Shown: in pieces, positions 1-61,276 of the stretch
How positions within the stretch are numbered: the stretch's first letter is position 1
How the letters are laid out: each line of letters opens with the position of its first letter
DNA from: Pseudovibrio sp. Alg231-02
GTDB lineage: Bacteria > Pseudomonadota > Alphaproteobacteria > Rhizobiales > Stappiaceae
Length of the DNA: 61,276 nucleotides
Direction of reading: 5' to 3'
Assembly (NCBI RefSeq): GCF_900143565.1
Contig: NZ_FREX01000017.1
Coordinates: 89-61,364 of the forward strand
Notes under the pieces: generated by a model
The model's database searches: none
What the model was told of the DNA's origin: nothing
The model's input: the letters and a program-made list of their open reading frames with translations, nothing else
Translations under genes and position numbers: made by a program

Positions 1-279
1 GCGCGTTAGAGAGAGGTAGAAGTCGATTGTATCGCCCTGTTTTGTAACCGCGCGATAAAGATACATCCATTTTCCTTTAATCTTGATGTAAGTTTCGTCG
101 ACTTGCCAACTGCCATTCCAAGATGGCCGCCGCCAATGCCAACGAAGCCGCTTTTCCATCTCGGGTGCATAGTGCTGAACCCAGCGATAAATCGTAGTGT
201 GATCGACATCAACACCGCGCTCTTCAAGCATGTCTTCCAAATCACGGTAGCTAATCCCGTAGCGACAATACCACCGCAC
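1..279 (-). CDS. IS6-family transposase, N-terminal part (partial)
   Basis: DDE transposase fragment, about 93 residues from a GTG at 279-277 running off the window start, equal to the N-terminal part of the transposase at 39678-40397. The first catalytic Asp (VDETYI motif) is inside the fragment. The usual family N-terminus would start further upstream, at the GTG at 333-331. That frame is broken by a TGA (complement of 283-285) where relatives carry Trp, so the GTG at 279 is the best remaining start. The complete copy carries the same nonsense codon. Activity is uncertain because the conserved start of the protein is lost unless the TGA is read through. Confidence 0.75.
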   Translation of the reverse strand, partial: MRWYCRYGISYRDLEDMLEERGVDVDHTTIYRWVQHYAPEMEKRLRWHWRRPSWNGSWQVDETYIKIKGKWMYLYRAVTKQGDTIDFYLSLTR

Positions 280-392
280 AGCTCACAGGATGACTTCCCC
301 ACGATAATGCCACCATTTGAAATCACCGCTCACTGGAATACCTCTTGCTTTACCCAAACATCCGGCATCCGAATAGTATTTGCAACAGGGCC
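1..392 (-). mobile_element. IS6-family (IS26-like) insertion sequence, left copy, cut by window edge
   Basis: This stretch is the reverse complement of 39565-39956: position p here corresponds to 39957-p there. Two overlapping frames translate identically over about 100 residues in both copies, so the nucleotides are probably identical. The element ends at 392 with the terminal inverted repeat tatttgcaacagggcc (377-392), the mirror of the left end of the complete copy at 39565. The rest lies beyond the window start. It lies upstream of the thioesterase gene and bounds the biosynthetic region on the left. Outside the repeat, 393-507 shows no gene. Confidence 0.9.
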
Positions 393-507
393 ATAAAACA
401 CGCTCACCTGTCCAAATAAACGGAACCACCTCTGATAACCCACTCGACGTCACTTCAAAACCACGTAATAATCACCTCATTGAAATAGTTTATTGATGGA
501 CTACTAA

Positions 508-1293
508 ATGAGTTGTCGATGGTCGTCCCAGTGGTTTGATACTACAGCAGATAAGTGCAAGCTGAACTTAGTCTGTCTGCCTCAGGCGGGAGGCGATACG
601 AGCTTATATAACCGATGGAAAGCACCGCTAGGTGATCAGGTAAATGTGATGCCTGCTAAATTTCCAGGGCGAGGAACCCGGTTAAAAGAACCAGCAATCA
701 ATGCGATGGAAAGAGTTGTATCGCAGCTAGCGCTAGAGATTGAGAAGTTCGGCGGTGCGCCTTTTGCAATTTTGGGGTCAAGTATGGGGGGGTGGATTGC
801 TTACGAGTTGGCGCTCCATCTTTTCAAGCAAAGCGGGCTGAAGCCAACGGCTCTTTTTGTGCTGGCATCGGCGTCTCCTTTTGCTCCAAGAACTCTACCG
901 TTTCTTGATGGGTGTACTCGCGAGGAGATGGTTGATGAGCTCATCTCGTTTAATCCCGAGTTTGCTCAGATTGCACAACATGACGATCTTGTAGACTTGC
1001 TTTTACCTGCGATTATAGGTGACTTTGAACTCTGTGAGACTTACAGGCCGCGAGTTCCCTGGCAAATCGCGTCACCAATCTTTGCCTACGCAGGAACTAA
1101 GGATCAGATTGTGGAACCACATAAAGTGAAGGGATGGACGAAGTTGAGCTCTGAAACCGTTGCCGTTGATGAAGTCGAAGGCGGGCATTTTTTCATTGAG
1201 CATTCTCCAGCTAAAGTCCTTAATCAGATAAAAGACCATGCTGCAAACGTTGTTGGTCAGTTACACCAGCCTTCATCCATAGAGCTCGCTTAA
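508..1293 (+). CDS. Type II (external) thioesterase of NRPS/PKS cluster
   Basis: A 261-residue alpha/beta hydrolase of the GrsT/RifR type II thioesterase family. These stand-alone enzymes hydrolyse wrong or stalled acyl groups from phosphopantetheine arms of carrier domains in the cytoplasm. A full catalytic triad is visible: nucleophile Ser92 in GSSMGG, Asp199 in GTKDQ, and His227 in GGHFF. The N-terminal LVCLPQAGG segment is the usual first strand and oxyanion region. The length is normal for the family. The gene lies 6 bp before the phosphopantetheinyl transferase gene on the same strand, so the two probably form one housekeeping operon for the megasynthases that converge from the right. 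The ATG at 508 is chosen; its ribosome-binding site is weak. The role is confident, the exact substrate unknown. Confidence 0.9.
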   Translation: MSCRWSSQWFDTTADKCKLNLVCLPQAGGDTSLYNRWKAPLGDQVNVMPAKFPGRGTRLKEPAINAMERVVSQLALEIEKFGGAPFAILGSSMGGWIAYELALHLFKQSGLKPTALFVLASASPFAPRTLPFLDGCTREEMVDELISFNPEFAQIAQHDDLVDLLLPAIIGDFELCETYRPRVPWQIASPIFAYAGTKDQIVEPHKVKGWTKLSSETVAVDEVEGGHFFIEHSPAKVLNQIKDHAANVVGQLHQPSSIELA

Positions 1294-1299
1294 GATTTC

Positions 1300-2067
1300 A
1301 TGCCTGTTTCATTTTCCGTCTTTGATGCTCAGCATTGGTTTTTGGCTGTGAAAGAGCAATGGCAACGTTGCTGTGAGCCAGGCAAAGTGATGCTTGTTTT
1401 GTTGCCATTGGAGTATCCATTTCCAATGGACCAAGCGTTAACCGCTGAAGAGAAAACAAGAGGTGCCCGGTTCAGGTTCTTGCGAGACCGGCGCGCGTTT
1501 GCCTTGGGTCGCTGGGTCGTTAGAACCATTCTGGGAGTGGATCTGCCGCCAATACCCTTTCTGCTGCAAGATGGTGGTAAGCCATACCTTTCAGGATACC
1601 CGACATTCAATGTGAGTCATTCAGGCGGTTTGGTTGCAGTCGCTTTTGCACAAAATGCGCCCTTGGGTGTTGACATTGAACTCAAGCGACAAGGCAGCCA
1701 AATGACTGATTTGATGCCGCTTGTTTGTCATCCGATGGAGCGTTTACACATTGAATCAAGGAGTTCCAAGGAACGCGCAGCCATGTTTTATCGCTGTTGG
1801 ACCCGGAAAGAAGCCATCTTAAAGGCAACAGGTGAGGGGCTGCGTGATGACCTCAGCTCACTTGACGTTAAGTTAAAGCAACAGCACCCCTGGATCACTT
1901 CAGAACCTCTTCCTTTGAAACTGCTGGATATTGAGGTCGGATGGGAAGGTTACAGCTGTAGCCTCGCAGTGGACCCCGGTATCACTAGTTTAGACATCCA
2001 CTCTCCCTTCCAATTACGCCAACTCGAGTGTTTTGACCAAACCAGCAGTAGCCAATACGTGATCTAA
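1300..2067 (+). CDS. 4'-phosphopantetheinyl transferase, Sfp type
   Basis: A 255-residue Sfp/EntD-type transferase that moves the phosphopantetheine arm of coenzyme A onto the conserved Ser of carrier domains, converting apo-PCP/ACP to holo form. Visible signatures are the FNVSHSGG segment (103-110), the Mg-binding GVDIE motif (Asp125, Glu127) and the WxxKEAxxK motif (Trp167, Lys170, Glu171, Lys175). All key residues are present. It follows the type II thioesterase by 6 bp. Its last 54 bp overlap, tail to tail, the 3' end of pppD on the other strand, so both genes use the same DNA for their C-termini. No terminator is seen between the converging operons. It probably activates the eight PCP domains and one ACP of PppABCD plus the terminal PCP of PppC. 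Confidence 0.93.
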   Translation: MPVSFSVFDAQHWFLAVKEQWQRCCEPGKVMLVLLPLEYPFPMDQALTAEEKTRGARFRFLRDRRAFALGRWVVRTILGVDLPPIPFLLQDGGKPYLSGYPTFNVSHSGGLVAVAFAQNAPLGVDIELKRQGSQMTDLMPLVCHPMERLHIESRSSKERAAMFYRCWTRKEAILKATGEGLRDDLSSLDVKLKQQHPWITSEPLPLKLLDIEVGWEGYSCSLAVDPGITSLDIHSPFQLRQLECFDQTSSSQYVI

Positions 2068-5000
2068 CGTTTCTCCCATGAGTATTGAATAGTGATCTGT
2101 TTCTACAATCTGCCAGTTTTGTAAATCTGGCAGTAGTTTAACCCAGATCTCACGGGAGTTTGCTGGTGTATTTTGGGTTCCGTTCAACCCTTTGGCAGTT
2201 TCAGATGCCAAGAATACATTCGTCCGCCAGAAAGGCGTCGGACTCATTGTATGGTGTACCATCGCTTCCAGGTTGGCTTTCGTACAGCGAACAAGTGCTT
2301 CTCGATAGGCCAGTCGTTCATGACTGTCCTCAACGAGGGCCCTTTTGTCTGGCCATTTCGCCTTCAGCTCCTTTAAGAAGATGATTTCGACTTCTTGCTC
2401 ACTCATTTGCTTCAGATTTTCGCCAGAGTTTGGTGCTGGCGGATCAATGAGCGTTAAGTTGCCGGGAGCTCTTTGTTGCTTCGAGAGGCAGAGCGCCATT
2501 TCTTGAGCAACCCATGCCCCGAATGACCAGCCGACTAAATGAATCCGCTTATTTGCAAACCTTTCCGCTATGGCTTCAGCGTAAACCGCAGCTCTTTCTT
2601 TTAAACTGATTTTTGGTAGATCGGGATTTGTGAGGGCAGGATCGGCAATCACGGTGATCCCAATGTTGTCCGGGAGTTTTCCTGCCAGTTCTCGGTATGC
2701 TTCAACATCACCTCCGATTGGATGTATGAGAACAACAACTTCATCACCCTCACCAGAATGCCATTGGTGCGGGGCAACTGCATCTGCCCAAGTGCTGTTT
2801 GGAGAAGAGGGGTTTGCCTTGTGCTGTTGTTCAACCAGATTCATAATCAGGTCTAAGGAAGTGTTCTTTGGGATTTGGGAGAGTAACACCTGAATGTCAT
2901 AGTTTTCTAAGAGGCTAACGACGTCCAGAAGAGTAAGTGAATCCATACCTAAGTCATAGAGGCATTCATCAGGGGCAAGCTGATCAAGTCCAAGCTGTTG
3001 CAGAAGAAGGGTTTCTATCTGATCGCGAATGAGTTTTAGTTTGTGTGTCTTGCTCGTTCGCGCATCAGATTTGATCTCGTTCCTGACCAGTGATCGATAG
3101 AAGTATCGAGCCTTTTCAACACCACAAGTGCTAACCAGCACTTGTGGTACAGTTGTATGAAATGCTCGAGAGAATGTGCGCAAGCCTTCTTTGTTGGATA
3201 GGCCAAGCGTCAGGTGTTTTTGATGTAGTTCATCTTGTGTATTGGAGTGGGTCGCCATCCCACTTTCGCTCCAGATATCCCAGTTGATGGTGGTTCTGAT
3301 TGTGTCAGGGGTCACCGGATTGCTGTAATGCGCAAAGCTATCCATTAAGGCGTTGGAGGAGGCGTAGTCCAGTTGGCCAGCTCCCCCTAAAACAGCTGAC
3401 ATTGACGAGCAGTAGATAGCCCTCGTTGGCTTGAATACTTCAATGAAACGCTCAACAAAAATGCTTCCCTCATACTTTGCTAGCATCTTGTTGTAGACTT
3501 CTATCGGGTCACGGAAAGAAATCAGATTTCCTTCTCCAACTCCAGAGGCATGGACAACGCCTACAACAGGCATGTTTAATTTGGTGACACTCTCAAACGT
3601 CAGAGGCCACGTGGCTGGCTTTCCTATGTCAGCCTGTATCAGGTGAATTCTTGTATCAAACTGCAGAAGTTTTTCTGGAATGCACGGATTGCGGGAGATA
3701 ATTGCGATTTGAGCATGAGGATCAGCCAGCAGGCTCGTACAAACTTGAATTCCAATCGCACCGCTGCCACCCGTCACCACGAAGAGAGCTGGCGCATCCA
3801 GTTTAGTCAGTTCGGCAGTTTGGCCATTTTGAGAAAGAGGTAAGATCCTGCATTCCCAAACAAATCCATTACGCAAGGCAAGGCGTTGTGGCTTCATATC
3901 TTCGAGTGAGAGTGCAAATGCAATCTCGGACCAAATGAAACCTTGTTTTGTGCCTTCTAAATCCAGCCAGAGTGTTTGGATGCCAAACTCCTGAGGGATC
4001 ACAGAAAGTGGACCAGCGAGTAGCCCGTGTAGCGGCTGAGCGACTGTACCATTCACCGGTGCAGCCTCGTAAGAGAGCAGGCATATTCTGGATATCTCAA
4101 GCCCATATTTAGAGTGAGCCTGAAGCACATAAGTCAGGCTATCCAGACAAACCTTTTTTGCTTCCCGAAGGCTATCCAACTCATTTTGCTCGCCTTTACA
4201 GGACAATGGAAGCGCATGAAGCCAGTCCAACTCTCCAAGGTTCATAAATGACAGGTGGCTCAGAAGGTCTTCAACGGAGTCCGTAGAAAACGGATCTACC
4301 GACAACTTGTCTGAATGAGCACCAGAAATACGTCCGTCATAACAAACAGGCACAACACGATGGTAGACGGCATCAAGTGCGGCAAAGTCATCAGAGACGT
4401 TGTTCGGATCATATAGGACAACCGCTGTTTTTAATCTCTGCCCTGTTTTACAACTTCCAACGCGGCAGACTGGTTGCCAAACCATCTGGCTTAGCCATTG
4501 TTCCTCTGGCAGGCGTTTTGGAAGGTTTTCACTCGCCTTACTCTTGGCTGCTGGAAGCTCTAACACGTTGTATTGTTGAAGATTGAAGCAATAACCCGGC
4601 AAATCCCAAGGCGGCGGAGTACCTGCACTTTGTGACGCAATCTCTTTGCCTGCCAGCCAATCAGCAGCGGTTAGGCTGGCGGGATCGCAAACTCCTTTAT
4701 TCTCATCACAGTAATGCGGGACGAATGATCCCAGAGCTTCAATTGTTTCTTCGACTTCATCACAATCGATAGCAAAACGCCATGGGTGTGCTCGCCTGCT
4801 TGATTGCAAATGTGAGAGAATCTGCTGAAATGAAGTTGGGTTATGTTCAAGATAATTCTTGATCTTTTCTGCCAAAGAAAAAAGTGCAGTCTTGGTATGT
4901 GCTGATAGAACAAGGCATTTTGTAGTCGCGTATCGTTGATGCTCGTCTTCCGAGGCTTCTCCGATTACAACATGAGTGTTTGTGCCGCCAATTCCGAAAC

Positions 5001-8000
5001 TGCTGACGCCTGCATAACGTGGACGTGTATCTTCCCATTTTTTGCTGTTGGTCGGGATATAGAACCCCTTTTGATCCAAGCCAAGTTCTTGATTGGGCTG
5101 CTCAAATCCAAGGTTAGGGGGTACATAGCCGCGATAGATCGACAGTGCTGCGCGAATTAGTCCAAGGACGCCAGCACCGGCACCTAAGTGGCCGATCTGG
5201 CTTTTGACAGATGAAAGTGCGCAGGATGCTTTGGGGAGATTGCCGTATGCAGAGGAAAGGGCTTGTACTTCAATAGGATCACCCAGTTGTGTCCCTGTTC
5301 CGTGCGCTTCCACATATCCGACTTGATCACCCCTTACTCCTGCATTCGTAAGGGCTTGACGAATAACGCTTTCCTGCCCGGAAACTGAAGGTGAAGTATA
5401 ACTCATTTTGGACCGACCATCGTTATTGATGGCTGATCCTTCGATAACAGCATAGATGCGATCACCGTCCGCTCGGGCGCGATCCAATGACTTCAACACC
5501 ACCACCCCAACACCACTGGCGCCGATGGTGCCGCTGGCGTCTTTGCTGAACGGTGAGCAGTTGCCATCCCTGGAAAAGATGTGTTGGGACTGATACTTAT
5601 AGCCCTCTGACATATCGGGATCTACAAGCACGCCTCCTGCTAGCATGACATCACATTCGCCATTTCGGAGCATGCCTGCGGCTGTATGAATGCCAATCAG
5701 CGAGCTTCCACAGGCGGCTTGTAGTGTAATGGCAGGGCCTTTGAGGTCCAGCTGAAAGGCAACCTTGGTGGCTAGGAAGTCTTTCTCATGGTGTAAGGCC
5801 ATTTGGAACTTGTCGGGAAGGGTGGTTGGAGGTTTGGAGCGAAGGGCTGCGTGATAGTAGGTTGTCTCACCACAGCTTGCGATAACACCGATGTTTTGGT
5901 TGGTGTTCAGTGGAGGAATGCCAGCATTTTCAAGAGCATGCACGCAACTCATCAGGAAATGTCGCTGCTGCGGATCCATGAGCGCTGCTTCCCGTGGGCT
6001 GATACCGAAGTACTCAGGATCGAACGACATCATTTCGCTCATCTGACTTCGCGCACCAACGAAATCAGGGTTCTTTGGAGTGAAATGTTCAATTCCGCTT
6101 CGATTTTCACGAACCATTGACCAGAACTCGGCCAGGTCGTCTGCGCCCGGAACACGTAGCGCCATACCGATTATAGCAACTTTATCCGCACTTTGGGCTG
6201 TCGATGATTTGCTAGTCCAAGGTTCTGATTCCGCTTTTCCTTCAAGATGTTCTGCCAGATCTGAAGGCGTCACATAACGAAACAGATCTGCGATACTGAC
6301 TTTTTCTTCCAGTGCTTTATTGATATGCATTTGGTAGCGCATCAATTGCAGGGAAGAGCATCCGGCCTCGAAAAATGTTTGATCCGCAGTGATGGATGCA
6401 CCAGTGACATGTTCAAAAGCTGCAATGAGTTCATTTGTGCGTTGAATTGCGTTATTTGCGTTTATTTTGCGTTTTTTACGTTCAATCTTGCGCCATTTGC
6501 AGCTGGCCAATGCTCTTTGATTTATCTTTCCACTTGGAGCGCGGGGCCACTCGTCGACCTGTCTGAATTCGTCAACCCGGATGTAGTCAGGAAGCTGCGT
6601 TGAAAGATAGTGATCAAGCTCATCTGCGTTGATGGTGTCTTCTCGCAGGCTGACATAGGCATGGAGTTTTTTATGCTGGTCATCAAAGTCAACAGACGCC
6701 TGTTCGATGGCACCGTGATTTATCAAAGAGGCTTCCAACTGGCCGAGTTCAACGCGGTGACCTGAGATCTTCACCTGCTGGTCGTGACGCCCCTCATAGT
6801 TTATCTGTCCAAATTCATCCAGAAAGCCCATGTCACCGGTTTTGTAATAGAGTTTTGAACCGCCAGTGCCATGATCTGACTGGAGTATGACAAAGCGTTC
6901 AGCGTTCAGCTCTGCATTGTCCAAATAACAACGGTGAACCAGATCGCCGCCTATGAGGAGTTGGCCGCGTTCACCGGATGGAACCGGATGGAAGCTGTCA
7001 TCTACGATGAGAATATCGGTGTTGTGAACAGGAGTGCCAATCGGTGGGCGGGTCGGCCAGTTTGCTGCTGGTCCGTGCATAGAGTGGGCGCAAACCACAT
7101 GCGTTTCTGTTGGGCCATAGTGATTGTGCAAGGAGGCTTGGCGTAACTGCGTGAAAAACGCACGGAGGGCTTTGGTGCAATACAACTGCTCGCCGGCCGT
7201 GATCACATTCTTCAAAGCACCGGGGAAGATGTTGAATGTTTGAGCAGCTTCGCAAAACAATTCCAGCGCCACAAAAGGCATAAAGATGCGTTGCAGATTA
7301 TTGTCATGCATGTAGTTCAATAAGCACTGCATGTCCTGTCGCCAAAGAGGATCAATGACATGGAAGCACCCGCCCGAACAGAGCGTTGAAAAGATCTCCT
7401 GAAACGAAACATCGAAGGCTAATTTGGAGAACTGCATGGTGTGTTCTCCGGCGGGCAACCCTCCCTGTTGCTGTTGCCAGTGCAACAAATTGCAAAGTGT
7501 CTGGTTGTAGACATCAACCCCTTTGGGTTGACCAGTGGAGCCGGAGGTAAACAGGGTATACAAGGGCCTTTCGCGACCTGAAAATTTCAGAGGATGCTGA
7601 TGATCGCGTGAATTTCTGAGTTCTTGCAAATCTACTGGGAGCGCGCGTAAGTCTTGGCGATCAAGTGCAGAAGGTAAGGATGCTTGCACTGCATGGAGGA
7701 TCCCGACTGGTTGGGCTTGTGAAATCACACCCTCCAACAGCTTTTGAGGATAGCTCAGGTCCAGCGGAACAGCTGTTACGCCGAGTTTTGTCACTGCCAG
7801 AAGCGAGACTATGTAGTCTGGGGAAGCATCCATATAGAGTGCGACGCGCGTAGGTCCTACAGGTTCTGTTGACCCAAAAATAGTGGACTGCATGTTAGCA
7901 GCCAAAGCATCGGATAACTCGTCCAACTCATGATAGGTGAGAGTGTTGCCGCGCCATGCGAGGGCAGGTGCATGTGGTGATAGTGAGACTTGTTTCTGAA

Positions 8001-11000
8001 ACCAGCTTGCGACCGTTGTGTATGGCAGTGACTGGCTTGTACCAGTTACATGCGAAATGCGTTGTTGTGTGTTGAGTTGGAAGACGTTCGCTGCAACCTC
8101 TTCAGTTTCCATATGATCCAAACCAGCGAACATGGTTTGCTCCAGCAGGGTGATAGCATCATTGTCGAAATAACTGAGATCATACTCCCAGTAGAACTGG
8201 TAGGTTTCAGCTTCATCAAGAACAGACAGGTAGAGCGGGCATTTGGGGGCGACATCTTCAGGGTAAGATAGCTGCGCGCATTCTCCATTGAGCTTTAGCA
8301 TTTCGTAACGGGTGTTTTCGGTCGCAAACATAAACTCAAACGGAATGCCCGAAATACGCTTCCTTTTCTGGAGATGATCAACCACATGTTCGAAGGCAAC
8401 ATCCTGACAGGCAAGGACTTGTTTTGAAGCCTGAGTGAGGGTGCTTGTATTTTGTTGAATGGAGGCAGTTGGGTCGATTTTAACCGGCACCAACGCTGTG
8501 TTGGCGAACATTCCAACTGTTGCTTCAAACTCTGTTGTTAGCCGGTTCGCTACAGGGCTTGCAACTGTGAAACTCGTTCTCCCCGTGTGCACATAAAGTG
8601 CATGGGCAAACAGCGCGTGAAAGACCTGATGGGGTGTTAGTGAAAGACGCTTTGCAATGGTTAGCAAATTTGCTCTGGTGGCTGCGTCAAGACGTGTCAA
8701 ACGTGTTCGCCCCGCTGAAACACCTTGCATCCCTTGACCGTGTTTCAGCACGGGCTTCCAGCATTCCTCCATCTCCGGCGCGTCGTATAGCTTGAAGAGA
8801 GCATCCTTTTGCTTGTTGTAATGTTTAGTTTCCCATAGGTGCGACTGCCATTTTGCAAAATCTAATGGTGTCAGCCCAATTGGCTTTTGGTCCTGTCCTG
8901 TCTCGTCTGTTTCTGCCTGAAATGAACGGGAAAGATCTTCAAACAAGATGTTGAGTGACCAGCCGTCCAGAATGATATGGTGTGCATGAAACAGAAGGAC
9001 GCTGCTGCCATTTGGTTGGTGGACCAGATGAAGTTGAAACAGGCTTGGGTGCTCAAGAACAAATGGTTGAGTGAGGAGTTTGGTTTGGAGTTGCGAAATT
9101 GCTTCTTCTTCCAAGGTTCCGTGGAAGTGAAACGCCTCTGGATTGCTTTCAGCTACCCGCTGTTGCACCCCATCATCAGTGAAATGGAAGCAGGTGCGCA
9201 GTGCCGGGTGTTTTTTGACCAGCTCATATGTTGCGTGACCCAAACTTTCGGAATTCAGATGACCTGAAAACCGAAAGATGAACGGTGTATTGTAAGATAT
9301 GTCAGCAGGGATCCGTTGCTGCTGTAGCCATAACCGCATTTGCTCCGAGGTTGCCTGCTCTTTTGCCAAACCTGATGGAGCAAGTGCAGGCGGTAAACTG
9401 CTGGCTTGCTCATTGTGCTTGCCAACAATCTCAGAGAGTTCAGCAAATGTCAGGTTTAGAAGCTGTGACGGCGCAACGCGGCAGCCAAATACTGAGTTGA
9501 GTTGGTTAGATAAGCTGATTGCTTTGAGTGAATCGCCCCCAGCAGTAAGCAGCGTCTCTTCACGGCTTAACTGCGCCACACTCAACACCATCTCTGCAGT
9601 TTGCAGAATGCTGCTCAGAACGGCACTCTCCGAGGCTTGAGAGGAGGAAGTTCGCCGGAATTGAGCAATCTCCATTTCTTGAAGGGCTTTTCGATCAATC
9701 TTCCCGTTTGCATTCAGAGGTAACGAGCTAAGGCAAAAGACCTTATGAGGACGCATGTAATCTGGCAGGGACGCAGAAAAATGGGCATCAAGCTCTTCAT
9801 AATCAAGCTGCTCTTCAATTGCTAAGTAAGCGTGCAATTCAAGCGGATTGTTTTGCTCCTGCACTGCTAAAACACAAGTCTGCTGTATCTTCGGATATTG
9901 CAGGATGCGTTGCTCGATTTCTTCAGGTTCTACGCGAAACCCGCGTACTTTGATCTGCCTGTCAACGCGGCCCACATACTCGACCAGACCTTGCTGATTG
10001 AGGCGGACCAGATCGCCAGTGCTATACCACTTTCCAGAGTTTGGAAGGTTTACAAACCTGCGCTGTGTTTCCTCTGTTCTATTCAAATAGCCATGAGCGA
10101 CGCCTGCACCGCCAAGGTAGAGTTCTGCAGTTTCTCCAATATTGGTGATCTCGCCGTTTGATGACCTTAGCTGACAGTCTGTACTTGCAATGGGACTGCC
10201 AATGGGAATGATGCCTGCATCAAAGTCCCGAGGAATTGCAAAGCACAAGGCAAAGGTCGCACACTCTGTCGGGCCATAAATATTGTATATCTGACAGGTG
10301 CTTTCAGGGTTTGCAGCATACCATTTCTCGATCGTTTTCGGGTTCAACTGCTCCCCGCCAATGAGCAGATGCCCAAGCGTTCCAAAGCAGTCAGTCCCGT
10401 GATCGACCATCGCATTGAACAGAGAAACTGTCATGAACATGGTTGAGATCGATTGCTGCTCCAGTTGCCGGGCAAAGCCTACAAAATCGGTGAGTTCGTC
10501 ACTGGAGAAAACGACACTACATCCACCAGTTAAAAGCGGCACCCAAACATCGAAGCTGAGTGCATCAAACGCAGGGTTGGAAATGTGCGCGTAGCGATCT
10601 CCAATATGCATTGGGACAAAGCGGGGTTGATGGGCAAGCCTCTCGATTGCTGAGAGAGGCACTTGAACGCCCTTGGGAGCACCCGTTGTTCCAGAGGTGT
10701 AAAACAAAAATGCCGTTTTCGCCAAAGGATAGCGCGGGAGGTCATGGCTATTCTCATGCAGGCTTTGGATGAGTAACTGATCCGCATGAAGGACCTGATG
10801 TGCTTCTCGGGGAAATAGCTTGGATTTACTCGCATCCGGAACGATGAGAAAACGTGTTTGACTATCAGATAAGATTGCTGATTGCCTGGCTGGCGGGCTG
10901 GCGGCATCTAATGGGACAACTGTTGCTCCCGCCTTCAAGATAGAAAGCATGACAACTACGAGCTCTTGTGAACGAGGCAAACAGACGGCAACCACATCGC

Positions 11001-11229
11001 CGTTTTTTACGCCGCAGCCTCTCAATGCTAAGGCGACTTGCGAGGAGAGTTCGTTGAGCTCTTCGTAGCTGAGGATACGATCATGATCCTGCACCGCGGC
11101 CAGTTCTGGGAAATGATCCGCATAAAAGCTGATACTGTCTAACAACGAAGATTGGACGGGTCCCTGATCGCCAATTTCCAAATCATAAGAGGTCGAGGCT
11201 AAGTACTCATGAGAAGTCTTGATAGTCAT
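2014..11229 (-). CDS. pppD: Hybrid NRPS-PKS PppD: A-PCP-C-A-PCP-KS-KR-ACP-TE
   Basis: A 3,071-residue megasynthase. Rough layout: A1 1-520 (core near 180), PCP1 (Ser of GGDSL near 566), C 600-1030 (HHIILDGWS near 753), A2 1060-1540 (core near 1228), PCP2 near 1623, KS 1670-2100 (active Cys in QAACGSS near 1840, His in AHGTGT near 1976 and IGHLGAG near 2010), KR with TGGSGAIG near 2488 and catalytic Tyr of YASSNA near 2623, ACP (LGMDSL near 2760), TE (Ser of GWSFGAW near 2900, later His of DHYSIL). Pocket residues read by eye: A1 DAFFLGITFK (Ile-like), A2 DVQIIAHVVK (Pro-like). There is no AT between KS and KR, so extender loading must come in trans. It begins with A, not C, so it starts its own chain. 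The ATG at 11229 is chosen because AGAGG precedes it and it clears the pppC stop; an upstream ATG at 11283 would overlap pppC by 46 bp. From memory, pppD in Pseudovibrio is needed only for the nonapeptide (B) form. Confidence 0.85.
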   Translation of the reverse strand: MTIKTSHEYLASTSYDLEIGDQGPVQSSLLDSISFYADHFPELAAVQDHDRILSYEELNELSSQVALALRGCGVKNGDVVAVCLPRSQELVVVMLSILKAGATVVPLDAASPPARQSAILSDSQTRFLIVPDASKSKLFPREAHQVLHADQLLIQSLHENSHDLPRYPLAKTAFLFYTSGTTGAPKGVQVPLSAIERLAHQPRFVPMHIGDRYAHISNPAFDALSFDVWVPLLTGGCSVVFSSDELTDFVGFARQLEQQSISTMFMTVSLFNAMVDHGTDCFGTLGHLLIGGEQLNPKTIEKWYAANPESTCQIYNIYGPTECATFALCFAIPRDFDAGIIPIGSPIASTDCQLRSSNGEITNIGETAELYLGGAGVAHGYLNRTEETQRRFVNLPNSGKWYSTGDLVRLNQQGLVEYVGRVDRQIKVRGFRVEPEEIEQRILQYPKIQQTCVLAVQEQNNPLELHAYLAIEEQLDYEELDAHFSASLPDYMRPHKVFCLSSLPLNANGKIDRKALQEMEIAQFRRTSSSQASESAVLSSILQTAEMVLSVAQLSREETLLTAGGDSLKAISLSNQLNSVFGCRVAPSQLLNLTFAELSEIVGKHNEQASSLPPALAPSGLAKEQATSEQMRLWLQQQRIPADISYNTPFIFRFSGHLNSESLGHATYELVKKHPALRTCFHFTDDGVQQRVAESNPEAFHFHGTLEEEAISQLQTKLLTQPFVLEHPSLFQLHLVHQPNGSSVLLFHAHHIILDGWSLNILFEDLSRSFQAETDETGQDQKPIGLTPLDFAKWQSHLWETKHYNKQKDALFKLYDAPEMEECWKPVLKHGQGMQGVSAGRTRLTRLDAATRANLLTIAKRLSLTPHQVFHALFAHALYVHTGRTSFTVASPVANRLTTEFEATVGMFANTALVPVKIDPTASIQQNTSTLTQASKQVLACQDVAFEHVVDHLQKRKRISGIPFEFMFATENTRYEMLKLNGECAQLSYPEDVAPKCPLYLSVLDEAETYQFYWEYDLSYFDNDAITLLEQTMFAGLDHMETEEVAANVFQLNTQQRISHVTGTSQSLPYTTVASWFQKQVSLSPHAPALAWRGNTLTYHELDELSDALAANMQSTIFGSTEPVGPTRVALYMDASPDYIVSLLAVTKLGVTAVPLDLSYPQKLLEGVISQAQPVGILHAVQASLPSALDRQDLRALPVDLQELRNSRDHQHPLKFSGRERPLYTLFTSGSTGQPKGVDVYNQTLCNLLHWQQQQGGLPAGEHTMQFSKLAFDVSFQEIFSTLCSGGCFHVIDPLWRQDMQCLLNYMHDNNLQRIFMPFVALELFCEAAQTFNIFPGALKNVITAGEQLYCTKALRAFFTQLRQASLHNHYGPTETHVVCAHSMHGPAANWPTRPPIGTPVHNTDILIVDDSFHPVPSGERGQLLIGGDLVHRCYLDNAELNAERFVILQSDHGTGGSKLYYKTGDMGFLDEFGQINYEGRHDQQVKISGHRVELGQLEASLINHGAIEQASVDFDDQHKKLHAYVSLREDTINADELDHYLSTQLPDYIRVDEFRQVDEWPRAPSGKINQRALASCKWRKIERKKRKINANNAIQRTNELIAAFEHVTGASITADQTFFEAGCSSLQLMRYQMHINKALEEKVSIADLFRYVTPSDLAEHLEGKAESEPWTSKSSTAQSADKVAIIGMALRVPGADDLAEFWSMVRENRSGIEHFTPKNPDFVGARSQMSEMMSFDPEYFGISPREAALMDPQQRHFLMSCVHALENAGIPPLNTNQNIGVIASCGETTYYHAALRSKPPTTLPDKFQMALHHEKDFLATKVAFQLDLKGPAITLQAACGSSLIGIHTAAGMLRNGECDVMLAGGVLVDPDMSEGYKYQSQHIFSRDGNCSPFSKDASGTIGASGVGVVVLKSLDRARADGDRIYAVIEGSAINNDGRSKMSYTSPSVSGQESVIRQALTNAGVRGDQVGYVEAHGTGTQLGDPIEVQALSSAYGNLPKASCALSSVKSQIGHLGAGAGVLGLIRAALSIYRGYVPPNLGFEQPNQELGLDQKGFYIPTNSKKWEDTRPRYAGVSSFGIGGTNTHVVIGEASEDEHQRYATTKCLVLSAHTKTALFSLAEKIKNYLEHNPTSFQQILSHLQSSRRAHPWRFAIDCDEVEETIEALGSFVPHYCDENKGVCDPASLTAADWLAGKEIASQSAGTPPPWDLPGYCFNLQQYNVLELPAAKSKASENLPKRLPEEQWLSQMVWQPVCRVGSCKTGQRLKTAVVLYDPNNVSDDFAALDAVYHRVVPVCYDGRISGAHSDKLSVDPFSTDSVEDLLSHLSFMNLGELDWLHALPLSCKGEQNELDSLREAKKVCLDSLTYVLQAHSKYGLEISRICLLSYEAAPVNGTVAQPLHGLLAGPLSVIPQEFGIQTLWLDLEGTKQGFIWSEIAFALSLEDMKPQRLALRNGFVWECRILPLSQNGQTAELTKLDAPALFVVTGGSGAIGIQVCTSLLADPHAQIAIISRNPCIPEKLLQFDTRIHLIQADIGKPATWPLTFESVTKLNMPVVGVVHASGVGEGNLISFRDPIEVYNKMLAKYEGSIFVERFIEVFKPTRAIYCSSMSAVLGGAGQLDYASSNALMDSFAHYSNPVTPDTIRTTINWDIWSESGMATHSNTQDELHQKHLTLGLSNKEGLRTFSRAFHTTVPQVLVSTCGVEKARYFYRSLVRNEIKSDARTSKTHKLKLIRDQIETLLLQQLGLDQLAPDECLYDLGMDSLTLLDVVSLLENYDIQVLLSQIPKNTSLDLIMNLVEQQHKANPSSPNSTWADAVAPHQWHSGEGDEVVVLIHPIGGDVEAYRELAGKLPDNIGITVIADPALTNPDLPKISLKERAAVYAEAIAERFANKRIHLVGWSFGAWVAQEMALCLSKQQRAPGNLTLIDPPAPNSGENLKQMSEQEVEIIFLKELKAKWPDKRALVEDSHERLAYREALVRCTKANLEAMVHHTMSPTPFWRTNVFLASETAKGLNGTQNTPANSREIWVKLLPDLQNWQIVETDHYSILMGETLDHVLATAGLVKTLELA

Positions 11230-11237
11230 GTAAGCCT

Positions 11238-14200
11238 CTAAGCGTCTATCTGCATATGAACAGCAGGAAAGGTGGTTTGCCATTCAAATAATTGAAATTC
11301 ATGGGAAATCGCTTTTTTGACGCGCTGTATTTCTTCTGATTCCAACAGTTCCCAATGGTCTCCCCGAACCAGTCTCGTCATGAAGCCGCCTTTAGCTTTT
11401 TCAATCCAAAACTGACGCAGTTGATGCAGGAAGCCTTTGTTGAGCGAGCCAAGCGCCTGAATGAACACAACTCGCGCGTCCAATGGCTGGCAATCATAAT
11501 CTGGCACACAGGCCCGATTGTGATTGTAAACCTGATGGTAACGCTTGATTTGCTCGTCATCGATGCCCGGATACATACCGTTGAACTTCACCAGCTTGTC
11601 TCGAAATTCTGCAAGATCTACCGGTGCAAGGCTCTGGCGCTCATGTTCTTCAAACCCCTGAGTGTCCAGAAGAATGACGCTGACATTGTGATTGCCACGG
11701 GCTTTCAGGAGCCGGGCCATCTCATAGGCAACGTAGCCTCCAAACGACAGGCCGGTGAGGACAATCTTTTCATGTGCGATGTGTTCAATACGTTCCAGAT
11801 AGGCGTTGGCCATGGCCATTATGGAGGGGAGAGGTTCCTCTCCTGAATTGAGGCCAGGTGATTGCAGACCATAAACGCCAATTTCATCAGACAGGATCTT
11901 CGCCAGAGACAGATAGCAAAAGGCTGTTCCACCAGCAGGGTGAACGCACACGACATGCTCACCGTTTTGGCTTTCGCGGAACGTTATGAGGTTGTCGCGG
12001 GAGTTTTCTTCCGCAGCTCCGTTTCGGATCCAACTGGCGAGCGCCTCTACTGTCGGATTTAGAATGAATATTTTGGGCGGGACTTGAATTTTGAACGTCT
12101 CACCAACCCGATGAGCCACCTTGATCGCTGCGATGGAAGAGCCGCCGACATGGAAGAAACTGTCGCTGATACCAATGGATGGATGGAGAAGCACTTCCTT
12201 CCAGATGTTATAGATCTGGAGCTCGATATAATCGCGTGGGCTTTCCTGATTGACCTTAAACACGGCCTCATGGGCCAGCACAGATGCCTTTAGGCTGGAA
12301 TAATCAATCTTGCCGTTATTGGTGAGAGGGAGTGTTTCCAAATGCAGCAGAATATGAGGAAGCATGTAGTCTGGAAGTGCTTCTGCCAGATGATGACGAA
12401 GGTCGCTTTCTACGAGGGGAGAACCATCTGGTGTGGTGTAGCAAAGTGCCAGTTGGGCTATACCACCTTCTTGCTGAACCACGAGCGCGGCACAGCTGTG
12501 GCATTCGGGATATTGTCGGAGGATAGCTTCAATCTCTGACAGCTCGATGCGAAAACCGTTCAGCTTGATCTGGTTGTCTTTGCGGCCTGCAAAAATCAGC
12601 TGACCTTGCTCATCGTAGTAGGCAAGGTCGCCCGTACGGTAGAGCTGTTCACTTGAGTTGAATGGGCTGGTAACGAACGCTGATGCTTGTTGCTGCGGGG
12701 CGTTAAGATAGCCAGAAGACAGGCTGGCACCACCGATATATAGCTCGCCAACCAGTCCAACCGGGACAATCGACATGCTCTCATCAAGCAGGTAAGTCCT
12801 TGCGTTTGATATGGGTTTGCCGATGGGGGCTGAAGGTTTGTCCAGATCTTCCGGCTTCACACTATGCCAGGTGCTGTCTACGGTGCATTCAGTCGGGCCG
12901 TAAACATTATGCAGAGTCGCCCACGGCAGCTTGCTGGAAAACTTGCGCATAAGTGCACCGCTCAGCTCACCACCACCACAAAACACATTGCGCAGTTGGG
13001 TGCATTGGGCAGCCTCTGGTTCATCAAGAAACAGATCCAGCATCGCAGGGACGAACTGGATGGTGGTGATACCATGAGATGCGCAGATCGTTGTCAGCTC
13101 GGGAGGCGAGGCGTGAGCAAGAGGCGGAGCCAGTACCAGCGATGCACCAGAGCATAACGGCCAGAAGAATTCCCAGATCGCCGCATCAAATCCCATCGGT
13201 GTCTTCTGCAAAAGAGCATCACCGGGCTTGCCTGGAAATGTGCGATCGCTCCACTCTATGAGGTTCACCAAACCCTTGTGAGTCAGCTTGGTGCCTTTGG
13301 GAACGCCGGTGGTCCCAGATGTGTAGATGATATAGGCAAGATCCTCGGTGCTTATACCGTTAGCTGGCAAATTATCAGTGCTGTAGGACTGAGTGACTTT
13401 GGCTCGTTGCTCTGTATCCAGTGATAAGACTTTAACGTCACAATGGCCCTTGAGTCTGGTGACCGCTTCCGATGCCTCTGGATGGGTGAGGATCAGATTG
13501 GGCTGGCTGTCTTGCACCATATATTCAAGACGCTTGATTGGCAGCCCGGGCTCCAACGGAATGAAGTGACCACCCGCCTTCAGCACGGCAAGCATGGCTA
13601 TCACCAACTCGCTGGACCGCTCAAAAAGCAGGCCCACTGGACTTCCCTCAGTAACACCAAGTTCCTTCAGGTGGCGGGCAAGTTGATTTACTTTGGTGTT
13701 GAGGCTGGCGTAGCTCCACACGTCTTCGCCGCACACGAGTGCAGGTGCTCGGGGTGAATGCTCGCATTGAGCCTCAAATGCTTTGTGAATGTACGTTGAG
13801 CTTAACGCGTGCTGCGCTCCGTGAGGCCATACCTGCGTTAACAGATGCCTTTCTTCGGGGGGGATGAAATCAATCGCACCGAGGTCCACTTCTGGTGCTT
13901 CGACGGCGTTTGAGAGGAAGCAGGTGAGGTGACTGGCCATTCGCGCAATGCGGGATTGCGTAAACAGATCTTTGTTGTACTCAAAGCCAAGGCTAAACGT
14001 GGAGCCTCGTTCAAATACTTCCAGTGTGATATCGAACTTTGCTGTCTGGCTGTCTGTTGCCAGTGTTTCGATTTCAACACCATCCATTTGAGCCGATCCC
14101 CCCGGCAGGTTCTGATAAATCAGCATGACCTGAAACAGAGGCGAGTGAGCTGGTGAGCGTTCCGGATTTACAGCTTCGACTACTTTCTCAAAAGGCAAAT

Positions 14201-15359
14201 CCTGATTGTCCAGCGCTTCCAGAATGGCCGTTTGCGACTGCGTTACCAGCTCAGCAAAGGTGCTTGTGGCCGTGACATGCGTTTTGAGTGCGAGCGTGTT
14301 GATGAAGTGCCCGATCAGAGGCTCCAGCTCTGCCAGATGGCGGTTGGCAAAAGAGGTGCCAATGCAGATGCCTTCCTGTTTGCTGTAGCGCCATAAGAGG
14401 GCGGCAAATCCGGCCAGATAGAGCGCAAATGGCGTGATTGAACGTCTTTTGCAGAAAAATCGCAGGCGGTCACTCAAGTTATCATCAAGCGTGAGTTCAA
14501 AGTGAGCACCGTTATGTGTCTGTTCTGCTGGGCGAGGGAAATCCGTGGGTAGCTCAAGTAAGTCTGGCAGATCTTCAAGCTTGTCAGTCCAATACTGGAT
14601 CTGTTGCTGCTCTCTGGACGAATTGTGCACGGTTTTATGATGCTGCACATAATCGGCGTACTGCATGGACAAAGGGGGAAGGTCGGGCGAGGTGCTCATT
14701 TGATAAGCGTTGTAATGAGCCGTAACTTCGCTGAAAAACAAACCGATAGACCAGCCATCAGCGGCAATGTGGTGCAGGTTTACGAGCCATACGTGTTCTT
14801 CATCTGCAAGCTTTATGTAACTTGAGCGCACGAGTGGGCCGCGCTCCAAATCAAACGGTTGCCTCGCCTCATGCTGGACCCGTTCATTGAGCGCCTCCGC
14901 CTGTTTTTCGGCACTCAGATGGCAAAGGTTCAAGAGGTGAAAGGGCAGGTCAGCAGGTTTTGGAAAAGTTTGTGTAGGCGTTCCGTTGCTTGTGCTGAAC
15001 CTCGCTCGGAGCATGTTGTGACGCGCAACAACAGCATTTACGGCGCGGTGCAGAGTTTCCAGCTCGAGCATACCGGAAACTTTGAGCGCTACGGGGTTAT
15101 TGTAGAACGGACTCTCTGGTTCCAATTGATGCAAGAACCACAAATGGCGCTGTGATGGTGAAAGAGGTACTCCTTCAACCTGCCTTTCTGCTGCATGTTG
15201 TTGCAGCAGATGAATCAGCTCTGACTTTTCTGCTTTCAGAGCGGCGGCAAGCTCAGCTCCCAGAAACCCTTTTGGCGCTTTGAAACGAAGCTTTTCTCCA
15301 TCAGTCTGGAGACTCACATTGTGCTGGGCAAAATAATCAAGCAGTTGTTGAGCTTTCAT
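11238..15359 (-). CDS. pppC: NRPS PppC: docking-C-A-PCP-TE, terminating module
   Basis: A 1,373-residue termination module. Residues 1-55 form a TubC-type N-terminal docking domain (LRFKAPKGFLGAEL stretch). Then C 60-500 (HHIAADGWS near 201), A 530-1030 (core near 685), PCP (GGSSIAAI near 1073) and TE 1130-1373 (Ser of GLSFGGY near 1205, Asp in LLDTQ, His in RGDHWELL). The adenylation pocket reads DAWQFGVVDK, closest to glutamine codes. It therefore adds the seventh residue, probably Gln, and releases the chain. The start overlaps the pppB stop by 4 bp (ATGA), with a strong GGAGGAG 8 bp upstream, so the two are translationally coupled. The docking domain at the start of this protein fits hand-over from the oxidase end of PppB. 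Confidence 0.87.
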   Translation of the reverse strand: MKAQQLLDYFAQHNVSLQTDGEKLRFKAPKGFLGAELAAALKAEKSELIHLLQQHAAERQVEGVPLSPSQRHLWFLHQLEPESPFYNNPVALKVSGMLELETLHRAVNAVVARHNMLRARFSTSNGTPTQTFPKPADLPFHLLNLCHLSAEKQAEALNERVQHEARQPFDLERGPLVRSSYIKLADEEHVWLVNLHHIAADGWSIGLFFSEVTAHYNAYQMSTSPDLPPLSMQYADYVQHHKTVHNSSREQQQIQYWTDKLEDLPDLLELPTDFPRPAEQTHNGAHFELTLDDNLSDRLRFFCKRRSITPFALYLAGFAALLWRYSKQEGICIGTSFANRHLAELEPLIGHFINTLALKTHVTATSTFAELVTQSQTAILEALDNQDLPFEKVVEAVNPERSPAHSPLFQVMLIYQNLPGGSAQMDGVEIETLATDSQTAKFDITLEVFERGSTFSLGFEYNKDLFTQSRIARMASHLTCFLSNAVEAPEVDLGAIDFIPPEERHLLTQVWPHGAQHALSSTYIHKAFEAQCEHSPRAPALVCGEDVWSYASLNTKVNQLARHLKELGVTEGSPVGLLFERSSELVIAMLAVLKAGGHFIPLEPGLPIKRLEYMVQDSQPNLILTHPEASEAVTRLKGHCDVKVLSLDTEQRAKVTQSYSTDNLPANGISTEDLAYIIYTSGTTGVPKGTKLTHKGLVNLIEWSDRTFPGKPGDALLQKTPMGFDAAIWEFFWPLCSGASLVLAPPLAHASPPELTTICASHGITTIQFVPAMLDLFLDEPEAAQCTQLRNVFCGGGELSGALMRKFSSKLPWATLHNVYGPTECTVDSTWHSVKPEDLDKPSAPIGKPISNARTYLLDESMSIVPVGLVGELYIGGASLSSGYLNAPQQQASAFVTSPFNSSEQLYRTGDLAYYDEQGQLIFAGRKDNQIKLNGFRIELSEIEAILRQYPECHSCAALVVQQEGGIAQLALCYTTPDGSPLVESDLRHHLAEALPDYMLPHILLHLETLPLTNNGKIDYSSLKASVLAHEAVFKVNQESPRDYIELQIYNIWKEVLLHPSIGISDSFFHVGGSSIAAIKVAHRVGETFKIQVPPKIFILNPTVEALASWIRNGAAEENSRDNLITFRESQNGEHVVCVHPAGGTAFCYLSLAKILSDEIGVYGLQSPGLNSGEEPLPSIMAMANAYLERIEHIAHEKIVLTGLSFGGYVAYEMARLLKARGNHNVSVILLDTQGFEEHERQSLAPVDLAEFRDKLVKFNGMYPGIDDEQIKRYHQVYNHNRACVPDYDCQPLDARVVFIQALGSLNKGFLHQLRQFWIEKAKGGFMTRLVRGDHWELLESEEIQRVKKAISHEFQLFEWQTTFPAVHMQIDA

Positions 15360-18300
15360 ATTTCAAACTCCTCCATTTCATCTTCATCCATTGAGGAGGT
15401 GAGCGCAGTCCCGAAGGTCTCTATGGTGTGTTGCCGGTTTTGCTCACTGGTGGGTGTGCCGCCGATCATGGAATAGATGAGCTTATGAGTAGGCCCCAAC
15501 CGGAACAGCTCCGTCAAAACCGTCTCATCTATGGAGCCGATGCCGCACAGGCCTAACCCTGCTTCATGGGCACGCATGGTCAACAGCTGTGCCATTGCAC
15601 CTGTTTCGATCAACCAGAATTGCTCGCTCATTTCGCCATAAAGGGGCTCGATTGCCTGCCGCTCGGCGATGAAGAAAAGCGCGAAGGCAGCCTCTTCAAA
15701 AACTGGCCGGTTCACGAAATAATCATAGGCATCCGGGGTCAGTGCCTTGCCATCTGCTGTCGAAATCAGAGCGTGTTTTTCAGGATCGTAATAATAGGCC
15801 CCACCTTCCAGGCCCAACACACGACCGGGTTTGATGTAAAGGTGGGTTTGCACCGGATAGAGCCCCCCCGCGCTTGCAAACAAGTGCTTTGGTGCCTCTT
15901 GGTTCTGATTACGCCGTAATGCAGAGAGGAGGGCCTCTAATCGGGTTTTGGGGACAGGATCCAAATTGAACTGACGCACTGACCGGTAGGCGTCAAATTC
16001 GTCGAACTCAGGAGAGCTGGAGTTTTCCAACTGATGCACGCCATGTTGCTGATCAAACTTGCGCAATCCAACATTACAGTCTTTGAAAGACTGTCGCTGC
16101 AGCGGGTCTTCAAGGGTGGCAATTGCGGAATTTGTTGCGTCAGGTTGCGCTTCTTCCGCCACCTGACCAAACTGCTCCCGATACATGGCAAGGAGCGTTG
16201 CAAGGCTTGGGCTGCCCATAAACTTTGCAAGTGGTGGGCGGAACGAGAGCGTGCTCGACAACGCGTTTGAAATGCGCGTGATATCGATAGAGGTAGCTCC
16301 CAGCTGCAGTAAATTATCCTCGGGTGTAACGTGATCCAGTTTCAAGATCTGAGAGATAATCTCGTGGATTTTCTCTTCCTGTTCCCCTTGCGGTTCGAAG
16401 CTTAGCTCAGCTTGTATCCCACTGCGTGGTTCCGGCAGTTGCTTCCGATCAATTTTGCCGTTTGCAGAAATCGGGAGGCGCTCAATCTCAAGGAGAGCAG
16501 AGGGAACCATGTAATGGGGCAGGTGGGCGCGTAGATGATCCAGAAGAGCGTCAATCTCGACACCGCGCTCTTCCGGAACCACATAGCCAACGAGTTGCTT
16601 ATCGCCTTGTGCCGCGCCAAACATCTTAAAGACTGAGGCTTTTACGTCTTTATGGGCATTGAGCATAGTTTCGATCTCACCAAGCTCGATGCGGAAACCT
16701 TGCACCTTGACCTGAGTATCCACGCGCCCAAGAAACTCTATGTTTCCATCTGGCATATAGCGCCCCAAATCGCCGGTACGGTACAAGCGTTCGCCGGTTT
16801 TGGGGTGGGTGATGAAACGATGGTTGGTTTGTTCTTCGTCCCGCCAATATCCTATCGCAAGTCCAATGCCACCGATGTACAGCTCACCAGTAACCCAGCA
16901 AGGGCGAGGGGCCAGCGCGTCATCCAGAACATAAAACTGTTGGTTGTCGAGCGCTTTGCCGTAGGGAATGCTCTTCCAATGCGGCGCGATATCCTGAATA
17001 GGGAAGCAGATGGACCAAATGGAGGCTTCAGTTGCTCCACCCAGAGACAAGACATGTGCGTTCGGGGCGAGCGCATGCACCCGCTCAGGCAGTGAAAGTG
17101 GGATCCAGTCACCAGACAACATCACTTGACGCAAATGCGAGCCGAGACTTTTGCGATCACTTTGAGCATAATCTGTCAGTACACCAAGCAAAGCTGGTGC
17201 AGAATTCCAGATCGTGACTTTGTGACGAATGAGGTACTCCAGCCAATGGGCAGGGTCTTTTGCCTCAGCCTCATTGGGCAGGACAACAGAGCCACCTGCC
17301 GCCAGCAAACCAAAAATATCATAGACTGATAGATCAAAGCCCAATGCAGAGACGGCAAACACACGATCTTCTGGCTGCACGTTTATACGGCGGTTGATGT
17401 CGAGGAGCGTATTAACTGCTCCGCGATGATCGATCATGACCCCCTTGGGTTCCCCGGTGGAACCGGAAGTGAAGATCACATATGCAAGGTCATCTGGCTG
17501 TGTATCAATTACCTGCAGCTTCTCATCGCTTAAAGCATTCAGTTCACTACCCACATCAACCGTTTGAGCAAACGCAGGAAGTCCCTTGCGCTTGTCACTC
17601 TGGCTTGTCTTAACGCATACGAGCCTGGACCTGGTCCGTTGCAAAATACCTTCAATGCGATTGGCTGGCAGATCTGGGTCGATTGGAAGATATGCGCCCC
17701 CTGCATATAGGATGGCGAGGGCGGCAACACTCTGTTCCCAACCGGTCCGCATCTGAATGGCAACCAGATCACCTTTTGCCAAGCCCTTCTGTTGCAGGAG
17801 AGTGGCAAGATTACGGGCACGCTGGCGGACTTGTTTGTAAGATAGAACCAGATCGCCGCAGATAACAGCAGGAGCAGCTGGTGATTTGAGTGCTTGTTCT
17901 TCAAACAGCTCATGCATCAATGGCCAATGTTTTGACAGTGTGCGCTCAGCGTTCCAGACAGGAAAGTGCTGGGGGACTTGCTGTTGCCAGCGATCAGAGG
18001 TGACCAACTCTTCTAGCAGAGCACAATAGGCATCAAACATGTCCTGCATCATGCCCTCTGGAAACAACTCGTCTATGCTGTCCCAGTTGAAATGTAGCTC
18101 GCTATCAATCTCCATGATGGTGTGATCGAGCCACACCTGCGGTGTTTGGGTGATGGTATGTACATTTTGAGCGTCCAATGCGGAGGAAAGCGTAATTTCC
18201 TCCTGATCCGGGATCATCTCCACAAGGGTGCTGTTGAAGACGATGGGCATTCCCGTTTGCTGCTCACCACGCAGGCGCGTGAGTTCCCGCAGAACCCGTA

Positions 18301-21300
18301 CACCACTGACTTCGCTATGATCCATATCCTTCCAGAGTTGGCGCTGGACTGCTTTTGCATTGTCAGAAAAGCTTTTTGCCCGGTCCGAGCCAACTTCCAG
18401 CAAAACAATAGACGTGAAGTCGCCGATGAGACGGTTGATATGGGGGTGGAGCGGTTGGCGATTGAACACAGGTAAGCTGAGCGTGAACCGGGACGACGGG
18501 CTCCATTTGGCCAGCACCTGCGCAAATGCTGTCAGCAGACAGCCGGAGGGGGTGACACCATACTTTCGTGCATTTGCTTTGATCGTTGACCATTTGGCCT
18601 CTTCCAAAACAAGTTGTCTGCGTGTGAACCGGGGATTGCTGATGCTCTCTGGCTGTTTTGCAAGTGGCAGTTCCGGTGCTGCAGCGAGAGTCGACAAGCG
18701 GTCTTGCCAATACTTCAGAGAAATCGCATAGCGAGAGTCATCCCGCATCGCTAGTTCCTGCACCACATAGTCGCGGAACGTGATTTCAATCCTCGGAAGT
18801 TCTGCCTGCGGGTCCTCATAGAAGGTAGCAAGTTCGCGTGAGAAAATCTGGCTGCTGGCTGCATCCACGATTAACGCATCCATGGAAATGTGTAGCCGAG
18901 TTATCTCATTCTCAAGCTGCACGGCCCGGAACTCGAAAAGCGGCCATGTTCCCGCATCCAAAACCTGATGCGACATGGCCTCCCGGTTTCTTGAGATGAT
19001 GCGCTCCACGACACGTTCACTGCGGCCACAGGCATCGTCAGTCTGGATGATGTATTCAGGAACATCCTCCAATATGCGTTGGGTGCCATCGCTGGCAAAA
19101 ACAGCTCGCAGCATATCGTGACGAAGGATCAGCCTGTTCAAAGCAGCGTTGAATCTCTCAAGATCAAGGTGAGGGATCTCAATTTCCTCATAAGCATGAG
19201 CGCTGACGCCGCCCAGCCCCAAACTGTCATCCCTGCCAACCCAGTAAGCCTGCTGGATGTCCGTGAGTGGAAATGGTTCATACCGGTTTGCTTCATCTGC
19301 ATGGATTTGCAGCGCTGAGTGTTCTGCCTTGCCGGTGTTGGTATTGGCCGAGGCAGCCAGATCAACAAGTGTCGGGTTTTCAATAAGATCACTGAGGGAC
19401 AGGCCGAGTGACAGTTCTTTGTTTATTGCATGGATCAGGCGTGTCGCCAGCAAAGAATGCCCGCCAAGGTCAAAGAAGTTGTCGGTGCGGCCAACCTGTT
19501 CCACCTTGAGCACCACCTGCCAAATCGAAGCAATATCTGCTTCAAGGCCCGGCAGTGGTGCTTCATAGTCTGTACTCCCTATGCGGACAGGAGATGGCAA
19601 AGCTCTGCGATCCAGCTTGCCGTTCCGGGTGATGGGCAACTCTTCCAGAGGCATCCAGTCCGTTGGGATCATGTAGTCCGGCAAGTGAGCTTTCAGCTCT
19701 GCCCGCAATGTGTGAGCGGGTCTTGTCCCGACGAAGTAGCAGACGAGCCGGGCATGCTCGGGGCCTGCCTGCTTGTCCAAGATCACGGCGGCTTCCAGAA
19801 TGCCGTCCATCTGTAAGATGCAGTTCGTGATCTCCATCGGCTCAATCCGGAACCCACGGAATTTCACCTGATCATCTGCACGGCCATGGAAGGCAAGGCT
19901 GCCATCTGGCAGGTAGGCTGCCAAATCACCGGTGCGATAAAAGCGTTGCGCGTCTTGAGAGGCGAACGAGTGCGTGACAAATCGTTCTGCGGTTAGTTCT
20001 TCCTGACCAAAGTAACCCAAAGCCAGATTGTCTCCGGACACATACAGCTCTCCAATTGTTCCGGGAGGCACAGGTCGCATGCCTTCATCCAGAAGAAACA
20101 CACTGGTGTTCTCCATGGGCTTGCCGATGGGCGGGGAAGCTGGCCAAGCCTCCATGTGCGCGCAATCCAGAACGTGCTGGGTCACCACATGGGTTTCAGT
20201 GGGGCCGTATTGATTGTAAAAATAGTGCCCTCCCAGTGCCTTAAGGAGTTGCCGCAGGCTATCATTGACCAACAGCGCTTCGCCAGCGGTGATCACTTCA
20301 CAAGCAGGGCCATCCGGTAGCTGCTCTGCCTCAAAAAGACCTGCCATCTGTTGCAGTACCGCAAAGGGCAAGTGGGCGCGCTCAACACCGTTGGACTTGA
20401 TGAAGCCTGCGAGGTTACCGATGTCTTTGCGCTGGTTATCACTCAGCAGCACAAGGCTTGCGCCCTGACACAACGTGCAGAAAATCTCTTGAAAGGCCAC
20501 ATCAAAGTTGAGGGAGGCAAATTGGAGAATGCGCGAGGGGGCTCTTTCTGCCGGAACCTGTTTAAGTTGCCAGTTGACCAGATTGCGCAAGGTGCGGTGG
20601 GTCTGCACCACGCCTTTTGGTGTGCCTGTAGACCCGGAGGTGTAAAGGACATAGGCTGGGTCAAGAGGGGCAGGGGTAAGCCCCGTATTCTCCGCCGAAA
20701 TATGTTGGCTCTTTTGTGCAAGCTCTGCAAGAGTGACTGTTGCACTCGCAAATTCGACTGGCAGTTTGGGCTTTAACGCATCTGTAGTTATGACGAGATC
20801 AGGCTGAACATCCTGCAAGATGGCTTGATGGCGGGCCTCAGGGTAAGCTGGATCCAGCGGCACAACGGTAGCACCTGCCTTGAAGATACCCAGCAGTGCG
20901 ATGATCATTTCTGGTGACCGGTCCACACAAAGCGCGATGTTTGCCCGTGTACGAATGCCTTCCTGCACAAGTGCATTAGCAAACCGATTAGCGCGCGTGT
21001 TCAACTCGTCGTAGCTGAGTTCTGTCTGGCCGAAGATCAACGCTGTGGCTGTTGGTGTGCAAGCGGCGTGTTCTTCAATGCGTCTGCTGATGCATTCTAA
21101 CTCAGGGTAGGGCACAGAGGGCTGTTGCCATGCGTGCAGCGCCAGCGTTTGTTCCTCTTCGCTCAACAGGCTTACGGCACTAAGCTTCGTCGTTGCGTCT
21201 GCCACCATTTGGGTGAGAACATGCTCGAAGTACTTTGCGATGCGAGCGACGGTCTCTGGCTCATACAGATCGCTTGCAAACTCGATGGCACCTTTCAGTT

Positions 21301-24300
21301 GGCCGTCTCTTTCCTGAAGTGACAACAGCAGATCAAACTTGGCACCGCCATGGTGGTGAGGAAGAACATCAACAGAAAGGCCGGGAAGCTCGAACCGGTC
21401 ATTGTTCTCTCCCTCCCAGGCAAACATCACCTGAAACAAGGGGGAATGCGCAAGACTTCGCAGCGGGTTGATATGCTCAATCACCTGTTCGAAGGGAAGG
21501 TCCTGATTTTGCTGCGCTTCTAAAACAGTGGTCTGCACCTGCGACAGGTACTCTTTCAAGGTAAGGCTTTCATTCGCCTCCACCCGCAAGGCCAGTGTGT
21601 TGGCGAAGAAGCCAATCATGTTGTCGAGTTGTGAATGATCTCTGTTGGCGACCGGACTGCCAACAACGATATCTTTTTGTCCTGAAAGCTTGGCCAGTGT
21701 CAGCGCCCACGTCCCAAGAAGACTGGTAAACAACGTGTTCCGATTGGATGCAGCAAGCTCCTTCACCTTCTGAGTTAAGGATGGCTCCAGACTCAACGGG
21801 ATTGCGGTGCCTTTGAAGGATTGACGCTTTGGTCTTGGATGATCTGTTGGCAGCTCCAGCAGTACAGGTGCATCTTTGAGCCTGGACTTCCAATAGTGCT
21901 TTTGCTGGTCCCATGAGCCATTCTTCAACTCATTGCTCTGCCACTGCGCGAAGTCTGCATATTGGATTTGCAAATCGGGGAGCTTGGTATCCTGATGTTG
22001 GGACAGAGCAGAATAAAGCACACTCAGTTCCCTGCTGAAGATACCCATGGACCAGGCATCTGAAATGCTGTGGTGCATAACAATCACCAGCACATGATGG
22101 TTCGCGTCACAGTGCAAAAGATCCGCACGAAACAGCGGACCCGCCTCCAAGTCAAAGGGCACAGAGATCAAACGGGCGACATGATCCTGTAACGTCTCAT
22201 TCGCAGGCACTTGCGTAACCGCCCCCATCCGCCAAACATTTGCTGGCTGAATTTCCTGATAGGCGGTCCCGTTCTTCTGGCTGAAACACGTCCGCAAAGC
22301 CTCGTGCCGTGCAACGATTTTCTCAATTGCTTGAGACAGGGCTGAGACGTCCAACTTTCCCTTCAGCTCCAGAACCAATGGTATATGGTAGGCTTCGCTC
22401 TGGCCCTCCATTTCTGCCAGATACCATAAGCGTTGTTGAGAAGAGGAAAGCGGCAGGTTCTGTGTTTTGTTTGCGGGCTCAATCTGTCTTTTTGCGGTGC
22501 GTGTCTGGCTGTCTATCGCCTCGGCGAGAGAGGCCAGCGTTGGGGCAGTGAAAACAATTGTTGCCGGGACTTCGACGGCAGTTGCTTCACGGATACGTTG
22601 GGCTAACCGTACTGCAAGCAGAGAATGACCGCCCAGAGCAAAAAAGTTATCGTTGCGCCCAATACTGGCGACACCGAGTACATCGCACCAGATCTGGCTG
22701 AGTTCCGTTTCTCTGCCTGCTCGTGGAGGCTCAAACTCTGTTTGTGAGAGGGTGGATAGATCAAAGTCCGGGAGGGCTTTCAGATCGACTTTGCCATTGG
22801 AGGTGAGTGGTATCTTGTCGATGACGGTGATCCCGGCAGGAACCATGAAGTGTGGGAGTTTGTGGCTCAAGTCTGCTTTCAGTGCCTGAGGAACTTCAGG
22901 CCCCTCATCATCCGCAAGGACGACATAGGCGAGAAGCTGTTCGCCGCTGGTGTGAGGCCTCACAACACAAATGGCTGATGTGATGCGTTCATCAGCTTCA
23001 AGAGCGGCTTCAACCTCACCAAGCTCGACGCGAAAACCGCGGAGTTTTGCCTGCCGGTCATTCCGTCCTAAAAACTCGAGTGTCCCATCACGTAGCTGAC
23101 GGCCTAAATCTCCTGTTTTGAAGATCCTCAGGCCATCACCAATTGATACATCGGTAAACTTTTGCTTGGTGAGTTCAGGTGCGTTCCAATAGCCGCGTGC
23201 CAAACCAGATCCGGCAATACAGATTTCGCCAACAACCCCTTCGGGAACAGGTAGGCCGGAAGTGTCCAAAAGCAAGACCTGATAATTCTTGAGTGCAGTG
23301 CCGAGGCTCAGAGTGGTGTTCGGAGAAAACTCTTCGGGTAAGTTGAGTGCGAGGCAATCAATAGCGGTTTCGGTTAAGCCGTAAGCATGAATGATGTGCA
23401 CTGCAGGCCCGAAGACCTTTCGTGCTTCGCAAGCACCTTTGGAGGACCAACGATCAGAACCGCACACGACAGTTTTGAGGTTGGTTGACTGTTTTCCGAT
23501 CGTCTGCACGTGTGTTGTAAGATTGTCCAAAACTGCTGGAACAAAATCACCGAATGTTATCTGATGCTGCTCAATTTTTGCGAGAAGGGCGGTACTGTCT
23601 ACCAGCTCGTCCTGATCCACCAGGACAAGCCTGCCTCCAAAAGTGAGGGCGCGGACAAGGTCTGCGGTGAAAACATCAAACGAAAGACTCGCCATCTGCA
23701 AAACACATGGTGGTTCTTTGAAGTCGTAAAGGCTGCTCCATGCATCTCTGACAGTCCAGATCGCACGATGATCGACCATGACGCCTTTGGGTTGTCCTGT
23801 CGAACCGGAAGTGTAGATGATATAGGCCAGTTGGTCAGGCGCGACTTGAACATCTAAATCGCGGTCATCCTGAGAAGCCCATTCATCTCTTCTCCTCTCA
23901 ATATTAATAGTCTGGGCAGGCAGCTTGGTGAGTTGATCCAACTGCTCCTGACCACGCATATCGGCCAGAATGACTGTGGGCTGGCAATCTTGTACAAGCG
24001 TGTTGATCCGCTCAGGGGGATAGTTCGCATCAATTGGAATGTAGGCAGCGCCAGTTTTCAGGACAGCAAGCAAGGCGATAACCGCGTCTGCGGATTTACG
24101 CATGCACACCGCAATCCGGTCCTGATTTGCAACGCCGTTAGAGCGCAGGTATCTGGCGAGCTTGTTGGCCTGACTGTTCAGTTGAGCATAAGAGAGTTCG
24201 ATCTCATTGCCGATCAATGCAACCTGATCGCCGTGGGCTGCAGCGGCCTCTTCAAACGGCAGATGGATGGCGCTTGCTGCCGGTACATCCATAGATGGAA

Positions 24301-25756
24301 GATGGGAAGCTTCTAATGTTGCTGTATGTGTGGCTGCATCCATAAGTGGCAGTACGGCGACTGCCTGTTCCGGGTCTGCGCAAATGGCTTTCACTGCCTG
24401 TAACACATAACCTGCAAGCCGAACTATGGTTTGGCGGTCAAACAGAGCTGTCGCGTATTCCAAACCGCCGGAGATGTTTGAGCCATCGTCTACAAGCTCA
24501 AGTGTGATATCGAACTGGGAGGCGGTGCGAGGCAGTTGTACAGTGTCCAACTCCAACCCAGCGAATTGAGATGTTCCACCCTCTGTGTTTTGCCATGCGA
24601 ACATGACCTGGAAAAGTGGTGTGTAGGATAAGGACCGTTGAGGACTGAGCGCTTCCACCACCTGCTCGAAAGGGAGAGACTGATTGTCCTGACTGTCGAG
24701 GAAAATGCCTCGCATCTGGGCAAGTAGCTGACTTACTGTGGGGTTTTCGCTCAAATCAAAGCGCAAAGCCTGTGTGTTCACGAACAGGCCCACCATCTCT
24801 TCCAGCTCTTTGCGGACACGGTTGGCAGATGGGGTGCCAATGACCAGATCCTCTTGTCCAGACAAACGGGAGAGCACGATTGCATAGGCGCTCATGAGTA
24901 ACAAATAAGGGGTGGAGCCCGTGCTGCGCGCCAATTGGCGCACCTTTTCACTCAACTCAGGGCCTAACTCCAACGGCAGAAGTTCACCCGCAAAATTTTG
25001 CTGAGTAGGTCGCCGCCGGTCCGTTGGCAACAGCAAACGCTCGGGTGCACCGGCAAGCGTTTCTTTCCAATAAGTCTTCTGCTCATCAAATTTTTTGAGC
25101 TGCTCCGGCTGTTTCTGCCATACGGCATAATCGGCGTATGTAAGATCGGGTGTTTCCCGCTCGATTGGTGTTCCTGCCTCTACCAGATGAGAGTAGTTTT
25201 CACCCAACTCTTTGAGGAGGAGGCCGTTGGACCACCCATCTGAAATGATGTGATGCAATGCCAGCAGCAACACGTGATGCGTCTCGTTGATCCGGATAAG
25301 ACAACAGCGAGCCAACGGTCCTTGCAGCAGATCGAACGACCGTGTGTTCTCCTCTTCTGCCAAACGGCAGAACTCTGTTTCTGGGTCGCTATCGACCTCA
25401 ATTTTGAGCAAGCGAAGGGGAAAGCCACAGGTACGGGGTGAGAAGCTTTGAGACAGCTTCCCGTTATCATCTGTAATGACTGTACGCAGGCCTTCATGAC
25501 GGTCCATCAGCTGGTCTAGCGCGCTTTGCAGGTATGTCATGTTTAACTCGCCACGAAGGCGCAAGCCAAGGGTCAGATGATAGGCTGAATTGATGCCTTC
25601 CATGCGAGAGAGGAACCAGAGCCTTTCCTGCGCAAAAGACAAAGGCAGGGGGTCTTGATCACGCGGAGCTGCCTTGAGCGCGCTGCGTTGGCGCATCTTC
25701 AAAAGCTGCTCTGGTGTGAGAGAGCGACGTTTGCGCTTGTTTAATTCGTCCTGCAT
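15356..25756 (-). CDS. pppB: NRPS PppB: C-A-PCP-C-A-PCP-Cy-A-PCP-Ox
   Basis: A 3,466-residue trimodular NRPS. Module 1: C (HHIISDGWS near 172), A (core near 652, pocket DVADVCAIDK, arginine-like), PCP near 1042. Module 2: C (HHSISDAWS near 1230), A (core near 1709, pocket DVQAIAQVVK, proline-like clade), PCP near 2099. Module 3: heterocyclization domain with DALIVDAAS (the DxxxxDxxS signature) near 2295 plus Cy-type TDIQQAYWVGR and QTPQVWLDH motifs, A (core near 2765, pocket DLYNMSLIWK, cysteine-like), PCP (LGATSID near 3154) and a C-terminal nitroreductase/SagB-like FMN oxidase, about 3200-3450. Cy plus oxidase predicts Cys cyclised to thiazoline and oxidised to thiazole. The ATG at 25756 is chosen for its GGGAGGA site 4 bp upstream; an in-frame TTG lies 24 bp before it. 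No epimerization domain was seen. Confidence 0.88.
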   Translation of the reverse strand: MQDELNKRKRRSLTPEQLLKMRQRSALKAAPRDQDPLPLSFAQERLWFLSRMEGINSAYHLTLGLRLRGELNMTYLQSALDQLMDRHEGLRTVITDDNGKLSQSFSPRTCGFPLRLLKIEVDSDPETEFCRLAEEENTRSFDLLQGPLARCCLIRINETHHVLLLALHHIISDGWSNGLLLKELGENYSHLVEAGTPIERETPDLTYADYAVWQKQPEQLKKFDEQKTYWKETLAGAPERLLLPTDRRRPTQQNFAGELLPLELGPELSEKVRQLARSTGSTPYLLLMSAYAIVLSRLSGQEDLVIGTPSANRVRKELEEMVGLFVNTQALRFDLSENPTVSQLLAQMRGIFLDSQDNQSLPFEQVVEALSPQRSLSYTPLFQVMFAWQNTEGGTSQFAGLELDTVQLPRTASQFDITLELVDDGSNISGGLEYATALFDRQTIVRLAGYVLQAVKAICADPEQAVAVLPLMDAATHTATLEASHLPSMDVPAASAIHLPFEEAAAAHGDQVALIGNEIELSYAQLNSQANKLARYLRSNGVANQDRIAVCMRKSADAVIALLAVLKTGAAYIPIDANYPPERINTLVQDCQPTVILADMRGQEQLDQLTKLPAQTINIERRRDEWASQDDRDLDVQVAPDQLAYIIYTSGSTGQPKGVMVDHRAIWTVRDAWSSLYDFKEPPCVLQMASLSFDVFTADLVRALTFGGRLVLVDQDELVDSTALLAKIEQHQITFGDFVPAVLDNLTTHVQTIGKQSTNLKTVVCGSDRWSSKGACEARKVFGPAVHIIHAYGLTETAIDCLALNLPEEFSPNTTLSLGTALKNYQVLLLDTSGLPVPEGVVGEICIAGSGLARGYWNAPELTKQKFTDVSIGDGLRIFKTGDLGRQLRDGTLEFLGRNDRQAKLRGFRVELGEVEAALEADERITSAICVVRPHTSGEQLLAYVVLADDEGPEVPQALKADLSHKLPHFMVPAGITVIDKIPLTSNGKVDLKALPDFDLSTLSQTEFEPPRAGRETELSQIWCDVLGVASIGRNDNFFALGGHSLLAVRLAQRIREATAVEVPATIVFTAPTLASLAEAIDSQTRTAKRQIEPANKTQNLPLSSSQQRLWYLAEMEGQSEAYHIPLVLELKGKLDVSALSQAIEKIVARHEALRTCFSQKNGTAYQEIQPANVWRMGAVTQVPANETLQDHVARLISVPFDLEAGPLFRADLLHCDANHHVLVIVMHHSISDAWSMGIFSRELSVLYSALSQHQDTKLPDLQIQYADFAQWQSNELKNGSWDQQKHYWKSRLKDAPVLLELPTDHPRPKRQSFKGTAIPLSLEPSLTQKVKELAASNRNTLFTSLLGTWALTLAKLSGQKDIVVGSPVANRDHSQLDNMIGFFANTLALRVEANESLTLKEYLSQVQTTVLEAQQNQDLPFEQVIEHINPLRSLAHSPLFQVMFAWEGENNDRFELPGLSVDVLPHHHGGAKFDLLLSLQERDGQLKGAIEFASDLYEPETVARIAKYFEHVLTQMVADATTKLSAVSLLSEEEQTLALHAWQQPSVPYPELECISRRIEEHAACTPTATALIFGQTELSYDELNTRANRFANALVQEGIRTRANIALCVDRSPEMIIALLGIFKAGATVVPLDPAYPEARHQAILQDVQPDLVITTDALKPKLPVEFASATVTLAELAQKSQHISAENTGLTPAPLDPAYVLYTSGSTGTPKGVVQTHRTLRNLVNWQLKQVPAERAPSRILQFASLNFDVAFQEIFCTLCQGASLVLLSDNQRKDIGNLAGFIKSNGVERAHLPFAVLQQMAGLFEAEQLPDGPACEVITAGEALLVNDSLRQLLKALGGHYFYNQYGPTETHVVTQHVLDCAHMEAWPASPPIGKPMENTSVFLLDEGMRPVPPGTIGELYVSGDNLALGYFGQEELTAERFVTHSFASQDAQRFYRTGDLAAYLPDGSLAFHGRADDQVKFRGFRIEPMEITNCILQMDGILEAAVILDKQAGPEHARLVCYFVGTRPAHTLRAELKAHLPDYMIPTDWMPLEELPITRNGKLDRRALPSPVRIGSTDYEAPLPGLEADIASIWQVVLKVEQVGRTDNFFDLGGHSLLATRLIHAINKELSLGLSLSDLIENPTLVDLAASANTNTGKAEHSALQIHADEANRYEPFPLTDIQQAYWVGRDDSLGLGGVSAHAYEEIEIPHLDLERFNAALNRLILRHDMLRAVFASDGTQRILEDVPEYIIQTDDACGRSERVVERIISRNREAMSHQVLDAGTWPLFEFRAVQLENEITRLHISMDALIVDAASSQIFSRELATFYEDPQAELPRIEITFRDYVVQELAMRDDSRYAISLKYWQDRLSTLAAAPELPLAKQPESISNPRFTRRQLVLEEAKWSTIKANARKYGVTPSGCLLTAFAQVLAKWSPSSRFTLSLPVFNRQPLHPHINRLIGDFTSIVLLEVGSDRAKSFSDNAKAVQRQLWKDMDHSEVSGVRVLRELTRLRGEQQTGMPIVFNSTLVEMIPDQEEITLSSALDAQNVHTITQTPQVWLDHTIMEIDSELHFNWDSIDELFPEGMMQDMFDAYCALLEELVTSDRWQQQVPQHFPVWNAERTLSKHWPLMHELFEEQALKSPAAPAVICGDLVLSYKQVRQRARNLATLLQQKGLAKGDLVAIQMRTGWEQSVAALAILYAGGAYLPIDPDLPANRIEGILQRTRSRLVCVKTSQSDKRKGLPAFAQTVDVGSELNALSDEKLQVIDTQPDDLAYVIFTSGSTGEPKGVMIDHRGAVNTLLDINRRINVQPEDRVFAVSALGFDLSVYDIFGLLAAGGSVVLPNEAEAKDPAHWLEYLIRHKVTIWNSAPALLGVLTDYAQSDRKSLGSHLRQVMLSGDWIPLSLPERVHALAPNAHVLSLGGATEASIWSICFPIQDIAPHWKSIPYGKALDNQQFYVLDDALAPRPCWVTGELYIGGIGLAIGYWRDEEQTNHRFITHPKTGERLYRTGDLGRYMPDGNIEFLGRVDTQVKVQGFRIELGEIETMLNAHKDVKASVFKMFGAAQGDKQLVGYVVPEERGVEIDALLDHLRAHLPHYMVPSALLEIERLPISANGKIDRKQLPEPRSGIQAELSFEPQGEQEEKIHEIISQILKLDHVTPEDNLLQLGATSIDITRISNALSSTLSFRPPLAKFMGSPSLATLLAMYREQFGQVAEEAQPDATNSAIATLEDPLQRQSFKDCNVGLRKFDQQHGVHQLENSSSPEFDEFDAYRSVRQFNLDPVPKTRLEALLSALRRNQNQEAPKHLFASAGGLYPVQTHLYIKPGRVLGLEGGAYYYDPEKHALISTADGKALTPDAYDYFVNRPVFEEAAFALFFIAERQAIEPLYGEMSEQFWLIETGAMAQLLTMRAHEAGLGLCGIGSIDETVLTELFRLGPTHKLIYSMIGGTPTSEQNRQHTIETFGTALTSSMDEDEMEEFEI

Positions 25757-25792
25757 GATTCCTCCCAATGACGCTGACAATCTGCTTCTGCG

Positions 25793-28700
25793 TCAGGAAT
25801 ATTCTTCGGCTGCTTCCAGCTCTTCAAAAATGTAATCGAGTGTCTGCTCAATGGTGGGGCGCTCGAAAAAGATGCGCAGCGGCACTTCCATTCCCAACAC
25901 ATCATGCATTCGGGCAATAATGCGTGTGGCACGAAGAGAATGTCCGCCAATGTCGAAGAAGTTGTCGCGTATGCCGACACGCTCCAGCTGCAGCACCTCG
26001 GCCCAGATACGCGCAAGCTCCTCTTCCATTGGGGTTTCAGGAGGCACGTAACTGGTGATCGGCTGAACATTGCCGCTATCGGGCTCAGGAAGCTGGCTAC
26101 GGTCTATTTTGCCGTTAGACGTCAAAGGCAAGGTATCCAGCTGCACATAGAGCCCCGGCACCATATACTCCGGCAATTGGCTGGCAAGGATGGTACGCAA
26201 TGCAGCAGGATCTAGCGGGCCAGCGCCTTTGTCAGGGCATACATAGGCTACCAGCTGCGCGTCTTTGGCCTGATCCTGATGGGCCACGACGACAGCATTG
26301 GATACGCCCTCACTCAGACGCAAGGCATGTTCGATCTCGCCGGGCTCGATCCGATAGCCACGCACTTTGATCTGGAAGTCATCTCGCCCTAAATACTCAA
26401 TGGTGCCATCTTTCAGATAGCGCCCAACATCACCAGTCTTATAAAGGCGCTCTCCAGCTTTGAACGGGCTATCAATAAAACGTTCTGCTGTGAGTTCTGG
26501 GCGGTTCAGATATCCGGTTGCAACACCTGGGCCAGCAACATAAAGATCCCCCGCCACACCGGGGGCGGCAAGTGCCAGATGTTGATCCAGAACATGCATC
26601 GTCATGCCTGCGATGGGGCGGCCTATAGGAACAACTGGCGGATAATCTGCGTGATGTTCAACCTCTTGCGCTGTGCAATATATGCTTGCCTCAGTAGGTC
26701 CATAAAGGTTCTGCAGCCGCACGGGCCCCAATACTTCGAAACAGCGCTTTGCCAGATAGGAAGAAAAGGCCTCACCACCGCACAGCACAGACCGCAAGCT
26801 CGAGCAAGTGTCAGCCCCTTCACACGACAGGAAGAAGCCCAACAAAGAAGGGACAAACTGACAGACTGTGACCTGATACTCACCTATGAGTTCAACCAGA
26901 TACGAACCTTCCAGTAAGCGGGAGCGGTCTGCCACAATTAGGCTTGCACCACAGGTAAGGCTGGCGAATATCTCAACCACTGAGATGTCAAAGGTAAGAG
27001 AGGTGGACAGGAGAACTCTGTCTTGCTGCGTGATTTGTCCTTGCTGTTGGAACCATGCAACGAGATTAGCCGGACCTTTGTGCGGTACCATCACGCCCTT
27101 AGGTTTGCCCGTGGTGCCAGAGGTGTAGATTACATAAGCTGTGTCTTTGTGGGAAACCGATGCATTCAAGTTGTCATCGCCAAACGCCTGCCAGCATGGA
27201 TCATGCTGATCCAGATTAATCAGCTTCTCAGAAACACCCATCTCTACCATTTGAGGTAGCGTGACATCATCACATAGAACCAGAGCCGGAGCGCTGTCTT
27301 CAATCAGGTAAGTGATGCGCTCAAAGGGATAGGTTGCATCGATTGGGACATAGGCTGCGCCGGTTTTCAGGATGGCGAGGAGTGCGATAACGGCATCAGC
27401 GGTTTTTAGCATGCACACCGCAACACGGTCTTGATATCCAACGCCTTTGGAAACCAGGTATCTGGCAAGCTTGTTGGCCCGACTGTTCACCTGAGCATAA
27501 GTGAGTTGGAGTTCATCAGTGATCAAGGCAACCTGATCACCGCGTGCCGCAGCAGCGACTTCAAAGCCGCCATGGAGTGTGTTTGAACTCTCCGAAAACT
27601 CTGGCCCTGCTGCACATTCAAGGAGCTTGGTCTCCAGATCCCGATCCAAACCAACAAGTTGATGTGTTGGTGTCGTTTCAGCCTCTGGATAGACTTTTGT
27701 GAGGTGTTGCAGCCCCTCCAGTGTCATCCTCAAAAGTGCAGATGCATTGCAACCATGTGGGGCCTGTGTCTGGACTTTGAATGTCCCTCCGAAGTCATCA
27801 ATTGTCAGGTTGAACGGGTAACTGGTGCCATAATGGCCGGCGAGGTACGTGGCGCCTGGTAAATCGCGGTGAGAGGTGCCTTGAGACCCATCTGACAGAA
27901 GCTCGGCATGGCGAAAGTTGATCAACGAAGTGATGAGTGGTGTAGCACGGTCCACTCCACTGGCTTCAATCGCATCGGTTAGCGAGGAGAACTCATGGTG
28001 CATCAGATCGACAAGTGTCTGGTGGACAGCACGAAGGGCACTCACCCAATCCCGGTCAGCAAGCTGGATGCGCAAGGGGAGGGTGTTGATGAAGGGCCCC
28101 AGTATCCGCTCAGCATTTTCGAGCCCCTGCAATCGACCAAGGAGAACTGTGGCAAAGCAAATATCTTCCTGCCCAGAACACCTTGCCATGACCAGAGCCC
28201 AGACGAAGTGAAATACTGAAGCCGTACTCACCCCTAATCGGCTGGCAAGTTCTCTGATGTCCGCAGTCAGCGTGACATCAGTATCGGCGCTATCAGTATC
28301 CAGATCTGCACCATGAACATGCTCACCGGTAAGACCGAAGGGTGCCGTGGCGCTTTCAAACCCAGTGAACAGGTTACGAAAGAAATTGTGTGTGTCCTCC
28401 TTGCGGCTCTGCCCCTGTTGGAACGCAACATAGTCTCCAAACTGAACAGGGGAAGGCAACGTCTCACCTTGCCCCATCATGAATGCTTTGACCTCAGCAT
28501 TCAGCTGCTTGAGCGATGTGTTGTCGTCGATAATGTGGTGGAACAGTTTGAGAGCCAGCCAGCGTTTGTTGTCAGCATCATAGCAATAATGAACGCGAAG
28601 AAGGGAAGGCTCGCGAAGATCAACTTTTGTTACTCGTGGATCAAACAAGGCCTGAAGCTTTGCAACTGCATCTCCAGCCCCTTCGAGGCTATCAGTCTCC

Positions 28701-31700
28701 AACTCGCAGGTTTTCAGCTCAACAGTCTTGAGAACAACCTGAAGTGGCTTTTCCAGCCCTTCGGACATAAACACTGTGCGCAAAATGTCGTGGCGATCCA
28801 TGGCCTTCTGCAGGGCAGCCAGATAGCTTTGCAATGCTTCAGCGGTCTCAAATGCCATCAGGCCCCAGAGCAGATATGGGTCCCCTTGTTCTGAAAGCCG
28901 ATGATGGAAGTAAATGCCTTCCTGTAATGGTGTCAGAGGGTAAATGTCTTTTACATTTTGGATGCCACCGGGCACCGAGCCTGCAACATGCTCGATCTGC
29001 ATTTGTGAAAGGCCGGAGATAGACATTGGGCTTTGGTTGGTGCCGGTTTTTCCAGCAGTTGCGCTCTGTTGAACGCTGGAATGAATGTGTTGCGCAAGAT
29101 CCTTGAGCACTGGCCTGCGTAGCAAATCCACCGCTGCTAGATGGAAGCCTTTTGCATTCAGAGCGGCCTGTACTCTTGCAGCTAAGAGTGAGTGACCACC
29201 CAGCTCGAAAAAGTTGTCAAAGCGGCCAACCTGTTTGACCTTTAAGATCTCCGCCCAAACCTGAGCTAACAGCGTTTCGCTGTCCCCCTCTGGACCCACG
29301 AAGACTTTGGTCTGTGCAACGTCGTATTTTTCAAGTGCTTTGTGGTCCAGTTTACCGTTTTGGGTCAGCGGTAGCGCCTCTAACTCCACGAATACTGAGG
29401 GCACCATGTAGTTTGGCAGAAGATTAGTTGCAAAAGAATGTAGCGCGCTGGAGTCCAAGCCTGTTCTTTGTGCCACGGGCACATAGTAGGCGACCAACAG
29501 GGCATCGCTTGTGGCTTCATTTCTGCAGGTGACTACAACGTGCTGAAGCTCATCGTGGGTAGCTAGAGCGGCTTCGACTTCGCCCAGTTCGATGCGGTAT
29601 CCGCGTACTTTCACCTGACTGTCGTTGCGGCCCAGATACAACAAGGTGCCGTCAGTTGCATACCTAGCCAGATCCCCTGTTCTATACAGGTGATCACCGG
29701 GTAGAAACGGGTTCTCAATGAACCGCTCCGCGTTTAAGGCAGGGCGGTTAAGGTAGCCTCGTGCAACGCCAGCTCCACCGACATATAACTCTCCGGCTGC
29801 ACCGAATGGCACAGGCATGAGGTTATCATCCAATACATGAAGGCTCAGGTCATCCAACTGGCGACCAATGGGGCTGCCTTCTGAATAGTGATGAATGTTC
29901 TCAGCTGTGAGCTCTTTGTAGGAAACATGTACGGTGGTTTCTGTGATCCCGTACATGTTCACCATCTGACAGCCCGCATTACCAGGATTATCAAACCAGT
30001 TTTTGAGCATCGGCGTTGCAAGGGCTTCACCTCCAAACACCACTGAGCGCAATGCATGTGGCGTGACAGCTTCGGCCTGTGCCGTCATGAAAGCACGAAA
30101 GGCGGAAGGTGTTTGACTGAGAATTGTTACCCCTTGGTTACAGCACAAAGCGTAGAACTGAGCGGGATCACGGCGCACATCCTCTGGCACAATTGCAACA
30201 GAGCCGCCCGTAGAAAGAGCTCCCCATATCTCCCAAATCGAAAAGTCAAATGCGTAGGAATGGAAGAAGGACCAGACATCAGAAGATGTGAAGTTGAACA
30301 GTGGCTGGCAGGTGTCAATCAATCGGGCAATGTGCCGATGTTCAATTTGAACGCCTTTGGGTTGCCCGGTAGATCCTGAAGTGTAGATGACATAGGCAAG
30401 ATCCTCAGCGCAGACAGGCTCCAGCGTAGGACCCATCGGCACTGAATGGTCTGTGGTTTCTGCAAGATCTTCAAAAGCATAGAGATTTTGATTGTCTGGC
30501 AAACTTGCAAGAGATTGGTGCGTTGCACGGCAGCATAAGATCAAATCTGGTGCACTGTCCTGGAGAATAAAGGCCTTCCGCGCTTCTGGCAGTGCGGGAT
30601 CGATTGGAAGATATGCTCCACCAGCTTTCCAGATTGCCAGCAGTGCCACGATCAAATCGGTGTTTCGTTCCATACAAACGCCGACCAGCTTCTCTTTACC
30701 TACACCATGAACACGTAGCTTCATGGCCAAACATGAGGCTTGCTTTTCTAATTCACCGTAGGAAAGGGATGTTTCATCCTGAAGGATGGCGGCGTGCTGA
30801 GGCTGGGATTTTGCGAGCTGTTCCAGTCTATGGACGACCGCGCTTGGCGCACTGGTCTTGGTCGGTTGGGTAGGCCCGCTGAGCGAGAGCAGATGCTTTC
30901 GTTCTTCTTCGCAAACTGCGCTGAAACTGGCAACTGACAGGCTCGGCTCAGATAAACACTGCTCCAGCAATGCGAAGAAATTTTCCTGCATGCGTTCTAT
31001 GGTTTGAGGCTGAAAGAGGTCAGTTGCATAGTTCCACAAAAGAGTCAGCGCCGGGATATCAGAGCTGTCAGAGGAACGAGGTAGAATAACCACCTCAATA
31101 TCAAATTTGGCAGAGTTGTTGCTGTAGGCTTCGTACAGCGATACGTTCAGATCATTTCGTGCGAGCTCTGGTACCTTTGAGTTGTGGTAGCTAAAACCAA
31201 CTTGGAAGATGGGGTTTCTGGAAAGGTCCCGTTCAGGCTGCAGCGCTCGGACAACTCGTTCAAACGGCACTTCTTCATTGTCATAAGCATTGGAGAGTGT
31301 GCTTCGCAGTCGGTTCAGATACTCGGAAAAACTTGGGTTGTTAGACAGATCGGAGCGAATAACGACACTATTCACAAACATGCCCAGCATATGTTCTGAA
31401 AAGCTGGTTTTCCGGTTTGCGACGGCGCTGCCTGTGAGTAGATCTTTTTGACCTGTGTAGCGGGAGAGTAGAAGATGGAAGACACCGAGAAGCACAGTAT
31501 AATCTGTGTGACCACTGGCCTTACAGTAAGCTTCCAGTTTTTGAAGCAGCGTCCCTGTTAGTTCCAAACGGGACTGTTTGCCTTTGAACGACATGGTTTC
31601 TGGGCGCGAGGCATCTGTTGGGAGAGCGAGCGTAAAGTTGGCGCCTGAGAGTTGCTCTTCCCAATAGGCCAGCTGTTTTTCATAGGTTCTCTCTGCGTCC

Positions 31701-34087
31701 TCACTCTGCTGCCATCCCACGTAATGCCGGTACTGGGCAGGGACAGGCGCGAGATTGGGCAGTGCTCCATCTGCGAAAGCCTCATAAGCCTCCAGGAACT
31801 CTGAAAGAAAGATATTCGCGCTCCAACCGTCATGAACAAGGTGATGTTCAATGTGCAAGAGAGCGGAGGAGCCATCATCAAGCTTGAACAATACCCAGCG
31901 AGCCAATGGCAAGCAGCTGGTGTCAAAGGGTTTTGAGACCTCGCGATCGACAACCTTCCAGAGCTCTGGGCTATCCATTGAGGTGTTCAGGTCCACCAGA
32001 TCCAATCGGGCAGGCACAGGTTGATGAACTTTCTGATAGGTCGTACCAGAAGCATCTTCGTGAAACGTGGTGCGAAAAATCTCATGACGCTCGACAATCA
32101 GGTCCAATGCTGACTGCAACGCGGATGCATCTACTTTGCCCTGCATCCGGATCAGGCATTGAGCGTTGTATGCAAGAGAGCCCGGCGTTAGTTTTTCCAG
32201 TAACCACACTCCGTTTTGTTGATGAGAAACGGGGAAGGTGGTTCTTTCCAGATCATAATCAGTCAAAGACCTCTCGGATCTATCTGGTTCTTCTGAAGTT
32301 TGGATTTTTGCCGCGAGTTCGCTGAGTTTCTTTCCGGTAAATACGTCTTCTAGTGAGAGGACTGGACCAAACCGTTCACGGCACCGCGTGAGAAACTGAA
32401 CAGCATCAAGGGAAGAGCCTCCCAGAGTTTGAAGTGTGTCATTACAAAAGACCGTTTCGACGTGGAGCAAATCTTTCCAAAAACCAGCGAAGATCTGCTG
32501 CGTTTCTGTGTTTGGAAGCTCATTTGACTGCGCGCCGCGGGCATATCTGTCAGGAGCTGGAAGCGCTTTTCGATCTATCTTGCCATTTACATTTAGAGGG
32601 AACTCATCGAGGTGAATAAACGCGCTCGGTACCATATAGTTTGGCAAGAAGGCGGAGAGGTTCGTTTTAAACTCGTCTACCCCAGGGACAAAAGCACCAT
32701 CTCGCGAAGTGAAATAAGCGAGGATTTCCGGGTCCTTTGAGTAAGCTGTTGTCGCGGTAACATGAGCGTGCTCTATGCACTCAAGCTTAGAAAAACACTT
32801 CTCAACTTCCTGCAATTCTACACGATAGCCACGCACCTTGACCTGCTCATCCAGACGACCGAGGAACTCCAACGTTCCATCTGCAAGTCGTCGCGCGCGG
32901 TCTCCTGTGTTATAGAGCCGACCAGTTGCAATGCCGGGGACAGAACGGAATACTTTCGCAGTAAGATCTGGCTGGTTCTTGTATCCACGGGCTAACCCGA
33001 TACCGCCCAACCACAGGGTGCCGACCCCACCATCTTTCACTTGTTTCAGATCATCATCGAGAACATGGACATCAACGTTTGAGATCGGCTTGCCTATCGG
33101 AACTGTATCCGAACTACCAGTCTCACCGCTGCTCTTGTAAAGTGTTGCGCATACAGTGTTTTCAGTCGGACCATATGCATTTATCAGGTTAACGTGCCCG
33201 GACCAGCGTTCCACGAGTGACCACGGCATTGCCTCACCCGCGACCACCACTGTCTTTAGGCTCGAATAATCCAACGGGTCCATGCGACTGGCAAGAGAGG
33301 GAGGCACTGTTAGATGAGAAATACTTCTGTCTTTAATAATGTGCTTCAATGCATCTCCGGCTAACAGCGTGCCGTCGGGTGCAAAATGAAGCTGAGCTCC
33401 GCAGCACAAACTCACCAGAATTTCAGATATTGAAGCATCAAAACCTAAAGATGCGAACTGAAGGACGCGAGAGCTCTCATCCAAACCAAAACAGCGCGCT
33501 TGCTCCAAGGCTAGATTTAGCAGACCACGATGTTCAACCATGACACCCTTGGGCTGTCCCGTAGAGCCTGAAGTGTAGATGATGTAAGCAAGCTGATCTG
33601 GTTTAACCGATTGGCTTGTGCTGCTAGTGAAGGGAGTTGGATCCAGCTTAGAATAATTAATGATCTGCAATGAGTTCGGTATCTCGGCAGATAACTCCTT
33701 CACAAGAGACGCTGTTTCGTCAGTGCACACAACGACACTGGCCTTGCTGTCCTTAAGCATGAACTCAAGCCGTTTGCGTGGGAGAGTATTGTCCAGCGGG
33801 ACATAAACTCCTCCAGCTTTATGAGTGGCAAGCAACGCTATTATGGCTTCTGGAGTGCGAGGCATACACACTGCAACAGTAACTTCGGCCCCAACCGCGT
33901 TTGATTGCAGAACGCTCGCAAGTTGGTCTGTTGCGGCAAGCATTTCGCGGTAACTGATAGTCTTTCCATCCCCCACTAAGGCTGGATTTGAAGCGTTTTT
34001 CGTCGCAACTTGTTCTATGTGCGACACGACATTGCCTAGGTCACCTGGGTTCATCGTAACCTGGTTGCGAGGATTGGTTTCTTCCAT
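25793..34087 (-). CDS. pppA: NRPS PppA: A-PCP-C-A-PCP-C-A-PCP, loading and first modules
   Basis: A 2,764-residue trimodular NRPS that begins with an adenylation domain, so it loads the first residue. A1 20-500 (core near 170, pocket DASTVAAVCK, which matches a published tyrosine code as I remember it), PCP1 (GGSSLDAV near 557), C (HHLVHDGWS near 752), A2 (core near 1240, pocket DFWSVGMVHK, threonine-like), PCP2 near 1631, an unusual C (starts with IYPLTPLQEG; HHIIDDNTS near 1852), A3 (core near 2326, pocket DIVQLGLIYK, glycine-like), PCP3 near 2714. It ends 36 bp before pppB. No clear ribosome-binding site precedes the ATG at 34087; an in-frame ATG lies at 34054. The predicted start is Tyr-Thr-Gly. 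In pseudovibriamides I recall a ureido bond and a dehydroamino acid, which would have to arise around this protein. Confidence 0.87.
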   Translation of the reverse strand: MEETNPRNQVTMNPGDLGNVVSHIEQVATKNASNPALVGDGKTISYREMLAATDQLASVLQSNAVGAEVTVAVCMPRTPEAIIALLATHKAGGVYVPLDNTLPRKRLEFMLKDSKASVVVCTDETASLVKELSAEIPNSLQIINYSKLDPTPFTSSTSQSVKPDQLAYIIYTSGSTGQPKGVMVEHRGLLNLALEQARCFGLDESSRVLQFASLGFDASISEILVSLCCGAQLHFAPDGTLLAGDALKHIIKDRSISHLTVPPSLASRMDPLDYSSLKTVVVAGEAMPWSLVERWSGHVNLINAYGPTENTVCATLYKSSGETGSSDTVPIGKPISNVDVHVLDDDLKQVKDGGVGTLWLGGIGLARGYKNQPDLTAKVFRSVPGIATGRLYNTGDRARRLADGTLEFLGRLDEQVKVRGYRVELQEVEKCFSKLECIEHAHVTATTAYSKDPEILAYFTSRDGAFVPGVDEFKTNLSAFLPNYMVPSAFIHLDEFPLNVNGKIDRKALPAPDRYARGAQSNELPNTETQQIFAGFWKDLLHVETVFCNDTLQTLGGSSLDAVQFLTRCRERFGPVLSLEDVFTGKKLSELAAKIQTSEEPDRSERSLTDYDLERTTFPVSHQQNGVWLLEKLTPGSLAYNAQCLIRMQGKVDASALQSALDLIVERHEIFRTTFHEDASGTTYQKVHQPVPARLDLVDLNTSMDSPELWKVVDREVSKPFDTSCLPLARWVLFKLDDGSSALLHIEHHLVHDGWSANIFLSEFLEAYEAFADGALPNLAPVPAQYRHYVGWQQSEDAERTYEKQLAYWEEQLSGANFTLALPTDASRPETMSFKGKQSRLELTGTLLQKLEAYCKASGHTDYTVLLGVFHLLLSRYTGQKDLLTGSAVANRKTSFSEHMLGMFVNSVVIRSDLSNNPSFSEYLNRLRSTLSNAYDNEEVPFERVVRALQPERDLSRNPIFQVGFSYHNSKVPELARNDLNVSLYEAYSNNSAKFDIEVVILPRSSDSSDIPALTLLWNYATDLFQPQTIERMQENFFALLEQCLSEPSLSVASFSAVCEEERKHLLSLSGPTQPTKTSAPSAVVHRLEQLAKSQPQHAAILQDETSLSYGELEKQASCLAMKLRVHGVGKEKLVGVCMERNTDLIVALLAIWKAGGAYLPIDPALPEARKAFILQDSAPDLILCCRATHQSLASLPDNQNLYAFEDLAETTDHSVPMGPTLEPVCAEDLAYVIYTSGSTGQPKGVQIEHRHIARLIDTCQPLFNFTSSDVWSFFHSYAFDFSIWEIWGALSTGGSVAIVPEDVRRDPAQFYALCCNQGVTILSQTPSAFRAFMTAQAEAVTPHALRSVVFGGEALATPMLKNWFDNPGNAGCQMVNMYGITETTVHVSYKELTAENIHHYSEGSPIGRQLDDLSLHVLDDNLMPVPFGAAGELYVGGAGVARGYLNRPALNAERFIENPFLPGDHLYRTGDLARYATDGTLLYLGRNDSQVKVRGYRIELGEVEAALATHDELQHVVVTCRNEATSDALLVAYYVPVAQRTGLDSSALHSFATNLLPNYMVPSVFVELEALPLTQNGKLDHKALEKYDVAQTKVFVGPEGDSETLLAQVWAEILKVKQVGRFDNFFELGGHSLLAARVQAALNAKGFHLAAVDLLRRPVLKDLAQHIHSSVQQSATAGKTGTNQSPMSISGLSQMQIEHVAGSVPGGIQNVKDIYPLTPLQEGIYFHHRLSEQGDPYLLWGLMAFETAEALQSYLAALQKAMDRHDILRTVFMSEGLEKPLQVVLKTVELKTCELETDSLEGAGDAVAKLQALFDPRVTKVDLREPSLLRVHYCYDADNKRWLALKLFHHIIDDNTSLKQLNAEVKAFMMGQGETLPSPVQFGDYVAFQQGQSRKEDTHNFFRNLFTGFESATAPFGLTGEHVHGADLDTDSADTDVTLTADIRELASRLGVSTASVFHFVWALVMARCSGQEDICFATVLLGRLQGLENAERILGPFINTLPLRIQLADRDWVSALRAVHQTLVDLMHHEFSSLTDAIEASGVDRATPLITSLINFRHAELLSDGSQGTSHRDLPGATYLAGHYGTSYPFNLTIDDFGGTFKVQTQAPHGCNASALLRMTLEGLQHLTKVYPEAETTPTHQLVGLDRDLETKLLECAAGPEFSESSNTLHGGFEVAAAARGDQVALITDELQLTYAQVNSRANKLARYLVSKGVGYQDRVAVCMLKTADAVIALLAILKTGAAYVPIDATYPFERITYLIEDSAPALVLCDDVTLPQMVEMGVSEKLINLDQHDPCWQAFGDDNLNASVSHKDTAYVIYTSGTTGKPKGVMVPHKGPANLVAWFQQQGQITQQDRVLLSTSLTFDISVVEIFASLTCGASLIVADRSRLLEGSYLVELIGEYQVTVCQFVPSLLGFFLSCEGADTCSSLRSVLCGGEAFSSYLAKRCFEVLGPVRLQNLYGPTEASIYCTAQEVEHHADYPPVVPIGRPIAGMTMHVLDQHLALAAPGVAGDLYVAGPGVATGYLNRPELTAERFIDSPFKAGERLYKTGDVGRYLKDGTIEYLGRDDFQIKVRGYRIEPGEIEHALRLSEGVSNAVVVAHQDQAKDAQLVAYVCPDKGAGPLDPAALRTILASQLPEYMVPGLYVQLDTLPLTSNGKIDRSQLPEPDSGNVQPITSYVPPETPMEEELARIWAEVLQLERVGIRDNFFDIGGHSLRATRIIARMHDVLGMEVPLRIFFERPTIEQTLDYIFEELEAAEEYS

Positions 34088-34479
34088 GAAACAACTATCA
34101 TTGATTGTGTAATTGAATAAAAATATATATTACTGAGAGTTATTTGTACTTACTCTCAGTCCATGCGTCCGTTTAGATCGGATTCAGGGAAGTAAAGGTG
34201 AATTTTATTCATTGAGGCCTCGGGTATTAAATTTTTAATTGCTCAAACTTTCTTTCTAATATATCACAAAGTCAAGTTATAATTCGAATCTGAAGGCATC
34301 TTGTTAGCGTGCTGGGGAAACAAATGAACCACTCATATTTGAGGGAGAGCATCTCATTATTGTTATGATCGACAAGCTAGGGGGCTGGTCGAGTAATGAT
34401 TGTGAAGTTTTCTACTACAACTAATTCGCTGCGCAATTTCCGCGCCGAACGTCTTCATTAACGAGCAGGTTTTTTGTTC
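34088..34479. promoter_or_regulatory. Divergent regulatory region between pppA and the exporter operon
   Basis: This 392-bp AT-rich gap separates the leftward NRPS operon from the rightward MFS-dioxygenase operon, so it must hold both promoters. No frame in it resembles a gene. It contains a 9-bp inverted repeat (34132-34160) close to the pppA side and AT-rich runs such as aatatatat at 34122-34130. I could not place convincing -35/-10 pairs on either strand. No regulator gene lies next to it, so any specific control must come from elsewhere in the genome. Confidence 0.6.
34132..34160. repeat. Inverted repeat in pppA upstream region
   Basis: The arms actgagagt (34132-34140) and actctcagt (34152-34160) are perfect reverse complements, separated by 11 bp. 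The repeat sits 45-73 bp upstream of the pppA start. It could be a dimeric regulator's operator or a stem-loop in the pppA leader. There is no U-run on either side, so a terminator is unlikely. Function is inferred only from position and symmetry. Confidence 0.5.
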
Positions 34480-35718
34480 ATGCCCGTACCAAGTCACCGG
34501 CAATCATTTCTGCGTCAGTTCTGGGTACTTCCGAGACCAGCAAAAACTATCCTGGTTGGCACCTTTTGCGCACGCTTTGCATCGTTCATGATCTGGCCTT
34601 TCTTCGCGGTACTCATGGCACGAAACTTCGGCACCTCTATTGCAGAACTTGGAGTAGTTTTTTCGCTATCAGCGTTTGCTGCGCTTATTGCTTCGCCTGT
34701 AAGTGGGATTATAGCGGACAAGTTGAATCGTCGCGCGATCATGCTGATCAGTGCTTTAAGCATCTTAGGGCTCTATTGCGTTCTGGCGTTTGGAAGGGAT
34801 GAACGGATCTATTTTGCGGTCATTGTGGGCATGTCCGTTGCCAATGGTGCACTCGAGCCGCTTTTGCGATCTGCATTGGGGGACTGCGCAGCGAAGGATG
34901 AAGACCGACCACTGCTGTTTCACATACGCTACTATCTGGTCAATATCGCAGGTGCGTTAGGGCCTTTGTGCGGGCTATGGTTTGCAAACCAAAACTCAAA
35001 CTTCGCTTTTCTGGCAGGTGCGGTTGCGTACGCTGCTCTCGCGCTCTGCATAATGAAAAGTGTCGCGCCAAGCATTGTTGTCTCAGACAAGGAGGAAATG
35101 CCGATTTCGACACTGTTAAAAACAGCAGTAGTAGATCGTCTTTTTCTGACATTGTTTATCTCAAATTTCTTCCTGGTCATCTTGTACGCACAAATAGATG
35201 AGCCCCTCACATTTTTCCTGATGTCTCTCGAAACGCCAGATATCAATGGGATTATTGCCTCGATCAACGTTACAAACACGAGCGTCGTTTTGATCGTCCA
35301 TCTGTTCTTGATGAAGTGGCTGGTTGAGCTTGAAGAACACAAGGCCATTCTGGCTGCTTTCTTTTTCCTGATGCTTGGTCTGCTGGTGATCGCTTCCAAT
35401 CGCTCCGAAGTAAGGGAGTTGTGGCTTGTTGCGATAGCACTTGCGACATTGGCGGAAATTATCGCCATGCCTTTGTTTGCCACAGTGGTGGATCGCACCG
35501 CTCCTGTGCGTCTTAGGAACAGCTATATGGGCCTTTATATGCTTTCCAATGCGGGCGCTGCTGCGGTGCCATTTGCTGCAGCAATGGTGATTGAACGTAT
35601 CGGTGGAGGGCCATTGTTCCTCACATCCGCGATAATGTGCGTACCGGTAGCTTACCTGGGTTTCCGGCTGCTCAGTGCAACCAGACAAAGAGAAAAAATT
35701 GCGGAGCAGGCCAGCTGA
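34480..35718 (+). CDS. MFS transporter, probable peptide exporter
   Basis: A 412-residue inner-membrane protein with many hydrophobic segments, consistent with a 12-helix major facilitator. The loop after helix 2 holds the DKLNRR stretch (the family's GxxxDrxGRR-like loop) following GIIA. The family moves small molecules by proton-coupled antiport or symport. As first gene of the operon divergent from the NRPS genes it is the natural candidate to export the peptide. The ATG at 34480 is preceded by AGCAGG; an in-frame TTG lies 6 bp upstream. Substrate is inferred from context only. Confidence 0.8.
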   Translation: MPVPSHRQSFLRQFWVLPRPAKTILVGTFCARFASFMIWPFFAVLMARNFGTSIAELGVVFSLSAFAALIASPVSGIIADKLNRRAIMLISALSILGLYCVLAFGRDERIYFAVIVGMSVANGALEPLLRSALGDCAAKDEDRPLLFHIRYYLVNIAGALGPLCGLWFANQNSNFAFLAGAVAYAALALCIMKSVAPSIVVSDKEEMPISTLLKTAVVDRLFLTLFISNFFLVILYAQIDEPLTFFLMSLETPDINGIIASINVTNTSVVLIVHLFLMKWLVELEEHKAILAAFFFLMLGLLVIASNRSEVRELWLVAIALATLAEIIAMPLFATVVDRTAPVRLRNSYMGLYMLSNAGAAAVPFAAAMVIERIGGGPLFLTSAIMCVPVAYLGFRLLSATRQREKIAEQAS

Positions 35719-35753
35719 ACTGCTGACCCATCTCACGTGAGGAGTGGTGTGAA

Positions 35754-36800
35754 ATGAACCCGTACAGTTCGCTGGCTTCCAACAAATTCTGGCGCCCATC
35801 GGTCGCAGAGCGAGACTATTTCTCGATCTCGCAGGTCTGGACCCCGAAGTTTCAGATACAGAAAGATGCGGCCATAATAACTGCCGGGTCTTGTTTCTCT
35901 CAGAACATGGGCAAAGAACTGCAGCGACGAGGGATGAACTGGCACAATGCTGAACCCGCGCCTGACAGTTTAAGCGCTCGGGAAGCCCTTGATCACAACT
36001 ATGGCGTTTTCTCATTCAGAACAGGAAACATCTATACTGCACGTTTGTTGTTGCAATGGCTCCAATGGGCTTTTGATGAAGTCCCCCAGTCTAAAGAGAC
36101 TTGGAATAATGGAGAGCGGTACTTCGATCCATTCCGGCCCAATATTTCCCCAGATGGCTTTGAAAGCCCTCAAGCCATGTGGGCATCACGTGAAGACACC
36201 CTTGCAGCTATTCGCAAAGCGGTAAGCTCTGCTGATCTGTTCGTGTTTACTATGGGTTTGACAGAGGCTTGGCTCAATACGGCTACAGATGTTGTCTATC
36301 CCATGTGCCCTGGCACAGTGAAAGGCCGGTTTGATGAAAGATTGCATAAAGCGCATAATTTTGCCTTTGCAGAAATACTCTCTGATTTTCAAAAATGTAT
36401 CGATCTTATAGGAAGACACAATCCCAACCTGCGTCTGGTGTTTACCGTTTCACCGGTTCCGGTCACAGCGACATTCACGATGCATCATGTGCTAACAGCT
36501 TCCACCTATACCAAGTCTGTTCTGAGAGCTGTAGCAGGGCAGTTGGAAGCCTCCAATGAGAACGTCGAGTACTTTCCCTCTTACGAACTGGTTGCTTCTC
36601 CTCCCATGAACGGAGTGTTTTACAACCCCAACAAGCGCACGATCACACCAACCGGCGTCCGATTTGTAATGGGTCATTTCTTTAATGGCATATCTTCTGC
36701 TGACCAGATGCATCAAGGCCATTCAGACGTCAGCACGCAATCACTCCTGCCAACTGAGGATATCATCTGTGAAGAAGAACTACTCGACTATTACAAATGA
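35754..36800 (+). CDS. GSCFA-domain protein, SGNH-like esterase/acyltransferase candidate
   Basis: A 348-residue protein with the family-naming motif GSCF at 45-48, where the Ser-containing turn resembles the nucleophile of SGNH hydrolases. GSCFA proteins are thought to be SGNH-like but their reactions are mostly unknown. No signal peptide or membrane segment is seen, so it is probably cytoplasmic. A GAGGAG site stands before the ATG. Its 3' end overlaps the next gene, also SGNH-like, by 32 bp, which points to paired action. In this cluster two separately released peptide products must be joined by an ester bond, and this protein is one candidate for that step (inference). Confidence 0.75.
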   Translation: MNPYSSLASNKFWRPSVAERDYFSISQVWTPKFQIQKDAAIITAGSCFSQNMGKELQRRGMNWHNAEPAPDSLSAREALDHNYGVFSFRTGNIYTARLLLQWLQWAFDEVPQSKETWNNGERYFDPFRPNISPDGFESPQAMWASREDTLAAIRKAVSSADLFVFTMGLTEAWLNTATDVVYPMCPGTVKGRFDERLHKAHNFAFAEILSDFQKCIDLIGRHNPNLRLVFTVSPVPVTATFTMHHVLTASTYTKSVLRAVAGQLEASNENVEYFPSYELVASPPMNGVFYNPNKRTITPTGVRFVMGHFFNGISSADQMHQGHSDVSTQSLLPTEDIICEEELLDYYK

Positions 36801-37482
36801 CATTCAGTTCTTGTTGTTAGGAGACTCCCACGCTGGCGCAATTGGGCGTGCGGCCAAAGAAGCTGGGATCCCTTTCGTTGGTGGTCCTATGGGCGCAGGG
36901 CGCGAGTTCACAGCTCCTTTTGTTGACTGGAATAACGAAGATCCAGTTTTTCGAAGTGGCTATGCCAATGAAATGTATCGGTCTTTTCTGGAGGAACTCG
37001 ATGCAAATTCGCTGCAGGATGTAAAGGTTCCACTGCTCTGCACTTTCGGCTTTGCGCTGCATTTTTACGCAACCACTGAAAACTGGGAGATATACAGGGA
37101 GGTTGACGGAACGCTGCCATCAGCCTTTCTGGAAGGCCCTCTGTTTCATGGCCTTATCTGTGCCATGGTACAGGGCGCTTTGGATTTCTACCGCACCGTT
37201 CTCAAAATGGGAGTTGAGGTGATTGCCGTTCTTCCTCCCCAGAAAGTACCTGAGACTTCAGAGCCAAGTGTTTTCCAAGCAGCGCAAAACGTTATGATTG
37301 CAGAAGCAGAACGCTTGGGCCTTCCGGTTCTGGACGTTCGCGATGGTACTATGGGTTTCGATAGATTACAGAACGAAGACTTCTCGCAGGAAAATGACCC
37401 GATTCACGGGAATACTGCATTTGGTCAGGCTATTTTGAATGCGTTTTCCAGTCAGAGGATATCAGCACATGTTGGTGCGTGA
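36769..37482 (+). CDS. SGNH-hydrolase-like protein
   Basis: A 237-residue protein starting LLLGDSHAG: the GDSH motif (nucleophile candidate Ser20) and a late DPIH pair (Asp210, His213) give a full SGNH-type catalytic set. The family includes esterases, acyltransferases and thioesterases. The start is the GTG at 36769, supported by GAGGA 8 bp upstream; a longer frame from 36685 would lie almost wholly inside the previous gene and lacks such a site. It overlaps its neighbours on both sides, so it is translationally coupled. No signal peptide is seen. Like the GSCFA protein, it is a candidate for joining or trimming the peptide products; the real substrate is unknown. Confidence 0.72.
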   Translation: MKKNYSTITNDIQFLLLGDSHAGAIGRAAKEAGIPFVGGPMGAGREFTAPFVDWNNEDPVFRSGYANEMYRSFLEELDANSLQDVKVPLLCTFGFALHFYATTENWEIYREVDGTLPSAFLEGPLFHGLICAMVQGALDFYRTVLKMGVEVIAVLPPQKVPETSEPSVFQAAQNVMIAEAERLGLPVLDVRDGTMGFDRLQNEDFSQENDPIHGNTAFGQAILNAFSSQRISAHVGA

Positions 37483-38107
37483 TTTGGAGCAAATACACAT
37501 TGAGGCTGACCTGGCGAGTTGTATCGTGTCTTTGTTGACCGATGGTACGGTTCAGAGACTCCATGCGTACATGGGGCGAACAGTACTGGTGCTTGGAGTT
37601 GAAGCAGCACAGATGCGTGGGGAAAGCACCCGTGAGCTGGAATGCCTCAAAGATATGCATTGCAAAGCGGCGATAGGGGATATGCCAGTATCCGAGTGTT
37701 GGCTCAACGCGTTAGAAGATGCTTACTTAGTCCTGTTTCGCCTTGCGTTCGTTGCGGAGAAAACCTACCGCGTTTCACACTCCAGTGCGCTTGAGTTTGC
37801 CGCGGGCAATAAAGATATGATCGAGAGCGAGTTTGGCTCTGCGGAAGCTTATGCTGATTATTATGGCACTTTAAACAGCGAAGCCAACACAAGGGCGTTT
37901 GCTCGGGCAAATGCGCAGGTTCATTCCAACATAAACGCCAAACTGTTTACTGATGGCTCGCTGCAGGGGGCAGATACGACTGCTCTCCTCAGCCTGTTTA
38001 AAGCTTCGGCCTATGCCTTTGCGTGTGCTCATGCATTTGGTGAATTGGAGAGGCGTTACTGTGAAGCTTTGCTACGCCTCGTTAGAGGCCTCCAAACTAT
38101 TGCTTAA
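37469..38107 (+). CDS. Unrecognised 212-residue protein in ppp accessory operon
   Basis: I do not recognise this family. The protein is rich in Ala, Leu and Glu and reads as mostly helical, without a signal peptide, membrane helix or known catalytic motif. The ATG at 37469 follows AGAGGA with a 9-bp spacer and overlaps the SGNH gene by 14 bp; the longer in-frame start at 37439 has no such site. It ends 23 bp before the dioxygenase gene. The coupling on both sides suggests it works with the SGNH-like and dioxygenase proteins, for example as a partner or an oxygen-dependent helical enzyme, but nothing in the sequence decides this. Confidence 0.65.
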   Translation: MLVRDLEQIHIEADLASCIVSLLTDGTVQRLHAYMGRTVLVLGVEAAQMRGESTRELECLKDMHCKAAIGDMPVSECWLNALEDAYLVLFRLAFVAEKTYRVSHSSALEFAAGNKDMIESEFGSAEAYADYYGTLNSEANTRAFARANAQVHSNINAKLFTDGSLQGADTTALLSLFKASAYAFACAHAFGELERRYCEALLRLVRGLQTIA

Positions 38108-38130
38108 CTATTTTCCAGGGAGAGAACTTC

Positions 38131-39042
38131 ATGCATGAACATGCTCTGACAGCTATTGAAAGTATTGCGGCAGCGCCTCGAGAAACCTACCGGCATATTC
38201 AGCTGGACCGCCTTACACCGGTCATTGGTGCTGAAGTTTGTGGAGTAAATCTATCTGATGGCGTAAGCAAAGAGCAGTTTGCTGAGATCCACCGTGCCTT
38301 TCTTGAAAACCACGTCCTGGTGTTCCGCAACCAAAAACTCACCAAAGACCAACAGAAGGAGTTTGCTCGGCAGTTTGGTACACTGCGTGCTCTTCCACTG
38401 AGTGATATTGATGGTGATGATCCAGAGATTGTCTTAATCCGTGCCGGTAAGAAATCTCGATTTGTAGCAGGAGAGGTTTGGCATACAGATGGTACAGCTG
38501 ATCCTGCCCCTTCGCATAGCTCGATGTTGTACATGCATGAGACACCTGAACTTGGATGCGGCGGGGATACCTTGTTCGCGAACATGCATCTGGCCTATGA
38601 GATGCTGTCGCCTGTGATGAAAGAGTTCTTACTTGGGCTCACTGCAGTTCACGATGGAGCCGTGCCGTGGAAGGGCTTCACGCCACCAGAAGGGCTACCT
38701 AAAACTGAGCACCCAATAGTTGCGAAGCATCCAGAGACAGGCAAGCCAATGCTTTTTGTGAACTCAGGTTTTACAACGCACATCCCGAGTTTATCCGAGG
38801 ACGAGAGTGATGCCATTTTGAACATGCTCTTTCAACTCGTTGAACGCGAACAGGCATTGAATTGTCGTATACGGTGGGAACCGGGCACATTGGTATTTTG
38901 GGACAATCGCTGCACGCAACATCGCGCAGTCTGGGACTATTACCCATATTCCCGCTTTGGCGAACGCGTGACTGTTTTGGGCACTCAACCTGCCGCCGCA
39001 GAACCTCATCGGGTCATGAAGGAGATGGAGTTAGCAGACTAA
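38131..39042 (+). CDS. TauD/TfdA-family Fe(II)/2-oxoglutarate dioxygenase
   Basis: A 303-residue non-heme iron oxygenase. The iron ligands are visible: His118 and Asp120 in WHTDG, and His264 in CTQHRAVWDY. Arg275, 11 residues after the distal His, fits the 2-oxoglutarate carboxylate ligand as in TauD, with Arg279 also present. The family hydroxylates or desaturates unactivated carbons using O2 and 2-oxoglutarate. A GGGAGAG site precedes the ATG. It is the last gene of the operon and stands 12 bp before an IS5 end. In this setting it probably tailors a residue of the peptide, but it could also be a taurine- or arylalkyl-sulfonate-type enzyme by family. Confidence 0.85.
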   Translation: MHEHALTAIESIAAAPRETYRHIQLDRLTPVIGAEVCGVNLSDGVSKEQFAEIHRAFLENHVLVFRNQKLTKDQQKEFARQFGTLRALPLSDIDGDDPEIVLIRAGKKSRFVAGEVWHTDGTADPAPSHSSMLYMHETPELGCGGDTLFANMHLAYEMLSPVMKEFLLGLTAVHDGAVPWKGFTPPEGLPKTEHPIVAKHPETGKPMLFVNSGFTTHIPSLSEDESDAILNMLFQLVEREQALNCRIRWEPGTLVFWDNRCTQHRAVWDYYPYSRFGERVTVLGTQPAAAEPHRVMKEMELAD

Positions 39043-39054
39043 ATACCTCGCAGC

Positions 39055-39564
39055 GGCTATGTTGCACAAGTATGCTAGCGGTTAAATGGCTTTACCGTTT
39101 TATCAGCCAATTCTTCTTTCATGCCATTTAAACACAATGCCGATCGCCGCCATAAGATCCCCAAAGATAAGTACAAAGTGACAAATTGGGCGGCGTATAA
39201 TGACAGCTTACGCCGCCGGGGTGATATAACGATCTGGATCGATGACTGCGTTGCCATGAACTGGTTTGCCCCAGCTACCAAGCACCGCGGCCGCCCGTTC
39301 AAGTTTTCCGACCTAGCAATTGAGACTTGTTTGCAGTTGAGGGCTGTGTTTGACCTTGCCCCTAGGTAAACTCAAGGGTTCGTGCGTTCTATACTCCGGT
39401 TGATGGGTCTGGATCTGCCGGTCCCTGACTTTTCTACACTTTCGCGCCGCGCCGATGGCTTGCAACTTTCCGACGGCAGACAGCCCCCCAAATCCAAGCC
39501 GGTCCATCTGGTAGTGGACAGCACTGGTGTGAAGATTTTTGGTGCCGGCGAATGGCAGGAAACC
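39055..39564 (+). mobile_element. IS5-family element remnant, 5' part
   Basis: The left end begins with ggctatgttgcacaa at 39055, similar in style to IS5/IS903-group terminal repeats, and is followed by a recognisable IS5-type transposase frame. The element stops at 39564, exactly where the IS6 copy begins. I could not find its right half beyond the IS6 element or next to the left IS6 copy. So IS6 landed in it and an adjacent deletion removed the rest. The remnant cannot move by itself. Confidence 0.8.
39121..39564 (+). pseudogene. IS5-family transposase, nonsense-interrupted and truncated
   Basis: The frame opens with MPFKHNADRRHKIPK, typical of alphaproteobacterial IS5 (IS903 group) transposases. 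It runs through CLQLRAVFDL, meets a TAA at 39367-39369 where relatives carry Gln (a CAA to TAA change), then continues in the same frame through LRLMGLDLPVPDFSTLSRR and VHLVVDSTG. It is cut at 39564 by the IS6 insertion, before the remaining catalytic residues. So it is dead twice over: a nonsense codon near residue 83 and loss of about half the protein. Confidence 0.88.
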
Positions 39565-39580
39565 GGCCCTGTTGCAAATA
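39565..39580 (+). repeat. IS6 terminal inverted repeat, left
   Basis: ggccctgttgcaaata is the exact reverse complement of 40434-40449, and the same repeat closes the left copy at 377-392. It marks the junction with the IS5 remnant. Confidence 0.93.
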
Positions 39581-39677
39581 CTATTCGGATGCCGGATGTT
39601 TGGGTAAAGCAAGAGGTATTCCAGTGAGCGGTGATTTCAAATGGTGGCATTATCGTGGGGAAGTCATCCTGTGAGCT

Positions 39678-40397
39678 GTGCGGTGGTATTGTCGCTACGG
39701 GATTAGCTACCGTGATTTGGAAGACATGCTTGAAGAGCGCGGTGTTGATGTCGATCACACTACGATTTATCGCTGGGTTCAGCACTATGCACCCGAGATG
39801 GAAAAGCGGCTTCGTTGGCATTGGCGGCGGCCATCTTGGAATGGCAGTTGGCAAGTCGACGAAACTTACATCAAGATTAAAGGAAAATGGATGTATCTTT
39901 ATCGCGCGGTTACAAAACAGGGCGATACAATCGACTTCTACCTCTCTCTAACGCGCAACACAAAGGCCGCAAAAACCTTTTTGGGTAAAGTATTAAGGGG
40001 TTTGAAGGATTACGAAAAACCACGCGTGATCAATACCGACAAAGCCCCGACATACGGACCGGCGATAGGGGCATTAAAAGCCGAGGGCAAATGTCCAGCG
40101 GACACAGAACACCGCCAAGTTAAGTATCTCAACAACGTGATTGAGGCCGATCATGGCAAGTTGAAGCGGCTAATAAAGCCCACACTAGGCTTCAAATCAC
40201 GTAAAACAGCCTACGCCACGATCAAGGGTTTTGAGGTGATGCGTGCCCTCAAAAAGGGCCAAGCCAAAGCGTTCCAGATCCAACCTGGGATCAAGGGCGA
40301 GGTCCGTCTTATCGAGCGTACATTTGGCTTAGGGGCGGACATGTTCTCGGAGCTCTTTGATCATCACCGTGCCGAAATTGAGGCATGGGCCGCTTGA
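39678..40397 (+). CDS. IS6-family transposase (start region interrupted by TGA)
   Basis: A 239-residue DDE transposase for replicative cointegrate-type transposition. Catalytic residues from the GTG at 39678 are Asp61 (VDETYI), Asp121 (NTDKAP) and Glu156 (NNVIEADHGKLKR), with the helix-turn-helix-like TTIYRWVQ near 28-35. Relatives have about 18 more residues at the N-terminus. Those codons are present from a GTG at 39624 (SGDFKWWHYRGEVIL) but are cut by a TGA at 39672-39674 where Trp is expected. The same TGA is in the left copy. The catalytic core is intact, so the protein may still be made from the GTG at 39678, or by readthrough, or may be inactive. Confidence 0.85.
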   Translation: MRWYCRYGISYRDLEDMLEERGVDVDHTTIYRWVQHYAPEMEKRLRWHWRRPSWNGSWQVDETYIKIKGKWMYLYRAVTKQGDTIDFYLSLTRNTKAAKTFLGKVLRGLKDYEKPRVINTDKAPTYGPAIGALKAEGKCPADTEHRQVKYLNNVIEADHGKLKRLIKPTLGFKSRKTAYATIKGFEVMRALKKGQAKAFQIQPGIKGEVRLIERTFGLGADMFSELFDHHRAEIEAWAA

Positions 40398-40433
40398 TAA
40401 ACGGCGCTGAGGTAAATATTTAACTCAAAGCAA

Positions 40434-40449
40434 TATTTGCAACAGGGCC
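40434..40449 (-). repeat. IS6 terminal inverted repeat, right
   Basis: tatttgcaacagggcc mirrors 39565-39580 and sets the right end of the element. Confidence 0.93.
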
Positions 40450-41043
40450 TATGAAGACAGCCAGTCGATGCCTCTCTCCGTTCTCCTCTCGAAACGCACA
40501 ACACTGGGGACGAGTGCATCAAAACCAAGCTAGGCCGCGTCCCCAAGGCTTGGCGGTTTAATAAAGCCCAACTCGCCAGAAAGTTACTCATGCTAGTTGC
40601 AATGTGCAGTTTGTCGAAGGACGTGAGCGCAAAGTTGGCAGTATCCATCTGGACATTGCATTTCTCCCTTCAAATGCGATGCTCACCCAGTATCGACAAG
40701 GGCTACTGTTTCATCCTCAAGGGTTGCTTACTTGTGCTTCCAGTCATGATGGTAGCAGCTGTTCCGTGGCTGGTTGGAAAACGCTAATACAAGGTTAAAG
40801 GTTTGAGCTGATAAAGCCAATTGCTCCAAGTAGAATGAGGGTTGCATGAAAACGGCTTTGTCTCCCGGAACCGTCACCGCATCTTCAGAGGCAAGCCGAT
40901 GCTAGGCAATTTTAGTTGGGGCAACAAAAATTAATAAAAAACATACTCAAATCTTGGATATCCCGCACGGGACTCTGAATTGTATTATAATATAGTACAT
41001 GTATTAGTTGTTTTTGAGCGATTACCATAGAGCGATAGTGAGC
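40450..41043. other. Gap between IS6 element and the DUF4132 gene
   Basis: This 594-bp stretch holds no frame I can tie to a family. Short open frames on both strands show no recognisable motif and no ribosome-binding site worth trusting. The first part could be the decayed remains of the DNA into which the mobile elements inserted. The last 130 bp are AT-rich and include TATAAT at 40986-40991, a possible -10 box for the next gene, without a matching -35 at normal spacing. Confidence 0.5.
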
Positions 41044-43275
41044 ATGTCCATTTTCAGAAAAACCTTTCAGAATGTAATTGAACAAGCAAAAAATCTGTCT
41101 AACAAGGAGTTGCAGTCAGCAGAAACGCTTCCTCTTGACTTGCAGAGGTTAGATGAGTTTCAGCCCGGCCTGGCACGGAAGGCGTATGACTACATCATCG
41201 GCAAAGGAGATGCGATGGTGTTATCTACCCTGAAGCAACTGGGGCGTGACTGTTTGGGCTGTGGGCGCAGTACTTATGATGACACGACTCTTGGTGTTGT
41301 TGTCAGAAGACAGCTTTTTCTCAATCCTGAAACAGCGCCTGCGTTAATTGTACGTTATGTTCAGACTTTACAAGCTACCCTCGGTACAAATCAGTTACCG
41401 CTGAAGTATATGCCTAGTACACCAGCAACACCGATAGATGTTCGTGTTTTCTTATTAGAGTTGCTGCGAGGATGTAAACATGAAAAATGGAAGAACAGGG
41501 TTCCACCAGAGGCGCTGTTAGATTCGAACTGGTTGATGGGTATTGTCGAAAAGCTCAGCGGCACAGTAGAAGACGTGCTCGATGTGGTTTTTTACCACGA
41601 CAAGGATTATCGTTCTGGCGAGGGACAACTCCTTACAACGCATATTGAAGTATCGACTCTAGTGCGTGCCCATCCTCAGGCGTTTGTTGCTTTAATGAAC
41701 CGTTTGCCTCAAGAGGGTCGTCTGCGAGTTCTCAAGTTTGTTGAGGAGCAGGCACTATGTTCTGAGCCTTTAGTCTTCCAGATGGTTATAGGTGCTCTCG
41801 GGGATGGATCGAAGTTTATCCGAGAGAGAGCTGTTAAAGCCCTAGCAACTGCTGGTACAAAAATGTGTGAGGGGACGGCCACAGATATTCTCGCTGTTGG
41901 TAAAGCCGAGAGCCGCAAGTCAATGGTTGAAGTGCTCATGTTGCTGGGTACAGATAATGCCTGCGACATACTCAAGGAACATTTGGAAACTGAACGAACA
42001 GCCCGCATTCGCACATTGATTGAAGGGTATATCCGCGCAATCGGTTTGCAACAGACTGAGGAAAAGGAAAAAGAGGGAACTTCCGCAGGGTATGTGGGAA
42101 TAGATGGCAGTTTTATCGCCATTCCTCCCTTGCAAGAGTTAGAAGCGAGTGCCCTGCCGCCTGTAACTGAAGAGGTTCGGGCACGCCTTTTCGAACTGGG
42201 GCGTGTGTTGGAAGATGAATATCAGCAAGACCTAAAAGAAGACAGACGTCACTATCTCAAATATGCATCAACGTTAGATCCTAAAGTGTTTGCTATTCAC
42301 GCTGAGATGGCCCTGCAAGGCCAAGTCGATGACCGGCAAAACGCGCCTGACGAATTTAGGCGCCGGATGCGTAAGAGCAAATCAAGATCCCTCATTGCTG
42401 AAATTCGCAGCACCTATCCATTGCGGGAGGCGATTGAGCTGAATCTTGCAGATGCGAGTAAAGGCAGGGACTGGAGTTACAGATCCGATGTTGTGGAACT
42501 TGCGCTTAGCCTTTTGGAACGTGAAGAGAAAGTAGATTTTCGATTTTTTGAGCTCTTGTTAGAACAGCTAAAAATCAATCGCGGCGAAGTTCATCTAAGG
42601 AAAGGTGAGCTACTGACGTTTTTGTTTGCGAGACGGCCCTTTAATCGGTCAAACAACGTATTCGATTTCCTGCCGGAAGACGGATTTGATGATCACGGCA
42701 TTAAGGCAATCTGGCCACTGATTACAGAAAACTTCTGGTTGATTGATCATAAGTTAGGTCTGGTTGTCGATAAAGAATTTAATGAAGACAAGATAGCTGG
42801 TTTGATGATGCTGGAAATGCTTCCTGCGTTGCCCGCGAAATATGGGCCTTATGTGCTGGATATGGCTATGTCAGGCACCAAGGATATCCGTAAAAGCGCC
42901 CGAAAAGTACTTCAGAAAAATACCGGATATGAGAGTCAACTCGTTGCTTTGATTGATGATACCCGGCAAGACGCGCGTTCAAACGCTGCAAAATGGCTGG
43001 GCGACATTGGCTATGAAGCTGCCATTGCACCACTAAAAAAGCGGCTTAAGAAGGAAAAAAGTGCGGTCGCGACAGCAGCTATCCTGTCTGCGCTTAAAGC
43101 GCTTAATCAGGATATCTCGTCGTTTATCGGTCCAGCAGCATTGCTGAAAGAAGCTGAGAAACGCCTTAAAACTGCAAATTTCAAGGATGTCGACTGGCTC
43201 AATTTGGAAACCCTGCCACAGGTTTCTTATTGCAGCGGTAAGGAAGTACCCCCCCTGTATTTCATTGGTGGATAG
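41044..43275 (+). CDS. DUF4132/MolR-family protein, N-terminal fragment
   Basis: A 743-residue fragment, helical and repetitive; the stretches around 240-330 and 600-680 read as HEAT-like repeats (pairs of helices with conserved Ala/Leu spacing such as RERAVKALATAG and DARSNAAKWLGDIG). The ATG at 41044 (MSIFRKTF) is chosen over a TTG at 41008, which only adds a 12-residue tail. The frame ends in a short foreign tail (LYFIGG) after the C7 run, a sign of frameshift. On its own this would be a scaffold-like protein without the C-terminal domain. Confidence 0.75.
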   Translation: MSIFRKTFQNVIEQAKNLSNKELQSAETLPLDLQRLDEFQPGLARKAYDYIIGKGDAMVLSTLKQLGRDCLGCGRSTYDDTTLGVVVRRQLFLNPETAPALIVRYVQTLQATLGTNQLPLKYMPSTPATPIDVRVFLLELLRGCKHEKWKNRVPPEALLDSNWLMGIVEKLSGTVEDVLDVVFYHDKDYRSGEGQLLTTHIEVSTLVRAHPQAFVALMNRLPQEGRLRVLKFVEEQALCSEPLVFQMVIGALGDGSKFIRERAVKALATAGTKMCEGTATDILAVGKAESRKSMVEVLMLLGTDNACDILKEHLETERTARIRTLIEGYIRAIGLQQTEEKEKEGTSAGYVGIDGSFIAIPPLQELEASALPPVTEEVRARLFELGRVLEDEYQQDLKEDRRHYLKYASTLDPKVFAIHAEMALQGQVDDRQNAPDEFRRRMRKSKSRSLIAEIRSTYPLREAIELNLADASKGRDWSYRSDVVELALSLLEREEKVDFRFFELLLEQLKINRGEVHLRKGELLTFLFARRPFNRSNNVFDFLPEDGFDDHGIKAIWPLITENFWLIDHKLGLVVDKEFNEDKIAGLMMLEMLPALPAKYGPYVLDMAMSGTKDIRKSARKVLQKNTGYESQLVALIDDTRQDARSNAAKWLGDIGYEAAIAPLKKRLKKEKSAVATAAILSALKALNQDISSFIGPAALLKEAEKRLKTANFKDVDWLNLETLPQVSYCSGKEVPPLYFIGG
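43249..43255 (+). repeat. C7 homopolymer at first frameshift
   Basis: Seven C in a row inside the DUF4132 gene. One additional C restores the reading frame to the downstream fragment. Such tracts are prone both to replication slippage and to sequencing undercall. Confidence 0.8.
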
Positions 43276-43313
43276 CGCTGGCAGTCAAACTAAGAGCTCC
43301 TGCCGAGACATCG

Positions 43314-44060
43314 TTGTTTGACCTTTATCTGGATCAGTTAAAGCCAGAAGATGCAGTGCAGTTTTCTAGCTGGTTGTTCGATGCATGGATTGCTTACGAT
43401 ACAGCTTCCCCTCCACACGAATATGTTGAAGCTGAAGCCAAAAGGTTGGCATCGCATTCGGACAGTTATTGGAAGTATGAGTACCCGGAAGGAAAAGACT
43501 GGACGGATGAGCAGAAGCTGGAATACTTCCGTCGGCGTTTATTGAGCGAAACCCCTAATTCAGGTGCTAAGTCTAAAGGACTGTTAGCGCTTGCCTGCAA
43601 GGTGCCACCTGCTCATGCGGTTGCTAAGGTCAGGTCTTACCTGCGCAAACATGGAGGGCGTACCAGCCAGTCAACGGCCCTTTTAGAGCTGATGGCGGCG
43701 AAAGGTGACGCGCTGTCATTGCAGGTGGTTATTGCGGCGGCGACACGGTTACGGCAAAAAGGGGTACAGGCCAAAGCAAACGAGATGGTGGAGGCTGTGG
43801 CTGAACGTTATGACTGGAGCATGGACCAGCTGGCTGATCGCACCGTGCCAACAGGTGGGCTGGAAGATGATGGCAGTCTTGAACTGCCTTGCTCTGGTGG
43901 CGCCAAACTCTATGTGGCAAAGCTTGATGAAAAGCTTGGCCTCACCTTGTTCAACCCCGCAGGCAAAATTGTAAAATCACTGCCTTCTGGCACGGATGAT
44001 GACACGAAAGCTGCAAAAAAGCCCTATCTACGGCCAAGAAAGAGATCAAACAAGCGATAA
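43314..44060 (+). CDS. DUF4132/MolR-family protein, middle fragment
   Basis: A 248-residue fragment in the -1 frame relative to fragment 1. The coherent coding signal actually starts just after the C7 run (HWWIALAVKLRAP), upstream of the nominal TTG at 43314, so this is not an independent gene. It contains the family block ERYDWSMDQLADRTVPT followed by a stretch ending LFNPAGKIVKSLP that is characteristic of DUF4132 proteins. After the A6 run it degenerates into a basic tail (RPRKRSNKR) before the stop. Confidence 0.7.
   Translation: MFDLYLDQLKPEDAVQFSSWLFDAWIAYDTASPPHEYVEAEAKRLASHSDSYWKYEYPEGKDWTDEQKLEYFRRRLLSETPNSGAKSKGLLALACKVPPAHAVAKVRSYLRKHGGRTSQSTALLELMAAKGDALSLQVVIAAATRLRQKGVQAKANEMVEAVAERYDWSMDQLADRTVPTGGLEDDGSLELPCSGGAKLYVAKLDEKLGLTLFNPAGKIVKSLPSGTDDDTKAAKKPYLRPRKRSNKR
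44015..44020 (+). repeat. A6 homopolymer at second frameshift
   Basis: Six A in a row inside the DUF4132 gene. One additional A restores the frame (AAKKALSTAKKE). As at the C7 tract, the missing unit is exactly one base. Confidence 0.78.
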
Positions 44061-44089
44061 GCTTTCAGTCAAACAGGCTTTTTGAGGCT

Positions 44090-44812
44090 ATGTGTTGTGG
44101 GCGTGACTGGCTGGTTGATGATTGGAAGACAGACTTCCATAGCCACCCTTTGATGCGGAAGCTCGTTGAACGGTTGGTTTGGCAGGGTTTGGATGAAGAC
44201 GGCAAAGAGGGGGACGCCTTCCGCCCAACCGCAGAGGGAGAATTCATCGATAGCAGTGATGAAGATGTTCAGATTAACAGTTTTGCAAAGCTACGTTTGG
44301 CACATGCCTCAACATTAAGCAAAGAAGCAGCAGCAACTTGGCGCACTCATATGATTGATTATGAAGTCAAGCCACTGTTTCATCAGGTTCGTAAGGACTT
44401 GTCATTGCTGCCTGACGAAATGCAAAAGAAAACTACAATCGATGATCGTCTGGGGTGGGTTTATGATGCTTTTACGCTACGCAGTGCGGCAGCCCGTGCG
44501 GGATATGAACGTGGTGACGCACTTGATGGCGGCGGGTTCGATTGCTACACGCGTCATTTTGGAGGCGTTGGTATTATCGCTGTACTTGAGTTTACAGGAA
44601 ACCATGTAGCGCAGGAAAACATCCCAGTCGCCCTCAAGAGCTTGACCTTCGAGAAACTGGCAGCAGGGCAATCCCGTGGTTATGGTTCTGATCAAAAGCT
44701 GCAACTTGGCAAGATACCACCTGTTCTGTTGGCAGAGTGTTGGGCGGATTTACATCAGATCGCTCAAAAAGCCAGTTTTGACCCTAAGTGGGAAAGGGTT
44801 TGCCCGTGGTAG
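44090..44812 (+). CDS. DUF4132/MolR-family protein, C-terminal fragment
   Basis: A 240-residue fragment that carries the C-terminal DUF4132 region (CCGRDWLVDDW, HPLMRKLVERLVW, a Tyr/Phe-rich middle, and a final LTFEKL and IPPVLLAEC stretch). The coding signal is open upstream of its first ATG, back to the A6 run, again showing that it continues fragment 2. Its last 25 bp overlap the start of the AAA+ ATPase gene. Confidence 0.7.
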   Translation: MCCGRDWLVDDWKTDFHSHPLMRKLVERLVWQGLDEDGKEGDAFRPTAEGEFIDSSDEDVQINSFAKLRLAHASTLSKEAAATWRTHMIDYEVKPLFHQVRKDLSLLPDEMQKKTTIDDRLGWVYDAFTLRSAAARAGYERGDALDGGGFDCYTRHFGGVGIIAVLEFTGNHVAQENIPVALKSLTFEKLAAGQSRGYGSDQKLQLGKIPPVLLAECWADLHQIAQKASFDPKWERVCPW

Positions 44813-45897
44813 AGGCCGTTCAACGTGCACCTGCTGAAGTGAAGTTTGAGGGTGAGCTGAAGGCTCTTGCCCAAGCTGATGATGCACCAAAACCAACAGG
44901 GTGGCTCTTATCGCCACGGGCTGTCAGGCGGTTTGTTTTAGGTGACACATCCCTTGGAGTGTCTCAGAAGTTCTTTGGTGATGATGGACTGGTCGATCGC
45001 GCAATCGTCTCCTTGATGGGACAACAAGGTTTAATGCTGGTCGGTGAGCCCGGTACGGCAAAATCGATGTTGTCTGAGTTGCTCTCCGCAGCAATTGGCG
45101 GTTCATCAACGTTGGTGGTTCAAGGCTCAGCTGGTGTTGTTGAGGATCATTTGCGCTATGGCTGGAATTATGCGCTGCTATTGGCAGAGGGTCCCAGCGA
45201 GCGTGCGATGATCCCCTCACCGCTCTTAACGGCCATGCGTGAAGGGCGTATTGCTCGCATTGAGGAACTTACGCGCTGTGCGCCGGAAGTGCAGGATGCC
45301 ATGATCTCGCTTCTGTCAGAAAAAACTGTTGCGGTGCCTGAACTGGGCCCACAAGTAGAGTTTCGCGCAGCTCCCGGATTTAATGTAATTGCAACAGCCA
45401 ACCTGCGCGACCGAGGCGTTCATGACATGTCGAGCGCATTGAAACGCCGCTTCAACTTTGAAACCGTACAGCCGATTGCCGACGCGGAGTTTGAAAAACG
45501 CCTGATTTCCCTCCAGCTCGCAGAGCGTATGGATGGTCACGGGGTGATGAGTGACTTGTCAGAGGATGTTCTGGATCTGGTTGTCACGGTTTTTCGAGAC
45601 TTGCGCAGTGGGGTAACGAGGGAAGGCGCAACCGTTCCTGTTCCCAGTTCAGTCATGTCAACAGCTGAAGCTGTGAACACTGCTCATGCAGCCATTCTTG
45701 CTGCAACCTACCTGGATGGCGGGGCAGTGACTGGCGCACAGGTCGCAAGACAATTGCGTGGTGTGGCGTTTAAGGATGATCCTGAAGACGCTCGAAAGCT
45801 GAGAGCCTATACAAATCATATAGCTAAAGAACGCGCGAGGGGTAGTCGTGCCTGGGCAGCCTTCCACAAAGCTGCGTGCGAAGACGATGCAATCTGA
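44788..45897 (+). CDS. MoxR-like AAA+ ATPase (YehL-type)
   Basis: A 369-residue AAA+ protein. Walker A is GEPGTAKS at 86-93. The Walker B region lies near 155-170 (IARIEELTRCAPEVQDAM) and keeps the acidic pair as Glu-Glu. Sensor 1 is in NVIATANLRDRG near 199-210, followed by ALKRRFNFE with an arginine-finger candidate. MoxR ATPases act as chaperone-like remodelers together with VWA proteins, and such a VWA protein is encoded two genes on. The order ATPase-DUF5682-VWA-SWIM equals E. coli yehL-yehM-yehP-yehQ. The GTG at 44788 overlaps the DUF4132 end by 25 bp; a GTG at 44806 is an alternative. Confidence 0.85.
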   Translation: MGKGLPVVEAVQRAPAEVKFEGELKALAQADDAPKPTGWLLSPRAVRRFVLGDTSLGVSQKFFGDDGLVDRAIVSLMGQQGLMLVGEPGTAKSMLSELLSAAIGGSSTLVVQGSAGVVEDHLRYGWNYALLLAEGPSERAMIPSPLLTAMREGRIARIEELTRCAPEVQDAMISLLSEKTVAVPELGPQVEFRAAPGFNVIATANLRDRGVHDMSSALKRRFNFETVQPIADAEFEKRLISLQLAERMDGHGVMSDLSEDVLDLVVTVFRDLRSGVTREGATVPVPSSVMSTAEAVNTAHAAILAATYLDGGAVTGAQVARQLRGVAFKDDPEDARKLRAYTNHIAKERARGSRAWAAFHKAACEDDAI

Positions 45898-48205
45898 TCA
45901 TCCCTTTGACCTGCCCTTGTTCCAGCCAGAACAGGGATTATGGATCGCGCCAATCCGGCACCACTCCCCCGCATGTGCTTGGGCGGTTCGTGCCATGATA
46001 GAAGAAGTGCGCCCTGATTATGTGTTGATCGAGGGGCCTTGCGACCTGACACCTTTGATCGATGGGATACGTGATCCGGCGACCCAACCACCTGTTGCAG
46101 CCGTTATGCTGCGTGATGGGCAAGCAGTCTACGCGCCGTTTTGTGCGCACAGCCCAGAATATGTGGCAATGATGACAGCGCGTAAAGTTGGTGCAACTGC
46201 CCGCTTCATAGACCTGCCTTCAGATAATTTATTCAAAGGACAAGACAATGGGTCTCAGCCTGTTCCCCTGAATGATGAAGCCCCGTTTGACGATGGAGAT
46301 TATGTGCGTGCCCTATGCAACCGCTTGGACTGTCGTGATGGCTTTGAACTTTGGGATCATCTCTTCGAAACTCGATTAGGGGAAAACGACTGGCAGGCGT
46401 TTCTGCATGATGTTGGGGCTTATTGCGCTGGTCTTCGCGCAACGACGCCTAATGAAGAAATCATTGGTCGTGGGTACAATAAGCGCGAAAAGACAATGGC
46501 ATGTAACATCGCTGACGCCATGCAAAGTGGCAAGGTGGTTGCTGTTGTCGGTGGGTTTCATGCCCCAGCTCTCACCCATCCCAGTGGTCGTTCCATAAAA
46601 ACTCCACCGCTAAAAGATAGCTATCTGATCCGCTATAGCCATGCTGCAATGGATGCGCTCTCTGGTTATGCCGCAGGACTAAGACAGCCCGGTTATTACG
46701 CGGCGCTGTGGCAGGCCGCAGAACAGGCAAACGGGGTGCCTGATTGGCGGTCACTTACCACAGAGCTCATACAGGACTTTACTGTTGCTATGGCAGATAA
46801 GGGGCATCCTGTTTCTCTGCCAGCGAAGGTTGAAACCCTGCGAATGGCCGAAACACTTGCCTCAATGCGCGGTCGTCGTGCTGTTTTGCGTCACGATCTA
46901 TTTGACGGTGTACTTGCAGCTCTGACGAAGGGGGAAGTATCCTACCGGGAACCGTGGAGTGAGCGGTTACGCCGGCATTGGCACGGTTCAGCCTTGGGAT
47001 CAGTACCCCGTGGTGTTTCCGCCCTGCCACTTGTGGAGGATGCACGCAAGCGTGCTGTTGCCCATCGGCTGAAAATTTCAGATTCGCTGACCAAACGTCG
47101 TTCCTTTGATATTTATCGCAAGACCGCCCATCTAGCCACCTCACGCTTTCTGCATGCAATGCAACTGCTCGATACAGGCTTTGCAGTAATGGAAAAAGGG
47201 CCTGATTATGCAAACGGGTATGGGACAGGTTTGCTATTTGAAGAATGGGCCTATGCATGGTCACCACTGGTTGAAACCCGTTTGGTTGAGTTGGCGGCCA
47301 ATGGGGTTGGTGATACAGTAACTGCCGCTTGTCTGGCACAGATTTGGAAGCTGCGGGAAAATGACCTAAGTGTGCAGCTTCAACTGTTGGGACATGGCAT
47401 TCGTGTCGGACTGCAAGATCAACTTACCCCCTTTGTTGAAGCGTTTGCAAAGGATATGGGTCGTTCCGGTAGTTTTGCTGAAATTGGGCAAGCACTGCAA
47501 TATCTTTATGCTTTGTGCCACACCCGCGGCCCCATGCGGCCACCGGATGACCTGCAGCTCTCTAAGCTGTTGCAAGCTGTTTATGCCCGCCTGCTCTATC
47601 TGGCAGATGACTTGCCTCATGTGCCTGAGGATATGATCGACAATGTTGTGACAGTACTGCGTTCAGTCTCTGATTTGTTGGATGCAGATGAAGGCAGGGC
47701 TCTGGACCGGCAGTTATTTGATGATGCAATGAGCCGACTGGGCAACGCCAAAGCTCCTTTTGAGATTACTGGTGCTGCCCTTGCGTTGGCTTTACGTGCT
47801 GGTCTCCTGCCACAAGAGCAGCTGGTCGCAGCTTTGCAGGGCAATTTTCAAGGGGCTGCGTTGGAGACTGACGACAAAGCGGGCGTTCTCAAGGGCATGA
47901 TCAATACCGCTCCAGAACTGTTGTGGCTTAATAAGGCCATTATGGAAGCGGTGGATAACTTCGTTATTTCGATAAGTGAAGACGGTTTTCTTTCCTTGCT
48001 CCCGATCCTACGCCGCGCATTCTCAAGGCTAAACCCACGGGAAACTGATCGCTTAGCTGACAAGCTCGCCTGCCACCATAAAGGACTGGCAGGAGGCTCC
48101 CTTATCTCGCAGTTCACCGAACGTGACCTTGCCTTGGGAGTGGCAGCGCAACGGCAAATGCTAGAGGCGTTGCGGCAGGACGGACTGTTGGAGGAGGACA
48201 TATGA
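45887..48205 (+). CDS. DUF5682 family protein (YehM-type)
   Basis: A 772-residue protein of a family of unknown function. The N-terminus has the characteristic APIRHHSPACAWAVRAMI and DYVLIEGPCDLTPLI segments, resembling the HxSP/EGP pattern of the TraB/erythromycin-esterase-like fold, and GGFHAPAL is seen near residue 222. The rest is helical. The ATG at 45887 overlaps the ATPase stop by 11 bp; a GTG at 45848 would overlap by 50 bp. Its last codons overlap the VWA start by 4 bp. The position between ATPase and VWA genes suggests it is a core part of the same complex. The biochemical role is unknown. Confidence 0.8.
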   Translation: MQSDHPFDLPLFQPEQGLWIAPIRHHSPACAWAVRAMIEEVRPDYVLIEGPCDLTPLIDGIRDPATQPPVAAVMLRDGQAVYAPFCAHSPEYVAMMTARKVGATARFIDLPSDNLFKGQDNGSQPVPLNDEAPFDDGDYVRALCNRLDCRDGFELWDHLFETRLGENDWQAFLHDVGAYCAGLRATTPNEEIIGRGYNKREKTMACNIADAMQSGKVVAVVGGFHAPALTHPSGRSIKTPPLKDSYLIRYSHAAMDALSGYAAGLRQPGYYAALWQAAEQANGVPDWRSLTTELIQDFTVAMADKGHPVSLPAKVETLRMAETLASMRGRRAVLRHDLFDGVLAALTKGEVSYREPWSERLRRHWHGSALGSVPRGVSALPLVEDARKRAVAHRLKISDSLTKRRSFDIYRKTAHLATSRFLHAMQLLDTGFAVMEKGPDYANGYGTGLLFEEWAYAWSPLVETRLVELAANGVGDTVTAACLAQIWKLRENDLSVQLQLLGHGIRVGLQDQLTPFVEAFAKDMGRSGSFAEIGQALQYLYALCHTRGPMRPPDDLQLSKLLQAVYARLLYLADDLPHVPEDMIDNVVTVLRSVSDLLDADEGRALDRQLFDDAMSRLGNAKAPFEITGAALALALRAGLLPQEQLVAALQGNFQGAALETDDKAGVLKGMINTAPELLWLNKAIMEAVDNFVISISEDGFLSLLPILRRAFSRLNPRETDRLADKLACHHKGLAGGSLISQFTERDLALGVAAQRQMLEALRQDGLLEEDI

Positions 48206-49308
48206 GTGAGCCTGCACGCCGCTGGCGCTTGGTCCTTGGCCGTTATGCGCAAGACAGGCTGGGAACATTAAACAGGCACGAAGAGCGCATGGATGAGGCG
48301 CTCGACTATCTTTATGGCCGCGAGTATGTAGGGCGCGGGCTACATGGCCGTCAGGGAAGTTTGGATCCAACGCAGATGTCTGCCCTTGATTGGCTGGGCA
48401 AAGCCCGCAAGTTGTTTCCCGGTAGTGTTTGCGATCGTTTGCAGCAAGACGCTATCAGCCGCTACCAGCTGAATGAGCTTTTGAATGATCCGCAGGTCCT
48501 TGCTCAAATTGAACCCCGGCAGGAGTTACTGCCTGCACTGCTCAGATTTCATGGACGGGCCCCTGAAGCATTGAAAGCTCAGTTGCGAGCCCTCGCCCAA
48601 GAGGTGATCAACCAGATCATGGAGCGCTTAAGATCGCGTGTAGATAAAGCTTTTTCTGGTAAACGCAATCGGTTTATGCGGTCAAATATGGCTTCAGCGG
48701 CAAATTTCGACTGGCGCACGACACTGCAAGAAAACATGTTGCGGTATGATCCAGAGCGCCAACGCATTATAGCAGAGAAGTTACGTTTTAACTCGCGGGT
48801 CAAGCGGCGGTTGCCTTGGACCGTGGTCTTGTGCGTCGACCAGAGTGGCTCCATGACTGATAGCGTCATTCACGCTGCTGTGCTTGCCGCGATCCTCTCT
48901 GGCTTGCCTGATGTCAGAGTGAAAATGGTCCTCTTTGATACCTCTGTGGTTGATGTAACCTACAAGTTGACAGATCCGATTGAAACCCTTCTGTCGGTCC
49001 AGTTGGGGGGCGGCACGAACATCGGTCAGGCCATGCGATATTGCGAAACGCTGATCAGCAATCCAACACGCACAATCTTTGCTTTGGTTACAGACTTTTT
49101 TGAAGGTGGTAGCGAGCGCGAGATGCTGGGCGTTGTTGCCCGGTTAACAGAAAGCCGGGTTCTCCAGTTGGGATTGCCCGCTTTAGATAATACCGGCCAG
49201 GTTTGGTATAATGAACAGCTGGCTGGGGAAGCGGGTGCACTGGGCATGCAGATAGGTGCCATGTCTCCTGAATTCTTTGCCGATTGGCTGGCTGAGGTGA
49301 TAATGTGA
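48202..49308 (+). CDS. VWA (CoxE-like) domain protein, YehP-type
   Basis: A 368-residue protein with a C-terminal von Willebrand A domain. The metal-site residues are visible: DQSGS (Asp213, Ser215, Ser217), Thr272 in GGGTN and Asp298 in VTDFF, so Mg-dependent ligand binding looks intact. The N-terminal 190 residues are helical. VWA proteins of this type pair with MoxR ATPases as adaptor or substrate-binding subunits. The start overlaps the previous gene by ATGA, and the stop overlaps the next start by GTGA, so expression is translationally coupled. Confidence 0.87.
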   Translation: MSEPARRWRLVLGRYAQDRLGTLNRHEERMDEALDYLYGREYVGRGLHGRQGSLDPTQMSALDWLGKARKLFPGSVCDRLQQDAISRYQLNELLNDPQVLAQIEPRQELLPALLRFHGRAPEALKAQLRALAQEVINQIMERLRSRVDKAFSGKRNRFMRSNMASAANFDWRTTLQENMLRYDPERQRIIAEKLRFNSRVKRRLPWTVVLCVDQSGSMTDSVIHAAVLAAILSGLPDVRVKMVLFDTSVVDVTYKLTDPIETLLSVQLGGGTNIGQAMRYCETLISNPTRTIFALVTDFFEGGSEREMLGVVARLTESRVLQLGLPALDNTGQVWYNEQLAGEAGALGMQIGAMSPEFFADWLAEVIM

Positions 49309-51218
49309 GCACATTTCATGAGACGCTTCTCGCGCAGGATGACAAAGCGCTGGTAGCGATAGCCTCGCCGGGGCTGTTGCGGCGGGCAAAAGCTGGGCTC
49401 ACCAAACCGGACACAATTGAGAACGTGGAGGTGACCGCTGAGAGCGCCGTTCTGCAGATTGAATCCTATCAGGTGGAGTTGGATAAGGGTGGCCCCGCCA
49501 AGGCGCAGTGTGGCTGTTCAGCCACCGGTGTTTGCAAGCATATCTTGATGGCCGTGCTGCACTTGCGCGGTACGATTGAACCAGAGACTAGTGCAGATAA
49601 GATCTCGGCCTATTCAGAAATTTCAAAACTGTCGCTAGATGAGATCGAACGGTTTGCCGGGGGCGACTGGCCACAGGCCCTGCGCATCGCGGCTTTATCT
49701 AAAGGTGCGGTACCCACATCAAATGACAACAGCTGTGTCGTCAGGCTTCAGGCGGCCTCAGGTCCGGTGACCTTCCTTGCCGGAGGTGGGCTTCGCGCGG
49801 CCATGTTTAAAGGCACAGAAGGTCGGCGCAAGCGAACCGTTGCAGCTGCGGCTCTCGTATTGTGCAAACACGACCTTCCAGATGTTGAGGAAGTACAGGC
49901 CCAAGTAGATCCCAAACTTCTGGAGAATGCCGGTGCAGCGGTATGCAGCGCATTACAGCATGGCTTGAAAGGCAATCCGCTGTTGGCGCAAGACAGGCTG
50001 AACGATCTTGCCATTTCTGCTCGGGCTGACGCTGTGCCACGGCTGGCGGCTATGTTGCGCGGTGCTGCAATGCATGCAGGCCAGCTTGCAACTCATGCTC
50101 CCAACGCAGATCCTGTTGTCTATCTGACCGAATTGTCAGCGTGTTACGCCCTGATCAGGGCGCTAGTGATAGCACCGGATGACCCGTTGCTGACAGGGCA
50201 ATTACGGCGTGATTATCAACCTGCTGAGCCGTTTGAGCTTGCAATTCTTGGCGTGAGTAAGTGGCGCACACCAGCAGGGGCACGGGGCTTAACGATATAC
50301 GGATGGGATGGGGAGCGCTTTTTATCTTCTGGCCCTGCGCGTGCTGCAGGCTCAGATATCACTTTTTCAATAGACAAAGCCTTTGAGCAGTCCTGGTGGC
50401 AGGGATTAGCTCCCTCACAAATGCCCGGTAAAGTTCTTCATTTTCGAGAACCCCGCATCTCAGAGGATGGTATCCTGCCAAGGCAGCTTCAAGTGGCACC
50501 TGACCCAAACCCGTTGAGGCTGGAAAGCTTGCCATTCTTTGCAGATTGGCAGCGAATGCGGGCTGATCTAGTACGCCGAATGGGCATTGGGCTGCGCATG
50601 ATGTATCGCCCCGAGCCCTCTTTAATCTGGTTTGCATCCGCTACTGCACCTTACTTTGATGAAATTAACCAGTGCTATAAGGTCGATGTCCACGATGCTG
50701 AAGGCCACGAACTGAAACTAAATGTGCCGGATAAACAAGTAGGACAACTACTTTGTAACTGGCAGCATAATATTCAAGGTGCGTTGATTGAAGGGGTACC
50801 GGAGGGAGAGGGCGTCTTTTTTCGGCTTATCAGTCTATACGCTAAAGCACCATTCGAGATCTGGAATGTAACTGCAGAGGGTCCACCTGAAGCTTGGACC
50901 AAGATCACCAACTGGCAAAAGTTTCGCGGACAGGTACACAAAGTCATGCGCTCGACGCAGCGCCCCTTGTTTTCTAATCAGCTAAGCGCTTTTTCCTTTG
51001 AGACCTTGCAGGCCCTGTGTGATGGCTTTTCCGCTCCTGAGGATGCTAAGAAATTTGCGGAATTAGTGCAAAAAGCAGAGGAGTTAGGCTTGACCAATCT
51101 TGCTAGGACCCTTTCCCAAGTAGAGCTACAAGACCGCCAGGCGGTTTTAAAACTCTGCTGGAAGGTTGTGCTAATCCGACGTGCAGCGTTGCTAAATGAC
51201 AGTCTTATTGGAAAGTAA
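49305..51218 (+). CDS. SWIM zinc-finger protein (YehQ-type)
   Basis: A 637-residue protein with an N-terminal SWIM zinc finger: Cys69, Cys71, Cys77 and His79 (CxCx5CxH). SWIM domains bind zinc and mediate protein or nucleic-acid contacts. The remaining 550 residues are not recognisable beyond the YehQ-like family. The GTG start overlaps the VWA stop (GTGA). It is the last gene of the set; the next 261 bp hold no gene, only a C9 run at 51240-51248 and no convincing terminator. Confidence 0.82.
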   Translation: MSTFHETLLAQDDKALVAIASPGLLRRAKAGLTKPDTIENVEVTAESAVLQIESYQVELDKGGPAKAQCGCSATGVCKHILMAVLHLRGTIEPETSADKISAYSEISKLSLDEIERFAGGDWPQALRIAALSKGAVPTSNDNSCVVRLQAASGPVTFLAGGGLRAAMFKGTEGRRKRTVAAAALVLCKHDLPDVEEVQAQVDPKLLENAGAAVCSALQHGLKGNPLLAQDRLNDLAISARADAVPRLAAMLRGAAMHAGQLATHAPNADPVVYLTELSACYALIRALVIAPDDPLLTGQLRRDYQPAEPFELAILGVSKWRTPAGARGLTIYGWDGERFLSSGPARAAGSDITFSIDKAFEQSWWQGLAPSQMPGKVLHFREPRISEDGILPRQLQVAPDPNPLRLESLPFFADWQRMRADLVRRMGIGLRMMYRPEPSLIWFASATAPYFDEINQCYKVDVHDAEGHELKLNVPDKQVGQLLCNWQHNIQGALIEGVPEGEGVFFRLISLYAKAPFEIWNVTAEGPPEAWTKITNWQKFRGQVHKVMRSTQRPLFSNQLSAFSFETLQALCDGFSAPEDAKKFAELVQKAEELGLTNLARTLSQVELQDRQAVLKLCWKVVLIRRAALLNDSLIGK

Positions 51219-51479
51219 CAAAAACACGCACCCAAAAAGCCCCCCCCCAAGTGTCCTGCCACGCTACTGAAATTAGATAAGTAGAGCTAACTTTTTTGCC
51301 GTTTGCTGCAGGTGCGAAAGTACAGCTTTGACCAATAGCTGACATACGGCCCTATTCTAGGAACACTCGGCCAGAGCACGTTTCAATCATGAGTTGATTT
51401 TGATCGATTTGTTGCGACGTGACCGTTGAAGCCATTCGTTTCGCTTGTGAGCACCAATATTAGGGGTTCTCTATTGGCT

Positions 51480-52346
51480 TCAAGAGAAAAATAAAGCAAC
51501 AGCGACGATCATTCCTGCTGCAATCGATAGTTTTCGTGGTGGTGATAGAGTTGAGGGAGCAGGTGTTGTGCGGAGGAATATGTAGGCGAGGGCGACGCCA
51601 AAAACACCTCGAAGGGATTGTGCGACATTGGCTTGTAACACACCGCTGCTTTTGAAGCCAAGAACCAGCAGTGTAACAGCCATCAACCAAGTGACGGAAA
51701 TCCATTTGCATTTAAAGACGAGGTGGTGATCAACCTTGCATGGAAGTGCCGAGATGAGGCAGATCAACCCACAGAACAGATAGTTGATTGAGACAGTAAC
51801 CCATACCTGATCTAACTCGGAAAAATTCTGCAAAGATTTCGAGTATTGGGTGATCGAGTGATCTGAGATGGCATATCCCAAGCATGCAAGTGAGATCAGA
51901 AGTAGAGGCACCCAATCGATCTTTCCTGCGCTTTTGGAAAGGCAAATAGCAAGAACAAGAATGCCCAACACCGCAAATAATTGCTGAAGGTTTAGCGTAT
52001 CACCCAGCAACACGAAGCCGAGTGCTGCTAGAATTGGTATTTTTAGAGTAAGCAGAGGAGAGATTATAGAGGCTCCGCTTTTCTGGAGTGCTGCCAGAAA
52101 TAAAACTTGTGCACCGATATAGGGGATGTTGACCATAAGCAGCGGAACTACATGATCAAAGGACACAGTGCTCCAGAGCTGAAAACCAATAAACGGGATT
52201 GCTGCTATTATGCCCATCCCGATATGTACGGCAATGATGATCTGAGTACCTGTGGCATTGACGTTATCCTGGCATTTCTGTGTCAATACATAGTTGAGAG
52301 CCTGACAGAAAGCACCTGTTATACTGGCAGTTAGCCCTACATCCAT
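51480..52346 (-). CDS. DMT (EamA-like) family transporter
   Basis: A 288-residue, strongly hydrophobic protein with about ten membrane helices arranged as two half-repeats, as in drug/metabolite transporters. No signature fixes the substrate. It is the last gene of the leftward sugar-acid operon, 30 bp after the aldolase gene, so it may move a sugar acid or a related metabolite across the inner membrane. A GGGGA lies upstream of the ATG. Confidence 0.75.
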   Translation of the reverse strand: MDVGLTASITGAFCQALNYVLTQKCQDNVNATGTQIIIAVHIGMGIIAAIPFIGFQLWSTVSFDHVVPLLMVNIPYIGAQVLFLAALQKSGASIISPLLTLKIPILAALGFVLLGDTLNLQQLFAVLGILVLAICLSKSAGKIDWVPLLLISLACLGYAISDHSITQYSKSLQNFSELDQVWVTVSINYLFCGLICLISALPCKVDHHLVFKCKWISVTWLMAVTLLVLGFKSSGVLQANVAQSLRGVFGVALAYIFLRTTPAPSTLSPPRKLSIAAGMIVAVALFFS

Positions 52347-52376
52347 AATTTTGGATCCCCAGTAACTTATCGGAAA

Positions 52377-53015
52377 CTAGTCGGCTATGTTGCTAGTCAG
52401 AGCACGGGCATGACGTATCAGGCGCCCAACTTCCGGCCAATCATGAGTTGCCATTAACTTAGGATCCACCATCCATGAACCACCGCAACAGATGACGGAA
52501 GATAGTGCGAGGTAATCGTTGACGTTCGCGGGATGAATGCCACCAGTCGGCATAAAGCGAAGGTCTTTGTAAGGAGCTGAGACTGACTTGAGCATTTTGA
52601 TACCGCCTGCTGCTTCTGCGGGAAAAAACTTCAGCGTTTTCAGCCCAAGATCAAGTGCCTGTTCCATCTCACCTGGCGTCATAGCGCCAGGAATGACATC
52701 CAAATCGTTATTAAGGCAGTAACTTATAGTTTGAGGATTGAAACCTGGAGAAACAATCATCGAAGCGCCCGCATTAGATGCAGAGCGAGCTTGCTGACTG
52801 TTCAGGACTGTGCCCGCAATCAAAAGAAGCTCTGGGAATTCTTTTGCAAAGACTTCGAGGGATGCGAGAGCGGGTTTCGTTCGCAAAGTTACTTCAGCGA
52901 CGGGTAGGTCATTGACAATCAGTTGCTCAGCCAGAGGTTTGACTTGCTCAAGTGATGAGATTTGAATGACTGGAACGACTTTATAGGCTTCCAGTACACG
53001 GACTTTACTGTTCAT
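52377..53015 (-). CDS. eda: KDPG aldolase (2-dehydro-3-deoxy-phosphogluconate aldolase)
   Basis: A 212-residue class I aldolase that cleaves 2-keto-3-deoxy-6-phosphogluconate to pyruvate and glyceraldehyde 3-phosphate, the closing step of the Entner-Doudoroff route. Catalytic Glu41 (VAEVTLRT), the GTVLN loop (68-72) and the Schiff-base Lys129 (TLKFFPAE) are present, as is the FMPTGG phosphate loop. The length is normal for Eda. It stands after the lactonase-like gene and in the same operon as the KDG kinase, so the two consecutive steps are encoded together. Some relatives act on KDPGal, which the sequence does not decide. Confidence 0.9.
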   Translation of the reverse strand: MNSKVRVLEAYKVVPVIQISSLEQVKPLAEQLIVNDLPVAEVTLRTKPALASLEVFAKEFPELLLIAGTVLNSQQARSASNAGASMIVSPGFNPQTISYCLNNDLDVIPGAMTPGEMEQALDLGLKTLKFFPAEAAGGIKMLKSVSAPYKDLRFMPTGGIHPANVNDYLALSSVICCGGSWMVDPKLMATHDWPEVGRLIRHARALTSNIAD

Positions 53016-53043
53016 TTCGGTTCCAGAGTTTTTTTTGGGGGGC

Positions 53044-53075
53044 CAAGTTCAGGAGAAAAACTCCCCCTGAACTTG
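53044..53075 (-). other. Intercistronic stem-loop between lactonase-like gene and eda
   Basis: The arms caagttcagg (53044-53053) and cctgaacttg (53066-53075) form a perfect 10-bp stem with a 12-nt loop. Read leftward, it follows the secreted-protein gene by 16 bp and is followed by a C-run then an A-run rather than U, so it looks more like an mRNA-stabilising or expression-balancing hairpin than a terminator. Confidence 0.55.
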
Positions 53076-53091
53076 CTGGCATTTGTCCCTA

Positions 53092-54288
53092 TTAAGGCTG
53101 CAAGTAAGATTTCTTGCCGACCTTCAAACGCCAGATCTTGAAATTAGAGGTTTCAGGGTTCTCAAAGTTCATATTCCCATCCACCCAAGTGTGCAGATTG
53201 TTGGATGTGATATAAAGATCGCCATTCGGTCCCCATGCCAATGTATCTGGCCAAACCATGGTTTTGTCATAGGCGAGACGAGTGACGTCACCGGTTTCAG
53301 CATCACGATGCATGAGTCCGTTGAGTGTCAGGCCTGTCATGTAAAGGTTTCCATCCCGGTCGGCAGTCATGCCATCAGTGTTGGAAGGTAGAGTAGTCAC
53401 AACACGAACACTTGCTTGCAGCACATCTTCAGAACGGCTGAAATCACGCAGCAAAGCGGTCTCGATAGCATACAGCGTGTTACCGGTCAGATTAGTCCAG
53501 TAAAGGGTCTTTCTATCACCAGACAGAGCGATACCGTCAGCACCTGTTAGCATAGGATTTTTGGAGAGTACTGGTTCACCATTGATGTTGAAGAAGAAGT
53601 TCTTCTCGTTATTGGTGAACTTGGTACCAGCAAGAACCCGGCGCGCTGTATTTGTATTACTGTCATAGACAATCAAGCCGCCATCCAAGGGCTGACAGAA
53701 GATTCCTGAATCGGTGATGTAAGCAAAGCCGCTATCGTTATCGATGGCAAGATCATTCAGGAAAGAGCACTTACGATTACTGTCTTTTTCACTGAACTCA
53801 TAACGTTGAACTTCTTGATCCTTATCAATGTCCCAAAGAACAAGCTTCTCATCACCAGCTTTACTTGGCTGACCTGCAACATGCCCCTGATCCAGAATCC
53901 ACATGATGTTGTTGCGATCAATCTCAAAGCCAAGAACAGCTTTTAACCCCTTCGCATTATCCATGCTGTTCATTTCCTCAGAGGGATATGGAACAAGCAC
54001 TTTTCCTTCCGAGGTATCTTTCAATTTAGAAAGCGTTGCCGGGATCTCTGGGCCACCCCAGCGAGCAGTTGACACATACAAATTGCTTTGCCTGTCGACT
54101 TTTACGCCCTGCATCAGAGATTTGCCGAAAAGCTTACTGTTCTCCCAGGTGGTTCTTACTTGTGTATCCTGTACTTCGTAAGGAAGTGAGTTCCATTCAG
54201 TAACGATTTCCAGTTTTGGACCAGCCAATGCTGTAGATGCAACAAGTGAAAGTACAGCTGCACCAAGCAGCTTTGAGACGATCTTCAT
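53092..54288 (-). CDS. Secreted MRJP/yellow-family (beta-propeller, lactonase-like) protein
   Basis: A 398-residue exported protein. The first 22 residues (basic KIVSK, hydrophobic core, then STALA before GP) are a signal peptide, so it should act in the periplasm. The mature part reads as a six-bladed propeller of the major-royal-jelly/yellow type, related to SMP-30/gluconolactonase: repeated blades with NDLAID, YITDSG, TGADGIALS and NTDGMTADRDGNLYMTG. In this operon a lactonase acting on a sugar lactone before uptake is a fair guess, but family members vary. GGGAGA precedes the ATG. Confidence 0.78.
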   Translation of the reverse strand: MKIVSKLLGAAVLSLVASTALAGPKLEIVTEWNSLPYEVQDTQVRTTWENSKLFGKSLMQGVKVDRQSNLYVSTARWGGPEIPATLSKLKDTSEGKVLVPYPSEEMNSMDNAKGLKAVLGFEIDRNNIMWILDQGHVAGQPSKAGDEKLVLWDIDKDQEVQRYEFSEKDSNRKCSFLNDLAIDNDSGFAYITDSGIFCQPLDGGLIVYDSNTNTARRVLAGTKFTNNEKNFFFNINGEPVLSKNPMLTGADGIALSGDRKTLYWTNLTGNTLYAIETALLRDFSRSEDVLQASVRVVTTLPSNTDGMTADRDGNLYMTGLTLNGLMHRDAETGDVTRLAYDKTMVWPDTLAWGPNGDLYITSNNLHTWVDGNMNFENPETSNFKIWRLKVGKKSYLQP

Positions 54289-54316
54289 GGGTTCTCCCTT
54301 TCCTTAGAAGTCCGCT

Positions 54317-55246
54317 TTATGAAATGTTTTCTTGAAAAGCTGCGACTTGTGCCGCAGTAGGAATTGGCACAACTGCGCCGTATCCTGTTGTGGTCAGCGC
54401 TGCAGCGCAGTTGGCATAAACCAGCGCCTCTTGTGGGGTTTTTCCAGCAACAATCTGACTGAAAAATGCACCGGAAAAACAGTCTCCAGCACCGGTCGCG
54501 TCAACAGTCTCAACCTTGTGGCCTTTTGCTGTGAAGCGTTCACCGGTAGTTGCGACCATTGCACCTTCTGGCCCCATCTTGAGCACAACGGTTTTTGCAC
54601 CAAGATTCAGGTAGAAGTCCGCAATTTCGTTTGCATCATTGAGCCCCGTCAGCAGCCGCGCTTCATCAAGGCTCGGCATGCAAAAGTCGACGTGGCGAGC
54701 CGTTTCATGAATAACCGCCCGTGCGCGATCCAAAGTCCATAGTTTGAGGCGTAAGTTGGTGTCAAAAGAAACCAACGTATTGTGTTTTTTCGCCAGTTCA
54801 ATGGCCGCAAACACTGCATCGCAAGAGCCATTGCTGATGGCATGTGTGATCGCTGATGTGTGCAAGAGTTTAGCGTCGGCGATCAGGTCCTCGGGCAGAT
54901 CAGTTGGTGATACAAGAGAGGCTGCCGAACCTTCACGATAAAAGGTGAAGTGATGGCCGCGCTCATCGTGTGAGATGAAGTAGATACCAGTTGGCGCGGT
55001 TGGGTGGCGTTGGATCCAGTCAGTCAAGACCCCTTCCGCATTCCAGAGATCAACAAACTGATCACCGAACACATCTGAACCAAGATGAGCAAACATCGCG
55101 ACTTTGGCACCCTGGCGCGCTGCGCTAACCGCAAAGTTGGACGTGTCGCCACCATAACCGCTGAGATAGGAAACCGGTTTGTCCTGACCCGGAAGCTGAC
55201 TAAACTCCAGAAGAGGTTCACCAAAAGAAACAATATCGATGGACAT
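54317..55246 (-). CDS. kdgK: 2-keto-3-deoxygluconate kinase (PfkB family)
   Basis: A 309-residue ribokinase-family sugar kinase. The N-terminal SFGEPLLEF and GGDTSN segments and the ATP/catalytic DATGAGDC motif (catalytic Asp255) are intact. It phosphorylates KDG to KDPG, which the aldolase two genes on cleaves. The ATG at 55246 is supported by GGAG 7 bp upstream; a TTG four codons earlier overlaps that site. The KDG assignment rests on similarity plus the neighbouring Eda; related kinases use fructose or other ketoses. Confidence 0.85.
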   Translation of the reverse strand: MSIDIVSFGEPLLEFSQLPGQDKPVSYLSGYGGDTSNFAVSAARQGAKVAMFAHLGSDVFGDQFVDLWNAEGVLTDWIQRHPTAPTGIYFISHDERGHHFTFYREGSAASLVSPTDLPEDLIADAKLLHTSAITHAISNGSCDAVFAAIELAKKHNTLVSFDTNLRLKLWTLDRARAVIHETARHVDFCMPSLDEARLLTGLNDANEIADFYLNLGAKTVVLKMGPEGAMVATTGERFTAKGHKVETVDATGAGDCFSGAFFSQIVAGKTPQEALVYANCAAALTTTGYGAVVPIPTAAQVAAFQENIS

Positions 55247-55301
55247 AGGGTACTCCAAAATGCGGTGGCTCCTGATAAGCCACCGCTATGATCTAAGAAA
55301 A

Positions 55302-55958
55302 TTAGATGCGGCCGTACTTGGCCAGTCCATCGCGTAGAGAGCCGGAGTCGATGATCAACTTGGCTTGCTCAAGTTCACGTTCATCAATGGACTTGGAGAG
55401 TTCTAGGACAGCTTCAACTTTGTCTTTTGGAACGCATACAACACCATCAACATCACCAATGATCAGATCACCTGGGTTGATGGTTACGCCGCCAATCTCG
55501 ACAGGTTTGTTGGCATCAATAGTTTTGAAGCGACCAAGCGTGGTACCTGGAGTTACAGTTTTCGAGTAGACAGGGAAGTCATAGTCACGGCGAATTTCTG
55601 CAATATCGCGCAACCCACCATTCAGAACAGCGCCTTCATGCTTGTTTGCAACGGCACCTGCGGTCATCAAACCACCCCAGACTGCAACTGTTTCCAGAGC
55701 TTCGCAGCCGGTGATTACAATAACGGACCCTTCCTCGGACTCATCAATTGCATCAAGGGCGTGCTGAGGAGGGAGTTTCTCTTGTGTTACATCTTCGAGG
55801 ATGGTTACAGCCGGACCGACAATTTTCTTCTCGTTGATACGATTTTTAATGCTGAATGGCAGGAACATCGTTTCGCCAATGAGTTGATCACATGCATCCG
55901 CGATGGATGCGGTGGAGAAAATGGCACGGTAGCCTTCGATAATATCTTTGCTGTACAT
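55302..55958 (-). CDS. RraA-like (HMG/CHA aldolase-fold) protein
   Basis: A 218-residue protein of the RraA / 4-hydroxy-4-methyl-2-oxoglutarate aldolase family. The GGLMTAGA segment, the catalytic-site NGGLRD (Arg117, Asp118) and the GDVDGVVCVP stretch (169-177) are present. The family includes pyruvate-type aldolases, oxaloacetate decarboxylases and the RNase E inhibitor RraA; the intact metal-site Arg-Asp argues for an enzyme. Here, between a 2-hydroxyacid dehydrogenase and KDG kinase, it probably handles a 2-keto acid of the pathway. AAGG precedes the ATG. Confidence 0.78.
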   Translation of the reverse strand: MYSKDIIEGYRAIFSTASIADACDQLIGETMFLPFSIKNRINEKKIVGPAVTILEDVTQEKLPPQHALDAIDESEEGSVIVITGCEALETVAVWGGLMTAGAVANKHEGAVLNGGLRDIAEIRRDYDFPVYSKTVTPGTTLGRFKTIDANKPVEIGGVTINPGDLIIGDVDGVVCVPKDKVEAVLELSKSIDERELEQAKLIIDSGSLRDGLAKYGRI

Positions 55959-55984
55959 GGAACTAGCCTTCAGTTTGGAGGAAC

Positions 55985-56944
55985 TTACGAGTTGACCCAG
56001 TTCTTGGGTTGCTCTCCGTCGAACACACGCAGCACTTCAACAGCTGCTTTATGTTGGAGCTCGACGACGGATTCTTCAGTGAACCAAGCGGTGTGATCTG
56101 TGCAGATGGTGTTTGGCAGGGTGAGCAGAGGATGGTCCTTGCGCACGGGCTCTTGCTCGAAAACGTCAATGGCCGCAGCGAAAATCTTCTTGTTCTTCAA
56201 GGCATCGTGAAGAGCATCTTCATCAACCAACCCACCGCGGCCTGTGTTTACAAGCACCGCATTTGGCTTCATTTTGCCCAAAATCTCAGCATCAATCATG
56301 TGTCTGGTTTTGGCGTTCAGGGGAGCATGGAGTGAGATGAAGTCTGCTTCTGCGCAAAGCGTCTGGAGGCTGACGAGATCTACGCCCGCTTCCAGAGCCG
56401 CTTCGACAGATAATGCAGGATCGGCTACCAGAGTACGTGAGAAACCAAGGCCTTCAGTCTTTTGCGCAAAACATCGAGCAATACGACCAAACCCCACGAT
56501 GCCGAGTGTTTTCCCAGCCATGCGGACCATTGGTTCAGCTTGGCCAACCCCCCATCTTCCGGAACGTACATCTTGATCGCGGCTCGGAATTCTACGTGTA
56601 GCGGAAAGCATGAGTGAGACGGCATGCTCAGCAACGTCTTCGGACCCGTAATCGGGTACGTTAGCGACGTAGATCCCTTTGTCCTTTGCTGCTTTCAGGT
56701 CAATGTTATCTACACCAACTCCATAACGAACAACGATCTGACAGCGCTTCATGAGTGAAATTAACTCAGCATCAATCTGTGCTTCGCGTACCAAGACAGC
56801 ATCTGCATCTATGATTTCAGTCTCGATTTTAGATCGGTCAGTTCCAATCGGTAGTGCGACAATCTTCGCGTTGTATTGCTGAAGTACCGTCTCTTCTTCT
56901 TCATAGCTCAGGTAACCTGGCTCAATGACCACGATCTTTTTCAT
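55985..56944 (-). CDS. D-isomer-specific 2-hydroxyacid dehydrogenase
   Basis: A 319-residue NAD(P)-dependent dehydrogenase of the D-2-hydroxyacid family (SerA/CtBP-like). The nucleotide motif GIVGFGRIA is at about 148-156, and the catalytic Arg236 (TGRGG), Glu265 and His284 are in place. It interconverts a 2-keto acid and a D-2-hydroxy acid. It is the first gene of the leftward operon, divergent from the TRAP genes, so its substrate is likely the imported compound or an early product. The ATG at 56944 (MKKIVVIEPG) is preferred to one seven codons upstream because GGGGCAG lies just before it. Confidence 0.82.
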   Translation of the reverse strand: MKKIVVIEPGYLSYEEEETVLQQYNAKIVALPIGTDRSKIETEIIDADAVLVREAQIDAELISLMKRCQIVVRYGVGVDNIDLKAAKDKGIYVANVPDYGSEDVAEHAVSLMLSATRRIPSRDQDVRSGRWGVGQAEPMVRMAGKTLGIVGFGRIARCFAQKTEGLGFSRTLVADPALSVEAALEAGVDLVSLQTLCAEADFISLHAPLNAKTRHMIDAEILGKMKPNAVLVNTGRGGLVDEDALHDALKNKKIFAAAIDVFEQEPVRKDHPLLTLPNTICTDHTAWFTEESVVELQHKAAVEVLRVFDGEQPKNWVNS

Positions 56945-57157
56945 TATCTGCCCCAAAAGTGACATGTTAGTTATGAGATATAAGAAAGATCGAGATTAAA
57001 AAATTGGCAAGTGAAAAATATAACACACAGGCAAATTTGTGATTTACGCCGCGTATTCGTTGTGGATAATGTCGTGATACGTAAATTTACGCTTGAATAT
57101 CTGAGATTTCAGAAAAATATAGATAACATAACTGAAATGTTAATTGGGAGTGTTGTT
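56945..57157. promoter_or_regulatory. Divergent promoter region of the sugar-acid and TRAP operons
   Basis: A 213-bp AT-rich gap between the leftward dehydrogenase and rightward dctP genes. It holds a perfect 12-bp palindrome, cgtaaatttacg (57080-57091), directly preceded by gtgatacgta (57074-57083), a 10-mer that recurs in front of the GntR gene. This is where a shared regulator would control both operons. Confidence 0.6.
57074..57091. promoter_or_regulatory. Candidate GntR operator upstream of dctP
   Basis: gtgatacgta followed by the palindrome cgtaaatttacg. The 10-mer recurs at 60108-60117 before the regulator gene. GntR/FCD regulators bind short palindromes and often control their own gene plus a neighbouring transporter. 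The assignment is an inference from repetition and position. Confidence 0.4.
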
Positions 57158-58135
57158 ATGTTTTTGAAGAAGACAGCAATGTTTGTTGCTTTAGCGTGTT
57201 CCGTCTCTTTCGCTGGGATGGCTAATGCAGAAACGACAATTCAAGTGGGGCATGGAGCGGCTGACACCTACCATATGCATAAAGCATGGGTTAAATTCAA
57301 AGAAATCATCGAAACTGAATCTGACGGTGAAGTACGGGTAGACATTTTCCCAAATGGTCAAATCGGGGGGGACCGAGAACTGACCGAGTCAGTGCAGTCT
57401 GGTGTCATTGATATGACTGCACCTGTTGTTGAAGTGATGGCTGGTTGGGATCCGGCTTTCTCTGTTCCAGGTCTCCCTTATACCTTTGCCAATCGAGCAG
57501 ACGCGCTTGATGCTCTTTACGGCGAGTTTGGCGATATGCTGCTTAACCGCGTTGAAGATTTCGGCATCAAGGGTCTGGGCTGGATGGAAAATGGCATCCG
57601 CAACATTACAAGCAATGTCGGTCCAATAGAAAAACCTGCAGACCTTGAAGGTGTAAAACTGCGTACTATGCAGGTTGAAGCCCATATGGATGCCTTTGCT
57701 GCCATGGGTGCAAATCCAACGCCAATGTCATTCAATGAGGTTTATTCCGCTCTGCAGCAAGGTGTTGTTGATGCCCAGGAAAACCCTCTTGGGCATATCT
57801 ATTCTTCACGCTTTTATGAGGTTCAGAAGTTCCTGACACTGTCCGGCCACGTATACTCAACACATATGGTTCTGGCCAACATGGATTTTTACAACAACCT
57901 CTCTGAAAAGAACCGGAAACTTGTCGATTCTGCTTTGAAACGTGCAATCGACTACCAACAGGATGTGATCGCCTCCGAAGAGCTGGACCAACTAAAAGCG
58001 ATTGAAGCTGCTGGTGTAAATGTGACTCGTTTGAATGATGCAGAAATTGGCGCGTTCCAGAAAGTGACTGCCCCAATTCGCGACAAATACTTCGAGTTGG
58101 TCGATGCCAAACTCATTCAAGCTCTCAAAAAATAA
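57158..58135 (+). CDS. dctP: TRAP transporter substrate-binding protein DctP-like
   Basis: A 325-residue periplasmic binding protein. The first 24 residues (MFLKK, hydrophobic stretch, ANA) form a signal peptide. The body has the DctP hallmarks: VRVDIFPNGQIGGDRELTESVQSG, FNEVYSALQQGVVDAQENPLG and the carboxylate-binding Arg region around KLRTMQ. It delivers an organic acid, likely a sugar acid given the neighbouring catabolic operon, to the membrane subunits. The ATG at 57158 follows GGGAG by 7 bp; a frame from 57011 would start before the promoter palindrome and lacks any site. Confidence 0.9.
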   Translation: MFLKKTAMFVALACSVSFAGMANAETTIQVGHGAADTYHMHKAWVKFKEIIETESDGEVRVDIFPNGQIGGDRELTESVQSGVIDMTAPVVEVMAGWDPAFSVPGLPYTFANRADALDALYGEFGDMLLNRVEDFGIKGLGWMENGIRNITSNVGPIEKPADLEGVKLRTMQVEAHMDAFAAMGANPTPMSFNEVYSALQQGVVDAQENPLGHIYSSRFYEVQKFLTLSGHVYSTHMVLANMDFYNNLSEKNRKLVDSALKRAIDYQQDVIASEELDQLKAIEAAGVNVTRLNDAEIGAFQKVTAPIRDKYFELVDAKLIQALKK

Positions 58136-58148
58136 ACATAAACAGCTG

Positions 58149-58173
58149 ACCCGGCAGGTCCCACCTGCCGGGT
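58149..58173 (+). terminator. Stem-loop between dctP and dctQ
   Basis: Perfect 11-bp stem, acccggcaggt (58149-58159) and acctgccgggt (58163-58173), with a 3-nt loop, 13 bp after the dctP stop and 15 bp before the dctQ start. There is no U-run, so it is probably a partial terminator or RNase barrier that keeps the binding protein in excess over the membrane subunits. Confidence 0.65.
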
Positions 58174-58188
58174 GATAAGAGGTGGGTT

Positions 58189-58731
58189 ATGTCATCACTA
58201 AGGTTTATCGAGAAGAATGCAGAGGCTTATCTAATAAACTTCCTGTTGTTTAATATTGTGCTCTGGGTCTTTGTACAGGTCATTATGCGCTACATCTTCG
58301 CAAGCTCGTTGCCGTGGAGCGAAGAGTTTGTCAGGTGGTGCTTCATTTGGTTTATCTGGGTGGGGGTGAGCTACGGTTTCAAAACACGCCGTCATATTTG
58401 TGTAACTGCGCTTATCAATGGTCTGCCACCAAAAGCTAAAGCAATAATTGGCATCATCACAAATCTGCTAGTCCTGTGGTGCATGGTTAAGCTGTTTCTA
58501 TACGGCTGGAAGCAAGTCTCAAGCCCTATCATCACTAGGCAATCATCCATCGTACTCTACTGGCCACTTTCCGATGTGCGGGTTGGTATGCAATGGCTTT
58601 ACGCATCCTTGCCAATTGGCGCTTTGTTGAGCTCTCTACGCCTCGTTCAGAACGTGATTGTGGATCTGATTGCACTTAAAGGCCCTTCCGAGGCCACCGT
58701 TCCACTTCATTCCAATACAGGGGGCAACTGA
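58189..58731 (+). CDS. dctQ: TRAP transporter small membrane subunit DctQ-like
   Basis: A 180-residue inner-membrane protein with four hydrophobic helices. It shows the DctQ pattern of a second-helix MRYIF and the conserved LPWSEEFVRW, followed by WVGVSYGFKTRRHI. The subunit pairs with the large permease. AAGAGGTGGG precedes the ATG. It ends 2 bp before dctM. Confidence 0.88.
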   Translation: MSSLRFIEKNAEAYLINFLLFNIVLWVFVQVIMRYIFASSLPWSEEFVRWCFIWFIWVGVSYGFKTRRHICVTALINGLPPKAKAIIGIITNLLVLWCMVKLFLYGWKQVSSPIITRQSSIVLYWPLSDVRVGMQWLYASLPIGALLSSLRLVQNVIVDLIALKGPSEATVPLHSNTGGN

Positions 58732-58733
58732 CA

Positions 58734-60041
58734 ATGGTTTCCTTTACCCTCTTCGGCACCTTCATTTTGCTGGTTTTCCTTGGCGCACCAGTTGCAATTT
58801 GCCTCGGCTTCGCATCTCTTGTGGTCCTCGAATATCTGCCGCATACGCCGAACATTACGCTGCTGGCAAAAAGTGCCGTCATGGGTGGCAACTCTTTTCC
58901 CCTGGTTGCCATTCCACTGTTTGTTTTGGCAGGTGAAGTCATGCAACGCGGTGGATTGTCCGCGCGCATCGTAGGCGCCGCCTATACTTTGGTTGGGCAT
59001 TTTAAAGCAGGTCTGGCCTATGTGAATGTCTTAGCGAGCATGTTTTTTGCTGCTATCTCAGGCTCTTCACCGGCAACCGTTGCTGCAATCGGCTCTAACA
59101 TGATTCCGGAGATGGAGCGCCTCGGGTACCGTCGATCCTTCTCCGCAGCAATTACTGCGGCCGCCGGTATCACCGGCGTCATGATCCCCCCAAGTATTCC
59201 GCTGATCATTTATGGTGTCACGGCAAACCAATCGATCGGGAAACTCTTCCTTGCAGGTATTGTTCCGGGAATTCTTTTTGGTTTGGGTTACATGCTGGTG
59301 GCACGATGTATCATCTCCAAAAATTTCACTCCCAATACGCATGAAGGTTCGCAGCTCGACCGGGCAACAAAGGATGTGAACATTAAGCGATCCGGATGGC
59401 GCCAGCATTCCCTGTGGGCTCTGATTATCCCGGTAATCATCCTAGGTGGAATATATGGAGGGGTCTTTACGCCGACTGAAGCAGCCGGCGTTGCTGTGGT
59501 CTATGCTCTGTTTGTTAGTCTGATTGTTTATCGGGATTTGAAATTCCGTGAGCTTGGCTCTGTCTTCCTGAACTCAGGTCTGACATCTGCAACGGTTTTG
59601 GTCATGGTGGTTATGGCCGCATCCTTCGGGCGTTTGCTCACGCTGGAACGTATCCCAGTGGAAGTCGCAGACATGATTATTCAGCTCTCTGATAATCCGA
59701 TCATTGTTCTGCTACTCATCAACATCATGCTTTTGATCGTTGGCATGTTCATGGAAACAATTGCGTCGATCATCATTTTTACGCCGATCCTACTGCCGAT
59801 TGTTCAGCATTTAGGCGTAGATCCGGTCCATTTTGGTGTGATCATGACAGTAAATCTTGCAATTGGGTTCTGTACGCCGCCTTTGGGTGCAAACCTATTC
59901 GTTGCAACTGGCGTGGCAGAGGTCTCCCTTGAAAGCCTTGTTAAGGCGATCTTACCATTCCTCTTATCGATGTTTGTGATGTTGATGGTAGTGACCTACT
60001 TGCCGCAGGTGACGATGTTCTTGCCTTCCTTGCTCAATTAA
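58734..60041 (+). CDS. dctM: TRAP transporter large permease DctM-like
   Basis: A 435-residue, multi-helix permease that carries out sodium-coupled uptake of the solute brought by DctP. Recognisable DctM stretches include FFAAISGSSPATVAAIG, GVMIPPSIPLIIYG, GGIYGGVFTPTEAA and GFCTPPLGANLFV, all conserved in the ion/substrate path. The AGGGGG upstream lies within dctQ. It is the last transporter gene; the regulator follows after 117 bp. Confidence 0.9.
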   Translation: MVSFTLFGTFILLVFLGAPVAICLGFASLVVLEYLPHTPNITLLAKSAVMGGNSFPLVAIPLFVLAGEVMQRGGLSARIVGAAYTLVGHFKAGLAYVNVLASMFFAAISGSSPATVAAIGSNMIPEMERLGYRRSFSAAITAAAGITGVMIPPSIPLIIYGVTANQSIGKLFLAGIVPGILFGLGYMLVARCIISKNFTPNTHEGSQLDRATKDVNIKRSGWRQHSLWALIIPVIILGGIYGGVFTPTEAAGVAVVYALFVSLIVYRDLKFRELGSVFLNSGLTSATVLVMVVMAASFGRLLTLERIPVEVADMIIQLSDNPIIVLLLINIMLLIVGMFMETIASIIIFTPILLPIVQHLGVDPVHFGVIMTVNLAIGFCTPPLGANLFVATGVAEVSLESLVKAILPFLLSMFVMLMVVTYLPQVTMFLPSLLN

Positions 60042-60107
60042 GGACGGATGACAGGAAACTTTGCCAAAATAACAAATTGTATTATAAGGCAAATTGAGTG
60101 ATGGAAG

Positions 60108-60118
60108 GTGATACGTAT
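60108..60118. promoter_or_regulatory. Candidate autoregulatory GntR site
   Basis: gtgatacgtat repeats the 10-mer found before dctP and contains the 8-bp palindrome atacgtat (60111-60118). It lies about 40 bp upstream of the regulator start at 60159. If the regulator started at the GTG at 60108, the site would be coding, which is less likely. Confidence 0.35.
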
Positions 60119-60158
60119 TTTCCTTCACTCTTTTTTTGATCCATTTTCTGAGATTCCG

Positions 60159-60812
60159 ATGGCACAAGATTTGCTCAAAGATGTTGTTTACAAACGCATT
60201 CGTGAAATGATCATCAATGGCACGTTGCCAATGGGGAGCAAGCTATCTGAAACTGTTCTGGCCAAGCGACTGGAAGCAACAAAAGCTCCGATACGTGATG
60301 CCGTAAAACGGCTTCAAAGCGAAGGTCTCGTTCAGATCAAACCTCAAAGTGGCACCTTCGTTTTCAGTCTTTCTCAGACTGAGTTCAATGAACTGCTCGA
60401 GTTTCGATACTATATTGAATCTCAGGCTATGCAGCTTTCCTTCGAAAAGAACTGCAAAGCGTTGTGCCAGAGCATTCGGTACATACTGGATAAGATGAGT
60501 GTGTGCATGGAACGCAACGGCACGCTTGAATACCTGGGACTGGACAATGAGTTTCACCAGGTACTGATTGATTTTTGCGACAACGCTTATTTTGTTGAAG
60601 CTTACGCACTGATTTCTACGCGGATGGCAACCGCCAGAAATTATCTGGGTAGCAACGAGCAGCATATGTTACGTTCCTATGAACAGCACGTGAGTATCCT
60701 CCAGGCCCTGCAAAGCAACAACATTCAAGAAGCAAAAAACCTCCTTCGCAGCCACATCCTCCCAGAAAAGGGCGCTTACTGGGGTGATATCTTGCTACGC
60801 TTTAAAAACTAA
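60159..60812 (+). CDS. GntR-family (FCD-type) transcriptional regulator
   Basis: A 217-residue regulator. Residues 1-70 form a winged helix-turn-helix (LAKRLEATKAPIRDAVKRL, then GLVQIKPQSGTFV, the standard GntR wing). The C-terminal all-helical domain is of the FCD type, with acidic/His metal-site candidates in LDNEFHQVLIDFCDN and EQHVSILQAL. Such proteins repress sugar-acid genes and release DNA on binding the inducer. It follows the TRAP genes and faces no other gene, so it probably controls both this operon and the divergent catabolic one. The ATG at 60159 is chosen over the upstream GTG at 60108. Confidence 0.85.
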   Translation: MAQDLLKDVVYKRIREMIINGTLPMGSKLSETVLAKRLEATKAPIRDAVKRLQSEGLVQIKPQSGTFVFSLSQTEFNELLEFRYYIESQAMQLSFEKNCKALCQSIRYILDKMSVCMERNGTLEYLGLDNEFHQVLIDFCDNAYFVEAYALISTRMATARNYLGSNEQHMLRSYEQHVSILQALQSNNIQEAKNLLRSHILPEKGAYWGDILLRFKN

Positions 60813-60844
60813 ATTCCCCATTCCATAACCGCACATAAATGGAA

Positions 60845-61276
60845 CTAAGTGGCTTGTAAGGCTCCTGTTTTTTCCAAGTAACACAGCAAGTAATCAATGA
60901 AGCGCTGCGCCAGTGGATTTTCTTCCTGTGCGGACAAATAACTTAAGACGCTAGTTACTGGTAGCCCTGGTAGGGCGCTCTCAATCACAGGAATGTCCTC
61001 CAGCAATGCAGAGGCCGGTAGAATGGAAACTCCAAGCCCCGCTTTTATGGCGGACTGTACAGCCTGAATGGAGTTCGCAGTGATTGAGATCTTCCAATCT
61101 GAGGCCATGGCTTCCATGGCAGAGATTGCTATAGCGCGATAGCTGCATGGTTCCTGCATCAAGATCAGTTCCAGTGGTTTATCAGCCGCAGGCAGCTGCC
61201 CGCACCAGACCAGCGGCTCCTGCCATAACTGTTTGCCGCCAGAGGCCTCTGGTCCGGCGAATACCACATCCAGCTC
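60845..61276 (-). CDS. LysR-type regulator, C-terminal part (partial)
   Basis: A 143-residue C-terminal fragment whose frame is open through the window edge. It reads as the periplasmic-binding-like effector domain of a LysR regulator: PLELILMQEPCSYR, the SIQAVQSAIKAGLGVSILP stretch typical of the family, and a final basic-helical tail. The DNA-binding N-terminus lies beyond the window. It converges on the GntR gene with a 32-bp gap. Its target genes cannot be inferred from what is present. Confidence 0.82.
   Translation of the reverse strand, partial: ELDVVFAGPEASGGKQLWQEPLVWCGQLPAADKPLELILMQEPCSYRAIAISAMEAMASDWKISITANSIQAVQSAIKAGLGVSILPASALLEDIPVIESALPGLPVTSVLSYLSAQEENPLAQRFIDYLLCYLEKTGALQAT

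Follow-up and report, generated by a model that had tools for sequence, protein, structure and literature searches.

A GSCFA protein, an SGNH-like protein and an all-helical partner as a probable O-acyltransferase complex in a pseudovibriamide-type gene cluster

Our analysis indicates that PppH, PppI and PppJ, encoded by three overlapping genes in a Pseudovibrio NRPS cluster, quite probably act as a cytoplasmic O-acyltransferase complex and propionylate the proline hydroxyl made by PppK in the PppD-derived part of the product. If so, the trio would decide whether a detoxin-like peptide bears an O-acyl group, a group that in the Pseudomonas case enhances Bacillus cereus protection against blasticidin S (PMC12828459). 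At the same time, the trio, its mutants and the function of a homologue are already in print, and there is little new for this cluster itself; the GSCFA-SGNH pair within the trio offers a testable route to GSCFA function beyond NRPS clusters.

The window, by which we mean the whole 61,276-nucleotide stretch of Pseudovibrio sp. Alg231-02 DNA that was analysed (contig NZ_FREX01000017.1, positions 89 to 61,364), very probably carries the pseudovibriamide cluster of the same or a related strain, judging by gene content and domain matches. With the cluster of Pseudovibrio brasiliensis Ab134, as described in the available text of PMC11796379, it shares the transporter, the trio with its SGNH-like PppH, PppK, the phosphopantetheinyl transferase and the type II thioesterase. 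The names PppA-K used here were assigned from gene order and domain matches to that published cluster, and the closest named relatives of PppH among the matches listed are those of Pseudovibrio axinellae (96%) and P. denitrificans (83%). The features that matter here are:

508-1293: thioesterase gene, beyond the NRPS and NRPS/PKS genes
1300-2067: phosphopantetheinyl transferase gene, also beyond the NRPS and NRPS/PKS genes
2014-34087, - strand: NRPS and NRPS/PKS operon of four genes, divergent from the trio
2014..11283, - strand: PppD, NRPS/PKS hybrid with A, C, PCP, KS, KR and TE matches, the TE at about 2050-2736
11238-15359, - strand: PppC, ending in a thioesterase domain
11304..11957, - strand: PppC thioesterase domain, PF00975 at residues 1135-1352, GLSFG with Ser1205
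34474..35718, + strand: PppG, MFS transporter (PF07690), upstream of the trio and in the same direction
35754..36800, + strand: PppH, GSCFA protein (PF08885) of 348 aa; motif TAGSCF; Cys47 codon 35892-35894, Cys339 codon 36768-36770
36769..37482, + strand: PppI, SGNH-like protein of 237 aa; Ser20, Asp210 and His213 codons 36826-36828, 37396-37398 and 37405-37407
37469..38107, + strand: PppJ, all-alpha, SpcZ-like protein of 212 aa, without Pfam match
38131..39042, + strand: PppK, TauD/TfdA-type dioxygenase (PF02668), directly downstream of the trio

The arrangement originally predicted, three overlapping genes running divergently from the NRPS operon, is confirmed, with the trio on the + strand and the operon on the - strand. 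For the second and third genes the ORF list gives longest + strand frames of 36685-37482 and 37439-38107; a GTG at 36769 behind a GAGG and an ATG at 37469 are the more likely starts, and with these refined starts PppH and PppI overlap by 32 bases and PppI and PppJ by 14. By Pfam, a thioesterase domain terminates both PppC and PppD; the original prediction was silent on these domains and on PppK. Right behind PppK lie transposase-like ORFs (39121-40397; translations judged by eye), and positions 41008-51218 encode HEAT repeats, DUF4132, a dynein-related AAA ATPase (MoxR-like), DUF5682 and a CoxE-type VWA protein, a block that looks like one multi-gene ATPase-VWA system.

By sequence, PppH is certainly a member of the GSCFA family, scoring 170.8 bits against PF08885, for which the curated cut-off is 25. 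The GSCF motif (residues 45-48) is invariant across 66 alignment rows, from which one Streptomyces protein that reads GSSF (L124) was kept out. A structure model searched with Foldseek predicts an SGNH fold, and the matches include SsfX3 (PDB 3skv, E 1e-3), an acyltransferase of natural product biosynthesis, namely the salicylyl-acyltransferase of a tetracycline pathway. SsfX3 presumably differs from the trio in having a polyketide substrate, in being a single protein and in using a serine nucleophile.

The block I serine is absent from PppH: judged by the starts of the aligned ranges, Cys47 falls on Ser15 of Axe2 (4jko, S15A) and on Ser10 of 5b5l (S10A). The end of the aligned range, as opposed to a residue alignment, places Asp191 of Axe2 (4jj4, D191A) on PppH Asn293 (Asn in 60/61), and the range offset puts the expected His at residue 296, which is T, S, E, N or another residue in relatives. 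With this range-based placement, the Asp-His dyad appears to be absent, and PppH would differ from the SGNH O-acetyltransferases and acetylesterases PatB, OatA and Ape1 in having Cys for Ser, and, by range offsets, Asn293 and Thr296 where Asp and His are expected. A possible triad of Cys47, His51 and Glu296 has been offered for the Pseudomonas homologue PipG (PMC12828459). Position 51 is His in 58 of the 66 rows and Asn in the window, and position 296 is Glu in 9 of the 66 rows and Thr in the window; the combination is not general. Cys339 is invariant and, from the predicted fold and the alignment, lies in a flexible C-terminal tail of this GSCFA subfamily. No signal peptide was seen in PppH by eye, and the protein is therefore probably cytoplasmic.

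PppI carries a GDSH motif (Ser20) and a DPIH motif (Asp210, His213); Gly18, Ser20 and His213 are kept in all 58 homologues and Asp210 in 57 of them. PppI reaches no Pfam cut-off, matching PF19040 at E 0.08; at E <= 0.01, four of the 58 homologues match PF19040 and two match PF13472, and a PppI profile run against PDB sequences gave four matches at E <= 10, one of them a GDSL lipase (E 0.81). Thus the two SGNH-fold proteins of the original prediction are supported by a predicted fold for PppH, while for PppI the label rests on the motifs together with these weak matches.

PppJ, which had been described as an unrecognised partner, has indeed no Pfam match at E <= 1 and no NCBIfam match. Its homologues outside Pseudovibrio are 20-28% identical to the window's protein and, in the loci and genomes examined, were met only beside detoxin/rimosamide-like genes. 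Four of seven DRL genomes searched whole have PppJ (five of the seven were chosen because their flank showed no PppJ, and two of those five were positive); the other three gave no match, so PppJ may not always be needed. In the family of one Streptomyces locus, PppJ occurs in at least 7 of 200 genomes, counts from this set being lower bounds with 14 candidates scored per genome. PppH lies on the same contig as PppJ, about 1.6 to 27 kb apart, in 8/8 genomes, namely six of those seven carriers and two further ones. PppJ was not found in any of the 11 whole genomes whose GSCFA-SGNH pair has no PppK. In line with this distribution, PMC12828459 states that DRL clusters are the only setting in which all three genes are found together; the present data add that PppH and PppI do not need PppJ. 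On a plasmid of Streptomyces sp. NBC_00271 (L008:8001-9797), a PppJ homologue annotated as SpcZ stands beside pieces of PppI and PppK, and 16 kb of sequence gave no match to PppH. This departs from the rule that PppJ accompanies PppH; the locus looks like an eroded detoxin-like cluster.

Single-gene deletions, the test that had been proposed for the trio, are already published. In P. brasiliensis, mutants with an in-frame deletion of pppH, pppI or pppJ alone make only PA, the heptapeptide: PB is lost in each, as the original prediction would have it, and the short chain PC is lost as well, which it would not. Complementation of each deletion restores all products, and the expected unpropionylated analogue is given as not detected in the trio mutants. 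Deletion of pppK, whose product hydroxylates the proline that bears the acyl group, yields dPB and dPC, the analogues of PB and PC without hydroxyl and propionyl. The authors proposed hydroxyproline propionylation and/or trans-acyltransferase activity for the trio; a role as PB hydrolase was considered and dismissed there (all from the available text of PMC11796379).

The PipDFG set of Pseudomonas entomophila likewise comprises a GSCFA protein (PipG), a putative serine hydrolase (PipF) and a third protein (PipD), with a dioxygenase. According to PMC12828459, PipD, PipF and PipG are each required for the final O-acetylation of hydroxyproline, the hydroxylated full-length product 4d accumulates without them, and PipF Ser18 and His211 as well as PipG Cys47 are required. 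The window holds the complete gene set (three trio genes, DRL NRPS/PKS and dioxygenase), and by numbering the essential residues correspond to PppI Ser20 and His213 and to PppH Cys47; two other Pseudomonas homologues of PppI (L063, L068) have Ser18 and Asp208/His211, exactly the numbering given for PipF. The systems differ in the acyl group, acetyl as against propionyl, and in that deletion leaves a full-length hydroxy product in Pseudomonas but only PA in Pseudovibrio. Transfer of pipDFG to E. coli with a Streptomyces detoxin-type pathway gave no acetylation (PMC12828459).

Detoxin, rimosamide and miramide clusters (detH/detI/detL, rmoJ/rmoK/rmoM and mirD/mirC/mirA) also have genes for a GSCFA protein, a putative protein and SpcZ by a taurine-type dioxygenase, as listed in PMC9503745, and a Streptomyces plasmid locus carries PppH, PppI, PppK and PppJ homologues in an arrangement of this type. 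No report of in vitro activity of the trio was found in the literature covered.

We propose that PppK puts the hydroxyl on the proline of the PppD-derived part and so provides the acyl acceptor. PppI would be the catalytic subunit, using Ser20-Asp210-His213 in a ping-pong reaction from a CoA thioester, with propionyl-CoA as the presumed donor. PppH would be its partner, tethered to PppI by a flexible tail and perhaps passing the acyl group on through Cys47, and PppJ would fit a more general PppH-PppI pair to detoxin-like peptides. The ester between heptapeptide and short chain would be made by the PppC thioesterase (GLSFG, Ser1205), the likely inter-chain ester maker.

The loss of both PB and PC in the Pseudovibrio trio deletions is the main result against a plain acylation reading, and it can be read in three ways: acylation takes place earlier, on the PppD-bound chain; the unacylated product is unstable or escaped detection; or the trio has a further role in loading the PKS. 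The first, a variant of our proposal to which we give somewhat less than an even chance, is that the trio acylates the PppD-bound chain before release and that a chain whose hydroxyl stays unacylated is either retained or left unjoined, a timing unlike that in Pseudomonas. It would explain why no unpropionylated hydroxy product is reported while pppK deletion yields dPB and dPC (PMC11796379), and the Pseudomonas authors themselves note that the timing of acylation differs from that of pseudovibriamide and chitinimide (PMC12828459); an undetected unstable product, however, would look identical.

That the trio is instead a trans-acyltransferase loading PppD's AT-less PKS module, one of two roles suggested in PMC11796379, is improbable. 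PppD does have KS and KR matches and lacks an AT match at E <= 1e-5, and the deletions do lose PB and PC while keeping PA. At the same time, the trio proteins match no acyltransferase-domain family (Pfam, E <= 1) and no NCBIfam family; FabD transacylates the PipC carrier protein in vitro, pipC alone gave product 1a in E. coli, and 4d accumulates in Pseudomonas without the trio (PMC12828459); and 46 of 80 related loci (the best 80 of at least 584) have the pair without PppK, with an NRPS match only in L088.

Very unlikely, finally, is that the trio joins the heptapeptide to the short PppD chain: each deletion loses PB (PMC11796379), SGNH-type proteins can form esters and three proteins are required, but PC is also lost, though a defect in ester formation alone would be expected to spare both released chains, the full-length ester-linked product forms in Pseudomonas without the homologous trio, deletion or Ser2856Ala mutation of the PipB thioesterase, which forms the inter-chain ester, abolishes that product (PMC12828459), the chitinimide thioesterase was shown to join chains (Niu et al. 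2024, as cited in PMC12828459 and PMC12911931), more PppDEF raised PB and lowered PA, which its authors take to support ester formation by the module 7 thioesterase (PMC12911931), and PppC has its own TE with GLSFG. The alternative that the original prediction had allowed, ester formation by a TE, holds in these homologues, PipB and, as cited, chitinimide. What stands of the SGNH ester machinery is that the trio is very probably a dedicated SGNH-type acyltransferase for an NRPS product, its three proteins acting together; the intermolecular ester falls, given the loss of PC and the full-length product made without a trio.

The proposed acyltransferase would have its core in a pair that is found well beyond NRPS clusters. 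Searching named genomes with the PppH alignment gave at least 584 related stretches, and the best 80 were taken as a sample that leans to close relatives. An SGNH-like gene adjoins or is fused to the GSCFA gene in 79 of these 80: 77 are adjacent by profile (including two incomplete cases, L126 at a contig end and L127, split), L081 by motif, and L078 is a fusion. The trio is therefore not a chance grouping. The exception, L124:1573-2676 (Streptomyces sp. SID3212), is a detoxin-like locus whose GSCFA protein reads GSS for GSC and keeps the tail; the draft genome gave no PppI or PppJ match. PppK is present in 34 of the 80 loci, and within the fetched stretch these have NRPS in 31, PppI in 33 and PppJ in 29 cases. 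The remaining 46 have neither PppK nor PppJ, so the GSCFA-SGNH pair is a wider module. One alignment row, L009 (genome G211), seems to represent locus L085 of the 80 a second time and is not independent.

In the window's class, 18 of 289 genomes have a GSCFA match, and the class-wide search yielded 20 neighbourhoods once the window, two NRPS-linked loci and fragments in G099 and G228 were set aside. Thirteen of the GSCFA proteins score 87-139 bits against the PppH profile and have neither the tail motif with its cysteine nor an SGNH-like match in the fetched stretch. Of the other eight loci, seven score more than 300 bits and L060 has 228 and 106 bits split over two ORFs, and seven of the eight have an SGNH-like partner, adjacent or, in L042, within the same protein. 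The exception, L043:7369-8598, has a GSCFA protein with the tail motif (CDEEVI) and no SGNH-like neighbour detected; together with L124, where the tail is kept and the partner gone, it goes against the rule that a tail means a partner. Two fusions place the tail motif CEE..L between the GSCFA and SGNH-like parts, L042:6733-8547 in the window's class and L078:9845-11761 in Noviherbaspirillum denitrificans, the latter with GDSQ for GDSH.

In a tree that omits L124 and in which three of five distant GSCFA rows were flagged as long branches, the DRL proteins need one change (support 70/72, in 71% of bootstrap trees), and recruitment of the pair by DRL pathways likely happened once. A tentative reading, possible rather than probable, takes the pair as a general cytoplasmic acyltransferase of two subunits that is common among Pseudomonadota away from natural-product clusters. 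A cysteine GSCFA protein lacking the triad (Cys47, tail Cys339) would act together with a serine SGNH enzyme, the acyl group perhaps being handed from Cys to Ser, and a single recruitment into detoxin-like NRPS pathways would have added PppJ as substrate adaptor. If true, this would give a function to the uncharacterised GSCFA family, listed in 2022 among families without known function or solved structure (PMC9487903). We found no description of the pair as a wider module, of its fusions or of the tail cysteine in the literature covered, which excluded supplements, preprints and most subscription journals.

The flanks of the pairs without PppK were scanned with longest-ORF gene calls, covering 131 of 222 ORFs in 39 of 46 loci; outside the scan were seven loci, of which five are Roseobacter-type and have flanks resembling those of L087, and ORFs mostly under 150 aa, or over 900 aa. 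Among the best 25 of 146 families none was widely shared, the most frequent being Glyco_tranf_2_4 in 4 of the 131 ORFs, and with single polysaccharide hints (L005, L088, L121) besides, no common substrate is readable from context. In two Methylococcaceae loci (L088:11059-12633 and L121:11050-12738) the SGNH-like partner carries a fused glycosyltransferase DXD domain (PF04488); the former also has, downstream, a transposase as well as a cupin-type oxygenase and an NRPS, at about 2.4 kb and 3.4 kb respectively. A different GSCFA partnership is described for Tannerella and Porphyromonas, a two-gene cassette of a GSCFA gene and a gene called vanT (PMC13298647). The pair on plasmid NZ_CP081038.1 of Leisingera sp. 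M527 (L005:18956-20687), 46% and 29% identical to PppH and PppI, sits among exopolysaccharide genes (YjbH, YjbF, sugar transferases), with no annotated NRPS in 40.7 kb.
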